64,000 bases of DNA from an uncultured Lachnospiraceae bacterium (GTDB lineage: Bacteria; Bacillota; Clostridia; Lachnospirales; Lachnospiraceae): NCBI GenBank assembly GCA_900319245.1, contig ONNQ01000002.1, positions 62,001 to 126,000 on the forward strand. The letters run 5' to 3'. The translations under genes were made by a program, and so were the position numbers. The number at the start of each line of letters is the position of its first letter. Position 1 is the stretch's first letter. Of the stretch, positions 1 to 64,000 are shown piece by piece. The notes below the pieces were generated by a model. It did no database searches and was not told where the DNA came from. It was given only the letters and a program-made list of their open reading frames with translations.

Positions 1-2
1 TC

Positions 3-1253
<1,251 letters not shown>

Positions 1254-1288
1254 CGAGTACAAACGAGAGATGAAGGGAGGAAGACGCT

Positions 1289-1693
1289 ATGGCAACCTTC
1301 CGGTTACAGGTCGTCTCCATGGATGGCCTTGAATATGACGGACAGGTGCAGCGGATCAAGCTGCGCACCATACACGGTGATCTTGCGATCCTTGCCAGGC
1401 ACATGAATTATGTGACGGCCATCGGCATGGGTACCGCGACAGTGGTATTTGAAGACGGCACAGAGCGTAAAGCGGCCTGTATCGGCGGTATGCTCTCCAT
1501 GATGAACAATCATTGCCGCGTGATCCCCACAACGTGGGAATGGGGCGATGAGATTGACGTCAAGAGAGCGATGGAAGCAAAGAAGCGGGCAGAGGAGATA
1601 CTGCAGGAGAGCAATCTGGAGATGCAGGCAAGAGTGAACGCCGAGGCCAAGCTGTACAGAGCGCTGGTCAGAATCGGCAGTGCAAAGAAATAA
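1289..1693 (+). CDS. atpC: F1Fo ATP synthase subunit epsilon
   Basis: This is the 134-residue epsilon subunit of the F1 central stalk, which couples rotation and can inhibit ATP hydrolysis. The N-terminal beta-sandwich starts with FRLQVVSMDGLEYDGQV and carries a GDLAIL-type strand. The C-terminal helical part (about residues 88-134) is rich in Ala, Glu and Lys. The ATG is preceded by GAAGGGAGG at 1272-1280. It is the last gene of the atp operon, directly followed by a strong terminator. Length and order match the family. Confidence 0.94.
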   Translation: MATFRLQVVSMDGLEYDGQVQRIKLRTIHGDLAILARHMNYVTAIGMGTATVVFEDGTERKAACIGGMLSMMNNHCRVIPTTWEWGDEIDVKRAMEAKKRAEEILQESNLEMQARVNAEAKLYRALVRIGSAKK

Positions 1694-1712
1694 TTCGTGT
1701 ATAACTATAGGT

Positions 1713-1749
1713 AAAAACAACCGGGTTCCTATGGAATCCGGTTGTTTTT
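1713..1749 (+). terminator. Intrinsic terminator of the atp operon
   Basis: The left arm AAAAACAACCGG (1713-1724) pairs with CCGGTTGTTTTT (1738-1749), and the inner bases extend the stem to about 17 bp with a 3-base loop. A U-run closes it. The flanking A-run means it could also work on the minus strand. Confidence 0.9.
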
Positions 1750-1792
1750 AATTATACGTTTCTATTTTTTATTCAATTTCATCGATGACATA

Positions 1793-1832
1793 ATTAAAAA
1801 ACGAGCAGACCAATGCCTGCTCGTTTTTTAAT
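1793..1832 (-). terminator. Intrinsic terminator of carB
   Basis: A perfect 16-bp stem is formed by ATTAAAAAACGAGCAG (1793-1808) and CTGCTCGTTTTTTAAT (1817-1832), with an 8-base loop. It lies 17 bases beyond the carB stop. Both sides carry A/T runs, so it probably separates the convergent atp and carB transcripts in both directions. Confidence 0.9.
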
Positions 1833-1849
1833 CAACTGTATTGGGATCC

Positions 1850-4800
1850 TCAGTGGATCATCGCGTGCCACTCCTGCAGAGAATGGATATCGTTGTCGCC
1901 GTGCTTCTTGACATAGCGGATTCCTTCTGCTGCTGCGCGGGCCGCATCAATGGTTGTGATGTAGGGGACGCGGGCCTTGATGGCGTTCTTTCTTAAGTAG
2001 CTGTCATCATGGATGCTGTCCTTGCCGACAGGGGAGTTGACGATCAGCTGGATCTTTCCATTGGTGATCAGATCGATGATATTGGGTCTGCCCTCATAGA
2101 GCTTCTTGACACGCTCTGCGTGGATGCCAGCCCCCTGGATCAGATCACAGGTGCCGCCTGTGGCAAGAATCTTGAAGCCGCACTCATCGAAGATCTTCGC
2201 AACTTCCACCACTTCGGGCTTGTCCTTCTTGTTGACAGATATGAGGACGGTTCCCTCTGTAGGGAGGGTCGCATTGGCGCCTTCCTGTGCCTTGAAGTAC
2301 GCTTCACCGGTCTTGGACGCAATACCAAGGACTTCACCTGTGGAACGCATCTCGGGGCCGAGCAGCGGATCGACTTCCTGGAACATGTTGAAGGGGAAGA
2401 CCGCTTCTTTGACGCCATAGTAAGGAATGGTTCTCTCGCCGAGGGAAGCGACGGGAGAGGGTCTTCCGGTCAGAGAAGAGGTGATGATATCGGTCGCGAT
2501 CGGAACCATGCGGATGCCGCAGACCTTGGATACCAGCGGAACCGTACGGGATGCTCTCGGATTGGCCTCCAGCACGTATACCTTGCCGTTCTCAATCGCA
2601 TACTGCATGTTCATGAGGCCGACAACGTGCATCTCTTCCGCAATCTTGCGTGTGTACTCTTTGATCGTCTCCAGGTTGTCCTGCGGAATATGTCTGGAGG
2701 GGATGATGCAGGCGGAGTCACCGGAGTGAATACCTGCCAGCTCAATGTGCTCCATGACCGCGGGTACATATGCGTGTGCGCCGTCGCTGATCGCGTCTGC
2801 CTCGCACTCCATCGCATGGTTGAGAAAACGGTCGATCAGGATCGGGCGATCGGGCGTTACGCCGACAGCGGCCAGCATATAGTCCTTCATGGAATCGTCG
2901 TCATAGACCACTTCCATGCCGCGTCCGCCAAGGACGTAGGAAGGACGCACCATAACGGGATAGCCGATCTCACCGGCGATCTTGATCGCTTCCTCCACAG
3001 TCGTCGCCATACCTGATTCGGGCATCGGGATGCCGAGCTTATCCATCATCAGACGGAACTGATCGCGGTCCTCCGCGAGGTCGATGACTTCGGGCTGTGT
3101 GCCGAGAATACGGACGCCGTTGGCCTTAAGGTCTGCCGCAAGGTTCAGAGGGGTCTGTCCGCCGAACTGTGCAATGACGCCGACCGGTTTCTCTTTGTAA
3201 TAGATCGACAGAACGTCTTCCAGTGTCAGGGGTTCAAAATACAGCTTGTCGGATGTATCATAGTCGGTCGAAACGGTCTCGGGGTTGCAGTTGACAATGA
3301 TGGTCTCAAATCCGAGTTCGCGCAGGGACTTGGCCGCATGGACGCAGCAGTAGTCAAATTCAATACCCTGACCGATTCTGTTGGGACCGCCGCCCAGGAT
3401 CATGATCTTGGGGCGTTCTGTGCTGACAGGATCGTTGTCCGGTGCGTTGTAAGTGGAGTAGTAATATGCGCTGTCCTGCGTGCCGCTTACGTGCACGGCG
3501 TCCCAGGTCTCCACGACGCCCAGCGCCTCGCGTTTATGGCGGATCTCGTCTTCTGAAAGGCCGAGGATCTCGCTGAGATACTTATCGGAGAATCCATCCT
3601 TCTTGGCTTGGATCAGTGCCTCGGCAGTCAGAGGATTGTGAAGAAGCGCTTCTTCCTCCTCGACAAGTTCCTTCATCTGGTTGATGAAATAGTGCTTGAC
3701 GCTTGTGAGGGCAAAAATCTCATCGGCCGTTGCGCCTTTGCGCAGCGCCTCATACATGATGAAATAGCGCTCGCTGCTGGGAACGACAAGCATGCTGAGG
3801 AGCTTATCCTTGCTCAGGTCATGGAAGTTTTTGACAAAGCCAAGGCCATAGCGGTCTTTCTCCAGAGAGCGGATGGCTTTCTGGAAAGCTTCTTTATAAT
3901 TCTTACCAATGCTCATGACTTCGCCGACGGCGCGCATCTGTGTGCCGAGGTGGTCATTGACGCCCTTGAACTTTTCAAAGGCCCAGCGAGCAAATTTGAC
4001 GACGACATAATCGCCGTCCGGAACGTATTTGTCCAGTGTGCCGTACTTGCCGCAGGGAAGGTCCTTTAAGGTGAGGCCGGTCGCAAGCTTTGCAGAAACA
4101 AGCGCAATCGGGAAACCGGTGGCCTTGGAGGCAAGGGCGGAAGAGCGGGACGTTCTGGGGTTGATCTCGATGACGACGACACGGCCGCTCTTGGGGTCAT
4201 GGGCGAACTGTACGTTGGTTCCGCCGATGACGCCAATATGCTCTACGATCTTGTAGGACTGCTCCTGGAGCTTTTTCTGCAGATCCTCATCGATGGTGAG
4301 CATCGGTGCGGTACAGAAGGAATCGCCGGTGTGGACGCCGACAGGGTCGACGTTCTCGATGAAACAGACGGTAATCATATTGTTGTCCTTATCGCGGACA
4401 ACCTCGAGCTCGAGCTCCTCCCAGCCAAGGATGGATTCTTCTACCAGAACCTGGTGGATCAAACTGGCCTGCAGACCACGTGCGCAAACGGTCCTGAGCT
4501 CTTCTCTGTTATAGACAAGTCCGCCGCCGGCGCCGCCCATTGTATAAGCAGGACGGAGAACGACGGGATAGCCGAGCTCTTCCGCGATGGAAAGCGCTTC
4601 CTCAACGGAATATGCGACCTGGCTGCGCGCCATCTCAATACCGAGCTTATTCATCGTTTCCTTGAATTCAACGCGGTCTTCGCCTCGCTCAATCGCATCG
4701 ACCTGCACGCCGATGACTTTCACGCCATATTTATCTAAAATTCCTTCTTTATAAAGTTCGGAGCAAAGGTTGAGGCCGGATTGACCTCCGAGATTGGGAA

Positions 4801-5059
4801 GAAGAGCGTCAGGACGTTCTTTTGCAATAATCTGTTCCATACGTCTGACGTTAAGAGGTTCGATATAAGTGATATCAGCCATTTCAGGATCAGTCATGAT
4901 GGTCGCCGGATTCGAATTGACGAGTACGATCTCATAACCAAGGCTCCTGAGTGCCTTACAAGCTTGGGTGCCGGAATAGTCAAATTCACATGCCTGGCCA
5001 ATGACAATGGGACCCGAGCCGATGATCAGGATTTTATGAATATCAGTACGCTGTGCCAT
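1850..5059 (-). CDS. carB: Carbamoyl-phosphate synthase large subunit
   Basis: This protein makes carbamoyl phosphate from bicarbonate, ammonia (channelled from CarA-bound glutamine) and two ATP, feeding pyrimidine and arginine synthesis. The chosen start gives 1069 residues, the usual length. The order is first ATP-grasp half (KILIIGSGPIVIGQACEFDY near the N-terminus), oligomerisation region, second ATP-grasp half (KIMILGGGPNRIGQGIEFDY near residue 556) and a C-terminal methylglyoxal-synthase-like allosteric domain. The ATG at 5059 has AGAGAGGA three bases upstream; a TTG six codons earlier would remove that site. carA is not adjacent and not in the window. The gene stands alone between its own terminator and a divergent promoter region. 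Confidence 0.97.
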   Translation of the reverse strand: MAQRTDIHKILIIGSGPIVIGQACEFDYSGTQACKALRSLGYEIVLVNSNPATIMTDPEMADITYIEPLNVRRMEQIIAKERPDALLPNLGGQSGLNLCSELYKEGILDKYGVKVIGVQVDAIERGEDRVEFKETMNKLGIEMARSQVAYSVEEALSIAEELGYPVVLRPAYTMGGAGGGLVYNREELRTVCARGLQASLIHQVLVEESILGWEELELEVVRDKDNNMITVCFIENVDPVGVHTGDSFCTAPMLTIDEDLQKKLQEQSYKIVEHIGVIGGTNVQFAHDPKSGRVVVIEINPRTSRSSALASKATGFPIALVSAKLATGLTLKDLPCGKYGTLDKYVPDGDYVVVKFARWAFEKFKGVNDHLGTQMRAVGEVMSIGKNYKEAFQKAIRSLEKDRYGLGFVKNFHDLSKDKLLSMLVVPSSERYFIMYEALRKGATADEIFALTSVKHYFINQMKELVEEEEALLHNPLTAEALIQAKKDGFSDKYLSEILGLSEDEIRHKREALGVVETWDAVHVSGTQDSAYYYSTYNAPDNDPVSTERPKIMILGGGPNRIGQGIEFDYCCVHAAKSLRELGFETIIVNCNPETVSTDYDTSDKLYFEPLTLEDVLSIYYKEKPVGVIAQFGGQTPLNLAADLKANGVRILGTQPEVIDLAEDRDQFRLMMDKLGIPMPESGMATTVEEAIKIAGEIGYPVMVRPSYVLGGRGMEVVYDDDSMKDYMLAAVGVTPDRPILIDRFLNHAMECEADAISDGAHAYVPAVMEHIELAGIHSGDSACIIPSRHIPQDNLETIKEYTRKIAEEMHVVGLMNMQYAIENGKVYVLEANPRASRTVPLVSKVCGIRMVPIATDIITSSLTGRPSPVASLGERTIPYYGVKEAVFPFNMFQEVDPLLGPEMRSTGEVLGIASKTGEAYFKAQEGANATLPTEGTVLISVNKKDKPEVVEVAKIFDECGFKILATGGTCDLIQGAGIHAERVKKLYEGRPNIIDLITNGKIQLIVNSPVGKDSIHDDSYLRKNAIKARVPYITTIDAARAAAEGIRYVKKHGDNDIHSLQEWHAMIH

Positions 5060-5165
5060 AAGTCCTCTCTTTCTCAAGTTTGTTTATATAACCTAATAAA
5101 TTCTAATTGAATATTCGCAGATTTTCCACATATTTTTTTCTTAATATTTTGAACAGCAATGAAAT

Positions 5166-5171
5166 ATTATA
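5166..5171 (-). promoter_or_regulatory. Possible -10 element for carB
   Basis: The minus strand reads TATAAT here, about 107 bases upstream of the carB ATG. No good -35 at 16-18 bases was found; TTACAA at 19 bases is the closest. The call rests on the perfect -10 in the only AT-rich stretch between the divergent genes. Confidence 0.35.
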
Positions 5172-5181
5172 AGAAATAATA

Positions 5182-5210
5182 TTTACAAATTTGTAACAAA
5201 ATAGTAAAAT
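5182..5210 (+). promoter_or_regulatory. Sigma-A-type promoter of the Cna-B gene, with overlapping palindrome
   Basis: TTTACA (5182-5187), a 17-base spacer and TAAAAT (5205-5210) fit a sigma-A promoter about 56 bases before the Cna-B gene start. A perfect 14-bp palindrome, TTACAAATTTGTAA (5183-5196), overlaps the -35 and could be an operator; the regulator is unknown. Confidence 0.55.
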
Positions 5211-5265
5211 ATAGTATCTGGAAGTGCTAGTTGATCCATTATTCCTACGTAGAAGGGGATATACA

Positions 5266-5907
5266 ATGAAGATTCACATACGGAAAATAGGGCTTTTTGT
5301 TTCTGTTTTCCTGACTGCAATCATACTGCATGGTTCCAAGGCCTTCGCCGCAGCGCCATCCATGATCGACACGACCGTACGCATTGTGTGGGAGGATGAA
5401 GAGGATCAGGATCACGCGCGCCCCGAAGAGGTGACCATTACCCTATATGCCAATGGCAATGAGATTGGCAGATCCATGACGCTGAGCGCGGAGAATGACT
5501 GGGAAGGGACTTTTGAAAGCCTTCCTGTCTACATAGAAGATGAAAGACAGTCCTACTCCGTTGTGGAGGAAAAGATCGACGGATATACAGGCGCCATTGC
5601 GGGCTCCGACACAGACGGATATACGATCACGAACATTCATGCGCCTCTCCCCAAGGGGCGAAGCGGCGAGGAGGAGATTGTCCGTTTGGATGACATGCCG
5701 CAAAGCCAGGCAGAGGGAATGATCGTTGAGACGGTCGTCACAACGAAGGTATCGAAGTCAATGCCTGCCCGCACCAGTACCACGATCAAGAAAACAATGT
5801 CCGCCAAGACCGCCGACACATCCGAAACCGTCTATTGGGGCGGCACGCTCCTTGGCGCGATCACCGCGCTGTTTATCTGGATGCGCATAGAGCAGAAAAG
5901 GAAATGA
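5266..5907 (+). CDS. Cna-B domain surface protein with degenerate cell-wall anchor
   Basis: This is a 213-residue exported protein. The Met at 5266 is chosen because AAGGGGAT sits just upstream and a Lys/Arg plus hydrophobic signal peptide follows (RKIGLFVSVFLTAIIL, with AFA-A as a likely cleavage site near residue 33). About residues 35-125 form one Cna-B beta-sandwich (VRIVWEDEEDQDHARPEEV, later YTITNIHAPLP). A Thr/Lys/Ser-rich spacer leads to a C-terminal membrane segment and the basic tail RIEQKRK. The segment before the membrane span reads SAKTADTSE where sortase substrates usually have LPKTGDTSE-like sequence, so the sorting motif appears lost or altered. The function is probably a surface or adhesin-like role; no partner gene is adjacent. 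Confidence 0.75.
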   Translation: MKIHIRKIGLFVSVFLTAIILHGSKAFAAAPSMIDTTVRIVWEDEEDQDHARPEEVTITLYANGNEIGRSMTLSAENDWEGTFESLPVYIEDERQSYSVVEEKIDGYTGAIAGSDTDGYTITNIHAPLPKGRSGEEEIVRLDDMPQSQAEGMIVETVVTTKVSKSMPARTSTTIKKTMSAKTADTSETVYWGGTLLGAITALFIWMRIEQKRK

Positions 5908-5974
5908 ATCATTGGGCCCGTCTGCGCCCCAAAATGCAAAAGTCAGAAAAAAGTAAGATATTTGTTATGAATTT

Positions 5975-6009
5975 GCCTGAAAGCCGGTTTGACTTTCAGG
6001 CTTTCTTTT
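5975..6009 (+). terminator. Intrinsic terminator after the Cna-B gene
   Basis: GCCTGAAAG (5975-5983) pairs with CTTTCAGGC (5993-6001) around a 9-base loop and is followed by TTTCTTTTT. Confidence 0.85.
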
Positions 6010-6103
6010 TGTAAAACTGTTGCATGCATCATTGCAGTGGATGATGAACGTACATGAGACAGCGGTTAGCCGCGTGATGATAAACCGGAAAGGAGTCTAT
6101 ACG

Positions 6104-6715
6104 ATGAAAGAATGGGTCGATACAATGCAGTATTATGTGCCGATCCTGTTTTCCAAAGAGGATCAGATGATTTTTGTGCTGGTACTGTTCATGGTCGCAG
6201 TACTGCCTGTTTTACTGTGTGTGCTGCACTTTAAGCCCCTTGTGAGAGGAACCGCGCTCATTATTTTCGCGGTCTATATTCTGGGCAATCTCAGCTTTAC
6301 AATCCTTGGACGGGAAGGGATTTACGCTTCCCAGCTGCCGACCTTTGGCAATTACAGGCAGGCCTTTGATCTGGAGCTGGGACTTGAGGGAACGCTCAAG
6401 ATGCTGCCCGAGGGAATAGGCGAGACGCTGCGCCATATTCATATAGGAAACTATACGGCGGCGAGGGAAGTCTTTCTCAACATCCTGCTTTACGTTCCCA
6501 TGGGATACCTGCTTCCCTTTGTTTGCAAGCCTATGCGCTACAGTGTTTTGGCCTGCACAGTGGTAGGGTTTTTGTGCAGCTGCGCGACAGAATTTGCCCA
6601 GCTTCACTATCATCTGGGATATTTCCAGATTGACGATATTATAAACAATACGATCGGATGCCTGATCGGCGCGGTGCTGGGATGCGCGCTGTCACGATTA
6701 TGGAGGACCCGGTAG
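6104..6715 (+). CDS. VanZ-like integral membrane protein
   Basis: This 203-residue membrane protein resembles the VanZ family (named for a teicoplanin-resistance protein; biochemical role unclear). About five hydrophobic segments are visible, starting with FVLVLFMVAVLPVLLCVL. Family-like features are NILLYVPMGYLLPF in the middle and CATEFAQLHYHLGYFQIDDI followed by NNTIGCLIGAVLG near the C-terminus. The ATG at 6104 follows GGAAAGGAG (6087-6095); an in-frame ATG 28 codons upstream has no comparable site and lacks family-like sequence. It is a single-gene unit between two intergenic regions. Confidence 0.8.
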   Translation: MKEWVDTMQYYVPILFSKEDQMIFVLVLFMVAVLPVLLCVLHFKPLVRGTALIIFAVYILGNLSFTILGREGIYASQLPTFGNYRQAFDLELGLEGTLKMLPEGIGETLRHIHIGNYTAAREVFLNILLYVPMGYLLPFVCKPMRYSVLACTVVGFLCSCATEFAQLHYHLGYFQIDDIINNTIGCLIGAVLGCALSRLWRTR

Positions 6716-6816
6716 CAGAACCTGCTTTTCGTTTGCATACATAATAACGCACACATAAAAAGTCTCCTGTTTTACTTACATTTTATACAAAAATAATATT
6801 CTGCATTCGCATAATG

Positions 6817-6825
6817 TGTTACAAT
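6817..6825 (+). promoter_or_regulatory. Extended -10 promoter of rubrerythrin
   Basis: TGTTACAAT is an extended -10 (TG-n-TACAAT) 54 bases before the rubrerythrin start. The -35 region is weak, as is common for extended -10 promoters. No PerR-type box was recognised in 6716-6878. Confidence 0.5.
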
Positions 6826-6878
6826 ATTACTAAATATAGTGTTTCTCTATATACAAACATAATTCAAAAGGAGGTAGC

Positions 6879-7442
6879 ATGATGGCAGATATTTATGCAA
6901 ATATGGGCAAGAACCTGATCGGAACCAAGACGTTCGACAACCTCATGGAAGCTTTTGCAGGAGAGTCTCAGGCACGCAACAAATATACATACTTCGCCTC
7001 TCAGGCAAAAAAGGACGGTTATGTACAGATCGCCAAGATTTTTGAGCAGACCGCAGCAAACGAGAAAGAGCACGCCAAGATCTGGTACAAGATCCTTGAG
7101 GGCGTACACGGAACCAAGGACAACCTTGAGATTGCTGCAGACGGCGAGCAGTATGAGTGGCAGGAGATGTATCCCGGATTCGCGAAGACAGCGAGAGAAG
7201 AGGGATTTGTTGAAATCGCCAAGTTGTTTGAAATGGTTGCTGAGATTGAGAAAGAGCATGAGGCCAGATATCGCAAGCTGATCGCCAACATTGAAGGCGG
7301 CCTTGTCTTCACCAAGGACGGCGACAGAATCTGGGAGTGCGGCAACTGCGGCCACATCTGCATCGGCCCCAGCGCACCTGACGTATGTCCTGTCTGCGAT
7401 CATCCGCAGGCCTATTTTGAAATTCACGCTGAAAACTTCTAA
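6879..7442 (+). CDS. rbr: Rubrerythrin
   Basis: This is a non-haem diiron peroxidase of anaerobes that reduces hydrogen peroxide in the cytoplasm. The N-terminal ferritin-like four-helix domain (about residues 15-145) supplies repeated Glu and ExxH ligands ([32 protein letters not shown]). The C-terminal rubredoxin-like domain has two CxxC pairs (WECGNCGH and CPVCDHP) for a single iron. The length of 187 residues is normal. AAAAGGAGGT (6866-6875) is 3 bases from the first ATG and 6 from the second in-frame ATG at 6882, so the true start may be the second. It is monocistronic with its own promoter and terminator. Confidence 0.96.
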
Positions 7443-7476
7443 GTTTTCGGTCGCTGCCGTTTCGGGCGGTTATCAC

Positions 7477-7513
7477 AGAGGGTTATTCGAAAGGATAACC
7501 CTCTTCACCTTTT
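7477..7513 (+). terminator. Intrinsic terminator after rubrerythrin
   Basis: AGAGGGTTATTC (7477-7488) pairs with GGATAACCCTCT (7493-7504), one G-U pair included, and is capped by a GAAA tetraloop. The U-tract is interrupted (TCACCTTTTG), so efficiency may be moderate. Confidence 0.75.
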
Positions 7514-7586
7514 GATCATTCTTCCATAAATAGATGCATAACGCCTGCAAAATAGTAGGGAATCCGGAGCTTGTGGAGGCATAGAG

Positions 7587-8351
7587 ATGGAAAGACGGGA
7601 ATTTCTTTTTCGCAGCAGCTGCCTTAACAAAGACATGCACATCATTCAATATGGAACGGGCGGCGTTCCATTTATTGGTTTTCCGACGCAATGCGCAGGC
7701 GCCGGCAATTATGAAGAATTCGGCGTGATCACCACCTTGTCTCCCTATCTGGACGATGGGCGGATGCAGCTATTCTGCGTAGACACGGTCGATGAGGAGA
7801 GCTGGTATTGTGAGCAGGGCATCAATACCTGGCGAAGTGCTAGACAGGAAGATTATTACCACCATATTACAGATGAGGTATTGCCGATCGTGCATGCGAA
7901 CGCCCCCTCCGGGAAAAAGCCCGTTGTCATGGGCATGGATATGGGGGCGACGCATGCGGCCATTCTCTTTTTCAGAAGGCCGGAGCTCTTTAGCGGCATG
8001 CTCGCACTGTCCGGCATCTATGACTCTTCCTATTATTATCACGGCTGGATGGACAGCACGCTCTACGATAATTCCATAGAGTGTTTTCTCTCCAATATGC
8101 CCGATGACCATCCCTGGATCCGCAAATACAACAATTGTTTTATGGTCTTTTGCTGTGGAAGAGGGCCCTGGGAGGACAAATGCTGTGAGACGCTGATGAA
8201 CCTTGAGAAGATCCTGCACAAGAAACGGATCAACGCCTTTGTCGATTACTGGGGATTTGACGTCGGTCACGACTGGCAGTGGTGGAAACACCAGCTGGAA
8301 TACTTTGTGCCGCACTTGCTGGATCAGCATAGCTTCATCACAGAGCTGTAG
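7587..8351 (+). CDS. Esterase-family alpha/beta-hydrolase fold protein without the usual nucleophile
   Basis: This 254-residue protein looks like the small bacterial putative-esterase family. The nucleophile-elbow position reads GMDMGATHAAILFFRRP (about residues 114-130), where active relatives have G-x-S-x-G. The predicted nucleophile is therefore Asp, while a His candidate is kept in VGHDWQWW near the C-terminus. It may be a pseudo-enzyme, or use Asp as haloalkane dehalogenases do. The ATG follows GGAGG at 7574-7578. No clear promoter was seen in 7514-7586. It stands alone upstream of malQ; the substrate is unknown. Confidence 0.65.
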   Translation: MERREFLFRSSCLNKDMHIIQYGTGGVPFIGFPTQCAGAGNYEEFGVITTLSPYLDDGRMQLFCVDTVDEESWYCEQGINTWRSARQEDYYHHITDEVLPIVHANAPSGKKPVVMGMDMGATHAAILFFRRPELFSGMLALSGIYDSSYYYHGWMDSTLYDNSIECFLSNMPDDHPWIRKYNNCFMVFCCGRGPWEDKCCETLMNLEKILHKKRINAFVDYWGFDVGHDWQWWKHQLEYFVPHLLDQHSFITEL

Positions 8352-8382
8352 AGTAGGGCGGCCGTGGATTCCAAGTCCGGAA

Positions 8383-8411
8383 TTGACGAATTGTTTCCGG
8401 ACCAGTATACT
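8383..8411 (+). promoter_or_regulatory. Strong sigma-A promoter upstream of malQ
   Basis: TTGACG (8383-8388), a 17-base spacer and TATACT (8406-8411) predict a start near 8418. This is upstream of the hairpin at 8429-8458, so the transcript would meet a terminator before malQ. Confidence 0.65.
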
Positions 8412-8428
8412 GCATATGTGAAACGCGC

Positions 8429-8458
8429 GGGCTGTGAAATGATTTCACAGCCCTTTTT
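8429..8458 (+). terminator. Terminator hairpin inside the malQ leader
   Basis: GGGCTGTGAA (8429-8438) pairs with TTCACAGCCC (8444-8453) around a 5-base loop, followed by TTTTT. It can end transcripts from the esterase gene, and it also lies about 11 bases downstream of the predicted malQ start site. Confidence 0.85.
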
Positions 8459-8496
8459 AAGCGCCCACAAATGTAATGAGAAAGGAATCAAAACGT

Positions 8497-10050
8497 ATGA
8501 AAAGACAGTGCGGTATTCTTATGCCGGTATTTTCCCTTCCTTCCCGCTTCGGTATCGGATGCTTTGACAGGGAGGCGTATGCATTTATAGATTTCCTCAA
8601 GGAATCCGGCCAGAGCACATGGCAGGTGCTTCCTTTCTGCCAGACCGGGTTTGGCGACAGCCCTTATCAGTCTGTCTCCTCCTTTGCCGGAAACCCGTAT
8701 TTCATTGACCTGGAGCAGCTGATCGGCGACGGGCTCCTTTCCTGGCAGGAGTGTGAGTCTGTGTGGTTTGGATCCGACAACGAAAAGGTGGACTACGGCG
8801 CTATGTATGAGAACCGTTATCCCCTTCTTCGCAAAGCGTATGAGAGATTCAGAGAGGCCATGAACGGCAGACTTTCAATCGGCGCGTCAGGCCAAAAGTC
8901 CGAATACGAAGCGTTTCTTACAAAAGAGGCATACTGGCTGCGCGACTACGCGCTCTTTATGTCTATTAAACAAAGAGAGAACGGCAAGAGCTGGCAGACG
9001 TGGGAACACGGTCTTAAGATGCGGGAAGAGAAAGCGCTTCAACAGGCCGAAGCAGAACTGGCCGACGAAATGGGCTTTTATTTCTTCCAGCAGTACGAAT
9101 TTGAAAGACACTGGGAAAAGCTCCACGCCTACGCCCGCAAGCAGGGCATCAGCATTATCGGTGATATCCCGTTCTATGTGGCAATGGACAGCGCTGCCGC
9201 ATGGGCGCACAAGGAAATCTTCCGGTTTGACAAGGAAGGCACGCCCATCGATGTGGCCGGCTGCGCACCGGACGCTTTTTCCAAGACCGGACAGCTCTGG
9301 GGCAATCCTCTCTATGACTGGAAAGCGCTCAAGAAGAGCGGCTACAAGTGGTGGATCAACCGAATTGCCCGCAATATGGAATTCTATGATACGCTCCGCA
9401 TCGACCACTTTAACGGATTTGCGGAATACTATGCCGTTCCCTATGAAGATGAGACCGCTGAAAACGGTACCATCTGCAAAGGTCCCGGCATGGATTTCTT
9501 CAAGGCGCTCAAGAAACAGCTGGGCGAAGTGCCGATCATTGCAGAAGATCTTGGCACGCTTACGCCTGTCACAGAAAAGCTTCTTGAGGACGCCGGCTAT
9601 CCCGGTATGAAGGTGCTGCAGTACGCCTTTGACTGGACAGAATACAGCTATTACCTTCCCTATAATCATATTAAAAACTGCGTCGTTTATACGGGCACCC
9701 ACGACAATACGACGACCAGGGCCTGGATCGAGGAAATCAGTGACCACGACAGAGATCTGGCCAGACGCTATATCCATTCCGAGAATACCGATTACGGCAC
9801 CTTCGTTTGGGATATGATCCGTGAAGCATACCGCTCTGTAGCCGACCTCTGCATCATTCCGCTGCAGGACTACCTCGTCAAGGGCAAGGAAGCAAGGATC
9901 AATCATCCCGGCACGCTCGGAGAGAACTGGCAGTGGAGACTGCAGCCGCACTTCCTCTCTAAGGATCTTAGCAGCAGTATCTTTAAGCTTGCCAAATTAT
10001 ACGGAAGAATCCCCAAGAAAGACGAAGCGTCTGTGAAAGCCGACAAATAA
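8497..10050 (+). CDS. malQ: 4-alpha-glucanotransferase (amylomaltase, GH77)
   Basis: This cytoplasmic enzyme transfers alpha-1,4-glucan chains between maltodextrins or glycogen fragments. The protein is 517 residues, normal for GH77. The N-terminus reads GILMPVFSLPSRFGIGCFD, then SGQSTWQVLPFCQTGFGDSPYQS. The catalytic core shows IGDIPFYVAMDSA, the nucleophile region LRIDHFNGFAEYY, the acid/base region IIAEDLGTLTP and the third-acid stretch YTGTHDNTTT. The ATG at 8497 has AAAGGA ten bases upstream; an ATG seven codons earlier lacks a site. No other maltose or glycogen genes are adjacent. Confidence 0.95.
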   Translation: MKRQCGILMPVFSLPSRFGIGCFDREAYAFIDFLKESGQSTWQVLPFCQTGFGDSPYQSVSSFAGNPYFIDLEQLIGDGLLSWQECESVWFGSDNEKVDYGAMYENRYPLLRKAYERFREAMNGRLSIGASGQKSEYEAFLTKEAYWLRDYALFMSIKQRENGKSWQTWEHGLKMREEKALQQAEAELADEMGFYFFQQYEFERHWEKLHAYARKQGISIIGDIPFYVAMDSAAAWAHKEIFRFDKEGTPIDVAGCAPDAFSKTGQLWGNPLYDWKALKKSGYKWWINRIARNMEFYDTLRIDHFNGFAEYYAVPYEDETAENGTICKGPGMDFFKALKKQLGEVPIIAEDLGTLTPVTEKLLEDAGYPGMKVLQYAFDWTEYSYYLPYNHIKNCVVYTGTHDNTTTRAWIEEISDHDRDLARRYIHSENTDYGTFVWDMIREAYRSVADLCIIPLQDYLVKGKEARINHPGTLGENWQWRLQPHFLSKDLSSSIFKLAKLYGRIPKKDEASVKADK

Positions 10051-10082
10051 CCGCTTACAAAGCTTGTTTCCATCAGTTTATG

Positions 10083-10110
10083 TTGGATTAATCACACAAA
10101 GAGTGATACT
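10083..10110 (+). promoter_or_regulatory. Putative promoter of the class A PBP gene
   Basis: TTGGAT (10083-10088), a 16-base spacer and GATACT (10105-10110) lie about 39 bases before the PBP start, in an AT-rich gap without an obvious terminator for malQ. Confidence 0.4.
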
Positions 10111-10148
10111 ATCATTATGTAATATTTTATTAAAATTTGGAGGAAACA

Positions 10149-12638
10149 ATGGCTAAGCGAGAGCGCAGAAGAAGAAGAAAGAAAAGAAATCCTTTTCTTA
10201 GCTTTTTAAAGGTTTTGCTGCTTCTGATGCTGATATGCATTCTGGCAGCGCTGGGCGTATTCTATTTTGGCGGCTACTATGGCAGGATCAAGGCGATGAA
10301 GGACGAGGCGGACAGTTTTGTCAGCGAATCGACCAAGGAGACGTTTGTTCCGTCGCAGACAGGTGAGATCTATGACGCGGACGGCGACCTGATCTCGGAG
10401 ACGCTTCCGGAGAAGGATTCCAACTATCTGACCTATTCGCAGATTCCCGACTTGTTCAAGCAGGCTGTTGTCAGTATAGAAGATAAGAACTTTTATAAAC
10501 ATGGCGGCGTCGATTACAAAGCGATCGTACGCGCGGCCAAGGAACTGGTCGTGAACAGGCAGATCACGCAGGGCGGCAGTACGATCACGATGCAGCTCGC
10601 CAGAGGAATCTTTTTGAACAACGGAAGGACCTGGGAGAGAAAGATCGAAGAGATCTTTATTGCCTGGGACCTGGAGAAAAAGTATTCCAAGGACCAGATC
10701 CTGGAGTTTTATCTCAACAATATTTATTTCATGAACGGCTATTACGGAATTGCATCCGCCTGCGAGGGCTATTTTAACAAGACGCCCGACCAGGTCGACC
10801 TGTCGCAGGTGGCCTATCTGTGCGCGATTCCCAACAGCCCGACCTATTATGACCCGCTTGTGCACCCCGACCATACGATCGACAGAAGAAATCTGATCCT
10901 CGCCAATATGCTGGAAGACGGTATGATTTCGCAGGGCGAGTATGATCAGGCGACAAACGAGGAGATCACGCTGGATCTGTCCGCCAATCAGGACCGAAAC
11001 CTCAATGAGAACACCTATGTGCTCTCTTATACCTATAAGTGTGCGACGGAAGTTCTCATGCAGCTCGAGGACCCTGACTTCTCCTTCCGCTATGATTTTG
11101 CAAGCGATGAAGAGCGCGCCGCGTATGACAAAATATACAACGAGCTCTATGACGCCTGCCTGGCCAAGCTCTTTAAGGGCGGATACATCATCCATACTTC
11201 CTTTGATATGGAGAAGCAGCAGGAACTGCAGGCGAGTGTCGATGAAGCGCTCGCAGAGTTTACCGATACAGCCGACGACGGCAAGTACAAGCTGCAAGGC
11301 GCCGCTGTATGTATCGACAACAGCACCGGCCAGGTCATTGCCATGGTCGGCGGAAGATCCCAGGAGGATATCGATGCAGGTATTACGCTCAACCGCGCAT
11401 TCCAGAGCCACAGACAGCCCGGCAGTTCCATCAAGCCTTTGGTTGTCTATACGCCCGCATTTGAGCGAGGATATTATCCGGGCACACTGGTAGAGGACAA
11501 GGAGATCGAGGACGGCCCCGAAAACTCGGGCGGCGGCTACATGGGAGAGCTCGAACTGAGTGAAGCAGTCCAGCGGTCCCTGAACACGGTTGCCTGGCAG
11601 ATCTATGATGATATCTCGCCCCGATACGGCCTTTCCAAACTCAAGGGAATGCACTATTCCATGATCGTGGATTCGGACAATACCCTGGCAACCAGCCTTG
11701 GTGGTTTCACCTACGGCGTGGAGCCGGTTGAAATGGCATCCGGCTATGCAACGCTTGCCAATGACGGCAAATACCGTATTCCTTCCTGTATCACCTCTAT
11801 TGAAGACTACAAGGGAACAACGGTTTATACCTATGATGGAACCTCGTCCAAGATCTATGATAAGAACGCGGCCCGAGAGATGGTCAGCGTACTGCAGGGT
11901 GTCCTGGAGGAAGGCTGGGGAACCGGCCGCGGACTCAAGCTGAATAATGGCATGATCGCTGCCGGTAAGACCGGTACGACAGACGATACCAAGGACGGCT
12001 GGTTCTGTGGATTTACCCATTATTACACGACCGCGGTCTGGGTCGGCTGCGATACGCCCGAACCTGTGCGCGGCCTGCAGGGTGCGTCCTGGCCGGGACA
12101 GATCTGGAAGAATTTCATGAATCTGATCCACGAGGGACTCGAACCGGTTGAATTCAAGGACTATGACAGGGCCAAGGAAAAGAGAGCCCTCAAAGACCAG
12201 GATTATCATGACGACTACTACGATGATGATGATGATGATCAGCCCAAGATAAAAACGACGGCTGATACAGCGAAGACAGCCGAAACCGTGAAGCCTGTGA
12301 AAGATCCTAAGATCACCAAGCCTACACATGACGAGAAGCCAGATGATGGCAGCGGCACGGAACCCGGCGGCGATACCCCCGGCGGCGATACCCCCGGCGG
12401 TGAGACCCCCGGCGGCGACACGCCCGGCGGCGACACGCCCGGCGGCGATACCCCCGGCGGCGATACCCCCGGCGGCGACACGCCTGGCGGTGACACACCC
12501 GGTGGCGGCGACACCCCCGGTGGTGACACACCTGGCGGCGGTGACACGCCCGGTGGTGATACGCCCGGTGGCGGTGACACCCCCGGTGGCGGTGACACAC
12601 CTGGCGGCGAGACGCCATCCAATGGCGGTACAAATTAA
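10149..12638 (+). CDS. Class A penicillin-binding protein (PBP1A type) with DTPGG repeat tail
   Basis: This is a bifunctional peptidoglycan glycosyltransferase/transpeptidase anchored in the membrane. The order is a basic cytoplasmic start (KRERRRRRKKR), one membrane span near residues 18-40, a GT51 domain (about 65-240) with VVSIEDKNFYKHGGVD and QGGSTITMQLARG, then the transpeptidase domain with active-site SSIKP, a SLN motif and KTGTT. After about residue 680 the chain becomes acidic (DDYYDDDDDDQ), then a Thr/Lys/Pro spacer, then about 15 copies of D/E-TPGG to the end. The ATG follows GGAGG at 10139-10143. The 829 residues are long only because of the tail, which probably extends into or across the wall. 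Confidence 0.94.
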   Translation: MAKRERRRRRKKRNPFLSFLKVLLLLMLICILAALGVFYFGGYYGRIKAMKDEADSFVSESTKETFVPSQTGEIYDADGDLISETLPEKDSNYLTYSQIPDLFKQAVVSIEDKNFYKHGGVDYKAIVRAAKELVVNRQITQGGSTITMQLARGIFLNNGRTWERKIEEIFIAWDLEKKYSKDQILEFYLNNIYFMNGYYGIASACEGYFNKTPDQVDLSQVAYLCAIPNSPTYYDPLVHPDHTIDRRNLILANMLEDGMISQGEYDQATNEEITLDLSANQDRNLNENTYVLSYTYKCATEVLMQLEDPDFSFRYDFASDEERAAYDKIYNELYDACLAKLFKGGYIIHTSFDMEKQQELQASVDEALAEFTDTADDGKYKLQGAAVCIDNSTGQVIAMVGGRSQEDIDAGITLNRAFQSHRQPGSSIKPLVVYTPAFERGYYPGTLVEDKEIEDGPENSGGGYMGELELSEAVQRSLNTVAWQIYDDISPRYGLSKLKGMHYSMIVDSDNTLATSLGGFTYGVEPVEMASGYATLANDGKYRIPSCITSIEDYKGTTVYTYDGTSSKIYDKNAAREMVSVLQGVLEEGWGTGRGLKLNNGMIAAGKTGTTDDTKDGWFCGFTHYYTTAVWVGCDTPEPVRGLQGASWPGQIWKNFMNLIHEGLEPVEFKDYDRAKEKRALKDQDYHDDYYDDDDDDQPKIKTTADTAKTAETVKPVKDPKITKPTHDEKPDDGSGTEPGGDTPGGDTPGGETPGGDTPGGDTPGGDTPGGDTPGGDTPGGDTPGGGDTPGGDTPGGGDTPGGDTPGGGDTPGGGDTPGGETPSNGGTN
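12360..12614 (+). repeat. In-frame 15/18-base tandem repeat encoding (G)DTPGG
   Basis: About 15 near-identical 15- or 18-base units (GGCGGCGATACCCCC type) encode the PBP tail. Units differ mainly at third positions and some carry one extra Gly codon. Such repeats can change copy number by slippage while keeping frame. Confidence 0.92.
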
Positions 12639-12657
12639 GATTTCAACTCTATGTTAC

Positions 12658-12690
12658 AAAACGCTCCGGTCTACCGCCGGAGCGTTTTCA
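12658..12690 (+). terminator. Intrinsic terminator after the PBP gene
   Basis: AAAACGCTCCGG (12658-12669) and CCGGAGCGTTTT (12677-12688) form a 12-bp stem with a 7-base loop. The U-tract is short. Confidence 0.82.
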
Positions 12691-12711
12691 TAGTTTTTTC
12701 ATAATTATGTA

Positions 12712-12741
12712 TTTACAAATCAATCTTTTGACTAGGATAAT
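12712..12741 (+). promoter_or_regulatory. Putative promoter of the ABC transporter gene set
   Basis: TTTACA (12712-12717), an 18-base spacer and GATAAT (12736-12741) precede the ABC ATPase gene. The predicted start is near 12748. The leader holds a short ORF, ATG at 12761 to TGA at 12788-12790, that ends on the ATPase start codon. Confidence 0.5.
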
Positions 12742-12786
12742 AGAGAGTGGTGAATCTTATATGAAAAGGAGCCCAATGCGCATTTT

Positions 12787-13494
12787 ATGAGCGAACCATT
12801 CATCGTATTTGAAAATGTTGTCAAAATATACAAGATGGGCGAAGTTGAGATCCGGGCTGTAAACGGTGCCGATTTCACGATCGATCAAGGCGAGTTTACC
12901 GTGATCGTGGGCCCCAGCGGCGCAGGAAAAACGACCGTTCTGAACATGCTGGGCGGCATGGATAATTGTACGTCCGGCCGCATCCTTGTGGATGGCAGGG
13001 ACGTGAGCAGCAGCAGCGCCAGAAAGCTTACGGAATATAGAAGGCACGATATCGGTTTTGTATTCCAGTTTTATAACCTGGTGCAAAACCTGACCGCCCT
13101 TGAAAACGTGGAGCTGGCGTCGCAGATCTGCCGCTATCCGCTGGACGCGGCACAGACCATGCGGGAGGTCGGTTTATCCGACAGAATGAACAATTTTCCC
13201 TCCCAGCTGTCAGGCGGCGAGCAGCAGCGCGTCGCGATCGCAAGAGCCCTGGCCAAGAACCCCAAGCTTCTTCTGTGCGACGAGCCGACCGGCGCGCTCG
13301 ATTATGTGACAGGAAAGCAGATCCTCTCCCTGCTGCAGAGAACGTGCAGAGAGCGGAAAATGACGGTCATCGTCATCACCCACAACCTGGCGCTCACGCC
13401 GATGGCGGATAAGGTCATCCATATTCGAAACGGGAGAGTCGAGAAGATGGAGATCAACAAAGCGCCGCTGCCGGTGGAAGAAATTGAATGGTAA
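12787..13494 (+). CDS. ABC transporter ATP-binding protein (MacB/LolD type) without adjacent permease
   Basis: This is a 235-residue ATPase of the class that normally powers FtsX/MacB-like permeases exporting peptides or lipoproteins. Walker A is GPSGAGKTT, the Q-loop is FVFQFYNL, the signature is [15 protein letters not shown], Walker B is [12 protein letters not shown] and the H-loop is VIVITHN. The next two genes are complete exporters with their own ATPase domains, so this subunit has no obvious membrane partner here. The AAAAGGAG site is about 15 bases from this ATG but only 4 bases from the ATG at 12776 of a short upstream ORF ending in ATGA over this start, so translation may be coupled. 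Confidence 0.88.
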
Positions 13495-13569
13495 TGGAGC
13501 TTCCCTGTTTCCGTGAGGAAGCAGTGGATTTGCAGGATCCGAAATTGGTATTTACAGTGAGGATACAGT

Positions 13570-15318
13570 ATGTTAAAGACACTTCTTGCACAAGTCAAAG
13601 AGTTTAAAGCAGCATCTCTGATGACGCCCCTCTTCATGATCGGCGAAGTCATCTGTGAGATGGTGATCCCTGTCCTGATGGGCCGGATCGTGGATATAGG
13701 AATAGGCGGGTCAGACATGCGCTACATATTACGGACCGGCGGCATCATGATCGTCGTGGCGCTCCTGGGCCTTATGTTCGGCATTCTGGGTGGAACGTTC
13801 GGCGCCAAGGCCTCTACCGGCTTTGCCAAAAATCTCCGTAAGGCCATGTATGACAACATCCAGACCTTCTCATTTGCCAGCATCGACAAATTCTCCACGT
13901 CGAGCCTGATCACAAGACTGACGACGGACGTGACCAATATTCAGAATGCTTACCAGATGATCCTGCGAATGGCCATGAGAGCGCCTTCCTCCATGATCAT
14001 CGCGATGATCATGTCCTTTATCATCAGCCCCAAGCTGGCCAGTATTTATTTCATCGCGGTCATTGTACTGGCTTCGATCATGTTCTTTGTCATGCGCCGC
14101 GCGACCAAGTATTTCCAGCAGGTCTTTAAGCGCTACGACGCACTCAACAACAGTGTGCAGGAAAATGTATCCGCCATCCGTGTTGTCAAGGCCTATGTCC
14201 GTGAAGAGTACGAAAAAGATCGCTTTCATAATGCGGCAGAAAGCATATATGAGATGTTTATCAAGGCCGAAATGACGGTAGCCGGCATTTCTCCGATCAT
14301 GATGACCGTCGTCTACAGCTGTATTCTGCTGATCAGCTGGTTCGGCGCGCACTTCATTGTTGCGGGCGATCTGGGAACCGGCGAGATGATGAGTCTTTTG
14401 ACCTATTGCATGAACATCCTGATGAGCCTGATGATGCTCTCCATGGTATTTGTCATGATCACGATGTCGGAAGCGAGTGCGAAGCGTATTGTCGAAGTCA
14501 TCAATGAAAAGAGTGATCTTATCAATCCTGAAAACCCGGTGATGGAAGTGCCGGATGGAAGTATTACGTTTGAGGACGTCGATTTCTCCTATCGGCCCGG
14601 ATCCGGTGAGCCTGTTCTCAAGGATATCAACCTCCATATCCATTCCGGTGAACGGATCGGTATCATAGGCGGCACAGGCAGCGCCAAGTCCTCGCTGGTC
14701 AACCTGATCAGCCGTCTCTACGACGTCACCAAAGGACGCGTTCTTGTGGGCGGCATCGATGTGCGAAACTACGACATGGAAGTCCTAAGGAACCAGGTGT
14801 CTGTTGTGCTGCAGAAGAATGTTCTCTTTAGCGGTACAATTCTGGACAATCTGCGCTGGGGCGACAAAGACGCGACGGAAGAAGAGTGCATCCGCGCCTG
14901 CAAGATGGCCTGCGCGGATGAATTCATAGAGAAAATGCCGGAAGGCTACAATACCTGGATCGAACAAGGCGGCACAAATGTATCGGGTGGTCAGAAGCAG
15001 CGACTCTGTATCGCAAGAGCACTTCTGAAAAAGCCCAAGATCCTGATCCTCGATGACAGTACCAGTGCCGTAGATACAGCCACCGATGCCAAAATACGCA
15101 AGGCCTTCATGGAAGAGATCCCTTCCACAACCAAGCTCATCATCGCGCAGAGAATCTCCAGCGTAAAGGATTGCGACAGGATCATCGTTATGGATGACGG
15201 AAGGATCAACGGCATTGGCACACACGATGAACTGATGGAGTCCAATGCGATTTATAAAGAAGTGTATGAGTCCCAGGTTGGCGGACCCGGCGATGCGGAT
15301 TTTGACGAAAAGAATTAA
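13570..15318 (+). CDS. ABC exporter half-transporter, degenerate ATPase site (TM287/YfiB-like)
   Basis: This 582-residue protein has an N-terminal six-helix ABC exporter domain (about 1-310) and a C-terminal ATPase (about 335-575). Walker A is GGTGSAKSS, the signature is NVSGGQKQR, and Walker B reads LILDDSTSAVD, with Asp where the catalytic Glu normally sits. In heterodimeric exporters such as TM287/288 the partner with this Asp is the non-canonical half. The next gene has a canonical site, so the pair should form a heterodimer exporting drugs, lipids or peptides; the substrate is unknown. AGTGAGG lies seven bases upstream of the ATG. The downstream gap to the partner is 51 bases. Confidence 0.92.
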   Translation: MLKTLLAQVKEFKAASLMTPLFMIGEVICEMVIPVLMGRIVDIGIGGSDMRYILRTGGIMIVVALLGLMFGILGGTFGAKASTGFAKNLRKAMYDNIQTFSFASIDKFSTSSLITRLTTDVTNIQNAYQMILRMAMRAPSSMIIAMIMSFIISPKLASIYFIAVIVLASIMFFVMRRATKYFQQVFKRYDALNNSVQENVSAIRVVKAYVREEYEKDRFHNAAESIYEMFIKAEMTVAGISPIMMTVVYSCILLISWFGAHFIVAGDLGTGEMMSLLTYCMNILMSLMMLSMVFVMITMSEASAKRIVEVINEKSDLINPENPVMEVPDGSITFEDVDFSYRPGSGEPVLKDINLHIHSGERIGIIGGTGSAKSSLVNLISRLYDVTKGRVLVGGIDVRNYDMEVLRNQVSVVLQKNVLFSGTILDNLRWGDKDATEEECIRACKMACADEFIEKMPEGYNTWIEQGGTNVSGGQKQRLCIARALLKKPKILILDDSTSAVDTATDAKIRKAFMEEIPSTTKLIIAQRISSVKDCDRIIVMDDGRINGIGTHDELMESNAIYKEVYESQVGGPGDADFDEKN

Positions 15319-15369
15319 TGAATGCAATAAACGCACGCCTGGTTTCGAGTAGTTCGGAGGATATGGAAA

Positions 15370-17319
15370 ATGGCAGAAGAGAGGAAGAATGAATATAAAG
15401 GCGGCGTTGGCGGCGGAAGACGCATGGCCGGGAGACCCCGTCCCAAAGTGGAGAATCCGGGGCTCTTGTTCAAGCGGATCATGCGCTACGTATTCCAGTA
15501 TTATGGGATCCATATGATCGTTGTGCTGATCTGTATCGTATTGTCGGTCGTTGCCAACCTGCAGGGAACGATGTTCACAAGGACCCTGATCGACAATTAC
15601 ATTACGCCTATGATCGGTCAGCCTGATCCGGATTTTGGCCCGCTTATGCAGGCGATGCTGCGTGTCGCCATGTTCTACGGAATCGGAATTGCGGCCGCAT
15701 TCACGCAGCAGGTTACGATGGTCCATGTCAACCAGGGGACGCTCAAGAGGCTCCGGGAAGATCTGTTTGACCACATGGAGAGCCTTCCCATTAAATATTT
15801 TGACACGCACGCGCACGGCGATATCATGTCTGTCTACACCAACGATATTGATACGCTGCGGCAGATGATCAGCCAAAGTATTCCGCAGATGTTCAACAGC
15901 GCGATCACGATCATCAGTATCCTGTCTATGATGCTGCTTCTGAGTGTTCCGCTGACGATCGTTACGCTCTGCATGGTGGTCCTGATGCTGTTCCTGACGG
16001 CACAGGTCACCAAGAGGTCCGGAAGTAACTTCGTGGAGCAGCAGAGGAATATCGGCAAACTGAACGGTTTTATCGAAGAGACCATGACCGGACAGAAGGT
16101 TGTCAAGGTGTTCTGCCACGAGGAGGAGTCCGTAAAGACATTTGACGAACTCAACGAGCAGCTCTATCAGAGCGCCTATAAGGCGAATGCGTTCGCCAAC
16201 ATGATCGGTCCTGTGAACGCACAGATGGGCAACGCCAACTATGTCGTGGTCGCGATCGTCGGCTCGATTCTGGCGCTCAATTCCTACGCCGGATTTACCG
16301 TCGGCGCGCTGGCAAGCTTCCTCACGCTCAATAAGGGCTTCAGCATGCCGATCAACCAGGTCAGCATGCAGTTCAACAGCATTATCATGGCTTTGGCCGG
16401 CGCGGAGAGAATCTTTAAGCTTCTTGACGAGCAGCCCGAGACAGACGAGGGATATGTGACCCTTGTCAACTGCGAGTATGATGAGAACGGAAACGTAGTG
16501 GAGACAGAGAAGCACACCGGTCAGTGGGCCTGGAAGCATTACCACAAACAGTCCGATCACAGCACGACCTACCAGAAGATGGAAGGCGACGTCACGTTTA
16601 ACGGCGTTGACTTCGGCTATCGGGACGACAAAATGGTTCTGCATGATATCGTCATTCATGCAAGGCCCGGCGAGCAGGTCGCACTGGTCGGTTCCACGGG
16701 CGCCGGCAAAACGACGATCACGAACCTGATCAACCGTTTCTATGATATACAGGACGGCAAGATCCGGTACGACAACATTAATATCAATAAGATCAAGAAG
16801 GCGGACCTTCGCCGTTCTCTCGGCATTGTACTGCAGGACACCCATCTGTTTACGGGTACGGTCAAAGAGAATATCCGCTATGGAAAGCTGGACGCGACAG
16901 AGGAGGAAGTGGTCGCAGCAGCAAAGCTTGCCAATGCAGACAGCTTCATCCGGAGGCTCCCGCAGGGATATGACACAATGCTCAAGGGCGACGGCGCCAA
17001 CCTGTCTCAGGGCCAGCGGCAGCTGCTGGCGATCGCAAGAGCCGCCATTGCGGACCCGCCCGTCTTGATCCTCGATGAGGCGACCAGTTCCATCGATACC
17101 CGCACAGAGAAGATCGTGCAGGACGGCATGAACAAGCTGATGGAGGGCAGAACGACCTTCGTCATCGCCCACAGATTGTCCACGATCAAGAACAGCGATA
17201 TGATCCTTGTTCTGGAGCAGGGCCGGATCGTCGAAAGAGGCAATCACGAAGAACTTCTGGCGCAGAAGGGACGGTATTATCAGCTTTATACCGGTAAGAG
17301 CGACGCTCTGACAGCATAG
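15370..17319 (+). CDS. ABC exporter half-transporter, canonical ATPase site (TM288/YfiC-like)
   Basis: This is the 649-residue partner of the preceding exporter. A basic Gly-rich N-terminus (GGVGGGRRMAGRPRPK) precedes the membrane domain (about 40-350). The ATPase domain begins near residue 405 and has Walker A GSTGAGKTT, signature NLSQGQRQLL, Walker B LILDEATSSID with the catalytic Glu, and H-loop VIAHRLST. A roughly 45-residue insert rich in charged residues and Trp/His (near 360-400) separates the two domains. GGAGG lies upstream of the ATG. Gene order and motif asymmetry support a heterodimer. Confidence 0.93.
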   Translation: MAEERKNEYKGGVGGGRRMAGRPRPKVENPGLLFKRIMRYVFQYYGIHMIVVLICIVLSVVANLQGTMFTRTLIDNYITPMIGQPDPDFGPLMQAMLRVAMFYGIGIAAAFTQQVTMVHVNQGTLKRLREDLFDHMESLPIKYFDTHAHGDIMSVYTNDIDTLRQMISQSIPQMFNSAITIISILSMMLLLSVPLTIVTLCMVVLMLFLTAQVTKRSGSNFVEQQRNIGKLNGFIEETMTGQKVVKVFCHEEESVKTFDELNEQLYQSAYKANAFANMIGPVNAQMGNANYVVVAIVGSILALNSYAGFTVGALASFLTLNKGFSMPINQVSMQFNSIIMALAGAERIFKLLDEQPETDEGYVTLVNCEYDENGNVVETEKHTGQWAWKHYHKQSDHSTTYQKMEGDVTFNGVDFGYRDDKMVLHDIVIHARPGEQVALVGSTGAGKTTITNLINRFYDIQDGKIRYDNININKIKKADLRRSLGIVLQDTHLFTGTVKENIRYGKLDATEEEVVAAAKLANADSFIRRLPQGYDTMLKGDGANLSQGQRQLLAIARAAIADPPVLILDEATSSIDTRTEKIVQDGMNKLMEGRTTFVIAHRLSTIKNSDMILVLEQGRIVERGNHEELLAQKGRYYQLYTGKSDALTA

Positions 17320-17339
17320 ACAAACATATGGAGATGAGC

Positions 17340-19550
17340 ATGACAAGACTTAGCAAACGATATATAGCACTTCTGTGCGCAGCTGTGATCGCGCTTTCGA
17401 TGAGCGGCTGTCAAAATATGCAGGGACCCGCGGCCGGACCGGCCGCCGAAGGGACCTCTGACGCGCAGACCTCTATGGAGGCGCAAGTGGGAGAGACCGA
17501 TCAGGAGGCTGCTCCTTTCACAAGCCCCGATGAAGCGGAAAATGATGAGGGCCTTTCGCCCGGCGAGGGAATCGTTGGCGTAGACGCCGCCACATGGGTC
17601 GATTCGGATGTTCAGCAGTTCGTAAAGCTGGTCGATCCGCCGCGCCTTGAGGACGACTTCCACCTTTATGTGAACCTCGACTGGATGCTTCATACAGAAC
17701 TTCCGGCCGGCTATCCAAGCTATGATCCGATCACGGAAAGATCCATCGAAGTGGACGGTCAGATTGCGGCGCTGCTCTCTAATCCGGAGAAGGAGACGGA
17801 TCCCGCCCTGATCCACGACCAGGAACTGGTACAGAAGTACTACCAGATGTGGATGGACTGGGACAGCCGCAACCAGCTTGGCATCGAGCCCTTGAAAGAG
17901 CGCCTCGCGCCTCTTATGGAGGTCCAGACGCTGGAGGAACTCACCGATTATCTGGCAAAACCGGAGACCGCCATCTCTGCGACAGAGCTGCTGCAATGCG
18001 ATGTGAGCATGGACTGGAACAATGCCGATTACTACGCCGTCTATGTAATGCCGGTGGATCTGATCTTCGGTGATTCCATGTATTACGGACTGATGACGGA
18101 AGAGGACGCCCTGGCGGAGCCTTATTACGATAAAGTGATCCGTCATATTCTGGTCGATCTTGGATACTCCGATGAAGAAGCGACGGACATACTCAAGCGC
18201 TGCTTTGCCTTTGAACAAGACATCGCAGAATATACTATGACGACAGAGGAGCAGAGCGCACGGGACGCCATCATCAAAGAGAACAATCCCCGCACGCTGG
18301 ATGAACTGGAAGCCGAAGCCGGCGATTTCCCGATCCGGGAGATGCTGGCCGCCTATGGCGCAGACACGTCCAAGACCTATATTTTGACTGAGCCCGAGTG
18401 GCTGTCTGCCATGGACGTTCTGTATGATGAGGACTATGTCGAAAATCTGCGGGATTATCTGATTTGCTACACAGCGCAGGATTATGCGACGCTCCTGGAC
18501 CGCGCCACCTATGATGTCTATTATGAAGTCATCAACGGCATCAGCGGCGCGCAGGGAACGAAGTCAGATGAAAAATCGGCTTCTGACGCGGTCAATACCT
18601 TCCTTCCCATGCAGATGGGACGCCTGTATGCGGACCGGTATGTGACGGATGAAACCAAGTCGGAAGTCACAGCGCTCACCAATGAGATCATTGATGAATA
18701 CAGAGTCATGCTCATGGAGGAGACCTTCCTCTCCGAAGAGACACGCAAATCGGCAATGAATAAGCTGGACAATCTGCAGCTGCGGATCGCAAAGCCGGAC
18801 AAGTGGGAAGACGACAGCACTCTTGATTTCAAGGGCGGAGACGAGGGCGGAAACCTTCTGTCTGCCCAGGATCAGGTCGGCGCGTACTGGGTCGAGCGCA
18901 TGCGCAGCCGTGTCAATCAGAAGGTGGACCGTGACATCTGGACGTCCAGGATCCAGCAGGTCAACGCTTTCTATGATCCGTCCCAGAATTCGATCACAAT
19001 CTGCGGCGGTATTCTCGGCGGTTCTTTGTACGACGCCTCTATGACCCGCGAAGAGCTCTTTGCCAATGTTGGCGATACTGTTGCGCATGAGATCTCCCAT
19101 GCCTTTGATACGACAGGCGCCCAGTTTGACGAGAAGGGCAATCTTCGCAACTGGTGGACGGAAGAGGACCAGAAGGCGTTTGCCCAGAGGGCTGACAAGC
19201 TGGCCGCCTATTACGACAAAATCGAGCCTTTCCAGGATGTGAACTGTGTGGGATCCCAAATCGAGGGCGAAGCGATTGCGGACCTCGTCGCCATGAAGAT
19301 CCTCCTGCGGATTGCCGCCAAGGAAGCTGGATTTGACTATGACAAATTCTTCCGGACTTTTTCCGAGACCTGGAAGACGATCACAACTATCCAGACAGAG
19401 TACTACACGCTGTCTCAGGACACCCATCCGCTTGCTTATCTGCGCGTGAATGCCGTGGTGCAGCAGTTCGACGAATTCTATGACACATATGGGATCAAGA
19501 AGGGCGACGGCATGTATCTGGCACCTGATCAGCGGCTGGTTGTGTGGTAA
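17340..19550 (+). CDS. pepO: M13-family zinc metallopeptidase lipoprotein (neprilysin/PepO-like)
   Basis: This is an extracytoplasmic zinc endopeptidase of the neprilysin family that cleaves short peptides. The third of three clustered ATGs (17340) is chosen because GGAG at 17330-17333 is six bases upstream. The signal peptide ends in the lipobox LSMSGC, so the protein should be lipid-anchored. M13 hallmarks are NAFYDPSQNSITICGG, the zinc motif HEISHAFD, the third ligand region GEAIADLVAMK and a C-terminus ending in Trp. The length is 736 residues, slightly long because of an acidic linker after the lipobox. It follows the ABC exporter by 20 bases, so it may be co-transcribed; a role in processing exported peptides is inference. 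Confidence 0.93.
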   Translation: MTRLSKRYIALLCAAVIALSMSGCQNMQGPAAGPAAEGTSDAQTSMEAQVGETDQEAAPFTSPDEAENDEGLSPGEGIVGVDAATWVDSDVQQFVKLVDPPRLEDDFHLYVNLDWMLHTELPAGYPSYDPITERSIEVDGQIAALLSNPEKETDPALIHDQELVQKYYQMWMDWDSRNQLGIEPLKERLAPLMEVQTLEELTDYLAKPETAISATELLQCDVSMDWNNADYYAVYVMPVDLIFGDSMYYGLMTEEDALAEPYYDKVIRHILVDLGYSDEEATDILKRCFAFEQDIAEYTMTTEEQSARDAIIKENNPRTLDELEAEAGDFPIREMLAAYGADTSKTYILTEPEWLSAMDVLYDEDYVENLRDYLICYTAQDYATLLDRATYDVYYEVINGISGAQGTKSDEKSASDAVNTFLPMQMGRLYADRYVTDETKSEVTALTNEIIDEYRVMLMEETFLSEETRKSAMNKLDNLQLRIAKPDKWEDDSTLDFKGGDEGGNLLSAQDQVGAYWVERMRSRVNQKVDRDIWTSRIQQVNAFYDPSQNSITICGGILGGSLYDASMTREELFANVGDTVAHEISHAFDTTGAQFDEKGNLRNWWTEEDQKAFAQRADKLAAYYDKIEPFQDVNCVGSQIEGEAIADLVAMKILLRIAAKEAGFDYDKFFRTFSETWKTITTIQTEYYTLSQDTHPLAYLRVNAVVQQFDEFYDTYGIKKGDGMYLAPDQRLVVW

Positions 19551-19593
19551 TCGGATCGATCTAATCTGATCGAGCTAATGTTAGCGATCCGAT
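19550..19593. other. Imperfect palindromic sequence after the M13 peptidase gene
   Basis: ATCGGATCG (19550-19558) is matched by CGATCCGAT (19585-19593), with a second short inverted repeat GCTAA/TTAGC inside. No U-tract follows, and a conventional terminator lies 20 bases further on. Function unknown. Confidence 0.45.
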
Positions 19594-19614
19594 CAATACT
19601 GTATATGAAAAAAC

Positions 19615-19651
19615 GAGAAGGTCTGTGCGAAGGGCAGAGGCCTTCTTTTTT
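19615..19651 (+). terminator. Intrinsic terminator of the exporter/M13 unit
   Basis: AGAAGG (19616-19621) pairs with CCTTCT (19641-19646), with CTG/CAG pairing further in. The run TTCTTTTTT forms the U-tract. Confidence 0.8.
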
Positions 19652-19728
19652 GTGCGATAGGACCTGAAAAGAAATAGAGGCGCATTCTTTCGTTCGTATA
19701 AGTTTAGAAATTGTTTATAAATTATATG

Positions 19729-19757
19729 TTGACTATCTGTTATATATGTAGTATAAC
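19729..19757 (+). promoter_or_regulatory. Sigma-A promoter of hsp20
   Basis: TTGACT (19729-19734), a 17-base spacer and TATAAC (19752-19757) give a near-consensus promoter with a predicted start near 19763. No CIRCE element or CtsR-type heptad repeat was seen. Confidence 0.75.
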
Positions 19758-19767
19758 AATTATCAGA

Positions 19768-19811
19768 AAGAGAACAAATGAAACAACCAAATGACACCTG
19801 TTCGTTCTCTT
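19768..19811 (+). promoter_or_regulatory. Inverted repeat in the hsp20 5' leader
   Basis: AAGAGAAC (19768-19775) and GTTCTCTT (19804-19811) form a perfect 8-base inverted repeat just downstream of the predicted start. It could be a repressor operator or a leader hairpin. The ribosome binding site at 19835-19841 lies outside it. Confidence 0.5.
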
Positions 19812-19850
19812 AGAAAAGTTTACAAACCACATTGATAGGAGGTATTTAAT

Positions 19851-20297
19851 ATGTTCACACCTGCACTTTTTACAAGAAACAACAATTTCTGGAGAGATCC
19901 TTTTGATGAGTTTAACGAGATGTTCCCTGCTTTCTTTGACAACGGCGGACTGGAGAAATCCTTTGCCGGATTTAAGACAGACGTCATGGAGAAGGATGGC
20001 AACTATGTGCTGGAGTCTGAGCTTCCCGGCTTTAACAAGGAAGACATCCACGTAGATCTTAAGGACGACGTTCTGACCATCAGCGCTTCTCACAATGAGG
20101 AGAAGAACGAAGAGGACAAGAACACCCGGTATATCAGAAAGGAAAGAAATAGCGCATCCTACAGCAGAAGCTTCCGTGTCGCGAATGTCACACACGAAGA
20201 TATCCACGCTGCCTACAACAACGGCGTGCTGACTGTCACCTTCCCCAAGAGAGACGCACTCCCTGAGAAAGAGGCCAGAAAGATCGAGATCCAGTAA
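19851..20297 (+). CDS. Hsp20/alpha-crystallin small heat-shock protein
   Basis: This is a 148-residue cytoplasmic chaperone that holds unfolding proteins. The N-terminal arm is Phe/Asn-rich. The alpha-crystallin domain runs from about residue 40 (FKTDVMEKDGNYVLESELPG) through FNKEDIHVDLKDDVLTISA to GVLTVTFPKRDA. The C-terminal I-x-I motif appears as IEIQ. AGGAGGT at 19835-19841 is ten bases before the ATG. It is monocistronic with a strong promoter and a strong terminator. Confidence 0.95.
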   Translation: MFTPALFTRNNNFWRDPFDEFNEMFPAFFDNGGLEKSFAGFKTDVMEKDGNYVLESELPGFNKEDIHVDLKDDVLTISASHNEEKNEEDKNTRYIRKERNSASYSRSFRVANVTHEDIHAAYNNGVLTVTFPKRDALPEKEARKIEIQ

Positions 20298-20339
20298 TCC
20301 CGATCAGGCACGGATTTTCATGCAGTAACTACTAATAGC

Positions 20340-20372
20340 AAAGCCCGGCGCATCAAAGCGCCGGGCTTTTTT
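20340..20372 (+). terminator. Intrinsic terminator of hsp20
   Basis: AAAGCCCGGCGC (20340-20351) and GCGCCGGGCTTT (20358-20369) make a perfect 12-bp stem with a 6-base loop, then a T-run to 20372. Confidence 0.92.
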
Positions 20373-20415
20373 AACATCCTAATGAAAATGCGCCTGTCTT
20401 TGTACGCCGGTCTTG

Positions 20416-20444
20416 TTGTCTTTTGCCGCCAAATCGAGTACACT
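20416..20444 (+). promoter_or_regulatory. Putative promoter of maf
   Basis: TTGTCT (20416-20421), a 17-base spacer and TACACT (20439-20444) lie 46 bases before the TTG start of maf. This argues against a translation start further upstream. Confidence 0.5.
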
Positions 20445-20490
20445 TTGTTGGGCACATGCCTTACTACAAACAAAACAGAGGTATCAAACA

Positions 20491-21147
20491 TTGGACAAAA
20501 TCGTATTGGCTTCTGCCTCTCCCAGAAGAAGTGAATTACTGGGGCAGGCAGGATTTACATTTACCGTGATTCCCTCCAAAGGAGAGGAAATCGTGACAAG
20601 CACCCATCCCGCACAGGTGGTGGAAGAGCTGTCCCGGCAGAAGGCGCTGGAAGTGGCAGACCGGATTATGGGCGGCAGTGAGATCGTGAAGGATTATGAC
20701 GTTGTGATCGGCGCAGACACAGTTGTCGCTGCAGACCATCAGATCCTTGGGAAACCCGCGGACCACGAGGATGCAGCGGGGATGATCCGCATGCTGCAGG
20801 GCCGCATTCACCAGGTCTATACCGGCGTCACGCTGATCGTCAGGAATAAAAGCGGTGAAGTTCGGACACGCACCTTTCATGAGTGCACAGACGTAGACGT
20901 ATGCCCCATGACGGAAGAGGAAATCAGCGCCTATATCGATACGCCGGAGCCGTACGACAAGGCCGGTGCCTATGGGATCCAGGGGAGTTTTGGCATATAC
21001 ATTAAAGGCATCCACGGATGCTATTACAATGTCGTCGGGCTTCCGATCTCCAGGCTTGTTCACGAGCTCAGGGACTTGCAGCAGGAATTCTGCTGCCGTG
21101 CTGCCGATCGTCGCCACGCATCGGATTCAAAGAAACACATCTCTTAA
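20491..21147 (+). CDS. maf: Maf-like nucleoside triphosphate pyrophosphatase
   Basis: Maf proteins hydrolyse non-canonical or excess nucleotides (dTTP/UTP/m7GTP-type) to monophosphates. Conserved stretches are LASASPRRSELL at the N-terminus, VVIGADTVV and LGKPADHEDA in the middle, and the late DKAGAYGIQG motif. The start is taken as TTG at 20491, with AGAGGT eight bases upstream, because family homology begins two residues later and a promoter occupies the sequence further upstream. That gives 218 residues. The C-terminus extends about 20 residues (CCRAADRRHASDSKK) beyond the usual end and overlaps the convergent pyrI stop codon by four bases. Confidence 0.88.
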   Translation: MDKIVLASASPRRSELLGQAGFTFTVIPSKGEEIVTSTHPAQVVEELSRQKALEVADRIMGGSEIVKDYDVVIGADTVVAADHQILGKPADHEDAAGMIRMLQGRIHQVYTGVTLIVRNKSGEVRTRTFHECTDVDVCPMTEEEISAYIDTPEPYDKAGAYGIQGSFGIYIKGIHGCYYNVVGLPISRLVHELRDLQQEFCCRAADRRHASDSKKHIS

Positions 21148-21593
21148 CGGAACCATTTCTCGCGCTCGCCCTCGGAATACTTCTCCTCGCAGTATCTGCA
21201 GCGATAGATCTTGCGCTTTGCGTCAGACAAGAAGAAGATATGCGGGATCTCCTGCTCGATCGAAGAGATGCAGCGGGGATTGTGGCATTTGAGAACGCCC
21301 TTGATCTCTTTGGGCATGGTCATCTTTTTCTTTTCAACGATCTCACCGCCCTTGATCACATTGACCGTGATCTCGGGATCAATAAAAGCGACCGCGTCCA
21401 AACTGATCGAGTCGGGGTTGCACTCCACTTTCAGAATGTCCTTGCGCCCCAGTTCATTGCTGCGGGCGTTCTTGATGATCGCAACCTGATAATCCTCTTT
21501 GTCCAGGTGCAGATAGTGGTAGATCAGCATTGCTTTTCCGGCTTCAATGTGGTCGAGCACGATGCCTTCTTCAATTTTACCTACATTTAACAT
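21144..21593 (-). CDS. pyrI: Aspartate carbamoyltransferase regulatory subunit
   Basis: This is the 149-residue allosteric subunit that binds nucleotides and assembles with PyrB trimers. The N-terminal nucleotide-binding part is followed by the zinc domain with ligands in VLKCHNPRC and IYRCRYC. GGAGG precedes the ATG. It follows pyrB by 59 bases on the same strand, as expected for pyrBI. Its stop overlaps the convergent maf stop by four bases. Confidence 0.94.
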   Translation of the reverse strand: MLNVGKIEEGIVLDHIEAGKAMLIYHYLHLDKEDYQVAIIKNARSNELGRKDILKVECNPDSISLDAVAFIDPEITVNVIKGGEIVEKKKMTMPKEIKGVLKCHNPRCISSIEQEIPHIFFLSDAKRKIYRCRYCEEKYSEGEREKWFR

Positions 21594-21652
21594 TCGATTC
21601 CTCCTTGGGTGTGGAAATACGGTAGTTGCAAAATCGTATCGACTGCGTATGA

Positions 21653-22570
21653 TCAGTCCACATGGATGTCGAGCAGCGTCAGGATCAGCGCCATGCGAAC
21701 GTAGACGCCGTACTGCACCTGCTTGAAATAGGCCGCGCGGGGATCCTTGTCAATTTCCACGGAAATCTCGTTGACGCGGGGCAGGGGATGAAGGACATAC
21801 ATGTCGTTTTTGGCGCGCTTCATGAGCCGCTTGTTCAAAACATAGAAATCCTTGAGTCTGATATAATCCTCTTCGTTGAAGAAGCGCTCTCTCTGTACAC
21901 GTGTCATGTAGAGAAGGTCAAGCTTGGTGATGACATCTTCGAGCTTAATGCACTCTTCATAGGTATAGCCGCGCTCCTCGAGCAGATCGGTGATATAGTC
22001 GGGCACCCGAAGTTCCGGCGGGGAGATGAATACAAAGTGAATGTCCTCATAGCGGGCCATTGTCTTAACCAGAGAGTGTACGGTTCTGCCGAACTTGAGA
22101 TCCCCGCAGATACCGATTGTAAAGTGATTGAGACGCCCCTTGAGCTGGCGGATCGTCATCATATCGAGCAGGGTCTGGGTGGGGTGCTCATGGCCGCCGT
22201 CGCCGGCGTTGATGACCGGAATATTCGAGTGCTGGGCTGCCACATACGCGGCGCCTTCCTTGTTGTGGCGGATGGCCGCAATATCGGCAAAACAGGAGAT
22301 GACCCGGATCGTATCGGCAACGCTTTCGCCCTTGGCCGCAGAGGACTGCGCAGCGCCTGCAAAACCGAGCGCTTTTCCGCCCAGATTCATCATGGCCGCT
22401 TCAAAGCTGAGTCTTGTCCGTGTGCTGGGCTCATAGAAGAGCGTCGCGATTTTCTTGCTGTCACAGGCATGCGCGTACTTTTCAGGATTCTTTTCAATAT
22501 CAGCCGCCAAATCAAAGAGCTGATCCAGTTCCTGCGTTGTGAAATCGAGGGGTGTGAGACAGTGTCGCAT
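21653..22570 (-). CDS. pyrB: Aspartate carbamoyltransferase catalytic subunit
   Basis: This enzyme joins carbamoyl phosphate and aspartate in the committed step of pyrimidine synthesis. The 305-residue chain shows the carbamoyl-phosphate motif [13 protein letters not shown], the mobile-loop region [21 protein letters not shown] and the C-terminal [17 protein letters not shown] sits before the ATG. The upstream gene ends 15 bases away, so the order is DUF1294-like, hypothetical, pyrB, pyrI. Confidence 0.96.
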
Positions 22571-22585
22571 GAATACTCCTTTCTG

Positions 22586-23092
22586 TTACGTCATTGTTTC
22601 AAATCCGATCTCGCGGGAAGCGAGAAATCTTTCCATCATGGTGTCCCAGATCCGATCGGCATTTTTGTCGAGGGAAAAACTCTTTAAAGAGATGCCGGTG
22701 ACCAGCGTGACTTCCGATCCGTCATAGCGAATGTTGAGCGCCATTGCGCCAACGACGTCTGTCAGCTGGGGATAGCCCTCGTCGACCAGGATCTTCTGCA
22801 TGAGATCGGGCCGCATCTGCAGCACGATGGACATGGAGGCCGGCGCTTTTTTGCCCCGGATCAGTTCGCGCAGGTGTCCGCGGACGGACTCCCAGGCGAT
22901 CAGCGGATAGGGATGGTTGGCAGTGTCCTCCCACTCCTCACTGGAGTAGAAGTTTTTATTGATACGGCCGTCTACGTGCCATGTAACCTGCATACTAAGA
23001 GAAGCCTCCTCCAGCAAAAAGGAATCAAATGACCTGCCGGAAAGAAGCTTCGTCATAAAGTTTCCTGTTTCAGTGATCTTGAATGCTCTCAT
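22586..23092 (-). CDS. Conserved hypothetical protein of the pyrBI operon (possibly DUF5721)
   Basis: This 168-residue soluble protein has no signal peptide and no membrane segment. I do not recognise an enzymatic motif. The sequence recalls the clostridial DUF5721 family, but I cannot confirm this. It reads as a mixed alpha/beta protein with a hydrophobic core around ALNIRYDGSEVTLVTGISL. GAGG is six bases before the ATG. Location 15 bases before pyrB suggests co-expression with pyrimidine synthesis; function unknown. Confidence 0.6.
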   Translation of the reverse strand: MRAFKITETGNFMTKLLSGRSFDSFLLEEASLSMQVTWHVDGRINKNFYSSEEWEDTANHPYPLIAWESVRGHLRELIRGKKAPASMSIVLQMRPDLMQKILVDEGYPQLTDVVGAMALNIRYDGSEVTLVTGISLKSFSLDKNADRIWDTMMERFLASREIGFETMT

Positions 23093-23128
23093 AAATGCCT
23101 CACAAATTGGGAATCAACACTATGCCTG

Positions 23129-23422
23129 TTACAGGAAAACGATCTTGGATGTACTGATATAAAGAGCGAGGATCGCTCCGATCTGCAGGATCAGGATCAG
23201 CGGAAGGCCAATCCGGAACTTCACTTTGCGCTTCTTGTGTCTGAAGACGATCATCCCGGCTATACATCCAATGGATCCACCCAAAACGGCAATAATAAGG
23301 AGCACGGACTCCGGAATGCGGAATCGGCGCTCCATAGCACGTATCTTATCAATGACCATGGCGGAAAGGCCGATCAGGTTCATGACGATGAAGTAGAGGA
23401 TAAGCATTGTTCTTGTGTTCAT
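23129..23422 (-). CDS. DUF1294-type small membrane protein
   Basis: This is a 97-residue membrane protein. The Met at 23422 is chosen because AAAGGAG lies six bases upstream. Three hydrophobic segments are visible: LILYFIVMNLIGLSAMV, LLIIAVLGGSIGCIAGMIVF and LPLILILQIGAILALYI. The features DKIRAMERRFRIPE between the first two, then FRHKKRKVKFRIGLP, are typical of DUF1294. Function is unknown. It is the first gene of the minus-strand unit leading to pyrBI. Confidence 0.8.
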   Translation of the reverse strand: MNTRTMLILYFIVMNLIGLSAMVIDKIRAMERRFRIPESVLLIIAVLGGSIGCIAGMIVFRHKKRKVKFRIGLPLILILQIGAILALYISTSKIVFL

Positions 23423-23453
23423 GAAGATCTCCTTTCCAAAATTTCTGATGTAT

Positions 23454-23482
23454 ATTGTATAAGCTAACACCGAGACATGCAA
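23454..23482 (-). promoter_or_regulatory. Sigma-A promoter of the DUF1294-pyrBI unit
   Basis: On the minus strand TTGCAT (23482-23477), a 17-base spacer and TACAAT (23459-23454) lie about 30 bases before the DUF1294 start. No PyrR-type attenuator was recognised. Confidence 0.6.
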
Positions 23483-23573
23483 GGACAAATTCCCGGGCAT
23501 GGCATGATTTTGGCAGGCTGACTGTAAATGCATCTTCGTGAGGGCAAAAACTGCGCTTACCGGCTGATCGCGC

Positions 23574-23606
23574 AAAAAAGGACCGGGGTCCATGTGGATC
23601 CCGGTC
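23574..23606 (-). terminator. Intrinsic terminator of argG
   Basis: GACCGGGGTCC (23581-23591) and GGATCCCGGTC (23596-23606) pair with one G-U and an ATGT loop. On the minus strand the stem is followed by TTTTTT, about 43 bases after the argG stop. Confidence 0.88.
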
Positions 23607-23648
23607 CGTCACTTCATATTGTCTTCTTTAATACGTTCGCCGCTATGG

Positions 23649-24884
23649 TCAAGCCTTGGAAGCTTTCTCCACTTCCTGCATCTTCATCGCACGCACCTTC
23701 TCGGGAAGACCGAAGAGGTTGATGAAGCCTTCTGCGTCGTGGTGGTTGTAGAGTTCGCCGGTTGTGAAAGAAGCAAGGCTCTCATTGTAGAGGCTGTAGG
23801 GAGAGGTTGTGCCGGCCTTGATGATGTTGCCCTTGTAGAGACCGAACTTGACTTCGCCGGTGACATACTTCTGCGTGGACTCGATAAAGGCCTGCTCTGC
23901 CTCGCGAAGAGGAGAGAACCACTTGCCTTCATAGACAAGGCTTGCGAACTTGTGGCCGATCTCATCCTTAACTTCATAGGTCTTGCGGTCGAGGACCAGC
24001 TCCTCGAGCTGCTGATGCGCTTCCATGAGGATGGTTCCGCCGGGAGTCTCATAGACGCCGCGGGACTTCATGCCGACGACACGGTTCTCCACGATATCGA
24101 TGATGCCGATGCCGTTCTCGCCGCCCAGCTTGTTGAGTGTGCGGATGATGTCGGCGACCTTCATTTCCTTGCCGTTGACGCTCTTGGGAACGCCCGCTTC
24201 GAAGGTCATGGTCACATAGGTGATCTCATCGGGTGCCTGCATGGGGGTCTTACTCAGAACCAGAAGGTGATCGTAGTTGGGCATCAGGGACGGATCCTCG
24301 AGCTCCAGACCCTCATGGCTGATGTGCCAGAGGTTGCGGTCACGGCTGTAGCTGCTGTCTGCGGAGAAGGGAAGATCGATGCCGTGCTTCTTGCAGAATT
24401 CGATCTCGGATTCACGGGAATCCATGGTCCACTTGTCGCTGCGCCATGCGGCGATGATGCGAAGGTCGGGGGCCAGTGCCTTGATGCCGAGCTCAAAGCG
24501 GATCTGGTCGTTGCCCTTGCCGGTCGCACCGTGGCAGATCGTGGTAGCGCCTTCCTTGCGGGCGATCTCAACCAGCTTCTTGGCGATCAGAGGACGCGCC
24601 ATGGACGTGCCCAGAAGATACTTGTTCTCATAGACAGCGTGCGCCTGTACGCAGGGGACGATATACTCCTCGGCAAATTCGTCATTGACGTCCAGAATAT
24701 AGAGCTTGGAAGCGCCGCAGTACTTGGCTCTCTCCTCGAGGTGCGCCAGTTCTTCTTCCTGACCGCAGTCGATGCATACGCAGATAACGTCGAAGTTATA
24801 GTTCTCTTTGAGCCAGGGAATGATGGCTGTGGTATCGAGACCGCCGCTATAGGCGAGGATTACTTTTTCTTTCTGTTCGGACAT
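23649..24884 (-). CDS. argG: Argininosuccinate synthase
   Basis: This enzyme condenses citrulline and aspartate with ATP, the penultimate step of arginine synthesis. The 411-residue chain has the N-type ATP pyrophosphatase motif AYSGGLDTTAIIPWL at the start, GATGKGNDQIRFE, and SRGVYETPGG in the C-terminal half. The start at 24884 follows GGAGG by eight bases; a Met five codons upstream contains that site. It is divergent from the argJ-argB-argD unit. Confidence 0.96.
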   Translation of the reverse strand: MSEQKEKVILAYSGGLDTTAIIPWLKENYNFDVICVCIDCGQEEELAHLEERAKYCGASKLYILDVNDEFAEEYIVPCVQAHAVYENKYLLGTSMARPLIAKKLVEIARKEGATTICHGATGKGNDQIRFELGIKALAPDLRIIAAWRSDKWTMDSRESEIEFCKKHGIDLPFSADSSYSRDRNLWHISHEGLELEDPSLMPNYDHLLVLSKTPMQAPDEITYVTMTFEAGVPKSVNGKEMKVADIIRTLNKLGGENGIGIIDIVENRVVGMKSRGVYETPGGTILMEAHQQLEELVLDRKTYEVKDEIGHKFASLVYEGKWFSPLREAEQAFIESTQKYVTGEVKFGLYKGNIIKAGTTSPYSLYNESLASFTTGELYNHHDAEGFINLFGLPEKVRAMKMQEVEKASKA

Positions 24885-25212
24885 TGGGGGTTCCTCCATT
24901 TCTCTATATTCATTCTTATTGATTGCCGTAGCAGTTCTTACATTTGTGTACTATACATCAGCGTTCCGGGAATTGCAATAGTGAATATGAATATAATTTA
25001 ATATTTTTTCATTAATACCCATTGCAAACTGCATATAGTGCATATATAATGCATAAAAGATGAATAATATGTATATCCTTCTTTTAATTTCTTTTAAATT
25101 TGTTCTTTATTATACGGAAAATTGTGCTATTATCAGACTGCATGCATTTTTTTGCGGGCACAGAAGCGATATTTTGGTCCATGATAAATAGGAATAGAAG
25201 TTAGGAAACGAT
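24885..25212. promoter_or_regulatory. Divergent control region between argG and the argJ operon
   Basis: This is 328 bases of mostly AT-rich sequence with no gene seen. Three copies of TGCATA lie at 25030, 25039 and 25050, and TGAATA lies at 25061, resembling ArgR half-sites (TGAATA/TGCATA type). For argG, TTGCAA (25027-25022, minus strand) with TATTAA 18 bases downstream is a weak promoter candidate. A convincing promoter toward argJ was not found. Regulation by ArgR is inference from gene content and motif. Confidence 0.45.
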
Positions 25213-25683
25213 ATGGATACGATCCTGATCCGCCCCATGGAGGCGGCTGATTATGACAAAGTACATACGCTCTGGATGAGCATCCGCGGTTTCGGGATCC
25301 GGAGCATCGACGATTCCAGAGAAGATATAGAGCGGTTTCTTAAGCGCAATCCGACGACCAGCGTCGTGGCCTGCGCAGGCGATCGAATCGTAGGTTCCAT
25401 CCTTTGCGGACACGACGGAAGACAGGCCAGTTTCTATCACGTTTGTGTCAAAAAATCGTGGAGAAGGCAGGGCATCGGCACCCGCATGGTCATCTACTGC
25501 ATGAATGTTCTGCGGGAACTTAAGATCAACAAGATCAACCTGATCGCGTTTACCAAGAACGACGGCGGCAACGCTTTCTGGAAACAGATTGGCTGGACAT
25601 GCAGGTCCGATTGCAATTATTATGAGTTTGTTCTCAACGAGGCCAATATAACGAGATTTATTGAGAGTGAAATGGAGGACTAG
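25213..25683 (+). CDS. GNAT-family N-acetyltransferase at the head of the arg operon
   Basis: This 156-residue acetyltransferase starts with a typical IRPMEAADYDKV segment. The acetyl-CoA loop appears as VKKSWRRQGIGTRMV (R-x-x-G-x-G), followed by INLIAFTKNDGGNAFWKQIGW. The substrate cannot be told from sequence. It ends four bases before argJ, so co-transcription is near certain. It could acetylate glutamate or another metabolite, but ArgJ normally regenerates acetylglutamate itself, so the link is inferred only from position. Confidence 0.82.
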   Translation: MDTILIRPMEAADYDKVHTLWMSIRGFGIRSIDDSREDIERFLKRNPTTSVVACAGDRIVGSILCGHDGRQASFYHVCVKKSWRRQGIGTRMVIYCMNVLRELKINKINLIAFTKNDGGNAFWKQIGWTCRSDCNYYEFVLNEANITRFIESEMED

Positions 25684-25686
25684 AGG

Positions 25687-26913
25687 ATGAAGAAGATCAA
25701 AGGCGGCGTCACAGCAGCGCAGGGATTCGAGGCAGCTTCCGCGGCGGCGCATATTAAATATGAAGGCAGAACCGATATGGCGCTTGTCTACAGCAAAGCG
25801 CCCTGTGTGACAGCCGGCACCTTTACGACCAACGTCGTCAAGGCGGCGCCTGTCATCTGGGATCGCGATCTGGTATACAGCGGCGCGCCCGCCCATGCCG
25901 TGATCGTTAACTCCGGCATTGCCAACGCCTGCACCGGCCAGGAGGGCATGGAATACTGCAAACAGACAGCGCAGGAAGCGGCCGCCTGCCTGAACATTCC
26001 TGCGGATTCCGTTCTGGTGGGATCTACCGGCGTGATCGGCTTCCAGCTTCCCATGGACCGCGTGCGCGCCGGCGTCAGAATGCTGGCCGCAGCCAAGCGC
26101 CCCGGAATCGAAGCGGGCACAGAGGCTGCCAAAGCGATCATGACCACCGATACGATCCACAAGGAGACGGCCTACGAGATCGACCTTAGCGGTCACAAAG
26201 CCGTGATCGGCGGCATGGCCAAGGGGTCCGGCATGATCCACCCCAATATGTGCACCATGCTCTCATATGTGACGACAGATGCCGCGATCGAAAAGAGCCT
26301 TTTGCAGAAAGCGCTGAGCGAGATCGTCGCCGAGACCTTCAACATGATCTCGGTCGACGGCGATACGTCCACCAACGACACCCTTTTGGTCCTGGCGAAC
26401 GGCCTGGCCGGCAATCCCGTGATCGACGATCCGGAGAGCGGCGCATACGCAGCCTTTTATGAAGCGCTTCTTGCCGTTTGCAAAGAGCTGGCTATGAAGA
26501 TGGCCGGAGACGGCGAAGGCGCCACCAAACTGATCGAGACCAAGGTCATTCATGCGGACACCCTCGAGAATGCAAGGATCCTTGCAAAAAGCGTGATCAC
26601 CTCTAGTCTCACCAAGGCGGCTGTGTACGGCAGAGACGCCAACTGGGGCCGGGTCCTCTGTGCGCTGGGCTATTCCGGCGTGACCTTTGATCCGGAGCAT
26701 TGCGATCTGTATTTTGGCTCCGGCGACGACAAGCTGCTCATCTTCACAAACGGAAGCGCCGCCGATTACAGCGAGGAGAAGGCGACAGAACTTCTCTCCG
26801 GCGAGAAGGTGGAGATTCTGGCCGACATGCACATGGGCGATGCGGAAGCGACCGCCTGGGGATGCGATCTGACCTATGATTATGTAAAGATCAATGCCGA
26901 CTACCGGAGCTGA
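25687..26913 (+). CDS. argJ: Bifunctional glutamate N-acetyltransferase / amino-acid acetyltransferase
   Basis: This enzyme recycles the acetyl group from N-acetylornithine to glutamate and may also use acetyl-CoA. The 408-residue precursor is of the self-cleaving ArgJ type. The processing site reads [12 protein letters not shown] with the nucleophile Thr at residue 190; most members have Ala before this Thr, here it is Cys. Other family stretches are [38 protein letters not shown] and GRDANWGRV. Only three bases separate it from the GNAT gene. Confidence 0.95.
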
Positions 26914-26968
26914 TCCGGCAGCTGCAAACGGCCTTCATACAATAGTGATCAATGGAAGTGAGGTACAC

Positions 26969-27871
26969 ATGGAAACACATTTGAGCCGGGAACAGAGTGA
27001 AGCACAGCGGAAGGCCTCCGTACTGATCGAGGCGCTCCCCTATATACAGAAGTTTAACCGCAAGATCGTCGTGATCAAGTACGGCGGAAGCGCCATGAAC
27101 AATGAAGAGCTGCAGAGAAACGTGATCAAGGACGTGACGCTCTTAAAGCTGGTCGGCTTTAAGCCGATCATCGTGCACGGCGGCGGCAAGGCGATCAGCA
27201 AATGGGTCGCAAAAAGCGGCAAAGAAGCGCAGTTCATCGGCGGCCTGCGTGTCACAGACAAAGAGACCATGGAAATTGCCGAGATGGTCCTTGGAAAAGT
27301 CAATAAGGATCTGGTGCGCATGGTGGAAGAGCTCGGCGTCAAGGCGGTCGGCATCAGCGGCAAGGACGGAAAGCTTTTGACCGTCACCAAGAAGTACGCA
27401 GACGGCCAGGATATCGGCTATGTCGGCGAAGTCTGCCGGGTAAGGCCCAAGATCCTCTATGATCTTCTGGACAACGACTATCTTCCGATCGTTGCGCCGA
27501 TTGGCATGGATGACAACTATGACACCTACAATATCAATGCGGATGAAGCGGCGAGCGCTATCGCAAGATCTGTCAAAGCCGACAAGCTGGTCTATCTGAC
27601 CGATATCGCCGGTCTTTACAGGGACATCAACGATCCGTCCTCCTTCATCAACCGCATTACGATTGCGGAGGCGGAGCAGCTGATCGCGGACGGCCTCATC
27701 GGCGGCGGTATGCTGCCCAAGCTCACCAACTGCACGCAGGCTGTGCGCGGCGGCGTTCACAGAGTCCATATTCTGGACGGACGCATTCCCCATAGTATGC
27801 TTCTGGAGTTCTTCACAGAGAAGGGTATTGGAACCATGTTCCATCTCAAATCCGATACGGATATGCAGTAA
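26969..27871 (+). CDS. argB: Acetylglutamate kinase
   Basis: This enzyme phosphorylates N-acetylglutamate, the second step of arginine synthesis. The 300-residue amino-acid-kinase fold shows [34 protein letters not shown] and [12 protein letters not shown], then [10 protein letters not shown]. The Met at 26969 follows GAGGT; the open frame extends 25 codons further up, but that stretch is unlike the family and overlaps the argJ end. Confidence 0.95.
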
Positions 27872-27940
27872 TCATGGCGCGCTAACAGATCCCTGACCGG
27901 TATGATCCGAGGGAGATTGTCAATAAAAGGAGCCAAAACA

Positions 27941-29140
27941 ATGACGATGAAATCGATGATCGAGCAGGCCGAGCAGGATCTGCTCCACACATATAATCGC
28001 TATCAGATTGTTCTTGATCATGGAGAGGACGTATATCTCTATGATGTGGAAGGGAAAAAGTATCTTGATTTTATGTCCGGGATCGGCGTATTCGCACTGG
28101 GATACAGCAACGAATCCTATCAAAATGCGCTCAAGGAGCAGATTGGAAAGATCCTTCATACCTCCAACTACTTCTACAACGAACCTGCCATCAAGGCGGC
28201 CCACCGGATCAAAGAGATCAGCGGCATGGACCGGGTCTTTTTTGCCAACTCCGGCGCAGAGGCAGTGGAAGGTGCGCTGAAAGCCGCCATCAAATACGCC
28301 TATTTAAAGGATAGCGCCTCCGATCACCAGGTAATCGCACTGGAGCACTCCTTCCACGGACGCACCTACGGCGCGCTGTCTGTCACCGGCAACAGCCATT
28401 ACAGAGAGGCGTTCGGCGCTATGCCCTGTGAGGCGCGTTTTGCCAAGATGAACGACATGGACAGCATTCTGAACGCGCTGACGGACAAGACCTGCGCCAT
28501 CATCATGGAGGTGGTACAGGGCGAAGGCGGTATTGTTCCGGCCAGGGAGGAATTCCTGCGCGCCGTGAGAGACCTCTGCAACGAGCGGGATATTCTTCTG
28601 ATCTTTGACGAAGTGCAGTGCGGCATGGGCCGTACCGGCTATATGTATGCATGGCAGAAGTTTGGCATCAAGCCTGACATCATGACCAGTGCCAAGGCAC
28701 TTGGCTGCGGCATTCCTGTCGGCGCCTTTATGATGACCCAGAAAGTGGCAGACCATTCCCTGACAAGCGGCGATCACGGCACCACGTATGGCGGCAATCC
28801 GCTGGCCTGCGCGGCTGTCAACGCAGTGCTGGACCAGTATGAAACGCTGCAGATCACCAGTCACGTGCGTGAGACTGCGCCCTACTTGGAGAAAAAGCTG
28901 GATGAACTGGTGGCCAAATATGACTACTGCATCGAGCGCCGCGGTCGCGGCTTCATGCAGGGCGTCGTCTGCAAGGGACCTGTCAAAGATATCATTGCAA
29001 AAGCTATGGACAAGGGTCTCATCCTGATCAACGCCGGCGCGGACATCATCCGTATTCTGCCGCCGCTCGTGATCACCGAAAAAGAGATCGATGAGATGGC
29101 TTCGATCCTCGACGCCGCGTTCAGCGCTGTCTGTGCCTGA
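27941..29140 (+). CDS. argD: Acetylornithine aminotransferase
   Basis: This is a PLP enzyme that converts N-acetylglutamate semialdehyde to N-acetylornithine. The 399-residue class-III aminotransferase shows NYFYNEPAIKAA near the N-terminus, FFANSGAEAVEGALKAA, FHGRTYGAL, LIFDEVQCGMGRTG and the PLP lysine in TSAKALGCGIPVGAFM. AAAAGGAG (27925-27932) lies eight bases before the ATG. It is the last gene of the operon. argC, argF and argH are not in the window. Confidence 0.95.
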   Translation: MTMKSMIEQAEQDLLHTYNRYQIVLDHGEDVYLYDVEGKKYLDFMSGIGVFALGYSNESYQNALKEQIGKILHTSNYFYNEPAIKAAHRIKEISGMDRVFFANSGAEAVEGALKAAIKYAYLKDSASDHQVIALEHSFHGRTYGALSVTGNSHYREAFGAMPCEARFAKMNDMDSILNALTDKTCAIIMEVVQGEGGIVPAREEFLRAVRDLCNERDILLIFDEVQCGMGRTGYMYAWQKFGIKPDIMTSAKALGCGIPVGAFMMTQKVADHSLTSGDHGTTYGGNPLACAAVNAVLDQYETLQITSHVRETAPYLEKKLDELVAKYDYCIERRGRGFMQGVVCKGPVKDIIAKAMDKGLILINAGADIIRILPPLVITEKEIDEMASILDAAFSAVCA

Positions 29141-29164
29141 CCATAGAATTTAATAATGTTTACA

Positions 29165-29210
29165 AAAAATCTCCACGCTATGCGGCTTCGCCCATATTGT
29201 GGAGATTTTT
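29165..29210 (+). terminator. Intrinsic terminator of the arg operon
   Basis: AAAAATCTCCAC (29165-29176) pairs perfectly with GTGGAGATTTTT (29199-29210). A smaller GGC/GCC hairpin sits in the loop. Confidence 0.88.
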
Positions 29211-29283
29211 GAATATATAACAATATTTGGTATGTATGGGATCCATACGCACAAAAAATAGTGGGGCAAAAAAAGAATTAATC

Positions 29284-29312
29284 TTGTAAAATATTACAGC
29301 AATGATTACAAT
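29284..29312 (+). promoter_or_regulatory. Sigma-A promoter of the comEA-led unit
   Basis: TTGTAA (29284-29289), a 17-base spacer and TACAAT (29307-29312) lie 44 bases before the comEA start. Confidence 0.6.
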
Positions 29313-29356
29313 AATGTTGTCGCATAGCGGGTCTCTTTGATAGGAAGGGGACAACT

Positions 29357-30019
29357 ATGCAATCTCGTCTTATATTTTCATTAATATCAAAGCCAATAAT
29401 TGTAATATCTTTCATTCTTCTTGCCACGGTTTGGATCTGTTCCGGATGCGGGAGAAAAGAAGAAGCGGAAGGCTTTATGGATACCGGATACGAGCAGGAG
29501 ATGCGCGGGACACCGGATGAAACGAGCGGCCTTGACGGCACAAGCGAAGAAGCGGAAGCTCCCTCCAGCGTGTGTGTGTTTGTATGCGGCGCTGTGGCGC
29601 ACGAAGGTGTCTATCGACTTAAAGATGGCGCCAGGCTGATCGACGCTGTGAATGCAGCCGGCGGCTTTTCGAAGGATGCGGACAGGACGTACATCAATCT
29701 GGCTGAATATGTGTATGACACGCAGCGAATCGAAGTGCCGACGCTGGAAGAAGCGCAGAGCATGCGTGACGAGGGCCGTTCCGACCAGGGCGCACCGGGC
29801 CGTTCGGATGGAATCAGCGCAGACGGACGCGTCAACATCAATCACGCCGGGAAAGAGGACCTTATGACACTCCCCGGGATTGGTGAAAGTAAAGCGGACC
29901 GGATCATTGCGTACAGACAGGCGCATGGGGATTTCACCGCCTGTGAAGAGGTGATGAACGTCAACGGAATCGGTGAAGCGATGTATGAAAATATAAAAGA
30001 TTATATAACCGTGGATTGA
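29357..30019 (+). CDS. comEA: ComEA-like DNA-binding lipoprotein (SLBB plus helix-hairpin-helix)
   Basis: ComEA binds incoming DNA at the outer face of the membrane during transformation. This 220-residue protein has an N-terminal hydrophobic segment ending in CSGC, a plausible lipobox. An acidic linker follows, then an SLBB domain (about 70-125; FVCGAVAHEGVYRLKDGARL), a Ser/Arg/Gly linker and a C-terminal double helix-hairpin-helix (VNINHAGKEDLMTLPGIGES, then NGIGEAMYENIKDYI). AAGGGGAC precedes the ATG. A two-component system follows 66 bases later, and comEC lies 3.9 kb downstream. Confidence 0.88.
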   Translation: MQSRLIFSLISKPIIVISFILLATVWICSGCGRKEEAEGFMDTGYEQEMRGTPDETSGLDGTSEEAEAPSSVCVFVCGAVAHEGVYRLKDGARLIDAVNAAGGFSKDADRTYINLAEYVYDTQRIEVPTLEEAQSMRDEGRSDQGAPGRSDGISADGRVNINHAGKEDLMTLPGIGESKADRIIAYRQAHGDFTACEEVMNVNGIGEAMYENIKDYITVD

Positions 30020-30085
30020 TTGTATTATGAGCGAATACCGGAGCGCGTGGAATCCGGATGTAAGATAATAAGAGAGGAGAAATGA

Positions 30086-30790
30086 ATGGCAACGAAGGTT
30101 CTCGTGGTTGATGACGAAAAGATGATCGTAAAAGGTATACGATTCAGTCTTCTGCAGGATGGGTATGAAGTTGATACGGCGTATGATGGAGACGAAGCGC
30201 TCCAGAAGGCAACGGACAACAAGTACGACATCATTCTGCTTGACGTGATGCTTCCCAAGCATTCCGGACTGGAAGTGCTGCAGCAGATCAGAGAATTCTC
30301 CTCTGTTCCCGTGATCATGCTGACCGCAAAGGGAGAAGATATGGACAAGATCCTGGGCCTTGACTACGGCGCAGACGACTATATCACAAAGCCCTTCAAT
30401 ATTTTGGAAGTAAAGGCCAGGATCAAAGCGATCATCCGAAGAGTGGCGGGCAGCCGCAAAGAAAAGTCGGAAGAAGAAGAGCGGATCCTTGAAAACGGCG
30501 ACCTGCGGATGGATTTTGACAATCGCAGGGTCAGCGTAGCCGGCAAAGAAATCAATCTGACCAGTAAGGAATTCGAGCTTCTTGAGCTTCTTGCCACGCA
30601 TCCCGGCAAAGTATACAGCCGTTCGATGCTTTTGCAGACTGTTTGGGGCAAGGATTACCCCGGTGATGTGAGAACAGTGGATGTTCACATCAGAAGACTT
30701 CGCGAAAAGGTGGAGCCCAACGCATCCGAGCCTGTCTATGTACAGACCAAGTGGGGCGTAGGCTATTACTTCAGACAAAATGACAGATAA
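30086..30790 (+). CDS. OmpR/PhoB-family response regulator
   Basis: This is a 234-residue transcription regulator with a receiver domain (about 1-120) and a winged-helix DNA-binding domain (about 135-232). The phospho-acceptor is Asp53 in IILLDVMLPKHSG, with the acidic pair VVDDEK at the N-terminus, the conserved LTAKGED Thr and Lys in ITKPFN. The effector domain has LTSKEFELLELLATHPGKVY and TVDVHIRRLREKVEP. It overlaps the kinase gene by 11 bases, so the two are one signalling pair. Targets are unknown. Confidence 0.95.
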   Translation: MATKVLVVDDEKMIVKGIRFSLLQDGYEVDTAYDGDEALQKATDNKYDIILLDVMLPKHSGLEVLQQIREFSSVPVIMLTAKGEDMDKILGLDYGADDYITKPFNILEVKARIKAIIRRVAGSRKEKSEEEERILENGDLRMDFDNRRVSVAGKEINLTSKEFELLELLATHPGKVYSRSMLLQTVWGKDYPGDVRTVDVHIRRLREKVEPNASEPVYVQTKWGVGYYFRQNDR

Positions 30791-32654
30791 GCTCAAAGAG
30801 CTGATCCGGAAATTCTCAGTGGTCCGAAGTCTGAGAATGAGGCTGTTCATAATCTTCTTCGTAGTGGGACTTGTACCTTGCGTCATCCTGCATTACGGGA
30901 TCTTAAGCAATTATGAGTCGCGAGCCGTGGAGGTCAGAACCGAGGAAGTAGAGACGCATCTGCGTGCGCTGGCCAATCATCTGATCAGTTACGACTATCT
31001 GACCGATCAGTCTTCTGAACTGATCGGCGCTGAACTTGCCGAATTCTCAGCACTCTATGACGGGCGCATCCTGGTGATCAGTGATCACCTCAAGGTAATG
31101 AAGGACACCTATTCCATGTCGGATGGTAAGACGATCGTCTCACCGGATGTGGTCAAATGTCTGCTGCAGGGTAATACGGGAAGTACTTCCAACTATGACC
31201 GGCGCGACGGCTTTATCGAAATTGTGACACCGATCATAGAGACCATTTACACAGACAGCAGGTCCGATAACGAAGAATCTTCACTGGATGTCTCCGGCGA
31301 GGAAGTCGTAAAGGGCGTTCTACTAGCTAGCGTTTCAACCGTCTCAATCAGGAATACACTGGGAATCCTCAGCCGGAAGGCAATGCTCCTGGAAGTGATC
31401 CTGATTTTGGCGGTTTTATTAATTTCATTAGTTCTATCCACTGTTCTGATGAGACCGTTTGAAAAGCTTTCCGGAGAAATATCCGCAGTGAAAGCAGGGT
31501 ATTCCACCGATCCCATTAAAGCGCCGGCTTTTTTGGAGACAGAACACATTGCGGATGCGTTCAATCAGGTGCTGGCGCGTATGAACGCGTTGGATGAATC
31601 CAGGCAGGAATTCGTCTCCAACGTGTCCCATGAGCTCAAGACGCCTATGACCTCTATGAAGGTCCTGGCCGATTCCCTGCTGCAGATGGACAATGCGCCC
31701 GTGGAAATGTACCGCGAGTTCATGGAAGATATCAAAAATGAGGTGGACAGAGAGAACCAGATCATTACGGAACTGCTCACGCTTGTCCGCATGGACCGCA
31801 AAGACTCCAAGCTGAACATTAAGGAGTGCAATGTCAATGAAATGTGCGAACTGATCCTGAAAAGAGTCAGGCCCATCGCACAGAAGCGGGATATTGAGCT
31901 GACCATGGTCAGTATGAGAGAAGTATATGCGGAAATCGATGAGACCAAGATGATCATGGTCATCACCAATCTTGTGGAGAACGCAGTCAAATATAACCGG
32001 GATCACGGCAAAGTGCGCTTGACCATCAATGCGGATCCCTATAATTTCTATATCAGCGTAGAGGATACCGGCGTTGGTATCCCGCAGGATTCCCTCGACA
32101 AGATCTATGAGCGGTTCTACCGGGTCGACAAATCAAGATCGAGAGAGGTCGGCGGTACGGGTCTTGGTCTTTCTATTACAAAGAGCATTATCCTGCAGCA
32201 CCACGGAGCCATCGACGTGCAGAGTATTCTCGGTGAAGGGACCAAGTTTACCGTGACTGTGCCGCTCACCTATGTCGTGCATCCTGTTGAACTTCGCAGG
32301 CAGCGCGGACGCGTGCGCAGGTCGAATGCGGACGCTGCGGTCACACGTTCCCGGAAGACGACGGCAAATCCTGCCGGCAAGAACACGACCGGAACGGCCG
32401 CCAAAAAGAAATCCGCCAAAAATCGACCGGCTTCCTCCGGCGCATCCGGTAAAAAGGCTGCGGGTGCGAAAGCGCCTTCTGCAAAAGCGCCTTCTGCAAA
32501 AAAAGCAGGCCGTACAGCGTCCGGTGCGAGCACTTCAACAGGCAAGACAGCCGGCGCAAGGCCTTCCGGCACGAAAGCGTCTGTCGGCAAGGCGAAGGGC
32601 AGAAAACCGGTTCCGAATACGCCCAAACCAGAAGATCACAAGGAGAAAGTTTGA
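30780..32654 (+). CDS. Membrane sensor histidine kinase with histone-H1-like C-terminal tail
   Basis: This is a 624-residue sensor kinase. It has one membrane span near residues 20-42, an extracellular sensor region (about 43-200), a second span near 201-222 and a HAMP-like region. The kinase core has phospho-acceptor His284 in VSNVSHELKTPMTSM, N-box NLVENAVKYN, DTGVGIP and GGTGLGLSI. The fold ends near residue 500; about 120 further residues are almost only Lys, Ala, Ser, Gly, Pro, Thr and Arg (for example AKAPSAKAPSAKKAGR), like a histone-H1 tail. Such a tail is not normal for this family. The stop overlaps the TTG start of the next gene. Confidence 0.93.
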   Translation: MTDKLKELIRKFSVVRSLRMRLFIIFFVVGLVPCVILHYGILSNYESRAVEVRTEEVETHLRALANHLISYDYLTDQSSELIGAELAEFSALYDGRILVISDHLKVMKDTYSMSDGKTIVSPDVVKCLLQGNTGSTSNYDRRDGFIEIVTPIIETIYTDSRSDNEESSLDVSGEEVVKGVLLASVSTVSIRNTLGILSRKAMLLEVILILAVLLISLVLSTVLMRPFEKLSGEISAVKAGYSTDPIKAPAFLETEHIADAFNQVLARMNALDESRQEFVSNVSHELKTPMTSMKVLADSLLQMDNAPVEMYREFMEDIKNEVDRENQIITELLTLVRMDRKDSKLNIKECNVNEMCELILKRVRPIAQKRDIELTMVSMREVYAEIDETKMIMVITNLVENAVKYNRDHGKVRLTINADPYNFYISVEDTGVGIPQDSLDKIYERFYRVDKSRSREVGGTGLGLSITKSIILQHHGAIDVQSILGEGTKFTVTVPLTYVVHPVELRRQRGRVRRSNADAAVTRSRKTTANPAGKNTTGTAAKKKSAKNRPASSGASGKKAAGAKAPSAKAPSAKKAGRTASGASTSTGKTAGARPSGTKASVGKAKGRKPVPNTPKPEDHKEKV

Positions 32655-33586
32655 AACGAAGAACAGGTCTTTGTCTTACAATACTAATACTGTGTCTTTT
32701 CATGAGCGCGTGCGGCCGAAAAGGAGCCGATAAGAGCGGCATCAGAGTCTACTATCTGAACAAAGCGGATCACGCCCTGCAGGAGCAGAACTATACGCCT
32801 GAGGCGGATGACCGCGAGCGGATCATTGAAGAACTGATTGCCAAACTCTGCATCCAGCCCAAAGAGATGACGCTTCGCGCGCCGGTCACAGATTTCCGTC
32901 TCCTCTCCAGTGAGACAAGGGGCCGTATCGTGACGCTCAATTTCTCGCCCGAATATTATGACTTGAGCGCTGTAGAAGAGGTCCTGACGCGCACGGCGAT
33001 CGTCAATACCATGTGCAGTTTTTCGGAGATTGACGGCGTCTATTTTCTGGTCGATGGGAAGAAGTTTCACGACGCGGACGGAGAAGAACCCGGGATCATG
33101 GAGCCCGACCAGTTCATCTATAACTCCTATATGGAAATGCGCAATTATGAAAGAGTGCGGCTCCATCTCTATTTTGCCAACGAGAGCGGCGACAGGCTTG
33201 TTGACGCATACCGAACCGTCGTTTATAACAGCAATATGCCGCTGGAGCGGATTGTTCTGGAGCAGGTCATTGAGGGGCCCAACGGCAATTTCGCCTATCC
33301 GACGATCAGCCGTGAGACCAAGGTCATCAATGTGACGACGAGAGACCGGATCTGCTATGTCAATCTCAGCAGCGATTTCCAGAACGGCCATCCGGACGTC
33401 CTGGCGCAGACGGCCCTCTATTCCATCGTCAACTCATTGTGTGAACTGCCGAGCATTGAGGCCGTGCAGATCTCTGTGGACGGGCAGCCCGATACCGTTT
33501 TCATGGAGTCCATTTCGCTTGCCGGTAATTTCCGCATGAATGAGGACATTGTGGAAGGACAGCCGGAGGAGAAGACAGAAGAGTAA
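32651..33586 (+). CDS. GerMN-domain lipoprotein
   Basis: This is a 311-residue exported lipoprotein. Translation starts at TTG, overlapping the kinase stop (TTGA), with AAGGAGA just upstream. The signal peptide ends in the lipobox LFMSAC. Two GerMN-like repeats follow: about 30-145 (IRVYYLNKADHAL... VNTMCSFSEIDGVYFLVDG) and about 165-290 (VRLHLYFANESGDRLV... IVNSLCELPSIEAVQISVDG). GerMN proteins occur in spore germination and at the cell surface. The kinase, regulator and this lipoprotein form one translationally coupled unit, resembling a sensor with an accessory lipoprotein. Confidence 0.87.
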   Translation: MKRRTGLCLTILILCLFMSACGRKGADKSGIRVYYLNKADHALQEQNYTPEADDRERIIEELIAKLCIQPKEMTLRAPVTDFRLLSSETRGRIVTLNFSPEYYDLSAVEEVLTRTAIVNTMCSFSEIDGVYFLVDGKKFHDADGEEPGIMEPDQFIYNSYMEMRNYERVRLHLYFANESGDRLVDAYRTVVYNSNMPLERIVLEQVIEGPNGNFAYPTISRETKVINVTTRDRICYVNLSSDFQNGHPDVLAQTALYSIVNSLCELPSIEAVQISVDGQPDTVFMESISLAGNFRMNEDIVEGQPEEKTEE

Positions 33587-33628
33587 CCCGTGCATGAACT
33601 GCATATATAGGCAAAACACGATTACAGC

Positions 33629-33675
33629 AGCCGCTGCGAAAGGTCCATCAGGATCCTGCCGCGCGGCTTTTTTTA
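33629..33675 (+). terminator. Intrinsic terminator after the GerMN gene
   Basis: AGCCGC (33629-33634) pairs with GCGGCT (33663-33668), followed by a T-run to 33674. The 28-base loop could hold further pairing. The rest of the 295-base gap (33587-33881) shows no gene; TTGCAA at 33715 with TGTAAT at 33741 is only a weak promoter (20-base spacer). Confidence 0.7.
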
Positions 33676-33881
33676 TGTGTACCCGCGCACGCGTCAAAGT
33701 CCCTTTCGCAAGTCTTGCAAAACCGCGCAGATTGTCTTACTGTAATCATATCGGGGCCGTTCGACCCGCACCGACGCCGGATCCGGCAGAGGAAACCCCC
33801 TATAAAACAAGATAAAACGATACGAAACGAGTAGATCTTTACTCCGCACATTCGAATTACGATTCGAGGAGGAGAAAACGA

Positions 33882-36179
33882 TTGCGAAGACCTTTATGTC
33901 TGTTCACCGTCCTTTTTGCTGCGGCGATTTGGGCCGCCGTCCTAATCTGTCCGCCGCAGGACGAAATCAATGAGAAAGCGGACGGCAAATACGTGATAGT
34001 CACCGGTACTGTCGAGTACAAGGACTATGCGCTGAAAAGCGGAACGAGCGAGCTATATTGTAAGCTGACACTCCAAAACGCCAGGATCGAAGACGGTCTG
34101 CGGCCGCCTTTCACGTTTGAGATTCAAAAAGACGATCTCGTACTATGTCTTCTCAGCGATGACATGCAGATGCAGCAGGCATGGGCGCGGGAAGGCGCCC
34201 GCGTCCGCGTCAGAGGAAAGCTGCGTCTCTTCACGCATCCATCCAATGACGGACAGTTTGACGCATACCGTTACTACAGAGAGATCGGCGGCTATCTGTT
34301 TTCCATAAACGACGCGCATATTCTCGGTTATACGAAAGAAAGCAATCCGCTTCGCGTGGGGCTATATCGTGTGCGAAGCCATTTGTCTGACGCCATCGAC
34401 CGCATGTTTGACAAGGACGCAGGGGTCTTTGAAGCCAGATGCGCTTCGATCATGAAAGCAATGCTGCTCGGGCAGAGCGGCCTGGTTGAGCCCGCTTTAA
34501 AAGAACGCTATCAGGCAGCCGGGATTATTCATGTCATCTGCATTTCCGGTCTTCATATTTCGCTCCTTGGCATGGCGGTCTTTCGATTTCTATTAAGAAT
34601 CCCAATAGGAAGCGTCCGAATGCCTGCGGCGCCGGCCGCTCTTTTCACAGTTTTTCTTCTATATCTGTATGGCGAAATGACCGGCATGCATACATCCTGC
34701 CTGCGCGCCATTGTGATGTTCGGTTTTCAGGCGGCTGCAAAAGCGATCGGACGCACCTATGATCTTCTTACAGCGCTGGCTGTCGCCGCCATTTTGCTTT
34801 TGGCCGGCCAGCCTTCTCTGGTCCTGCACAGCGGTTTTTTGTTCTCTTTCGCCGCAGTGCTGGCGATTGGCACCGTACACAGGTATTTTCCTCTTTTTCT
34901 TCAGCCTTTCAGCGTCATGATCTGTACGATTCCGGTGCAGCTTCTGTATTATTATACCTTTCCGCTTTATTCCATTGTGCTGAACGTGATCGTGATCGCA
35001 TTGGCTCCTTTTTTGATGGCCGGCGGGCTGGTCTCTCTTTGCGTTTCTGTTATGGCCGGCGCCTGTCTGCAGACCTTTCCACTTGCCGGACAGTTTCTTA
35101 CCGCTTCGGCACATCTGTCGGCCAGATTTCCTGCTTTCATACTGTGGCTGTATGAGCAGCTGTGTATCATGACCGAACGCCTCCCGTTCTACAGGCTGAC
35201 GCCGGGCAGACCGCATAATTGGGAGATTCCGGTCTATTATCTTCTGATTGCGGCCGCCGCCTGGCTGGGAACACTATGTAAAGAGCGAAATCTGCGCGCT
35301 GTGCTTGGACAAGCAGGATGTATTGTCGCCGCACTTTCGATCGTCTTCCTTGTACGAATCCGCCCGCCCTTTGCGCTCAGCATGCTGGACGTGGGGCAGG
35401 GGGACGGACTCTGCCTGCAAGTCGAGGACGAAGACGGAAGACAGACGCTCATGGTCGACGGCGGAAGCACATCCAGGCAAAAGATCGGAGAATACATCCT
35501 CACACCGTTTCTACGGTATCACGGCGTGGACACGGTCGACCACTGGATCCTGACACACGAAGACCTCGACCACTGCAGCGGCCTTCTGGAAGTGTTAAGA
35601 GAAAGCGATCAGCCCGGCAGCATCCGGATCCGCGATATCTGTCTTCCCTATGTGGACGAGAAGGAGCGCGGGCAAAACTATGCGATGATCCTGCAGCTTG
35701 CGAAATCGCATGGCATCACCATCACCTATCTGCACAGAGGAATGGCGCTTCACAAGGGGCTCTTACACATCCAGTGTCTGCACCCCGAAAAAGGTGCAAG
35801 CTATGAAGACGCCAATTCTTACTCCGCTGTTCTTCTCGTGCAGTATGGATCCTTCTCGGCGCTTATGACCGGGGATCTGGAAGGTGACGGAGAGCGTGAT
35901 TTACTCACTAATACAGGGGAACACGTTTTTCAGACAGACGTCTTCAAGGTCGCGCATCACGGAAGTGCCAAAGCCAATTCCGGGCAGCTTCTTTCTCATT
36001 TTCCGGCCCGCGCAGCGCTGATCTCCTGTGGAAAAGATAATCCATATGGGCATCCCGCGCCAGAGGCCCTGGCGCGCTTACGAAAAGCAGGTATGCAGAT
36101 TTGGGACACCCGGTCGGACGGACAGATCCGCGTTGTGACAGACGGAAGGGGCGCCTACCGCGTGCATACATTTTATTGA
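33882..36179 (+). CDS. comEC: ComEC DNA-uptake channel protein
   Basis: ComEC forms the membrane channel for single-stranded DNA uptake and carries a nuclease-like domain. Translation starts at TTG with GAGGAGGAG eight bases upstream. The 765-residue order is two N-terminal hydrophobic stretches, an OB-like DUF4131 region (about 35-150), the Competence membrane domain (about 190-450; IIHVICISGLHISLLGMAVF) and a C-terminal metallo-beta-lactamase domain from about 500 (LSMLDVGQGDGL, LTHEDLDHCSG, LMTGDLEGDGE, VFKVAHHGSAKANS). The metal-ligand motif keeps the H-x-D-x-DH form. It is followed by holA. Confidence 0.94.
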   Translation: MRRPLCLFTVLFAAAIWAAVLICPPQDEINEKADGKYVIVTGTVEYKDYALKSGTSELYCKLTLQNARIEDGLRPPFTFEIQKDDLVLCLLSDDMQMQQAWAREGARVRVRGKLRLFTHPSNDGQFDAYRYYREIGGYLFSINDAHILGYTKESNPLRVGLYRVRSHLSDAIDRMFDKDAGVFEARCASIMKAMLLGQSGLVEPALKERYQAAGIIHVICISGLHISLLGMAVFRFLLRIPIGSVRMPAAPAALFTVFLLYLYGEMTGMHTSCLRAIVMFGFQAAAKAIGRTYDLLTALAVAAILLLAGQPSLVLHSGFLFSFAAVLAIGTVHRYFPLFLQPFSVMICTIPVQLLYYYTFPLYSIVLNVIVIALAPFLMAGGLVSLCVSVMAGACLQTFPLAGQFLTASAHLSARFPAFILWLYEQLCIMTERLPFYRLTPGRPHNWEIPVYYLLIAAAAWLGTLCKERNLRAVLGQAGCIVAALSIVFLVRIRPPFALSMLDVGQGDGLCLQVEDEDGRQTLMVDGGSTSRQKIGEYILTPFLRYHGVDTVDHWILTHEDLDHCSGLLEVLRESDQPGSIRIRDICLPYVDEKERGQNYAMILQLAKSHGITITYLHRGMALHKGLLHIQCLHPEKGASYEDANSYSAVLLVQYGSFSALMTGDLEGDGERDLLTNTGEHVFQTDVFKVAHHGSAKANSGQLLSHFPARAALISCGKDNPYGHPAPEALARLRKAGMQIWDTRSDGQIRVVTDGRGAYRVHTFY

Positions 36180-36248
36180 CAAAATGCAAGGAATGTCATT
36201 CAATGAAGAATGAATATGGCAAAAAACTGCATGGAGTAATCGTAAAAC

Positions 36249-37340
36249 ATGGCGTCCAAACAGACCAAAGGCGACTTTGCTGCAAAACAGAGACAATTCA
36301 ATGAACAGTTAAAAAGCGGAGATTTCAAACAGGTGTACCTGCTCTGCGGCGAGCAGGCCTATCTGCGCCTGCAGAACAAGGACAAGCTTGTGAAGGCACT
36401 TCTTGGCGATGGGGACGCGATGAATCTTTCCCGCTACAGCGGCGCAGACGTGACGGCAAGAGAACTGATCGAAATGGCGCAGACCCTTCCGTTTTTTGCC
36501 GATCGAAGAGTCATTGTACTGGAAAATACAGGTCTTCTCAGTCCCAAGACAGCAGCTAAGAGTGTGACCGGAAGCAAATCGTCCTCGTCGATTGCTGAGG
36601 AGGCGGACCGGATCGCGGATTTTGTGCCGCAGATCCCGGATACGACCTCCATTGTCTGGGTGGAAGAAAATGTCGATAAAAGAGGGCGGCTCTACAAAGC
36701 AATCGCGAAGAGCCAGAAAGAAAAAGCAGGAGAGATCCTGGAATGCATGACGCCCGACGAGGGGGATCTTCGCGCCTGGGCGGCCGGCTATTTCCGCAAA
36801 TCCGGCCTGCAGATCAGTGGAAGAGCGCTGGCGCTCTTTCTGGAATACACAGGTGAAGATATGCAGAACATCGCAGGAGAGGCAGAAAAGCTCTGCTGCT
36901 ACTGCATGGGCATGAAAGAAGTCACCGAACAGTCGATCCGCGACGTCACAAGTCCCAGGATCAAAGACCGGATCTTTGATATGATCGAGGCGATCGCCCT
37001 CAGAGATCAAAAGAAGGCCCTTGGGATCTATATGGAGCTGTGTGCGCTCAGAACCGCGCCGCAGGTCATCCTGAGTCTGATGCGAAGACAGTTCGATCAG
37101 CTCGTCAAGATCCGGGAGTTATCCGGCCGGATGCCTGACAGCGAAATTGCAAGACTGGTCGGCGTCCCTTCGTTTGTAATCAGTAAAAAGTACAAGCCCG
37201 CCCTTAGGATGTACTCTTCGGCGGAGCTTTTGGAGGCGCTTGAAGAATGCATCGCCGCAGATTATGAGAGTAAGAGCGGCAAAATAGACGCCGGCATCGC
37301 CGCGGAGATGATCATCGTACGGCACAGCGCCAAGTCCTGA
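36249..37340 (+). CDS. holA: DNA polymerase III subunit delta
   Basis: Delta is the clamp-loader subunit that opens the beta sliding clamp. The 363-residue protein shows the N-terminal region FKQVYLLCGEQAYLRLQNKD, the RRVIVLENTGLL strand and a C-terminal helical bundle with LGIYMELCALRTAPQVILSLMRRQFDQ. The start is fixed by an in-frame stop two codons upstream; the ribosome site (TGGAG) is weak and about 13 bases away. Placement directly after comEC is a common clostridial arrangement. Confidence 0.93.
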   Translation: MASKQTKGDFAAKQRQFNEQLKSGDFKQVYLLCGEQAYLRLQNKDKLVKALLGDGDAMNLSRYSGADVTARELIEMAQTLPFFADRRVIVLENTGLLSPKTAAKSVTGSKSSSSIAEEADRIADFVPQIPDTTSIVWVEENVDKRGRLYKAIAKSQKEKAGEILECMTPDEGDLRAWAAGYFRKSGLQISGRALALFLEYTGEDMQNIAGEAEKLCCYCMGMKEVTEQSIRDVTSPRIKDRIFDMIEAIALRDQKKALGIYMELCALRTAPQVILSLMRRQFDQLVKIRELSGRMPDSEIARLVGVPSFVISKKYKPALRMYSSAELLEALEECIAADYESKSGKIDAGIAAEMIIVRHSAKS

Positions 37341-37396
37341 CATCGTATACGGCGCGCTTTGTATCTATCGTTTGCAAACCATGAGTAAAGAACCCT

Positions 37397-38515
37397 ATGA
37401 GTGAATTTTCAGATAAACTGCTCGCCTGGTACCAGGCGAACAGAAGAGTATTGCCCTGGCGAGAAGATCCCACGCCCTACCACGTATGGCTCTCGGAGAT
37501 CATGCTCCAACAGACCCGGGTGGAAGCAGTTCGGGAATACTATAACCGCTTTTTGATCCGCCTTCCGGATGTACAGGCGCTGGCAGAGGCGCCGGAAGAC
37601 GTCTATTTAAAGCTCTGGGAAGGGCTTGGATATTACAGCAGGATCCGCAATCTGCACAAAGCCGCGCAGATGGTCGTGGAAGAATATGGCGGAAAATTGC
37701 CCCAAAGCGCGGAGGAACTCATGAAGCTCCCCGGCATCGGCCGCTACACATCTTCCGCGATCGCTTCCATCGCTTTTGGCCAAAAGATTCCTGCGGTCGA
37801 CGGGAACCTCTTACGGATTTTTTCCAGACTGCAGTCCTATGAAGACAATATCAAGACGCCTGCTGCGCTCAAGGAGGCGTCCTCCTTTTATTTGTCGCGC
37901 ATGCCCGATGCGGCGGCAGACGAGACGTCTTTAGACGCAGCCGCTGCGAAGAACGGGCGGCCCGGAAACAGCCGTGGGGATTTCAACCAGGCCTTGATGG
38001 ATCTTGGCACAGCCGTATGCCTTCCGGGATCGCGTCCTGCCTGTGAGAAATGTCCTGTTGCTGTATTTTGCAGGATCCACAATGAAAAGCCGGGACGCGA
38101 GATGACGCTCCCCGTGATGCCTGCCCGCAAAGAGAGAAAAGTGGAACCACTCACGGTTTTTATCATCCGAAACGGCGAAATGACAGCCGTCCGCAAACGC
38201 CCTGCCAGAGGATTGCTCGCAGGGTTATACGAGTTTCCCAATGCAAAAGGAACACTGGAGCAGGACGACGCTGTCAAGTGGCTGAGAAAACACGGGGTCG
38301 AGCCCCTCAGGATCAACAGGCTCTGTAGTGCCGTCCATGTCTTTACCCACAAGGAATGGCATATGACCGGCTATGAAGTCAGGATCGACCCTTTTTGCGA
38401 CGCTGCGGACCACTTCATCATGGCAGACCCGCAGGAAATCCGTGACAAATACTGCATTCCCTCCGCCTTCGACGCATATCTGGCGTGCATCGATCCGGCT
38501 TACCGTCATCTGTAA
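37397..38515 (+). CDS. mutY: A/G-specific adenine glycosylase
   Basis: MutY removes adenine mispaired with 8-oxoguanine. The 372-residue chain has the catalytic-Glu helix WLSEIMLQQTRVEAV, helix-hairpin-helix LPGIGRYTSSAIASIAFG, the catalytic Asp region in VDGNLLRI, and the [4Fe-4S] ligands C208, C216, C219 and C225. The C-terminal third is NUDIX-like and recognises 8-oxoG. A 20-residue Ala/Asp-rich insert (about 170-190) interrupts the glycosylase domain before NQALMDLG. The gap to holA is 56 bases. Confidence 0.95.
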   Translation: MSEFSDKLLAWYQANRRVLPWREDPTPYHVWLSEIMLQQTRVEAVREYYNRFLIRLPDVQALAEAPEDVYLKLWEGLGYYSRIRNLHKAAQMVVEEYGGKLPQSAEELMKLPGIGRYTSSAIASIAFGQKIPAVDGNLLRIFSRLQSYEDNIKTPAALKEASSFYLSRMPDAAADETSLDAAAAKNGRPGNSRGDFNQALMDLGTAVCLPGSRPACEKCPVAVFCRIHNEKPGREMTLPVMPARKERKVEPLTVFIIRNGEMTAVRKRPARGLLAGLYEFPNAKGTLEQDDAVKWLRKHGVEPLRINRLCSAVHVFTHKEWHMTGYEVRIDPFCDAADHFIMADPQEIRDKYCIPSAFDAYLACIDPAYRHL

Positions 38516-38540
38516 GTTTATATGGATTTCATTGCTTATT

Positions 38541-38570
38541 TTGTACGAATTGATTAAGATATGGTATAAT
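38541..38570 (+). promoter_or_regulatory. Strong promoter of the polysaccharide gene set
   Basis: TTGTAC (38541-38546), an 18-base spacer and TATAAT (38565-38570) preceded by TGG give an extended -10 promoter. The predicted start is near 38577, 31 bases before the glycosyltransferase ATG. Confidence 0.8.
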
Positions 38571-38607
38571 ATCTTGCTGGTATGGCATCAGGAAGGAATC
38601 TTTTATA

Positions 38608-39645
38608 ATGAAATTATTATCAATAGCAGTCCCTTGTTATAACTCACAGGATTACATGGAAAAGTGCGTCCGTTCTCTGGTTGTCGGAGGCGATGAAGTA
38701 GAAGTGCTCATCGTCAACGACGGCTCCAAGGATGACACGGCCAGGATCGCCGATGCGCTTGCGCAGAAATATCCCGGCATCGTACGCGCGATCCACCAGC
38801 CCAACAAAGGACATGGCGGCGCTGTGAACACGGGACTTGAAAACGCGACCGGAATGTTCTTTAAAGTGGTCGACAGCGACGACAAGGTCAAGGCAAGCAC
38901 CTATAAGACCATTCTCGATACGCTCAGAAAATTCAGCACCAAAGAAGGAGAGGAACAGCTCGATCTTCTGATCAGCAATTTTGTCTATGACAAAGAGGGA
39001 TCTACCCACTGCAAAGTCATGGAATACCGCAAAGCGCTCCCCAAAGACCGCGTGTTCTCCTGGGACGAGACGCATCGCTTCAAAAAGGGCCAGTACATCC
39101 TTATGCATTCTGTCATTTACAGAACAGCGCTTTTGCGGGAATGCGGTTTGAAGCTTCCGGAGCACTGCTTCTATGTGGATAATATCTATGTCTTCAATCC
39201 CATGCCGCATGTGAAGATCATGTATTATCTGGATGTAAACTTCTATTACTATTTCATCGGCCGCAATGATCAGTCTGTCAACGAGGAAGTCATGATCGGA
39301 CGTCTGGACCAGCAGGCCAGAGTCAACCGGATTATGATCGATTATTTCTCAGACGGCGTCGCCAGCGGTCTGATCGAAGAGAAGTCCCATGTGTACAAGT
39401 ATATGTATAACTATCTGGAGATCATCACCACGATCACATCCGTTCTTGCGATCCGCTCTGACGATGACGAGAAGATGCAGATCATGAAGGACATCTGGGC
39501 GTATCTGTCCCAAAAGGATGCGAAGTTATACAAGAAGATGAGAAACGGTGCATTTGGTATCGCGCTTCATCTGCCCGGCCGTGCCGGAAGACGAATTGTC
39601 AAGACCGGATACAGTATTGCCCGCAATATATTTGGTTTTAATTAA
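38608..39645 (+). CDS. Family 2 glycosyltransferase
   Basis: This is a 345-residue GT-A enzyme that transfers a sugar from a nucleotide donor during surface polysaccharide synthesis. The N-terminus reads LLSIAVPCYNSQDYMEKCV, then VLIVNDGSKDDT; the metal-binding DxD is VVDSDDKV, and NKGHGGAVNTGLENA contacts the donor. The C-terminal third is helical and basic, without a clear membrane span. GGAAGGA lies ten bases before the ATG. It leads a unit with a polyprenyl glycosylphosphotransferase and rfbC. Donor and acceptor are unknown. Confidence 0.92.
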   Translation: MKLLSIAVPCYNSQDYMEKCVRSLVVGGDEVEVLIVNDGSKDDTARIADALAQKYPGIVRAIHQPNKGHGGAVNTGLENATGMFFKVVDSDDKVKASTYKTILDTLRKFSTKEGEEQLDLLISNFVYDKEGSTHCKVMEYRKALPKDRVFSWDETHRFKKGQYILMHSVIYRTALLRECGLKLPEHCFYVDNIYVFNPMPHVKIMYYLDVNFYYYFIGRNDQSVNEEVMIGRLDQQARVNRIMIDYFSDGVASGLIEEKSHVYKYMYNYLEIITTITSVLAIRSDDDEKMQIMKDIWAYLSQKDAKLYKKMRNGAFGIALHLPGRAGRRIVKTGYSIARNIFGFN

Positions 39646-39684
39646 GTACCGCCGCAGTTTTATATGTGCGGCAGGGAGTGATCT

Positions 39685-41139
39685 ATGCATAAAAAAGAAA
39701 TAAGAGGCTGGCTCAAGCATCTGGATTTTATTGTTCTTGATCTTGTGATGCTGCAGGTCTGCTTTGTGCTAAGCTACTGGATCTGGCTTGGATTTGAGAA
39801 TCCGTATTCCACCTATCTGTATCGATATCAGGCGGTTCTTCTCATGCTCTGCCAGCTTCTGGTGATCCTTTTTGATAACAGCTACAAGAATATTCTCAGA
39901 AGGAACAGGATGGAGGAACTGATCGCGACGTTTCGGTTCGAAGTCAGCTTTATGCTGCTCGACATTCTGATCCTGTTCATGGTGCATCAGATTTATCTGA
40001 TCTCGAGAAAGTTTACGGGTATCATGGTTGTCATATACCTGTTTGTCTCGTATTTTACAAGGCTTCTCAACAAGAAGCGGATCTTTCACTCTGCCAGGGT
40101 CAAGGAGGGCAACCGCTCCCTGATGGTGATCACATCCGCCGCGCTTGCCGGCGAAGTTGTACAGAACCTGATCGAGCACAGCTTCCGCGACTATAAGATC
40201 ACCGGCGTATACCTCATGGACAGGGAATGCAATGGCGAGAAAATCCGCGATATTCCCACCATGGGACGGGAATCGGATATCATCACGCAGATCCGGACCA
40301 ACTGGGTCGACGAAGTGCTGGTCTATCAGCCGGATAATATGCCGTACCCCATGAATATGATCGACGCGATCATGGATATGGGCATTACGGTACACTACTG
40401 TCTGGAGGCGCTCAACGCCCATAGCGACGGCATGCAGGAAGTCTCTAAGGTAGGCACCTACAGAGTTTTGACCAACAGTCTCAAGATCGTGTCGACCAAG
40501 CAGATTCTGTGTAAAAGGATCATGGATATTTGCGGCGGTATTGTGGGCTGTATTTTGACAGGCATCATCTTTATCTTTATCGCGCCCGCCATTTATATCC
40601 AGTCGCCCGGTCCCATCTTCTTTAAACAAAAGAGGATCGGACAGAACGGCAAACAGTTCTACATGTACAAGTTCCGCAGTATGTACATGGATGCCGAGGA
40701 GCGCAAGAAGGCGCTCATGAAGCAGAACAAGATGAGCGACGGCATGATGTTCAAGATCGACGACGATCCCCGCATCATCGGTTCCGAGAAGAAGGATAAG
40801 AACGGAAATCCGGCAGGTATTGGCAATTTCATCCGCCGCACCTCTCTCGATGAATTCCCGCAGTTCTTTAACGTCTTAAAGGGCGATATGTCTTTGGTCG
40901 GTACAAGACCGCCGACGCTGGACGAGTGGGAGAAATATGATCTGCACCACAGAGTGAGAATGAGTATCAAGCCCGGTATCACCGGTTTGTGGCAGATCAG
41001 CGGACGAAGCGATATCACAGACTTTGAGGAAGTCGTACGACTTGACCGCGAATACATCCAGAACTGGAGTATCTGGCTGGATCTCAAGATCCTTGTGAAG
41101 ACGGTTGGCGTTGTACTAAGGCATGAAGGAGCAGAATAA
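39685..41139 (+). CDS. Exopolysaccharide polyprenyl-phosphate glycosyl-1-phosphate transferase
   Basis: This membrane enzyme loads the first sugar-1-phosphate onto undecaprenyl phosphate to start repeat-unit synthesis. The 484-residue chain has four N-terminal membrane segments (to about residue 135), a CoA-binding-like domain in the middle and a second hydrophobic stretch near 285 (GGIVGCILTGIIFIFIAPAI). The catalytic domain has KQKRIGQNGKQFYMYKFRSM, FIRRTSLDEFPQFFNVL and VGTRPPTLDEWEKY, then KPGITGLWQISGRS. It resembles WbaP/CpsE enzymes. It is followed by rfbC after nine bases. Confidence 0.94.
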   Translation: MHKKEIRGWLKHLDFIVLDLVMLQVCFVLSYWIWLGFENPYSTYLYRYQAVLLMLCQLLVILFDNSYKNILRRNRMEELIATFRFEVSFMLLDILILFMVHQIYLISRKFTGIMVVIYLFVSYFTRLLNKKRIFHSARVKEGNRSLMVITSAALAGEVVQNLIEHSFRDYKITGVYLMDRECNGEKIRDIPTMGRESDIITQIRTNWVDEVLVYQPDNMPYPMNMIDAIMDMGITVHYCLEALNAHSDGMQEVSKVGTYRVLTNSLKIVSTKQILCKRIMDICGGIVGCILTGIIFIFIAPAIYIQSPGPIFFKQKRIGQNGKQFYMYKFRSMYMDAEERKKALMKQNKMSDGMMFKIDDDPRIIGSEKKDKNGNPAGIGNFIRRTSLDEFPQFFNVLKGDMSLVGTRPPTLDEWEKYDLHHRVRMSIKPGITGLWQISGRSDITDFEEVVRLDREYIQNWSIWLDLKILVKTVGVVLRHEGAE

Positions 41140-41148
41140 TAAGCAGCA

Positions 41149-41748
41149 ATGGGACAGATTAAAGTAACAAAAGCGCCGATTGAAGGACTGTATATCATAG
41201 AGCCGACCAAGCACGGCGATCAGCGCGGCTATTTTGTCGAAACGTATAATGCCAGGGATATGAAGGAAGCCGGACTGGATATGGTCTTTGTGCAGGACAA
41301 TCAGAGTATGTCCGTAAAGGGCGTACTCCGCGGTCTTCATTTCCAGATTGATCATCCCCAGGGAAAGCTCGTCCGGGTCATTCGCGGAGAAGTGTTTGAC
41401 GTCGCCGTCGACCTCAGGAAGGGCAGTCCTACCTATGGCCAGTGGTTTGGCGATATCCTGTCCGAAGAAAACGGCAAGCAGATGTATATTTCGGAGGGCT
41501 TTGCCCACGGCTTTCTGGTTCTGAGCGATATGGCAGAGTTCTGCTACAAAGTGACGGATTTCTATCATCCCGGCGACGAAGGCGGCATCGCGTGGAACGA
41601 CCCCTCGATCGGAATTGCCTGGCCCGGTCTTCAGGGCGCCTATCCCGGAAGCGCATGTCCGGATGGCTATACGCTGGCGGACGGATCGCCGCTCATCCTC
41701 AGTGACAGGGACAGGGCGTGGCGTGTACTGGCAGATCGTCTGCCATAA
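41149..41748 (+). CDS. rfbC: dTDP-4-dehydrorhamnose 3,5-epimerase
   Basis: This enzyme makes dTDP-4-keto-L-rhamnose for rhamnose-containing polysaccharides. The 199-residue cupin shows RGYFVETYN, QDNQSMSVKGVLRGLHFQ with the catalytic His, VIRGEVFDVAVDLRKGSPTYGQW, and EGFAHGFLVLSD with FCYKVTDFY. rfbA, rfbB and rfbD are not in the window, so the rest of the pathway must be elsewhere. Nine bases separate it from the preceding gene. Confidence 0.94.
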   Translation: MGQIKVTKAPIEGLYIIEPTKHGDQRGYFVETYNARDMKEAGLDMVFVQDNQSMSVKGVLRGLHFQIDHPQGKLVRVIRGEVFDVAVDLRKGSPTYGQWFGDILSEENGKQMYISEGFAHGFLVLSDMAEFCYKVTDFYHPGDEGGIAWNDPSIGIAWPGLQGAYPGSACPDGYTLADGSPLILSDRDRAWRVLADRLP

Positions 41749-41772
41749 TTCTGAAAAGGAAATTGTGTTTAC

Positions 41773-42867
41773 ATGATCAGAAAACTGTTTCATTTTATTT
41801 TTGTCGTATTCATATTGGCGCTTCTGGTCGGCGTCCCTGCGGGCTGGATGATCAGCCGCTCCTACAGCGATCCGGAAGTGCATTATTTCTATGCGCAAAA
41901 AGCGCCGGAAGAGGGCACAGCGCAGGAAAAGGGAGAAGAGTCTCTTCGCTTTGTCGTACTCTCTGACCTTTATAACTATGTATTTGAGGGCGGCAACGGT
42001 GAGATCGCGGATCTGGCTGCCAGTACCTCTCCCGATGCGATCCTGATCAGCGGCAATATGATCCGTGCAGATGCCGAAAATACGGATGTCATCACTTCGC
42101 TGATCAAGCGCCTCACACAGATCGCACCTGTCTACTATTCCTATGGCGAGCAGGAATTTCAATATGTGCGCGCCCATACCCCTCAGCAGACCGCCGGCAC
42201 AGAGGAATCGGCGGATCCGCTTCGTGAGGCACTTGAAAAAGAAGGCGCCGTCGTTCTGAATGAAGAATATGTGGACGTCACGCTTTACGGCGTCAGTACG
42301 CGCATCGGCGGTATGTACAATAAGGCCTATGAAATGACCAACTTAAGAGGGGACGTCAAAAAGAGCAGTGAAACGACTTGGCGCTTCCTCAAAGAGTTCC
42401 AGAAGACAGACAGCTTCAAGGTCATCCTCTGCAGTAACCCTGACAGCTTTATTTATGGCAATGCCTGCAAGGACTGGATGGTGGATCTTGTCGTAAGCGG
42501 CCGTAATCTGGGCGGTCTGGTTGTACTCCCCTATTACGGAGGCGTATTCGGCGGCACCCAGGGATATTTCCCCGAATACATTCACGGCATGTATGAGAGA
42601 GACAATGTCGATCTGTTCATCACAAGCGGACTGAGCGCGCCCCAGGCGATGATCCCCCGCTTCAACAATCCGCCCGAGATCGCGGTACTCGATATCAGCG
42701 ATCTGGAAAGCGCGAAAACGCTGAACGCCAGAAAGAAAGCGGCCGAAGAAGCCAAAAAGGCCGAAGAGGAAGCGAAAAAGGCGAAAGAGGAAGAAAAGGC
42801 AGCGGCCGAAAAGGAAGAAAAGGCCAAGGAGCAGGACAAGCAGGAGACAACAGACAACGGGGCGTAA
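41773..42867 (+). CDS. Degenerate metallophosphoesterase-fold membrane protein, metal ligands lost
   Basis: This 364-residue protein has one N-terminal membrane span (FHFIFVVFILALLVGVPAGW). The body follows the YkuE/YaeI phosphoesterase layout, but every metal-ligand motif is altered. The usual SDLH reads SDLY (about residue 62), GDLVD reads GNMIR, GNHE reads GEQE, the SHxP region reads SNPD, and GHxHGGQ reads GRNLGG. Framework sequence such as LPYYGGVFGGTQGYFPEYIHG and RFNNPPEIAVLDI is kept. It should therefore be non-catalytic. About 45 C-terminal residues are Lys/Glu/Ala-rich and probably helical. It follows rfbC by 24 bases; a structural or regulatory role in the polysaccharide unit is inference. 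Confidence 0.78.
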   Translation: MIRKLFHFIFVVFILALLVGVPAGWMISRSYSDPEVHYFYAQKAPEEGTAQEKGEESLRFVVLSDLYNYVFEGGNGEIADLAASTSPDAILISGNMIRADAENTDVITSLIKRLTQIAPVYYSYGEQEFQYVRAHTPQQTAGTEESADPLREALEKEGAVVLNEEYVDVTLYGVSTRIGGMYNKAYEMTNLRGDVKKSSETTWRFLKEFQKTDSFKVILCSNPDSFIYGNACKDWMVDLVVSGRNLGGLVVLPYYGGVFGGTQGYFPEYIHGMYERDNVDLFITSGLSAPQAMIPRFNNPPEIAVLDISDLESAKTLNARKKAAEEAKKAEEEAKKAKEEEKAAAEKEEKAKEQDKQETTDNGA

Positions 42868-42903
42868 TTCTATTCATACCACAACGACAGCAGTCAAAAA
42901 AAT

Positions 42904-42935
42904 GCGCGGCCAAGGGAGTTAGACCTTGACCGCGC
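42904..42935. terminator. Hairpin after the polysaccharide unit
   Basis: GCGCGGCCAAGG (42904-42915) pairs with CCTTGACCGCGC (42924-42935) with one mismatch. The plus-strand U-tract is poor (CTGTTTAT), while the minus strand has a T-run. The rest of the 282-base gap (42868-43149) shows no gene. Confidence 0.55.
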
Positions 42936-43099
42936 TGTTTATGGAGAACGAATGCAGATGCATTCCGTCCGGCGATGTAATACTGTGTGATATTTTTATA
43001 ACAATATAAAAATAACACATTATTCTTAACTAAACTTTAAATATCACAAAATCAATCTACAGAACTCTGGATTTTGTTTCCGCGCAAAATGAATTCGTG

Positions 43100-43105
43100 T
43101 ATAAT
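43100..43105 (+). promoter_or_regulatory. Possible -10 element for the ParB/BMP-like gene
   Basis: A perfect TATAAT lies 45 bases before the gene. The nearest -35-like TTGTTT is 20 bases away, so the promoter call is tentative. Confidence 0.4.
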
Positions 43106-43149
43106 GAGAGCAATCGGCACTTTTCAGATGCCAAAGGAGATGACAAACT

Positions 43150-45108
43150 ATGCAGAATGATTATGAAAAAGCGAAACGAGAAGGCGATCACGCATACAGA
43201 AGAGCGGTCTTGTCCGGGCGTTATCCGTATCTGCCTGCGCTGAATTCTATGGTGCAGGAGATCGATCGGTATCCTGTACGAGAAGTCGGCATCAAAGAAA
43301 TCCCCATGTACATGATTGCCGGTACAAAGACGGTAGGCCGGCAGAATTCGTTTGCTTCCAACTTCATGCCTCTCATGGAGTATGGCACAGAGTTCTCCTA
43401 TAAATGGTCCACGCTTTATGATTCCGCCATTGAAGACGGAATCCGCGAGCCGATCAAGGTCTATGAGTTTATGAACAAGTTTTACGTGGAGGAAGGGAAC
43501 AAAAGAGTATCGGTCTCCAAGTTTATCGGATACGCTTCCGTGCCAGGTGAAGTCCTCCGCATACTTCCTCCCAAAAACGGGAGTATTGCTTCTAAGATCA
43601 ACTATGAATATATTGATTTTTATAATGTAACCGGTATATTTGAAATCACATTTAGTAAGCTTGGCAGTTACGCCAAATTGGCGCGGTTTTTGAACAGAGA
43701 TCTGGAGACTGTCTGGCCGGATGAGCAGGTGGAAGAGCTGCTGTTCGCCTACAGAACCTTCGACAAGTGCTACTCCGCGAAGAGAACGAGGAAACTGTCT
43801 CTGACGGTTGGCGACGCCTTTCTCCTCTATCTGGAAGTCTATAGCATCGAAAGTCTTATGCATGACGCAGAGAGCGTCATAGGCCATAAGATCCAGAGAC
43901 TGTGGAATGAGTTCCTCACCCAGACCCAGGAGGACAGCATCGACCTTGTCCGCACGCCGGATGAGGTGGGGCGCGGCAGCAGTGTGCAGACGCTCATGAC
44001 ACTCAACAGCGCGTACACAGGAAAACCGCTCCGCGTGGCCTTTTTGTTTGAGAAGAATGAATCCGAATCCAGTTGGGCCTATAGTCATGAACTCGGTGCC
44101 AATCAGATGGTAGAAAAATTTGAAGGCGCCGTGGAAGCTGTCAAATTCGAGAATTGCGCCGACAAAAAGGAACTGCATACGGCGCTGCAGGCCTGTGTGG
44201 CGGATGAGGAGGATATCGTCTTCGCGACGTCTCCCTCCATGCTGGATGAGTGCCTCAAAGCTGCCATTGAGTATCCCAAACTCCGGATCATGAACTGTGC
44301 TGTCAATTTGTCCATAAGCAGTATTCCGACCTATTATACGAGAATGTATGAGGCCAAATTCCTATTGGGATGCCTTGCGGCCTCTCTGGCCGAAAATCAT
44401 ATGATCGGGTACAGGGCCGATTATCCGATTTACGGCGGCATTGCCAACATCAACGCATTTGCGCTCGGCGCCGCCTGGTTTGATCCCTACGCCAAGGTGA
44501 AGCTGGTCTGGGCCACCAAGAAGGGCAGCAACTGGGAGCAGGAGCTGATTGACAGCGGCTGTAAGATCATATCGGGCATCGATATGATCAAGCCCAAGGA
44601 CCCCACGAGAAAATACGGACTCTACAGACTCTGCGACGCGGGCACTGTGCGCAGAGACGGCAGCGTGAGAACAGAACAGGAAGTAGAAAATCTTGCGGCG
44701 TCCGTCAATCAGTGGGGTGCCTACTATGAGCAGATTCTCAGAAAGCTCATCGACGGCTCTCTGGACGCCAGAAAGAACAACGCCAAAGGAAAGGCTGTCA
44801 ATTACTGGTGGGGCATGTCCGCCGGCGTCGTCGACATCATCCTGTCTGACACTCTTCCCTACGCGTCCCGCAAGGCCATACAGACGCTGCGCAGGCTGAT
44901 CATTTCGGGGACGACCAATCCGTTTGATGGCGAGATCCACACGCAGAACGGCATTCTGCAGGGACCGGATTCACCGGCGCTCACAGACAAAGAGATCATT
45001 ACCATGGACTGGCTTTGCGACAACGTGGTCGGAAGCATTCCCGAAACCTGGGAACTGGATGATACAATTCAAAACACTGTGAAAGTATCCGGCGTAAAGG
45101 AGAAATAA
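43150..45108 (+). CDS. Cytoplasmic protein with ParB-like N-terminus and BMP/PnrA-like binding domain
   Basis: This is a 652-residue protein with no signal peptide or lipobox. The N-terminal part (about 95-135) contains KVYEFMNKFYVEEGNKRVSV followed by SKFIGYASVPGEVLRI, like the ParB/sulfiredoxin-like fold. The C-terminal half from about residue 295 (PLRVAFLFEKNESESSWAYS) follows the basic-membrane-protein/PnrA nucleoside-binding fold: EDIVFATSP, then FLLGCLAASLAENHMIGY and AKVKLVWATKKGSNWEQELIDSG. BMP proteins are normally exported lipoproteins, so a cytosolic form fused to a ParB-like part is unusual. It is followed one base later by a phosphoesterase gene. Function unknown. Confidence 0.7.
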   Translation: MQNDYEKAKREGDHAYRRAVLSGRYPYLPALNSMVQEIDRYPVREVGIKEIPMYMIAGTKTVGRQNSFASNFMPLMEYGTEFSYKWSTLYDSAIEDGIREPIKVYEFMNKFYVEEGNKRVSVSKFIGYASVPGEVLRILPPKNGSIASKINYEYIDFYNVTGIFEITFSKLGSYAKLARFLNRDLETVWPDEQVEELLFAYRTFDKCYSAKRTRKLSLTVGDAFLLYLEVYSIESLMHDAESVIGHKIQRLWNEFLTQTQEDSIDLVRTPDEVGRGSSVQTLMTLNSAYTGKPLRVAFLFEKNESESSWAYSHELGANQMVEKFEGAVEAVKFENCADKKELHTALQACVADEEDIVFATSPSMLDECLKAAIEYPKLRIMNCAVNLSISSIPTYYTRMYEAKFLLGCLAASLAENHMIGYRADYPIYGGIANINAFALGAAWFDPYAKVKLVWATKKGSNWEQELIDSGCKIISGIDMIKPKDPTRKYGLYRLCDAGTVRRDGSVRTEQEVENLAASVNQWGAYYEQILRKLIDGSLDARKNNAKGKAVNYWWGMSAGVVDIILSDTLPYASRKAIQTLRRLIISGTTNPFDGEIHTQNGILQGPDSPALTDKEIITMDWLCDNVVGSIPETWELDDTIQNTVKVSGVKEK

Positions 45109-45109
45109 G

Positions 45110-45805
45110 GTGAAAATACTTGTCGTGGCAGATGAAGAATCCAGATCGCTATGGGATTATTTTTCTCCGGATAAACTCAAGGGGATCGATATGATCATTT
45201 CCTGTGGAGACCTGAACGCCAATTACCTGCAGTTTCTTGTCACATTCGGAAACTGCCCGCTTTTGTATGTACGCGGCAATCACGACACAAGATATGAGAT
45301 GAATCCGCCGGATGGCTGTATCTGCATCGAGGATAAGATCTTCAACTATAAGGGGATGCGCATCGCCGGGCTTGGCGGATCCATGAAGTACAAGAACAGT
45401 CCCAATATGTTCACAGAGAGGGAGATGAGAGCCAGATGGCGCCGTCTTCGCCGCAAGATCATATTCACCGGCGGGATCGATCTCTTAGTGACCCACGCGC
45501 CTGCAAAGGGATATGGCGATATGGAGGATCTCCCTCACAGAGGATTCGATTGCTTTAACGATCTTTTGATGAAATTCAAGCCGCTCTATATGCTGCACGG
45601 CCACGTACACAAAACCTATAGCGCAAGTTTTATCAGAGAAAGAAGCCACCCGTCGGGGACATTGATCGTCAACGCCTACGAGTCCTGCGTTCTTGAAATT
45701 CCGGATATTGCGTATCCCGAATATGGAAAGTCCGGTTCGTATCTCTATGATATGCTGTGTAAGCTTGCGATCAAACTAAGGATATACGACTGGAATCCAT
45801 TATAA
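45110..45805 (+). CDS. Calcineurin-like metallophosphoesterase
   Basis: This 231-residue phosphoesterase starts at GTG, one base after the preceding stop, with AAGGAG upstream in that gene's end. Motifs are GDLNANYL, RGNHDTRYE, LLVTHAPAKG and MLHGHVHKTY, all with metal ligands present. The first motif reads VVADEES, so the usual D-x-H histidine is missing. It may be active with an altered metal site. It is translationally coupled to the ParB/BMP-like protein, which suggests a shared pathway. Confidence 0.82.
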   Translation: MKILVVADEESRSLWDYFSPDKLKGIDMIISCGDLNANYLQFLVTFGNCPLLYVRGNHDTRYEMNPPDGCICIEDKIFNYKGMRIAGLGGSMKYKNSPNMFTEREMRARWRRLRRKIIFTGGIDLLVTHAPAKGYGDMEDLPHRGFDCFNDLLMKFKPLYMLHGHVHKTYSASFIRERSHPSGTLIVNAYESCVLEIPDIAYPEYGKSGSYLYDMLCKLAIKLRIYDWNPL

Positions 45806-45821
45806 TAAAGGAGTGATTGTT

Positions 45822-46673
45822 ATGAAAAAGATGAAAAAAGGTACCGGCAGATTGCTGACCGGCGTGCTTATGACAGCGCTTTTATTCTCTATGACCGGCT
45901 GCGGCCAAAAAGAAGAAGCGCCGGCCGCAGAGCAGGCCGTGCAGGAGAGCACGGAAGTGGCGCTGGAAGAAGTGATCAATCCGGAAGAGGTAAAGACAGA
46001 GGTCGAAGAGCTGCCGGTGGAAGCGGTCACTGCGGAAGTCACGGAGCCTGTCGCGGAACAGGATGTGATCGACAAGCCGGTCCCCACCGACGCGGATTCG
46101 CAGGCCAAGGAAGAGGCGGACGCCCGCAAAGAGGAGAAAGAGGAACAGGAACCGGCCGGTTCTGACCTCTCGATTCTGGACGGCGTGATGACCTTGGATG
46201 GCATGGAGCTTTCTTTCCCGATCGAACTGTCCAATATGACGCTTGGCAAGTGGACACTCTCTTACAAGGACGTGGAGGACCCGTCGGCCAAAACACTCTA
46301 TCCCGGCGAATGCGTAGAAGCGACCATGACTTGTACGGATTATACGAGCGATGACGTTATCGTCACAGCGGAATTCGGCAATTATACAGGCGCGGAAGCA
46401 GTTCTGTCCGACCTTCCTATGACAGGCCTTTACGTCAAGAAGGGAACCGGCGTGGACGGCGGAGAGCGCAAGCTTCCTGCAGTCGAGCTTCCCGGCGGTC
46501 TGACCTGGGGCAGTACCCAGAAGGAAATCGAGGGCCTTCTCGGAGAAGCGAGCTTTGCAGGCGGTTTCATTGACGCGGACTTCGATCTCATGTATGAAAA
46601 CGGAAGCTTTTATCTGGAACTAGCCGGTTCCAACGAGAATGGTGTTGATTATATTGTGTATAGTATGGAATAA
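45822..46673 (+). CDS. Glu-rich lipoprotein of unknown function
   Basis: This is a 283-residue exported lipoprotein. AAAGGAG at 45807-45813 sets the ATG at 45822. The signal peptide ends in the lipobox FSMTGC. Residues 25-115 are low-complexity Glu/Ala/Val/Pro, probably an extended linker. The C-terminal part (about 120-283; GVMTLDGMELSFPIELSNM, YVKKGTGVDGGERKLPAVEL, WGSTQKEIEGLLG) looks like a small globular domain that I do not recognise. A terminator and the nitrogenase-like cluster follow. Confidence 0.72.
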   Translation: MKKMKKGTGRLLTGVLMTALLFSMTGCGQKEEAPAAEQAVQESTEVALEEVINPEEVKTEVEELPVEAVTAEVTEPVAEQDVIDKPVPTDADSQAKEEADARKEEKEEQEPAGSDLSILDGVMTLDGMELSFPIELSNMTLGKWTLSYKDVEDPSAKTLYPGECVEATMTCTDYTSDDVIVTAEFGNYTGAEAVLSDLPMTGLYVKKGTGVDGGERKLPAVELPGGLTWGSTQKEIEGLLGEASFAGGFIDADFDLMYENGSFYLELAGSNENGVDYIVYSME

Positions 46674-46679
46674 TAGAAT

Positions 46680-46708
46680 TTGAACTGCATCTGAATAATA
46701 TATATGAA
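46680..46708 (+). promoter_or_regulatory. Putative promoter upstream of the nitrogenase-like cluster
   Basis: TTGAAC (46680-46685), a 17-base spacer and TATGAA (46703-46708) begin six bases after the lipoprotein stop. The -10 matches consensus at four of six positions. It would make a leader of about 160 bases ending in the terminator at 46846-46876. Confidence 0.45.
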
Positions 46709-46714
46709 CTATAT

Positions 46715-46845
46715 TCTGACAGGAAAGAAGTTCCGACCTGGAAGAGACTTTATAGATCATTCCTATACGTGTGCGCTCTTGCTGTGTCCCTTTGGATCAT
46801 AATCAGTGCTGTGCGCATACGAATTTCATGACTATGACGTAAAGC
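46715..46845 (+). other. Candidate structured leader RNA before the nitrogenase-like cluster
   Basis: This non-coding stretch contains CGTGTGCGC (46768-46776) pairing with GCGCATACG (46813-46821), one G-U included, around a 36-base loop, plus a small CAGG/CCTG hairpin at 46720-46740. CCCTTT at 46788-46793 repeats the left arm of the downstream terminator and could compete for its right arm. I do not recognise a known riboswitch class. It may instead be only the 3' end of the lipoprotein transcript. Confidence 0.4.
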
Positions 46846-46876
46846 CCTTTCACCCGGACGGTGAAAGGTTTTTTTT
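46846..46876 (+). terminator. Intrinsic terminator before the nitrogenase-like cluster
   Basis: CCTTTCACC (46846-46854) and GGTGAAAGG (46860-46868) form a perfect 9-bp stem with a 5-base loop and eight Ts. No convincing promoter lies in the 75 bases between it and the NifH-like gene. Confidence 0.9.
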
Positions 46877-46951
46877 GTAATCAACCACAGACAACGATGC
46901 ACCGGCTTCCAGTGATAGGCCGGCACATGCGTATATGGAACGGAGTGTAGA

Positions 46952-47725
46952 ATGTTAAAAATCGCAATTTATGGCAAAGGCGGTATAGGAAAATCCACGA
47001 TGACATCCAATCTCGCCGCAGCGTTTGCCTATCTTGGCAAAAAAGTGATCCAGATCGGCTGCGATCCCAAGGCCGATTCCACGATCAACCTGCTGGGCGG
47101 GCAGCCTCTGCAGCCGGTCATGGACTATCTGCGCGAAAAGGATGAGGATCCCGAATCGATCGATGAGATTGCAAAGGAAGGCTATGGCGGCGTGCTCTGC
47201 ATTGAGACCGGCGGCCCCACGCCCGGACTTGGCTGCGCAGGACGCGGGATCATCGCAACCTTTAGCCTGTTGGAAGATCTGCAGCTGTTTGAGACCTATA
47301 AACCCGACGTTGTTCTCTATGACGTTCTGGGCGACGTGGTCTGCGGCGGCTTCGCGGCACCGATCAGAGAGGGATACGCCCGCCAGGTTCTGATCGTGAC
47401 AAGCGGCGAGAAGATGGCGCTCTACGCCGCCAACAATATCTGCACAGCGGTCCGCAACTTCGAAGACAGAAGCTATGCCAAGGTGGAAGGCATTATTTTG
47501 AACAGCCGGAATGTGGCCGGAGAGAGCCGCAAAGTCGAAGAATTTGCGGCCTCCAAGGGACTTCCTATTGTCGCGAGGATTCCCCGCAGCGACGACATCA
47601 TCCGCTTTGAGGACGAGGGCAAGACCGTGATCGAGGGCGATCCTTCCCTGCCCGTCAGTCAATGTTTCCTGGCCCTGGCAAAGAGACTTCTTGCGCAGGA
47701 CGAAAGCGAAGCGATCGGAGGATGA
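46952..47725 (+). CDS. NifH-like ATPase (nitrogenase-like iron protein)
   Basis: This 257-residue P-loop protein belongs to the NifH/BchL superfamily, whose dimers hold a [4Fe-4S] cluster and pass electrons to a NifDK-like partner using ATP. Visible are the P-loop [23 protein letters not shown], cluster ligands Cys95 in GLGCAGRG and Cys131 in [11 protein letters not shown], and the switch region YDVLGD. It is shorter than true NifH (about 290 residues) at the C-terminus. ATG of the next gene follows one base after the stop. It is the first gene of an eleven-gene unit with hyp and hyd genes. True nitrogen fixation is unlikely; the substrate is unknown. Confidence 0.92.
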
Positions 47726-47726
47726 G

Positions 47727-50279
47727 ATGAACAACGCTATCAGTTATACCGTCAAGGAGCTGTGGGAGCGGGGAAAGAACGATATCCCCAGTGAGATGAT
47801 TTCTAATACCCATCTGATCTACAGTTCCCCCGCGACTTTGTCCTTTAATTCTCCCGGCGCAGAAGGTTTTGGCGTCAAGAGAGCGGGGCTTTCCGTGCCC
47901 GGCTCCGTCATGCTGATCGTATCCCCCGGCTGCTGCGGAAGAAACACTTCCTCCATCAGCACCATGAAGGGCTATGAGAATCGCTTTTTCTATCTGACAA
48001 TGGACGAGACGGACCTGATCACAGGCCGACACTTAAAGCGTATTCCGGAGGCAGTGCGGCAGCTTGTCGGCGGCCTAACTAAAAAGCCGTCCGTGGTCAT
48101 GATCTGCATCACCTGCGTCGACGCGCTCCTTGGCACCGATATGGAAAGGGTGTGCCGCAAGGCGGAGGCGCTCATCGATACAGAACACACCGGGATCCGA
48201 GTTCGTCCCTGCTATATGTACGCGCTCACCAGAGAGGGCCGTAAGCCGCCCATGGTCCATGTGCGCCAGTCCATCTACAGTCTTCTTGCTCCCATGAAAA
48301 AGAAGCCTTCCAGCGTCAATCTCATGGGCTATTTTGCACCGGTCAGTGAAGACAGCGAACTGCGCGGGCTCCTGCGGCAGATTGGTGTGAAGACCATCCG
48401 CGAAGTATCTGCCTGCCAGGATTATGACGATTTTCAATCCATGGCGGAGGCCAATTTTAACCTGGTCCTGAACCCGGAAGCGAGGCCTGCTGCCCAGGAT
48501 CTCGAAGAGAGGCTTGGCATCGCATCGATCGAGCTGACAAGGCTCTATCAGGTGGACCGAATCGCAGCCCAGTATGACGCGCTCGGCGCAGCGCTGGGTG
48601 TCACCTTTGACTATGAAGCTGATCGCGAGAAGGCAAAAAGCAGCATGAAGCGATTTCGGACAGCCTTTCCCGGCGCCGTATTCAGCGTCGGCGAAGCCAT
48701 CAACGCAGATCCCTTCGAGCTGTCCCTGGCGCTGGTGCGCTATGGCTTTGCGGTCAAGGAGATCTTCGGAACCCTCTCGACGGATTCCTACCGCTATCTC
48801 CGTCATCTCGCTGTCCTGAGCCCCGAGACGCGCGTCTATTCAAACCTTCATCCCTCCATGCTTCTCTATGGGGATTCGGACGTGCAGGGTCAAAACACCG
48901 AACAGGCGAAAGGGCCGCACATCGCGCTTGGAAGAGACGCCGGCTGGTATCATCCGGATCTTCCGTGCCTTCCGTGGGGGCAGGACATACAGCCCTTCGG
49001 ATTTGCCGCCGTGCGCAGCTTCTTCGATGCTTTATATGAAACAGCCATGCACGGCGCGCGAGGCCTGTACGGATCGACTGTACAGCTCGGCGAACACACG
49101 GATGCTGTGCGGCAGGTCCTTGTAATGACGAAAGAGGCAGCGCAAACAGACAGGCAGGGCATAGAAGCAGAACATGATCTGACTGTAAAGCCGCCCAAGG
49201 GCTATCGCAGCGTCTTGACGCCCTTTGCACCGGACCAGTCCGGCGCTGTGTCGGTTCTCTACGAGCTCGGCGGGATCACCGTTATCTGTGACGCCGGTGG
49301 CTGTACCGGCAATATCTGCGGTTTTGATGAACCCAGATGGTTTCAAACGTCCGGTGCCGTCTTCAGCGCAGGTCTTCGCGATATGGACGCGATCCTGGGG
49401 CGGGATGACCGTCTGATCCAGAAGCTCGCGGATACCGCGTCCTTCCTTCGCGAGAAAGAAGGCACAAAGGCGCCTTCCTTCGCAGCCATTATCGGAACGC
49501 CGGTTCCGGCCGTTATCGGGACGGACTTTAAGGCACTTCAACGGATGGCCGTCAAGAAAACAGGGCTCCCCGCGATCGGGGTTGCCTGCGACGGTATGGA
49601 CTATTACGACAAAGGGGCTGAGAAGACCTATCTGTCTCTTCTAAAGACCTTTGTGGCCGGCAGCGCAGAGGAGCAGCCTGCCTGGCGCGAGGACTGCATC
49701 GGCGTTCTAGGCGCGCAGTACATGGACCTTCACGGAATTGCTGCGCCCGATACACTCAGAACTCTGATTGAAGAGGAGACCAGGCATCACGCTGTTCTCT
49801 ATGGGAGCCGGGAAGATGGCATCGACGCTTTTAGAGGGGCCGGCTCTGTACGCCGCAATCTCGTTGTCACTGTGGCAGGCTATGAAGCCGCCAAATGGCT
49901 TGCGAATAAATTCGGCACGCCGTTTACATGTCAAAATCCTGCTGTTGCAAGCCAGATCCGCGACCTGAGCGGCCGAATGGACCTCCATGGCCGCAAGGTC
50001 CTGGTCCTTCACGAACAGATCACGGCCAATTCCTGCCGGGAAGAACTGCTGCGGCTTGGCGCTGACCGCGTCGACGTCGCCTCCTGGTTTATGATGAAGG
50101 AGGCGCTGATGCAGGACGGCGATTTCCGCCTGCATGAAGAGCAGGATCTTGTAAAGGCGGTGGAAAAGGGCCGGTACGACTGTATTTTGACAGATGCGGC
50201 TGTGCGCCCGCTCATAGAGTGGCATTTTGCAGGCGTATTCGCGGAGCTTCCCCACTTTGCAGTATCAGGTAGATTATGA
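47727..50279 (+). CDS. Fused NifD-like/NifK-like nitrogenase component 1
   Basis: This 850-residue protein contains two consecutive nitrogenase component-1 folds. The N-terminal half (about 1-485, D-like) has Cys69-Cys70 in SPGCCGRNTS and Cys127/Cys130 in MICITCVDALLGTDM, placed like P-cluster cysteines. The C-terminal half (about 490-850, K-like) starts at RSVLTPFAPDQSGAVSVLYE and has Cys521, Cys526 and Cys531 near GGCTGNICGFDEPRW; its second motif reads GTPVPAVIGTD without the usual Cys. D and K are normally separate chains, so a heterodimer in one polypeptide is unusual. The start is the ATG one base after the NifH-like stop, with GGAGG upstream. Ligands for a FeMo-type cofactor could not be identified. 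Confidence 0.85.
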   Translation: MNNAISYTVKELWERGKNDIPSEMISNTHLIYSSPATLSFNSPGAEGFGVKRAGLSVPGSVMLIVSPGCCGRNTSSISTMKGYENRFFYLTMDETDLITGRHLKRIPEAVRQLVGGLTKKPSVVMICITCVDALLGTDMERVCRKAEALIDTEHTGIRVRPCYMYALTREGRKPPMVHVRQSIYSLLAPMKKKPSSVNLMGYFAPVSEDSELRGLLRQIGVKTIREVSACQDYDDFQSMAEANFNLVLNPEARPAAQDLEERLGIASIELTRLYQVDRIAAQYDALGAALGVTFDYEADREKAKSSMKRFRTAFPGAVFSVGEAINADPFELSLALVRYGFAVKEIFGTLSTDSYRYLRHLAVLSPETRVYSNLHPSMLLYGDSDVQGQNTEQAKGPHIALGRDAGWYHPDLPCLPWGQDIQPFGFAAVRSFFDALYETAMHGARGLYGSTVQLGEHTDAVRQVLVMTKEAAQTDRQGIEAEHDLTVKPPKGYRSVLTPFAPDQSGAVSVLYELGGITVICDAGGCTGNICGFDEPRWFQTSGAVFSAGLRDMDAILGRDDRLIQKLADTASFLREKEGTKAPSFAAIIGTPVPAVIGTDFKALQRMAVKKTGLPAIGVACDGMDYYDKGAEKTYLSLLKTFVAGSAEEQPAWREDCIGVLGAQYMDLHGIAAPDTLRTLIEEETRHHAVLYGSREDGIDAFRGAGSVRRNLVVTVAGYEAAKWLANKFGTPFTCQNPAVASQIRDLSGRMDLHGRKVLVLHEQITANSCREELLRLGADRVDVASWFMMKEALMQDGDFRLHEEQDLVKAVEKGRYDCILTDAAVRPLIEWHFAGVFAELPHFAVSGRL

Positions 50280-52687
50280 GCAGATTACAAACTTTACGAA
50301 TCAAGGTATACGGAATCGTGCAGGGCGTCGGCTTTCGGCCGACGGTCGCGCGCCATGCCGCGAAGGCAGGGATTTGCGGTTCCGTCTGCAATAAAGGCCC
50401 GTACGTGGAGATCTACGCACAGGGTAGCAGGGAAGAAAACGAACAGTTTCTGCGCCTTCTTAGCCAAAATCCTCCCAAACGGGCGGCTATCCTGAAGATC
50501 GACGTCAAGGATGTGAGCGAGCGCGGCCTTTCATTTGTCGACTTTCAGATCATCGTGAGCGAAAAGACCAGGGGCGAAATCTTTATCTCCCCCGACATTG
50601 CCATCTGCGAGGACTGTAAGAAGGAGCTTATGGACCCTTCCGACCGCAGATACCTGCATCCCTTTATCAACTGCACGTGCTGCGGCCCCAGGCTGACCAT
50701 TCTCGACGGCCTTCCCTATGACAGGGAGCGGACCAGTATGAAGATGTTCCCCATGTGTCCGCAGTGCGCAAAGGAATATCATTGGCCCGGCAGCAGACGC
50801 TACGACGCGCAGCCTGTGTGCTGCAACGAATGCGGGCCGGAAGTTTACCTGGCCGGTGATCCATCCGTGCGCGGAAGCGAGGCGATTCGTCGAACCCGGC
50901 GCGTGATCGCCGAGGGCGGCATCGCAGCCATCAAGGGAATCGGCGGTTTTCACCTCTGCTGCGACGCGACAAACCAAGAGGCGGTCTTAAAGCTCCGGGC
51001 CAGAAAGACGCGCCCGGTCAAGCCCTTCGCTGTTATGATGCGGGACGAAGAGACCGTCGAGCGGGAGTGCCGGATCAGCGAGTCGCAGCGGGACATTCTG
51101 ACCGGCCACCAGAAACCGATCCTGTTACTTACGCGCAAAGAGGGCGGCAGGCTCTGTCCGGAGATTGCCCCGGGCAATCCCACGGTAGGCGTCATGCTTC
51201 CGTATGCGCCGGTGCAGATTCTTCTCTTTGACTATATAGACGACGTCGTGATGCCCGATTGTCTTGTGATGACAAGCGGCAATGTGTCGGGCGCCCCGAT
51301 CTGCCGGGATGATGAAGAGGCGCTTAGGGAGCTAGGTCATCTTTGCGACATCTTTTTGTCCCATAACAGAAAGATCCGGATCCGGGCGGACGACTCCGTC
51401 ATGGATTTCTACCGCGGAGAGCCCTACATGATCCGCCGGTCCAGAGGCTATGCGCCGCTCCCCTATATGCTCTCTGCATGGGAAAACGCACCGGCCCCCG
51501 CAGGCGGCACCGGGATCCTCGCGATCGGAGGCGAGCTCAAGAACACCTTCTGTATTGGGACCGGAGGCCTTTTCTATCCCTCCTCCTATATCGGCGATCT
51601 GGCCGATCTACGAAGCGTCAAGGCACTGGAGGAGACAGCCGGGCGGTATAGTTCACTCCTGGAGGTGACGCCGGACGTCATCGCCTGCGACCTACATCCC
51701 AAGTACAATTCCGTTCTGGCCGCTGAGAAAATGGCGGAAGAGATCGGTAAGGAGAGAGGCACGGGGCCTCTTCCCATCCTGCGCGTGCAGCATCATTACG
51801 CCCATATTCTGAGCTGCATGGCGGAAAACGACTATAGCGCCCCTGTGATCGGCGTCTCCATGGACGGCACCGGATACGGAACCGACGGCACGATCTGGGG
51901 CGGCGAGATTCTCACCGCGGACTACCGCGGATTTACGAGAGCGGCGTGCATTCGTCCTTTCCTGCAGGTGGGCGGAGACCTCTCCGCAAGAGAGGGCTGG
52001 CGCATTGCGGCGTCCATGCTGCACAGCATCTGTGATGGCGAATCCGCGGGATCTCTGCTTCCTGACATGCAGGATGTCGCTGCCAAAATATCGCTTTGCA
52101 GCGAGCAGGAAGCGCGCATCGTCGCCAAAATGGCGGACCAAGGGCTCAATGCCGTCGTGTCCACGAGCGCAGGCAGACTCTTCGACGCGGCGAGCGCGAT
52201 CTGCGGCATCTGCCGAAAGTCCACCTTTGAAGGGGAGGCCTCCATGGCGCTGGAGTTTGCGGCTGAGCGTTTTGACCAAACCGAAGAAGCACGTGAATGG
52301 AGCGAGATGGAAGACGATCGTCCCGAGCGCGGTGAGACGCGCTGGATCCTTCCCACAGAGAAGATCATTCGGGCGATCACGTATAAGCGCCTTGCGGGAG
52401 AAGACGCCGATCATCTGGCCTGGCTCTTCCACAGAAGGCTGGCGGACCAGATCATCCAAGCGGTCCTTGCCATCCGGTCGGAAAACGGGATCGAAACGGC
52501 GGCGCTGAGCGGCGGCTGTTTCCAGAACCGCCTTCTTCTGTCCTTTGTGGAGAAGGGGCTTACCGATGCCGGGATGACCGTGCTCATCCATCATCTGGTC
52601 CCGCCCAATGACGGCGGGATCGCACTCGGGCAGGCTGTATACGCCAGGCAGGCTCTGCAGGACGGACTGCCTTTTCGCGCCAAATAA
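50276..52687 (+). CDS. hypF: Carbamoyltransferase HypF
   Basis: HypF turns carbamoyl phosphate and ATP into a carbamoyl-adenylate and passes the carbamoyl group to HypE, the source of hydrogenase cyanide ligands. The 803-residue chain has an N-terminal acylphosphatase domain (KVYGIVQGVGFRPTVARHAA), two zinc fingers (CEDCKKEL...CTCCGPRL and CPQCAKEY...CCNECGP), a YrdC-like domain (about 200-390) and a Kae1-like domain (VQHHYAHILSCMAE, GVSMDGTGYGTDG). All catalytic regions look intact. It overlaps the fused DK gene by ATGA. hypA and hypB are not in the cluster. Confidence 0.96.
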   Translation: MSRLQTLRIKVYGIVQGVGFRPTVARHAAKAGICGSVCNKGPYVEIYAQGSREENEQFLRLLSQNPPKRAAILKIDVKDVSERGLSFVDFQIIVSEKTRGEIFISPDIAICEDCKKELMDPSDRRYLHPFINCTCCGPRLTILDGLPYDRERTSMKMFPMCPQCAKEYHWPGSRRYDAQPVCCNECGPEVYLAGDPSVRGSEAIRRTRRVIAEGGIAAIKGIGGFHLCCDATNQEAVLKLRARKTRPVKPFAVMMRDEETVERECRISESQRDILTGHQKPILLLTRKEGGRLCPEIAPGNPTVGVMLPYAPVQILLFDYIDDVVMPDCLVMTSGNVSGAPICRDDEEALRELGHLCDIFLSHNRKIRIRADDSVMDFYRGEPYMIRRSRGYAPLPYMLSAWENAPAPAGGTGILAIGGELKNTFCIGTGGLFYPSSYIGDLADLRSVKALEETAGRYSSLLEVTPDVIACDLHPKYNSVLAAEKMAEEIGKERGTGPLPILRVQHHYAHILSCMAENDYSAPVIGVSMDGTGYGTDGTIWGGEILTADYRGFTRAACIRPFLQVGGDLSAREGWRIAASMLHSICDGESAGSLLPDMQDVAAKISLCSEQEARIVAKMADQGLNAVVSTSAGRLFDAASAICGICRKSTFEGEASMALEFAAERFDQTEEAREWSEMEDDRPERGETRWILPTEKIIRAITYKRLAGEDADHLAWLFHRRLADQIIQAVLAIRSENGIETAALSGGCFQNRLLLSFVEKGLTDAGMTVLIHHLVPPNDGGIALGQAVYARQALQDGLPFRAK

Positions 52688-52694
52688 CCTGCTG

Positions 52695-52766
52695 TATCAC
52701 AGTCAGTCTACATATCAGTCTTACTGTCAATCGTAACGTCCGTCACAACGACGGACCAATGTGATA
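52695..52766 (+). other. Intercistronic nested hairpins between hypF and hypC
   Basis: TATCACA (52695-52701) can pair with TGTGATA (52760-52766), enclosing a perfect hairpin GTCCGTC (52738-52744) / GACGGAC (52750-52756). No U-tract follows. It could be an mRNA processing or stability element. Confidence 0.5.
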
Positions 52767-52788
52767 GAAAAAACGGAGGAATAAACGT

Positions 52789-53001
52789 ATGTGTGTCGGT
52801 CTTTCAGCGAGAGTAGTAAAGATCAATGAAAATGGAACAGCCCTTGTGGACGCCAGCGGCGCCAGAAGACAGGTCTCCGCGCAGCTTCTCGAGGAGCTCG
52901 AGCCCGGTGACTTCGTCATGGTCCACGCAGGCGCGGCCATCGCAAAGATCACAAATGATGATCTGTCCGAGACGGAAGATCTTCTGAAGGAGTATGTATG
53001 A
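52789..53001 (+). CDS. hypC: Hydrogenase maturation chaperone HypC
   Basis: HypC carries the Fe(CN)2CO unit with HypD and delivers it to the hydrogenase precursor. This 70-residue protein keeps the essential Cys2 (MCVGLSARVV), although most members read MCLGIP or MCLAIP here. The OB-like core follows (VSAQLLEELEPGDFVMVHAGAA). Its stop overlaps the hypD start by ATGA. The changed N-terminal tip may reflect a different client protein. Confidence 0.93.
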   Translation: MCVGLSARVVKINENGTALVDASGARRQVSAQLLEELEPGDFVMVHAGAAIAKITNDDLSETEDLLKEYV

Positions 53002-54071
53002 GCAGCCAGAACGCGGATATCAATAAACGCAGTGCGACCCAATCCGCACTGGAAATCCTCAAGAATTACAAGGGCCCCTCGGTGCGGATCATGGAAGTGT
53101 GCGGCACCCATACCCACGAAATCTTCCGGCTGGGAATCCGCAAGGTTCTTCCCCCTTCGATCCGCCTGATCTCGGGCCCCGGATGTCCCGTCTGCGTGAC
53201 GCCGGTCAGTTTCATCGACGAAGCCCTGCTCCTTGCCCTGGAACACGGCTGCACGATCTGCACCTTCGGCGATCTCGTGCGCGTGCCGGGTACAACCTCA
53301 AGCCTGCAGAAAGCACGCGGCGCCGGTGCCAAAGTGCAGGTCGTCTATTCGCCCCAGGACGCCGCCGAGTATGCCAAGGCGCATCCGGAGGAGCAGGTGG
53401 TCTTTTTGTCCGTCGGATTTGAAACGACGACGCCCTCTGTCTGCATCGCCGTAAAGACAGCGGCGGAGGAAAAGCTCCCCAACTTCTCTGTTTTGACAGC
53501 GAATAAGACCATGCCGGGCGCCTATGAGGCCATGAAGGACAGCACCGATCTGTTTCTGTATCCGGGTCACGTACATGCGATCATCGGGACCTCCATCTGC
53601 GAGGAACTGGCCGTGCGCGGCGTGAGCGGCATCTGTGCAGGCTTTACCGCGTCAGAGCTTGTGACCGCACTGGCCGTCGGCGTGACCAAATTCGAGCGGG
53701 GCGAATCCTTCTTCGTCAACTGCTATCCCAGAGTCGTGAGGCCGGAGGGACAGCCCGCCGCTGTGCGGCTGGTCGATTCCATGATGGAACCCTGTGACAG
53801 TGAGTGGCGCGGCATCGGTGAAATCCCGAAATCCGGCATGAAGCTGCGGGATGCATATGCGGCATATGACGCCAGAATCAAGTTCCGTATTCCCAAGGTC
53901 GAGGGGCGAAGCAATCCGGCCTGCCGCTGCGGAGACGTTCTGCAGGGCAAGTGCCTGCCTTCCGACTGCAAAGTGTTTGGCAAAGTGTGTACGCCGGAGC
54001 ATCCCGTCGGCGCCTGCATGGTATCCGGTGAAGGCGCATGTTCGGCATTTTATCTGTATGGAGGAAAATAA
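52998..54071 (+). CDS. hypD: Hydrogenase maturation protein HypD
   Basis: HypD is the [4Fe-4S] scaffold on which HypE-bound thiocyanate is reduced to cyanide on iron. The 357-residue chain has EVCGTHTHEIFRLGIRK with the key Cys, SGPGCPVCVTP, FLSVGFETTTP and the C-terminal cluster region NPACRCGDVLQGKCLP, then CKVFGKVCTPEHPVGACMVS. All family cysteines appear present. It overlaps hypC and is five bases from hypE. Without adjacent hypA/hypB the product may go to something other than a nickel enzyme. Confidence 0.96.
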   Translation: MSSQNADINKRSATQSALEILKNYKGPSVRIMEVCGTHTHEIFRLGIRKVLPPSIRLISGPGCPVCVTPVSFIDEALLLALEHGCTICTFGDLVRVPGTTSSLQKARGAGAKVQVVYSPQDAAEYAKAHPEEQVVFLSVGFETTTPSVCIAVKTAAEEKLPNFSVLTANKTMPGAYEAMKDSTDLFLYPGHVHAIIGTSICEELAVRGVSGICAGFTASELVTALAVGVTKFERGESFFVNCYPRVVRPEGQPAAVRLVDSMMEPCDSEWRGIGEIPKSGMKLRDAYAAYDARIKFRIPKVEGRSNPACRCGDVLQGKCLPSDCKVFGKVCTPEHPVGACMVSGEGACSAFYLYGGK

Positions 54072-54076
54072 CGACA

Positions 54077-55096
54077 ATGGACATATATACAAACAACGAT
54101 ACAGTCACACTGGCACATGGCGCGGGCGGCAAACAGACGTCGGAGCTGATCGACCGGGTCTTCAAAAAGCACTTCCAGAACCCGCTCTTTACAGCGGATG
54201 ACGCGGCTGTCATCGACGTGGAGAAAGGGCGGATCGCCATGTCCACCGATGGATTTATTGTCTCTCCGGCCTTCTTTGCGGGCGGCAATATCGGAAAGCT
54301 CTCCATCTGCGGCACCGTCAACGATCTGGCCTGCATGGGCGCTGTGCCCCGCTATCTGACCTGCGGATTTGTCATCGAGGAGGGATTCCCTTTACAGACC
54401 CTCGAAGAGATCGCAGACGCCATGGAGAAGACAGCGGCGGAAGTCGGCGTGCGGATCGTCGCGGGAGATACTAAAGTGGCCGGAAAGGGACAGGTGGACG
54501 GCGTATTCATCAACACCACCGGCGTCGGGATCATTCCGGAGGGAATCCGGACGTCCGGCGCGCTGGCCAAACCCGGCGACGCGGTCATCGTGACCGGCGA
54601 TATCGGACGACACGGCTGCACGATCCTTCTGGAAAGAGAAGACTACGGTATCGAGGCGGAAGTGACAAGTGACTGCGCACCTTTAAGCGGCGCTGTGCAG
54701 GCGGCGCTGAAGGCAGTTCCGGATATACACGTGATCCGTGACGCGACCCGCGGCGGCGTAGGCACCGTGCTCTATGAGATCGCGGGACAGAGTCATGTCG
54801 GCGTCAACCTGGATGCCGCTTCCATTCCAGTCGATCCCGCCGTGCGCGGCGTATGCGGCCTCCTTGGCCTCGAGCCCCTTTACCTTGCCTGCGAGGGCCG
54901 GCTTGTCATGGTATGTCCGGCGGAGCAGGCAGATCTCCTCGTCGAGACTTTGCGCGGCTGCAAATATACGGAAGGTGCGGCTGTGATCGGCCGGATTACA
55001 GACGACATGCCCGGCCGCGTGACAATGACGACCGAAATCGGCGCGCAGACATTGCTCGCACAGCCCGGAAACGAGCTGCTGCCCAGGATCTGCTAA
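54077..55096 (+). CDS. hypE: Carbamoyl dehydratase HypE
   Basis: HypE takes the carbamoyl group on its C-terminal Cys and dehydrates it with ATP to a thiocyanate. The 339-residue protein shows the N-terminal LAHGAGGKQTSELIDRVF, the PurM-like ATP region DDAAVIDVEKGRIAMSTDGF, GTVNDLACMGA, VAGDTKV, RDATRGGVGTVLYE, and it ends exactly in the functional PRIC with the reactive Cys last. The start at 54077 has GGAGG about 12 bases upstream; an upstream Met inside hypD has no family-like sequence. The reactive Cys implies the cyanide-ligand pathway works. Confidence 0.95.
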   Translation: MDIYTNNDTVTLAHGAGGKQTSELIDRVFKKHFQNPLFTADDAAVIDVEKGRIAMSTDGFIVSPAFFAGGNIGKLSICGTVNDLACMGAVPRYLTCGFVIEEGFPLQTLEEIADAMEKTAAEVGVRIVAGDTKVAGKGQVDGVFINTTGVGIIPEGIRTSGALAKPGDAVIVTGDIGRHGCTILLEREDYGIEAEVTSDCAPLSGAVQAALKAVPDIHVIRDATRGGVGTVLYEIAGQSHVGVNLDAASIPVDPAVRGVCGLLGLEPLYLACEGRLVMVCPAEQADLLVETLRGCKYTEGAAVIGRITDDMPGRVTMTTEIGAQTLLAQPGNELLPRIC

Positions 55097-55108
55097 GAGG
55101 CTTGCGCC

Positions 55109-55125
55109 GCGCGTACTTGACGCGC
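55109..55125 (+). other. Intercistronic hairpin after hypE
   Basis: GCGCGT (55109-55114) pairs with ACGCGC (55120-55125) around a 5-base loop with no U-tract. The 112-base gap to the next gene holds no other feature I can see. Confidence 0.35.
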
Positions 55126-55208
55126 CAGATAAGACAATATCCAAGCCAAAAACCAGATTTCGATCATCGTAAGACCGATCAACCAACAGGTCATGGAGGA
55201 AGCAGGGG

Positions 55209-55478
55209 ATGACAGAGACAAGAGTCGCAGTGATCTCAATCATTGTAGAAAACGAAGACGCCGTGCAGAAAGTCAATGAGATCCTGCACGATTACCGCAC
55301 TTTCATCATCGGAAGAATGGGCATTCCCTACCGTGTGAAAGGAATCAGCATCATCAGCGTCGCGATCGACGCGCCCCAGGACAAGATCAGCGCGCTCTCT
55401 GGCAAGATCGGGAAGCTCCCCGGCATCTCCGCCAAGACGGCCTATTCCAATGTGATTACAGGAGCGAAGAAAGCATGA
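55209..55478 (+). CDS. TM1266-type iron-only hydrogenase system regulator
   Basis: This 89-residue protein matches the small ACT-like family annotated as iron-only hydrogenase system putative regulator (TM1266 type). It reads RVAVISIIVENEDAVQKVNE, then HDYRTFIIGRMGIPYR, GISIISVAIDAP and LPGISAKTAYSNVI. Such genes usually sit with hydE, hydF or hydG. Whether it binds metal, nucleotide or protein is unknown. GGAGG lies upstream of the ATG. It overlaps the next gene by ATGA, tying the NifH-D fusion to hydrogenase maturation. Confidence 0.9.
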   Translation: MTETRVAVISIIVENEDAVQKVNEILHDYRTFIIGRMGIPYRVKGISIISVAIDAPQDKISALSGKIGKLPGISAKTAYSNVITGAKKA

Positions 55479-57658
55479 TCAGAATTGCATTTTACGGAAA
55501 AGGCGGCATCGGCAAATCCACGACCGTCTCCAATCTGTCCCAGTACTGGGCGGGCAAAGGACTGACTGTTCTGCAGATCGGCTGCGATCCCAAAGCGGAT
55601 TCCACAATTGCGCTGCGGGAAGGCCATGCGCTTCCGTCCGTCATGGATAAGGTGCGGAGCAGGGAGCCCTTTACCCTGGACGACGTCCTATATGTGCAAA
55701 AAACAGAAAACGGCGGCCAAATCCTCTGCGCCGAGGCAGGCGGACCGCTCCCCGGACGGGGATGCGCTGGAAGAGGCATCATCACGGCGCTGGAAACCCT
55801 GCGCAGTAAGGGCGTTTTGGAAACCTACAAGCCCGACGTGATCCTTTACGACGTCCTTGGCGACGTGGTCTGCGGCGGATTTGCCATGCCCATGCGGGAC
55901 GGATTCGCAAGCCGGGTCTATGTGCTTACATCCGGCGAAAACATGTCGATTTACGCAGCCGCCAACATTGGTATGGCCGTATCCGGCTTTCGTGAAAGAG
56001 GATACGCGCAGCTCGGCGGTATTATCTTGAACCGGCGGGGCGTAAAGCGCGAAGAGGAAAAGGTGACGGAACTGGCGGCGGATCTTCAGACACAGATCAT
56101 CGGCGCGCTGGACCGCTCGGATACCGTGCAGGAAGCGGAAGAGCTGGGGACTACGGTTGTCCGCGCCTTTCCTGCTTCCCCCATAGCTGCGCAGTTCAGA
56201 GCGCTGGCGGACAAGATCGCGGAGGAGTGCAGCCTTTCCTATCCTGTTAAGGCGCCTTTCCATGTGACGACCGAAAACGGCACGCATTCCGATGCAGCCG
56301 GTCCAAGCCGCATTGCCGTCAGAGACGCCTCCTTCCCGAGCCCATTTACGGCAGGCCTGGAATTCAATCCGCCGGTCCATGAGACCTGGAACATCGTGCA
56401 TATCGGCATGCTTTTGCCTCAGTCCCATCAGATCTACATTTGTTCCGACAACTGTATGCGGGGCGTGGTCATGACCGCGGCCGAAATGAATGCGATCGAC
56501 CGCTTCTCCTGTGTTGTGCTCGAGGAAAAGGATATTTTGGCAGGCGGGCTCGAGGAGATCACCCTGGAAGGCGTGACGGACGTCCTCTGTAAGCTGCGCG
56601 CCAAGAGGGGTGAGGAGGGCCTTCCCAAGGCCGTCATTGTCTTCCCGGTGTGCCTGCATCACTATACGGGATGCGATATGGGTTACGTCTACCGGGAACT
56701 GGAAAAGCGCTTCCCCGGTATCACATTTGTCCGCGGCTGGATGGATCCGATCATGCAAAAGACGGGCCCCACGCCGGATATGAAGCTCATGAAAGCCATG
56801 ATGGACGTCCTTGCGCCGGTCCCATCCGCCACCGGAAAAGCGGCGCTTCTCGGCGACATCTATGCGCTGGATGCTGACAGCGAGCTCATGAAGCTGCTCA
56901 CATGTGCCAACGCACTGACAGGTGCGGATGGGCAGCCCCTCCAGATCCAGGACTGCGAAGACCTCGATTCCTATAGAACGCTCGCCGGCTATGATGTTCT
57001 GATCACGCGAAGCCCGGTTGCGGCGGCAGCAGTCCGACAGACGGCCAGACGGCTCCACAAAGAGGCGCTCTATATGCCTGCCGCGGCAGGGTATGCAGAG
57101 ATTCGCACATTGCTCGAAGCGGCCGCTGAAGCGATGGGCCTTACCCTGGACCAGGCCGGGATCGATCCGGACAAGGAAGAGCGGGCCTGCGAGGAAGCAG
57201 CGAAGCATCTGTATGCAGTCATCAGAGATACGCCGATCGCGGTCGATGCGGTCGCGCTGCAGAGGCCTCTTGGATTTGCCAGATTCCTTCTGGAACGAGG
57301 ATTCCAGGTCAAAGAAATCTATCTGGACGCCGTGAGCGCCGAGGAAGCGGACGATTTTACCTGGCTTTCCCAAAACCATGGCGACGTGCTCCTCTGCAGT
57401 ACCATTCACATACAAGGTCGGGTCCTGCACGCCCAGGGCATCGATGGGGCCCACAGCGGCTACCTGGCGGTCGGCCCCAAGGCGGCCTGGTTCTGCGGCA
57501 GCAGTCATTTCGTCAATCTGGTGGACTGCGGCGGCCTGTGGGGTTACAGCGGACTGCGGCGCGTTCTGGCGCTGATGGAGGACGCCTTCCTCCATGAAAA
57601 GGACACAGAAGACATCGTGCCCCGCAAGGGCCTGGGATGCGAAAGCATTGTAATGTAG
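55475..57658 (+). CDS. NifH-NifD fusion protein (nitrogenase-like)
   Basis: This 727-residue protein joins a full NifH-like ATPase (about 1-265) to a NifD-like component-1 domain (about 300-727). The NifH part keeps P-loop [23 protein letters not shown] and the cluster ligands Cys97 (GRGCAGRG) and Cys133 (GDVVCGGF). The D-like part has Cys323 and Cys327 in ICSDNCMRG and Cys393/Cys400 in VFPVCLHHYTGCDMG, in the same order as in the fused D-K protein upstream. In nitrogenases these are separate proteins that dock and release on ATP hydrolysis, so a covalent link is remarkable. The K-like partner follows after 12 bases. A frameshift artefact is unlikely, as the linker reads through in one frame. 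Confidence 0.88.
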   Translation: MIRIAFYGKGGIGKSTTVSNLSQYWAGKGLTVLQIGCDPKADSTIALREGHALPSVMDKVRSREPFTLDDVLYVQKTENGGQILCAEAGGPLPGRGCAGRGIITALETLRSKGVLETYKPDVILYDVLGDVVCGGFAMPMRDGFASRVYVLTSGENMSIYAAANIGMAVSGFRERGYAQLGGIILNRRGVKREEEKVTELAADLQTQIIGALDRSDTVQEAEELGTTVVRAFPASPIAAQFRALADKIAEECSLSYPVKAPFHVTTENGTHSDAAGPSRIAVRDASFPSPFTAGLEFNPPVHETWNIVHIGMLLPQSHQIYICSDNCMRGVVMTAAEMNAIDRFSCVVLEEKDILAGGLEEITLEGVTDVLCKLRAKRGEEGLPKAVIVFPVCLHHYTGCDMGYVYRELEKRFPGITFVRGWMDPIMQKTGPTPDMKLMKAMMDVLAPVPSATGKAALLGDIYALDADSELMKLLTCANALTGADGQPLQIQDCEDLDSYRTLAGYDVLITRSPVAAAAVRQTARRLHKEALYMPAAAGYAEIRTLLEAAAEAMGLTLDQAGIDPDKEERACEEAAKHLYAVIRDTPIAVDAVALQRPLGFARFLLERGFQVKEIYLDAVSAEEADDFTWLSQNHGDVLLCSTIHIQGRVLHAQGIDGAHSGYLAVGPKAAWFCGSSHFVNLVDCGGLWGYSGLRRVLALMEDAFLHEKDTEDIVPRKGLGCESIVM

Positions 57659-57670
57659 CAGGAGGAGAGA

Positions 57671-58843
57671 ATGCGACAAGCCTACCGAATACTGCCGGTC
57701 TATACAGGAGACGTCTCGGGCGTCTGCTCAGCGCTTTATGAACTGGGCGGCATGGTCGTCATGCATGATCCCTCCGGCTGTAATTCCACCTACAATACCC
57801 ACGATGAAATCCGCTGGTACAGGCAGGACAGTCTGATCTTTCTGTCCGGTCTGTGCGAGCCGGACGCTGTCATGGGCAACGACGACAAGTTTATACAGGA
57901 CGTTGTCCGGGCTGCGAACACCTATCATCCGCGCTTCATCGCGCTTTGCAATTCCCCGATTCCCTATTTGACAGGGACTGATTTTGCAGGTATATGCGCC
58001 GTCCTTGAAAACAAGACGGGCATCCCCACCTTCTATATCCCGACAAACGGCATGCACGACTATGTGGTGGGTGCCGGACTTGCCTGGGAAAAGCTGGCGG
58101 AGAATCTGTTTGAAAAGAGCGGCCGGGATGCGCTTGCATCCCCCGTACGTAAAGGAGCGGGCCAAAAGCCCCGGGTCAATGTCCTTGGCATGACGCCCCT
58201 TGACTTCGCCGCCAAGGGAAGCTGCGCCTCCCTCAAAGCGCTTCTTACCGAGGAAGGATTTGTCGTGCAGTCCGTCTGGGCCATGGAGGATACGCTGGAC
58301 ACCTTGCGCAAAGCGCCGTCCGCAGACGTCAATCTTGTCATTTCCGCCACCGGGCTAAGAGCCGCCAAGTATATGCAAACGCGGTTTTCGATCCCCTGGG
58401 TCGCCGGCCTTCCGATTGGAAGTCTGAAAAATAAAGTCGTAGAGGCGCTCAGACGCAGCATTGTGACCGGCCAAAGCGGTACCGCGTATTCCCAAACTGC
58501 GCATGGATCGGACTTTCCTTCCGTCGTCGTAATCGGTGAGCCGGTCGCGGCCTGCAGTCTGGCGGCGGTCTGCGAAGGGGAGGGCGAGACAACCTGCGTG
58601 CTTGCCGCTACAGAGGAGAGTGAGGCACTGATCCGGGAAGGCGACAGGGTCTGCCGTGGCGAAGAGGAAGTCGAAAACGCACTGGCGGCACTTGCCCCGC
58701 ACTGCCGGAGGATCATTGCGGACCCCATGTACCAGTATGTGTGTCCGGATGGGCCGTCCTTTACGGCCGTGCCGCATCTGGCCTTTTCGGGGCGAATCTA
58801 CCGCAGGGACTTTCGGGATTTCTTTCGTAAATCCGTTTTGTGA
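57671..58843 (+). CDS. Stand-alone NifK-like nitrogenase component 1 subunit
   Basis: This 390-residue component-1 protein resembles the C-terminal half of the fused D-K protein: YRILPVYTGDVSGVCSALYE and LGGMVVMHDPSGCNSTYNTH align with its PFAPDQSGAVSVLYE region. Candidate cluster ligands are Cys37 (DPSGCNST) and Cys93 (IALCNSPIPYLTGTD). The expected partner is the D-like half of the NifH-D fusion immediately upstream. The C-terminus reads VPHLAFSGRIYRRDFRDFF. AGGAGGAG precedes the ATG. It is 33 bases from hydF. Confidence 0.87.
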   Translation: MRQAYRILPVYTGDVSGVCSALYELGGMVVMHDPSGCNSTYNTHDEIRWYRQDSLIFLSGLCEPDAVMGNDDKFIQDVVRAANTYHPRFIALCNSPIPYLTGTDFAGICAVLENKTGIPTFYIPTNGMHDYVVGAGLAWEKLAENLFEKSGRDALASPVRKGAGQKPRVNVLGMTPLDFAAKGSCASLKALLTEEGFVVQSVWAMEDTLDTLRKAPSADVNLVISATGLRAAKYMQTRFSIPWVAGLPIGSLKNKVVEALRRSIVTGQSGTAYSQTAHGSDFPSVVVIGEPVAACSLAAVCEGEGETTCVLAATEESEALIREGDRVCRGEEEVENALAALAPHCRRIIADPMYQYVCPDGPSFTAVPHLAFSGRIYRRDFRDFFRKSVL

Positions 58844-58876
58844 ATTTGTTTTGTAAATGTGAGGAGATGATTAAGT

Positions 58877-60121
58877 ATGGGACTGAACGCGACACCGTCG
58901 AGTGAGAGAGTACATATCGGATTCTTTGGTCGCAGAAATGCGGGCAAATCGAGTCTTGTCAACGCCGTCACAAGCCAGGAGATCTCCGTGGTCTCCGATG
59001 TAAAGGGCACCACGACCGATCCTGTGACCAAATCCATGGAGCTGCTGCCCCTGGGGCCCGTCGTGATCATCGATACGCCCGGATTTGACGACGAGGGAAC
59101 GCTGGGCCAAAAGCGCGTGCAGAGGGCGAAGAGAGTTCTCAACCGCACTGACCTTGCCGTTCTGGTGATCGACGCGATAAGCGGCGCCGCAGAAGCCGAC
59201 CGGGAGCTGGTGCAGCTCTTTACAGAGAAAGAGATTCCGTACCTGATCGTCTGCAATAAGGCCGACCTGATTGCGGATCAGGACGCTTTTGCCGCGAATC
59301 TTTCCGGCGATGGCTTTCATGACGTCCTGTTCGTCAGCGCGTTGACAGGGCAGGGGATCTTCGCACTCAAGGAGGAGATTGCCAGACGCGGCCGCGCAGA
59401 CAACGGCCATACGCCGCTCATCGAGGATCTGGTGCACCCCTCTGAAATCGTGCTCCTCGTGATCCCGATCGACAAGGCGGCGCCCAAGGGACGGCTCATT
59501 CTGCCCCAGCAGATGATGATCCGCGGGCTCCTGGACGCGGACGCGATTCCGATCTGTGTCAAGCAGGACAGACTGCAGGAGACACTGGACAGACTGGCCG
59601 GGCCTGACGGCGACAGAGACACCAAACCGGGCCTCGTCATTACCGACAGTCAGGTTTTTGGCGAAGTGGCCAAGATTGTGCCGGACGAGATTCCCATGAC
59701 CTCCTTCTCCATTCTGATGGCCCGCTACAAAGGCTTTCTGGACGAGGCTGTGAAGGGCGCCCGCATGATCGATTCTTTAAAGGACGGCGATCTCATCCTG
59801 ATCTCCGAGGGGTGTACGCATCACAGGCAGTGCGGCGATATCGGCACGGTCAAGCTCCCCGCCTGGATCCGTCAAAAGACCGGCGCGCAGATCCGCTTCG
59901 AGACCTCCTCGGGCACCGGCTTTCCGGAGGATCTTGGCCGCTACGCCATGATCATTCACTGCGGCGGATGTATGCTGAACGACAGAGAGATGCGCTACCG
60001 CATGAAATGCGCGGCGGACCAGGGCGTTCCGATCACCAACTACGGCACAGCGATCGCCCACATGAAGGGAATTCTTGGAAGGAGTACGCAGATCGTACTG
60101 AAGGACGATGCATGCGAATGA
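58877..60121 (+). CDS. hydF: [FeFe] hydrogenase H-cluster maturation GTPase HydF
   Basis: HydF is the scaffold that assembles the H-cluster 2Fe subsite and transfers it to HydA. The 414-residue protein has GTPase motifs GRRNAGKSSL, the TTTDP switch, DTPGFDDEG and NKADL. The C-terminal [4Fe-4S] site keeps the family pattern C-x-H ... H-C-x2-C (Cys313, His315, His361, Cys362, Cys365). GAGGAG precedes the ATG. Its end overlaps the hydE start. The presence of intact HydF is the best evidence that the cluster serves an H-cluster-like product. Confidence 0.96.
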   Translation: MGLNATPSSERVHIGFFGRRNAGKSSLVNAVTSQEISVVSDVKGTTTDPVTKSMELLPLGPVVIIDTPGFDDEGTLGQKRVQRAKRVLNRTDLAVLVIDAISGAAEADRELVQLFTEKEIPYLIVCNKADLIADQDAFAANLSGDGFHDVLFVSALTGQGIFALKEEIARRGRADNGHTPLIEDLVHPSEIVLLVIPIDKAAPKGRLILPQQMMIRGLLDADAIPICVKQDRLQETLDRLAGPDGDRDTKPGLVITDSQVFGEVAKIVPDEIPMTSFSILMARYKGFLDEAVKGARMIDSLKDGDLILISEGCTHHRQCGDIGTVKLPAWIRQKTGAQIRFETSSGTGFPEDLGRYAMIIHCGGCMLNDREMRYRMKCAADQGVPITNYGTAIAHMKGILGRSTQIVLKDDACE

Positions 60122-61257
60122 GTGCGAATGCGATGAAAATACAAACACTGATCGATCGACTGGAGAGGGAGAGAACTCTCTCTGATGCGGAATTGGAAGA
60201 ACTCTTTGCAATCCTTGCGCAGGCACATAAGGGTCCGGGCGCCGGTAAGGTGCAGATCTGTGCGGACATCCCGCAGGCCGTGTGTTCCGAGGAGGAGGCC
60301 ATCCTCTATGCGGCGGCCCGCCGGGTCCGCGAGCAGTATTACGGCAAAGACGTGTATTTGCGCGGCCTCATTGAGTTCACCAACTACTGCCGCAACGACT
60401 GCCGCTACTGCGGCATCCGTAGAAGCAACAAAAAGGCGGAGCGCTACAGGCTGACCAAAGACCAGATTCTGGACTGCTGCCGGCAGGGATATAACCTGGG
60501 CTTTCGGACCTTCGTCCTGCAGGGCGGAGAAGATCTCTCCTACACAGACGCCGCCATCTGCGACATCGTCTCCTCAATCCGCGCCCTCTATCCGGACTGC
60601 GCGATCACGCTTTCCATCGGAGAGAAGAGCAGAGAATCGTATAAAGCCTACAAAGACGCCGGTGCGGACCGCTACCTTCTGCGACAGGAGACTTCCTCCC
60701 CGGCCCATTACCGTTACCTGCACCCCGAAGAGCTCACGATCGAGAACCGCAAGCGCTGCCTGTCCGATCTCAAGGAACTGGGTTATCAAGTGGGTTGCGG
60801 GATCATGGTCGGATCGCCCGGCCAGACGCTCGCCAACGTGATCGAGGATCTGCGCTACATGCAGGATTTTGGCCCCCATATGATCGGCGTAGGCCCCTTC
60901 ATTCCCCACAAGGACACGCCCTTTAAGGACGAGGCGCCTGGAACGCTCACGGACACGCTCCATCTGCTCGCTGTGATCCGGCTCATGATCCCCGGCGTCC
61001 TTCTGCCCGCCACGACCGCGCTCGGAACCATCCACCCGGTCGGGCGAGAGCTGGGTCTTTTGGCAGGCGCGAATGTCATTATGCCCAACCTTTCGCCCGT
61101 CAATGTCCGCGGCAAATATCTGCTCTATGACGGCAAAATATGCACGGGCGACGAAGCGGCCTCCTGCCGGCACTGCATGGACCTTCGCATTGCGCGGGCC
61201 GGCTACAAAACGGCGATGGTCCGGGGCGACTGCGCAGGCTTTGCAGTGAATGACTAA
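60112..61257 (+). CDS. hydE: [FeFe] hydrogenase H-cluster radical SAM maturase HydE
   Basis: HydE is a radical SAM enzyme that processes the HydG-derived Fe(CO)2(CN)-cysteine synthon toward the 2Fe subsite. The SAM cluster motif is CRNDCRYC (Cys93, Cys97, Cys100) after FTNY, with LQGGEDLSYTD and YLLRQETSSPAHYRYLHP downstream. A second C-terminal site C-x7-C-x2-C (Cys344, Cys352, Cys355), as in some HydE proteins, is present. Three in-frame ATGs compete: 60112 (AAGGA six bases upstream, chosen), 60118 (ATGA overlap with hydF) and 60133. The length is 375-381 residues. hydG is not beside it or elsewhere in the window. Confidence 0.93.
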   Translation: MRMSANAMKIQTLIDRLERERTLSDAELEELFAILAQAHKGPGAGKVQICADIPQAVCSEEEAILYAAARRVREQYYGKDVYLRGLIEFTNYCRNDCRYCGIRRSNKKAERYRLTKDQILDCCRQGYNLGFRTFVLQGGEDLSYTDAAICDIVSSIRALYPDCAITLSIGEKSRESYKAYKDAGADRYLLRQETSSPAHYRYLHPEELTIENRKRCLSDLKELGYQVGCGIMVGSPGQTLANVIEDLRYMQDFGPHMIGVGPFIPHKDTPFKDEAPGTLTDTLHLLAVIRLMIPGVLLPATTALGTIHPVGRELGLLAGANVIMPNLSPVNVRGKYLLYDGKICTGDEAASCRHCMDLRIARAGYKTAMVRGDCAGFAVND

Positions 61258-61317
61258 ACGCGCACATGTTAAACATTTGTGAATTATAAGGATTAATGTT
61301 CAAAAAAATCTGAACTA

Positions 61318-61346
61318 TTGTTAATATAGAATTTGTTAGTTAGATT
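61318..61346 (+). promoter_or_regulatory. Putative promoter of fumC
   Basis: TTGTTA (61318-61323), a 17-base spacer and TAGATT (61341-61346) lie 36 bases before the fumC ATG. The 124-base gap after hydE shows no U-tract terminator, only an imperfect CACATGTT/AACATTTGTG repeat near 61263. Confidence 0.4.
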
Positions 61347-61381
61347 CTTGTTATCACAAATACGACGAGGTGAAACAGTAG

Positions 61382-62746
61382 ATGGAATATAGAATTGAAC
61401 ATGACTCCATGGGAGAGATGAAGGTTCCCGCCGACAGCTATTGGGGCGCGCAGACGCAGAGAAGCTACCAGAACTTCCAGATTGGCACGGAGAAGATGCC
61501 TGCGGAGATCATCCGCGCGTTCGCGATCTTGAAGAAGGCGGCAGCCATCGCCAACTTTCGATTGGGAAAGCTGGACCAACAGCGATGCGACCTGATCGCC
61601 AAGGTCTGTGACGAGATTCTGGAGGGGAAGCTGGCAGGCAATTTCCCGCTCGCCGTCTGGCAGACCGGAAGCGGCACCCAGTCCAATATGAATGTCAACG
61701 AGGTCATTGCGAACCGCGGCAACGAGATCACAGGGGAGAAGCTCCTTCACCCCAACGACACCGTCAACATGTCCCAGAGTTCCAACGACACGTTTCCGAC
61801 CGCTATGCACATCGCGGCGATTATGACGTTAGAGAACAATCTGCTCCCCGCCGTCCACGCGATGATCGCAGAGTTGAAGCGTTTGGAAGTCGAGAACGAG
61901 GGAATCGTAAAGAGCGGCAGAACCCACTTGCAGGACGCTGTGCCGATCGCCTTTTCGCAGGAGATCAGCGGCTGGCGCTCCATGCTGGAAAACTGCGCCG
62001 ACATGATCTGCGACTCCGAGAAGGGACTGCGTAAGCTGGCACTTGGCGGAACGGCTGTGGGAACCGGCCTCAATGCCCCCAAGGGCTTTGCGGAAGAAGC
62101 GGCCAGAGCCGTCAGCGAGCTGACCCTGGACGAATTTGTGACAGATGACAACAAGTTCCACGCGCTTTCTGCCAAGGACGCAATTGTTTATTCCCACGGC
62201 GCCCTCAAGGCACTCGCCGCCGATCTGCTCAAAATTGCCAATGACGTTCGCTGGCTGGCCAGCGGGCCGCGCTGCGGACTGGGAGAGATCTACATTCCGG
62301 AAAACGAGCCCGGAAGTTCGATCATGCCCGGCAAAGTCAATCCGACCCAGTGCGAAGCTGTGACCATGGTAGCCGTGCAGGTCATGGGCAATGACGCAGC
62401 CATCGGAATTGCCGCTTCACAGGGAAATTTCCAGCTCAACGTCTTTATGCCGGTGATCATTTACAACTATCTGCAGTCGGTGCGCCTTCTCACCGATGCG
62501 CTTGAATCCTTCCGCAAGAACTGCGTGAGCGGGATCAAAGCCAATAAGGAGAAGATGTCCGCGAACCTGCACAATTCTCTGATGCTGGTCACGGCGCTCA
62601 ATCCCTATATCGGGTATGAGAACGCCGCGAAGACCGCGAAGCTTGCCCACAAGGAAAATATTTCTCTGAAAGAAGCTTGTGTCCGTCTCGGATTTCTGAC
62701 TTCTGAAAAGTTTGACGAGGTATTTCACCCCGAAACCATGATCTAA
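61382..62746 (+). CDS. fumC: Class II fumarate hydratase
   Basis: This cytoplasmic, oxygen-stable enzyme interconverts fumarate and malate. The 454-residue chain has [20 protein letters not shown], the substrate loop [38 protein letters not shown] and the signature [16 protein letters not shown]. The TQCEA ending and overall sequence favour fumarase over aspartate ammonia-lyase. GAGGTG precedes the ATG. There is no clear functional link to the hydrogenase-type cluster. Confidence 0.95.
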
Positions 62747-62761
62747 GTGCATTTTCTTTGG

Positions 62762-62790
62762 TTGTCAGAGAATGCGAAGTAGGGTAAAAT
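62762..62790 (+). promoter_or_regulatory. Sigma-A promoter of hisC
   Basis: TTGTCA (62762-62767), a 17-base spacer and TAAAAT (62785-62790) lie 39 bases before the hisC start codon. Confidence 0.7.
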
Positions 62791-62829
62791 ACGCTGGGGA
62801 TATTTGTAAGAACGAAAAGGAGGCACAGA

Positions 62830-63924
62830 TTGTCCTGGGAAAGCAAAGTTAAAAAAACAATACCTTACACGGCTGGCGAACAGCCCAAAGACAGAAACAT
62901 CATCAAACTCAACACGAACGAATGCCCGTATCCTCCCGCCCCCGGCGTTCTGGATGCGATCGACGCGCTAAAGAGCAGGGCGAGCGACCTGCGCCTGTAT
63001 CCGGATATGAATGCCACAGCGCTCGTAGACGCGCTCGCTGCGTTCTATCAGATTGACAGCAGTAAGATTTTTGTCGGCGTTGGTTCGGACGATGTACTGG
63101 CGCTTTGTTTCCTCACCTTTTTCGGAAGCGGCGATCCGATCCTGTTTCCCGAGATCACATACAGCTTTTATCCTGTATGGGCCGACCTCTACAAGATCCC
63201 TTACAAGCAGATCCCGCTGACGCCGGAGATGACGATCGATCCCTTTGAATATGCGCCGGGCCTCACCCATGTGAAGAACGGCGGCATCATATTCCCCAAC
63301 CCCAACGCGCCGACCGGCGTCGAGGAGCCTCTTTCCAAGATCGAGCGGATCCTGCGCGCCAATCCCGACAGCGTTGTGATCGTCGACGAAGCGTACATCG
63401 ATTTTGGCGGCACAAGCGCGCTGCCTTTGATCGACCGCTATGACAATCTGCTGGTCGTACAGACCTTCTCCAAATCCCGTTCCTTGGCCGGCATGCGGAT
63501 CGGCTTTGCTATGGGCAATGAGAAGCTGATCGGATATTTGAAGGACGTCAAATTCTCCTTCAACTCCTATACCATGAACCTTCCCTCTATTATGATCGGC
63601 AAGGCTGCTGTGGAGGATCGGTCCTATTTTGAAGAGACGACAGGTAAGATCGTGAAGACGAGAGAGCGCTTCAAGGAAGCACTGAAAGAGCTTGGTTTTG
63701 TCTTCCCTGACTCCAAAGCCAATTTTGTATTTGCCGCGCACCCCGATTTCAGCGGCGACTATCTCTTCACAGAACTCAGAAAACGAAACATTGTGGTCCG
63801 CCATTGGAACAGTCCCGCGATCCGGGAATATCTGCGGATCACCATTGGCACCGATGAGCAGATGGATGCCGTGATCAAGGCGCTCGCCGAGATCACCGCC
63901 ACTGCGCAGAACACGAATCAGTAA
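62830..63924 (+). CDS. hisC: Histidinol-phosphate aminotransferase
   Basis: This is a PLP enzyme of histidine synthesis that can also transaminate aromatic precursors. Translation starts at TTG with AAGGAGGC six bases upstream. The 364-residue class-I/II fold shows IIKLNTNECPYPPAPGV, VGVGSDDVLALCFLTFF, FPNPNAPTGV, VVIVDEAYIDFGG and the PLP lysine in TFSKSRSLAGMRIGFAMG. No other his genes are visible; the next gene starts 17 bases on. Confidence 0.93.
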   Translation: MSWESKVKKTIPYTAGEQPKDRNIIKLNTNECPYPPAPGVLDAIDALKSRASDLRLYPDMNATALVDALAAFYQIDSSKIFVGVGSDDVLALCFLTFFGSGDPILFPEITYSFYPVWADLYKIPYKQIPLTPEMTIDPFEYAPGLTHVKNGGIIFPNPNAPTGVEEPLSKIERILRANPDSVVIVDEAYIDFGGTSALPLIDRYDNLLVVQTFSKSRSLAGMRIGFAMGNEKLIGYLKDVKFSFNSYTMNLPSIMIGKAAVEDRSYFEETTGKIVKTRERFKEALKELGFVFPDSKANFVFAAHPDFSGDYLFTELRKRNIVVRHWNSPAIREYLRITIGTDEQMDAVIKALAEITATAQNTNQ

Positions 63925-63941
63925 AACATAAGGAATCATAT

Positions 63942-64000
63942 ATGGAGAGTTTAGCAGCCTGGTTTGCTGCCCATTTAGGTAAATATATCTCGGCCAAGGC
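63942..64000 (+). CDS. Start of an unidentified gene cut by the window end
   Basis: An ATG at 63942 with AAGGA seven bases upstream opens a frame of 19 codons (MESLAAWFAAHLGKYISAK) that runs off the window. The length is too short for identification, though an amphipathic start is compatible with a membrane protein. It is probably co-transcribed with hisC. Confidence 0.5.
   Translation, partial: MESLAAWFAAHLGKYISAK

Follow-up and report, generated by a model that had tools for sequence, protein, structure and literature searches.

The window, a 64,000-nucleotide stretch of DNA from an uncultured Lachnospiraceae bacterium, contains a cluster of eleven plus-strand genes that probably encodes a HydG-independent route, of putative chemistry, to the [2Fe] subsite of [FeFe]-hydrogenase. 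A second, unrecognised route is likely because the sampled genomes that carry the fused nitrogenase-like D-K gene of this cluster have [FeFe]-hydrogenase, nearly all of them without HydG. In the known route, as outlined in parts of PMC12752695, HydG cleaves tyrosine to give Fe(II)(Cys)(CN)(CO)2, two HydG products are reduced and paired by HydE, and the bridge is added on HydF before the product is delivered to HydA; there, the CO and CN ligands of the enzyme are taken to come from HydG. The absence of HydG is the new result of this analysis.

The cluster spans positions 46952 to 61257, and each of the ORFs called in the initial annotation is present at the same coordinates. The gene order is NifH-like, fused D-K, HypF-C-D-E, TM1266, fused NifH-D, K, HydF and HydE. 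As had been claimed, the genes mostly overlap or lie a few bases apart, with 4-base overlaps at four junctions (D-K/HypF, HypC/HypD, TM1266/NifH-D and HydF/HydE) and gaps of 1 to 112 bases at the remaining six. A terminator-like hairpin followed by a T-run is found upstream of the first gene (46846..46868, plus strand, pattern scan) and possibly marks the end of the preceding unit. This hairpin is weak on its own, since the entire scan returned 14 such sites compared with 13.7 in shuffled sequence. No Rfam match above the gathering score was identified in the window.

The identities proposed for the Hyp, TM1266 and Hyd genes held, with each product scoring above its NCBIfam cut-off. The first of these encodes the carbamoyltransferase HypF (50276..52687; TIGR00143, 738 bits, cut-off 466), which contains two zinc-finger-like Cys patterns. 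It is followed by the chaperone HypC (52789..53001; TIGR00074, 61 bits, cut-off 48) with Cys2 present, the scaffold HypD (52998..54071; TIGR00075, 357 bits, cut-off 193) with a GPGCPVC motif, and HypE (54077..55096; TIGR02124, 406 bits, cut-off 252) with the C-terminal PRIC present. HypE was scored from 54074, where there is no start codon, and its start is most likely at 54077 judging by the sequence. A small TM1266-type protein is encoded next (55209..55478; TIGR03959, 118 bits, cut-off 61). The last two genes encode the GTPase/scaffold HydF (58877..60121; TIGR03918, 543 bits, cut-off 326), featuring a C-x-H...H-C-x-x-C motif, and the radical SAM maturase HydE (60118..61257; TIGR03956, 538 bits, cut-off 254.6), whose CX3CX2C motif is at residues 91-98. 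The cluster-encoded HydE, HydF, TM1266 and HypCDEF are intact.

The remaining four genes encode two nitrogenase-like modules, none of whose proteins reaches an NCBIfam cut-off. Module A is composed of NflH1, a NifH-like ATPase/reductase (46952..47725; PF00142, 295 bits), and NflDK, a fused D-K protein (47727..50279; PF00148, 139 bits in two stretches). Module B is composed of NflHD, a fused NifH-D protein (55475..57658; PF00142, 257 bits), and its K subunit NflK (57671..58843; PF00148, 102 bits); the D part of NflHD scores 20.2 bits with PF00148, under the cut-off of 28.6. Both NifH-like domains contain a P-loop and the [4Fe-4S] cysteines, and NflH1 features the P-loop GKGGIGKS with both cluster Cys contexts. 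Cys 327 and Cys 393 of NflHD are retained in 94/94 D-type sequences, these being the single best match per locus and in some cases drawn from D-K proteins. Cys19 and Cys37 of NflK are invariant in 16/16 aligned sequences.

The predicted fold of NflDK is EN-type: Foldseek analysis of the model gave fused NifEN (9i0g) as the best match (E 5e-28), with a TM-score of 0.34 and an rmsd of 25.5 over the whole model, and chains of DPOR and methylthio-alkane reductase also align with it. NifH and NifEN form a known ATP-driven cofactor maturase, according to passages of PMC9571451. The cluster resembles that FeMo-cofactor maturase pair in having a NifH-like protein and an EN-like fused scaffold, yet its proteins fall under the equivalog cut-offs for NifH (308 against 394 for NflH1) and NifE (87 against 505), and they are linked to hydrogenase genes. 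The nitrogenase NifD score is likewise not reached (27 against 654). The CfbCD F430 cyclase, DPOR and methylthio-alkane reductase also combine NifH-like proteins with D/K-type folds, and their operon partners differ from those of this cluster. The cluster proteins miss the equivalog cut-offs for CfbC (302 against 402), the F430 cyclase catalytic subunit (27 against 268) and DPOR.

HydG had been included in the background of the initial annotation; it is missing from the operon and, at the cut-off of its model, from the genome to which the window belongs (87% complete), where HydE itself gives the highest score with the HydG model, 74 bits. HydG over the cut-off was identified in 1/50 D-K genomes, that of C. 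drakei. The 87% completeness of the window's own genome and the presence of both D-K and HydG in C. drakei are counted against the HydG-independent route. Two samples were drawn by tool, one at class level (n=291) and one at family level (200 genomes from 200 genera). The class sample contains 183 genomes with HydG and seven with a strong D-K match, the family sample contains 100 and 12 respectively, and in neither sample does any genome have both. All seven strong D-K genomes of the class sample carry HydF and HydA, with a single HydF gene each. Among class genomes with HydF, HydG is found in 0/7 with D-K versus 177/188 others; the Fisher values for HydG against D-K take no account of relatedness. 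Within a single genus (g63), four genomes have D-K and no HydG and two have HydG and no D-K.

HydG loss does not always bring the D-K system, as 8/18 class genomes with HydF and without HydG have no match to the D-K profile at 1e-30, a threshold at which the profile also picks up module B. Five of these eight genomes are at most 86% complete and three are at least 98% complete. The latter three (G210, G330 and G333) encode HydF and HydA, and they are counted against the proposed route as cases that D-K leaves unexplained. Coriobacteriia were considered as an independent replicate and rejected, since full D-K occurs in 2/149 genomes, both already within the 50, with three weaker matches.

Another radical SAM enzyme, either ThiH-like or a diverged HydG, could make the CO and CN while the cluster assists, for example by supplying reductant. 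A sub-cut-off match to the HydG model of 171-228 bits in 15/50 D-K genomes is consistent with this, and sections of PMC9431212 propose atypical HydG candidates with altered cysteine spacing. The other 35/50 genomes, however, have no match above 90 bits, which rules out a ThiH-like stand-in there, including in C. ljungdahlii (68 bits), and the genome of the window matches the model through HydE itself only; we consider this explanation quite improbable. It is most unlikely that no replacement is needed, in which case HydE and HydF would capture metabolic CO and cyanide in free form while the cluster had some other purpose. According to the same parts of PMC9431212, activation in vitro by HydE and HydF in the absence of HydG was approximately 1% and rose when CO or CN was added, but this level is low, and the regular absence of HydG in D-K genomes that retain Hyp, HydF and HydA is left unaccounted for.

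HydA was identified in 51/51 D-K genomes. The genome of the window has two HydA matches (PF02906, E 4.5e-93), both outside the window. A HydA profile match alone is no proof of an H-cluster because at least 75/270 HydA-positive genomes are without HydF, a further point against the proposed route. All three loop motifs, whose patterns we take to be those of the H-cluster loops of HydA, are complete in 26/30 HydA loci fetched, including that of the window's own genome. The [NiFe] large subunit was matched at E 0.001 in 12/51 genomes, five of these matches extending beyond the first ~70 positions, and was not found in the genome of the window. HypCDEF are therefore usually without a visible [NiFe] client, and [NiFe] service was ruled out as the Hyp role for most genomes, 46/51 having short or no matches.

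The initial annotation had suggested that the operon makes or inserts an iron-CO/CN cofactor. The conserved unit does look built for such a product, and the evidence favours the known [2Fe] subsite over the undescribed cofactor it had envisaged. In that alternative, a different iron-CO/CN cofactor would serve an enzyme still unknown, HydE and HydF would act on a new substrate, and the loss of HydG would be a side effect. Consistent with this are the lack of a HydA gene within the window, the failure of the nitrogenase-like proteins to reach any NCBIfam cut-off, and the absence of HypD from 3/3 of the genomes tested in which module B lies beside an importer. It is nevertheless unlikely, since HydA occurs in every D-K genome and, where HydG is absent and each of the seven class genomes has one HydF gene, no established maturation route would remain for it, and the exchange of HydG and D-K within one genus is hard to square with a side effect.

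The NifH, D-K, HypF, HypC, HypD and HypE genes occur together on the same strand in 59/59 loci with enough contig, and their order is kept in 57/59, HypF following HydE in the other two (L070 and L080). This conservation argues that the cluster is not a chance assembly. The initial annotation had let its reading depend on such fusions not regularly occurring away from hyp/hyd genes; when the D-K fusion was put to this test, all 59 usable loci also contained HypF, HypC, HypD and HypE. Its placement of both nitrogenase-like modules in one operon stands as a conserved unit, but the two modules separate across genomes: module A (NifH-DK) travels with HypFCDE and module B (NifH-D-K) with HydE, HydF and TM1266. 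Module B came to light either as matches of the D-K profile or within the sequence stretches that were fetched. It is found without D-K in six genomes, all lacking HydG, together with HydE, HydF or TM1266, and there it adjoins a FecBCD-type importer. The K proteins of module B form one clade across the Hyp-linked and importer-linked sets (36/78 rows, SH-aLRT 100). Hyp is thus not always needed, given the 3/3 importer-type genomes without HypD, and this counts against the proposed route.

A reading in which two independent units are merely neighbours, one of Hyp and nitrogenase-like genes for [NiFe] or other use and one of Hyd genes, draws on the 13/51 loci where HydE, HydF and TM1266 are all absent within about 10 kb, and on the five genomes with a longer [NiFe] large subunit match. 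It is very unlikely in view of the overlapping genes, the 46 genomes without such a subunit, and the D-K-free module B beside Hyd genes in six HydG-less genomes. The 13 loci also count against the HydG-independent route.

For the HydG-independent route, cyanide would first be made from carbamoyl phosphate by HypF and HypE and loaded on iron by HypCD, as their families suggest. Module A may then supply or exchange a carbonyl ligand using ATP-driven low-potential electrons, and the product would fit HydE (one CN, two CO) and not [NiFe], whose unit has two CN and one CO. A precedent for this step is the reduction of CO2 to CO by NifH proteins. Against a CO2-to-CO step, labelling in Ralstonia eutropha, in passages of PMC12134894, excluded added CO2 as the direct source of the [NiFe] carbonyl. 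Module B (NifH-D and K) could reduce the unit or pass it to HydE, and HydE and HydF, by family, would complete it and deliver it to HydA. Compared with HydE-HydF-HydG maturation, the cluster and its genome share HydE, HydF and TM1266 over cut-off and a genomic HydA, but in place of HydG there are HypCDEF and two nitrogenase-like modules. With HypABCDEF [NiFe] maturation the cluster shares HypC, D, E and F with their key cysteines; its Hyp set, however, adjoins HydE and HydF in a genome without a [NiFe] large subunit match.

A fuller scheme is offered tentatively, as possible though doubtful. It is a second H-cluster biosynthesis in which carbamoyl phosphate and CO2 replace tyrosine as the starting materials. 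HypCDEF and a NifH/NifEN-like machine would make Fe(CN)(CO)2, another nitrogenase-like machine would pass it to HydE/HydF, and importer-type bacteria may salvage the unit. If so, bacteria without the making half may take up their neighbours' iron-carbonyl/cyanide unit through the FecBCD-type importer, much as with cobalamin.

The description of the system as undescribed holds for its function and its link to HydG, but not for the co-location, which was printed in 2012. Passages of Dos Santos et al. (PMC3464626) describe Coprococcus catus and other Firmicutes in which NifHEN-like proteins adjoin genes for hydrogenase maturation, with two linked copies in C. catus and Dorea longicatena and NifH-NifE fusions elsewhere, and a role in metallocluster assembly is suggested. 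These are probably the same gene set. The passages do not mention the absence of HydG or the split between Hyp and Hyd modules, and importers are named there only beside other NifEN-like groups. No report linking NifHEN-like proteins to HydG absence was found among CC0, CC BY and CC BY-SA papers in PMC.

C. ljungdahlii belongs to the D-K set (locus L042). In the parts of PMC9431212 cited above, HydG was not found in this acetogen by motif and no straightforward explanation is offered, and an atypical HydG candidate, a point against the HydG-independent route, is given for each acetogen covered except C. autoethanogenum. The main text of a C. autoethanogenum Tn-seq study (PMC9004356), as far as consulted, lacks the words nitrogenase, nif and maturation, and none of its few hydrogenase passages concerns these genes. 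If correct, the HydG-independent route would operate in rumen-derived Lachnospiraceae and in acetogens including C. ljungdahlii, and it would be testable in those acetogens that are open to genetic modification.

Downstream of HydE by 124 bases is a gene for a class II fumarase (61382..62746, plus strand; TIGR00979, 735 bits, cut-off 665), which may belong to the operon. The idea of an ammonia-lyase for the bridge comes from passages of PMC11736057; AspA was rejected as the identity of this lyase, which scores 460 with the AspA model (cut-off 681) and is a fumarase by model. A fumarase gene also follows HydE in locus L019.

Relatives of the fused D-K subunit of module A (NflDK) were sought in the contigs of one genome per species, and the best 80 of the 440 loci obtained were analysed. 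Their hosts are Lachnospiraceae, Olsenella and other Coriobacteriia, Acetitomaculum, Schwartzia, one Lentisphaeria and others, with Clostridium represented by C. ljungdahlii, C. carboxidivorans, C. drakei, C. luticellarii and C. muellerianum. In 59 of the 80, termed usable, the contig extends 0.9 kb or more upstream of D-K and 5.2 kb or more downstream. The initial annotation had placed nitrogenase-like and Hyp proteins in one system, and this neighbourhood check with D-K agrees: all 59 usable loci among the best 80 of 440 have, on the D-K strand, NflH1 as the gene immediately preceding D-K, together with HypF, C, D and E, and core gene order is the same in 57. The D-K/NflH1/Hyp locus is conserved. 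In the two exceptions (L070 and L080), HypF is placed after HydE and not before HypC. At five fetched loci (L114, L115, L116, L117, L160) tblastn aligns the D and K parts of module A as two adjacent segments, which are probably separate genes. Among the 51 loci with about 10 kb, NflHD was found in 47, NflK in 44, TM1266 in 31, HydF in 24 and HydE in 19; 38 have TM1266, HydF or HydE, singly or in combination, and FecB was found in none of the 51.

The preferred reading of the cluster is that it would provide a HydG-independent route to the [2Fe] subsite of the [FeFe]-hydrogenase HydA. No HydG over the cut-off was found in the genome that carries the window, where the sole match is HydE itself (74 bits). 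Fifty of the 80 loci were then chosen by us for genome searches, with priority given to named isolates and long contigs, and HydG exceeded the cut-off in one of these 50 D-K genomes, C. drakei (L044, genome G008), where the coexistence runs counter to the preferred reading. Matches of 171-228 bits to the HydG model in 15 of the 50, including C. drakei, are read as putative ThiH, and the other 35 contain nothing above 90 bits. HydA was over the cut-off in all 51 genomes (the 50 and the window's own). All three H-cluster loop motifs, scored with patterns that we wrote ourselves, occur in 26 of 30 fetched HydA loci, the four misses lacking only the second motif. The [NiFe] large subunit was matched in 12 of the 51; seven of these matches are confined to the first ~70 positions, and those reaching further belong to four Clostridium genomes and Schwartzia.

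Because the 50 genomes were author-chosen, two tool-drawn samples were used, one of 291 genomes (class) and one of 200 genomes from 200 genera (family); they share G000 and may overlap with the 50. The class sample contains D-K at E <1e-190 in seven genomes, HydG in 183, HydA in 270 and HydF in 195. All seven D-K genomes encode HydA and one HydF, and among HydF-positive genomes HydG occurs in 0/7 with D-K versus 177/188 without (Fisher 1.7e-8, kinship ignored). The family sample contains HydG in 100 and strong D-K in 12, with no overlap (Fisher 3.4e-4, kinship ignored). Despite the kinship-blind values, the exchange within one genus (g63) is telling: G108, G185, G208 and G250 have D-K without HydG, G135 and G291 have HydG without D-K, and G310 lacks D-K, HydG and HydF. 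At least 75 of the 270 HydA-profile-positive class genomes lack HydF (E 1e-60), so either the profile also catches proteins needing no H-cluster or these genomes are incomplete; this too counts against the preferred reading.

The class sample holds 18 HydF-positive, HydG-negative genomes, seven of which carry D-K with Hyp. Three others (G119, G192, G278) carry module B without D-K; at their loci (L119, L120, L121) NifH, D and K accompany a FecB-type binding protein, a FecCD permease and an ATPase (Pfam names for L119). Three more genomes of this importer type come from the family sample (G603, G620, G661; L150, L151, L154). Each of the six loci has at least one hyd-linked gene in the same stretch: HydE in L119, L120 and L150, HydF in L119, L150 and L151, and TM1266 in all but L120, where the contig ends, being the lone such gene in L121 and L154. 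HydF of G192 and G119 lies on another contig. The ABC ATPase of L121 carries a TM1266 domain as a C-terminal fusion (12266-13321), tying the putative regulator to the importer. HydG was found in none of the six genomes, and HydA was present in all three searched (G119, G192, G278). HypD was over the cut-off in 7/7 D-K genomes versus 0/3 of these importer-type genomes, in two of the other eight HydF-positive, HydG-negative genomes, and in 17 of 42 author-picked HydG-positive controls.

A K-type tree was built by a quick method from 78 rows of author-selected loci, with 29 of 75 forks open. The D-K C-halves all fall in one clade (29 rows, support 99), and a second clade (36 rows, support 100) unites every module B K protein, whether Hyp-linked or importer-linked. 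Related NifH-D-K-FecBCD clusters that have no hyd genes close by branch separately. Eleven such generic clusters (L118, L122, L123, L124, L125, L146, L147, L148, L149, L152, L153) had no hyd genes detected near them; at L125 the binding protein is the only importer component seen. Six of the 11 genomes encode HydG. L155 and L156, labelled generic in the tree, belong to the D-K genomes G557 and G577, where each is a second nitrogenase-like set, and lie inside the module B clade. Gene content and the tree together thus show that module A goes with Hyp, and module B with hyd genes and HydG absence; by gene content, the importer turns up in the absence of D-K.

HydE acts on an iron unit that carries cysteine, one cyanide and two carbonyls (PMC12752695), and the HypCDEF product for [NiFe] enzymes has two cyanide ligands and one carbonyl on its iron (PMC12134894). 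The latter source names the origin of the [NiFe] carbonyl in anaerobes as the most pressing open question and notes that a direct origin from added CO2 was excluded in R. eutropha. NifH proteins alone convert CO2 to CO, and NifH with NifEN is an ATP-driven maturase (PMC9571451). The simplest scheme that gives every part a role, and whose chemical steps we infer, likely runs from Hyp through modules A and B to HydE and HydF: Hyp would be the source of cyanide on iron, module A would supply or exchange carbonyl, module B would hand the unit to HydE, and HydF would perform the last step. The first half is absent in importer-type genomes, which therefore may take up the iron unit or a precursor through the putative importer.

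No known CO or CN source is left in the three importer-type genomes examined, which speaks against the preferred reading. Use of free CO and cyanide by HydE and HydF without HydG is discussed by the authors of a 2022 acetogen study, HydE and HydF with both giving weak activation of about 1% (PMC9431212). Also against the preferred reading, the genomes G210, G330 and G333, each 98% complete or more, encode HydA and HydF with neither HydG nor a D-K-profile match, and possibly represent a third solution. Loci L136 (G210) and L138 (G333) also contain HydE and TM1266; L137 is that of G330. C. ljungdahlii (G006), a close relative of C. autoethanogenum, has no HydG-model match above 68 bits. The same acetogen authors discuss atypical HydG candidates as explaining HydG-less acetogens and give a motif-based candidate in C. 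autoethanogenum; they did not find HydG by motif in five of their eight Clostridium species, all eight of which have HypC-F and three HypA/HypB, and they gave no straightforward explanation for the missing HydG (PMC9431212).

Dos Santos et al. (2012) described Coprococcus catus and Dorea longicatena as having two linked copies of NifHEN-like proteins, and reported fusions of NifH with NifE in some Firmicutes and in other organisms. They also noted that, in Firmicutes including C. catus, NifHEN-like proteins are associated with hydrogenase maturation proteins, and named active-site assembly as a possible role (PMC3464626). Among CC0, CC BY and CC BY-SA papers in PMC, none was found that joins this association with HydG absence. 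Upstream of the cluster, the window (39685-45805) encodes a BMP-family binding protein, a phosphoesterase and what we interpret as a sugar transferase and an rfbC-like epimerase; no visible tie of these genes to the cluster was seen. A fumarase gene lies just downstream of HydE (61382-62746), and one also follows HydE in L019 (21638-22360).
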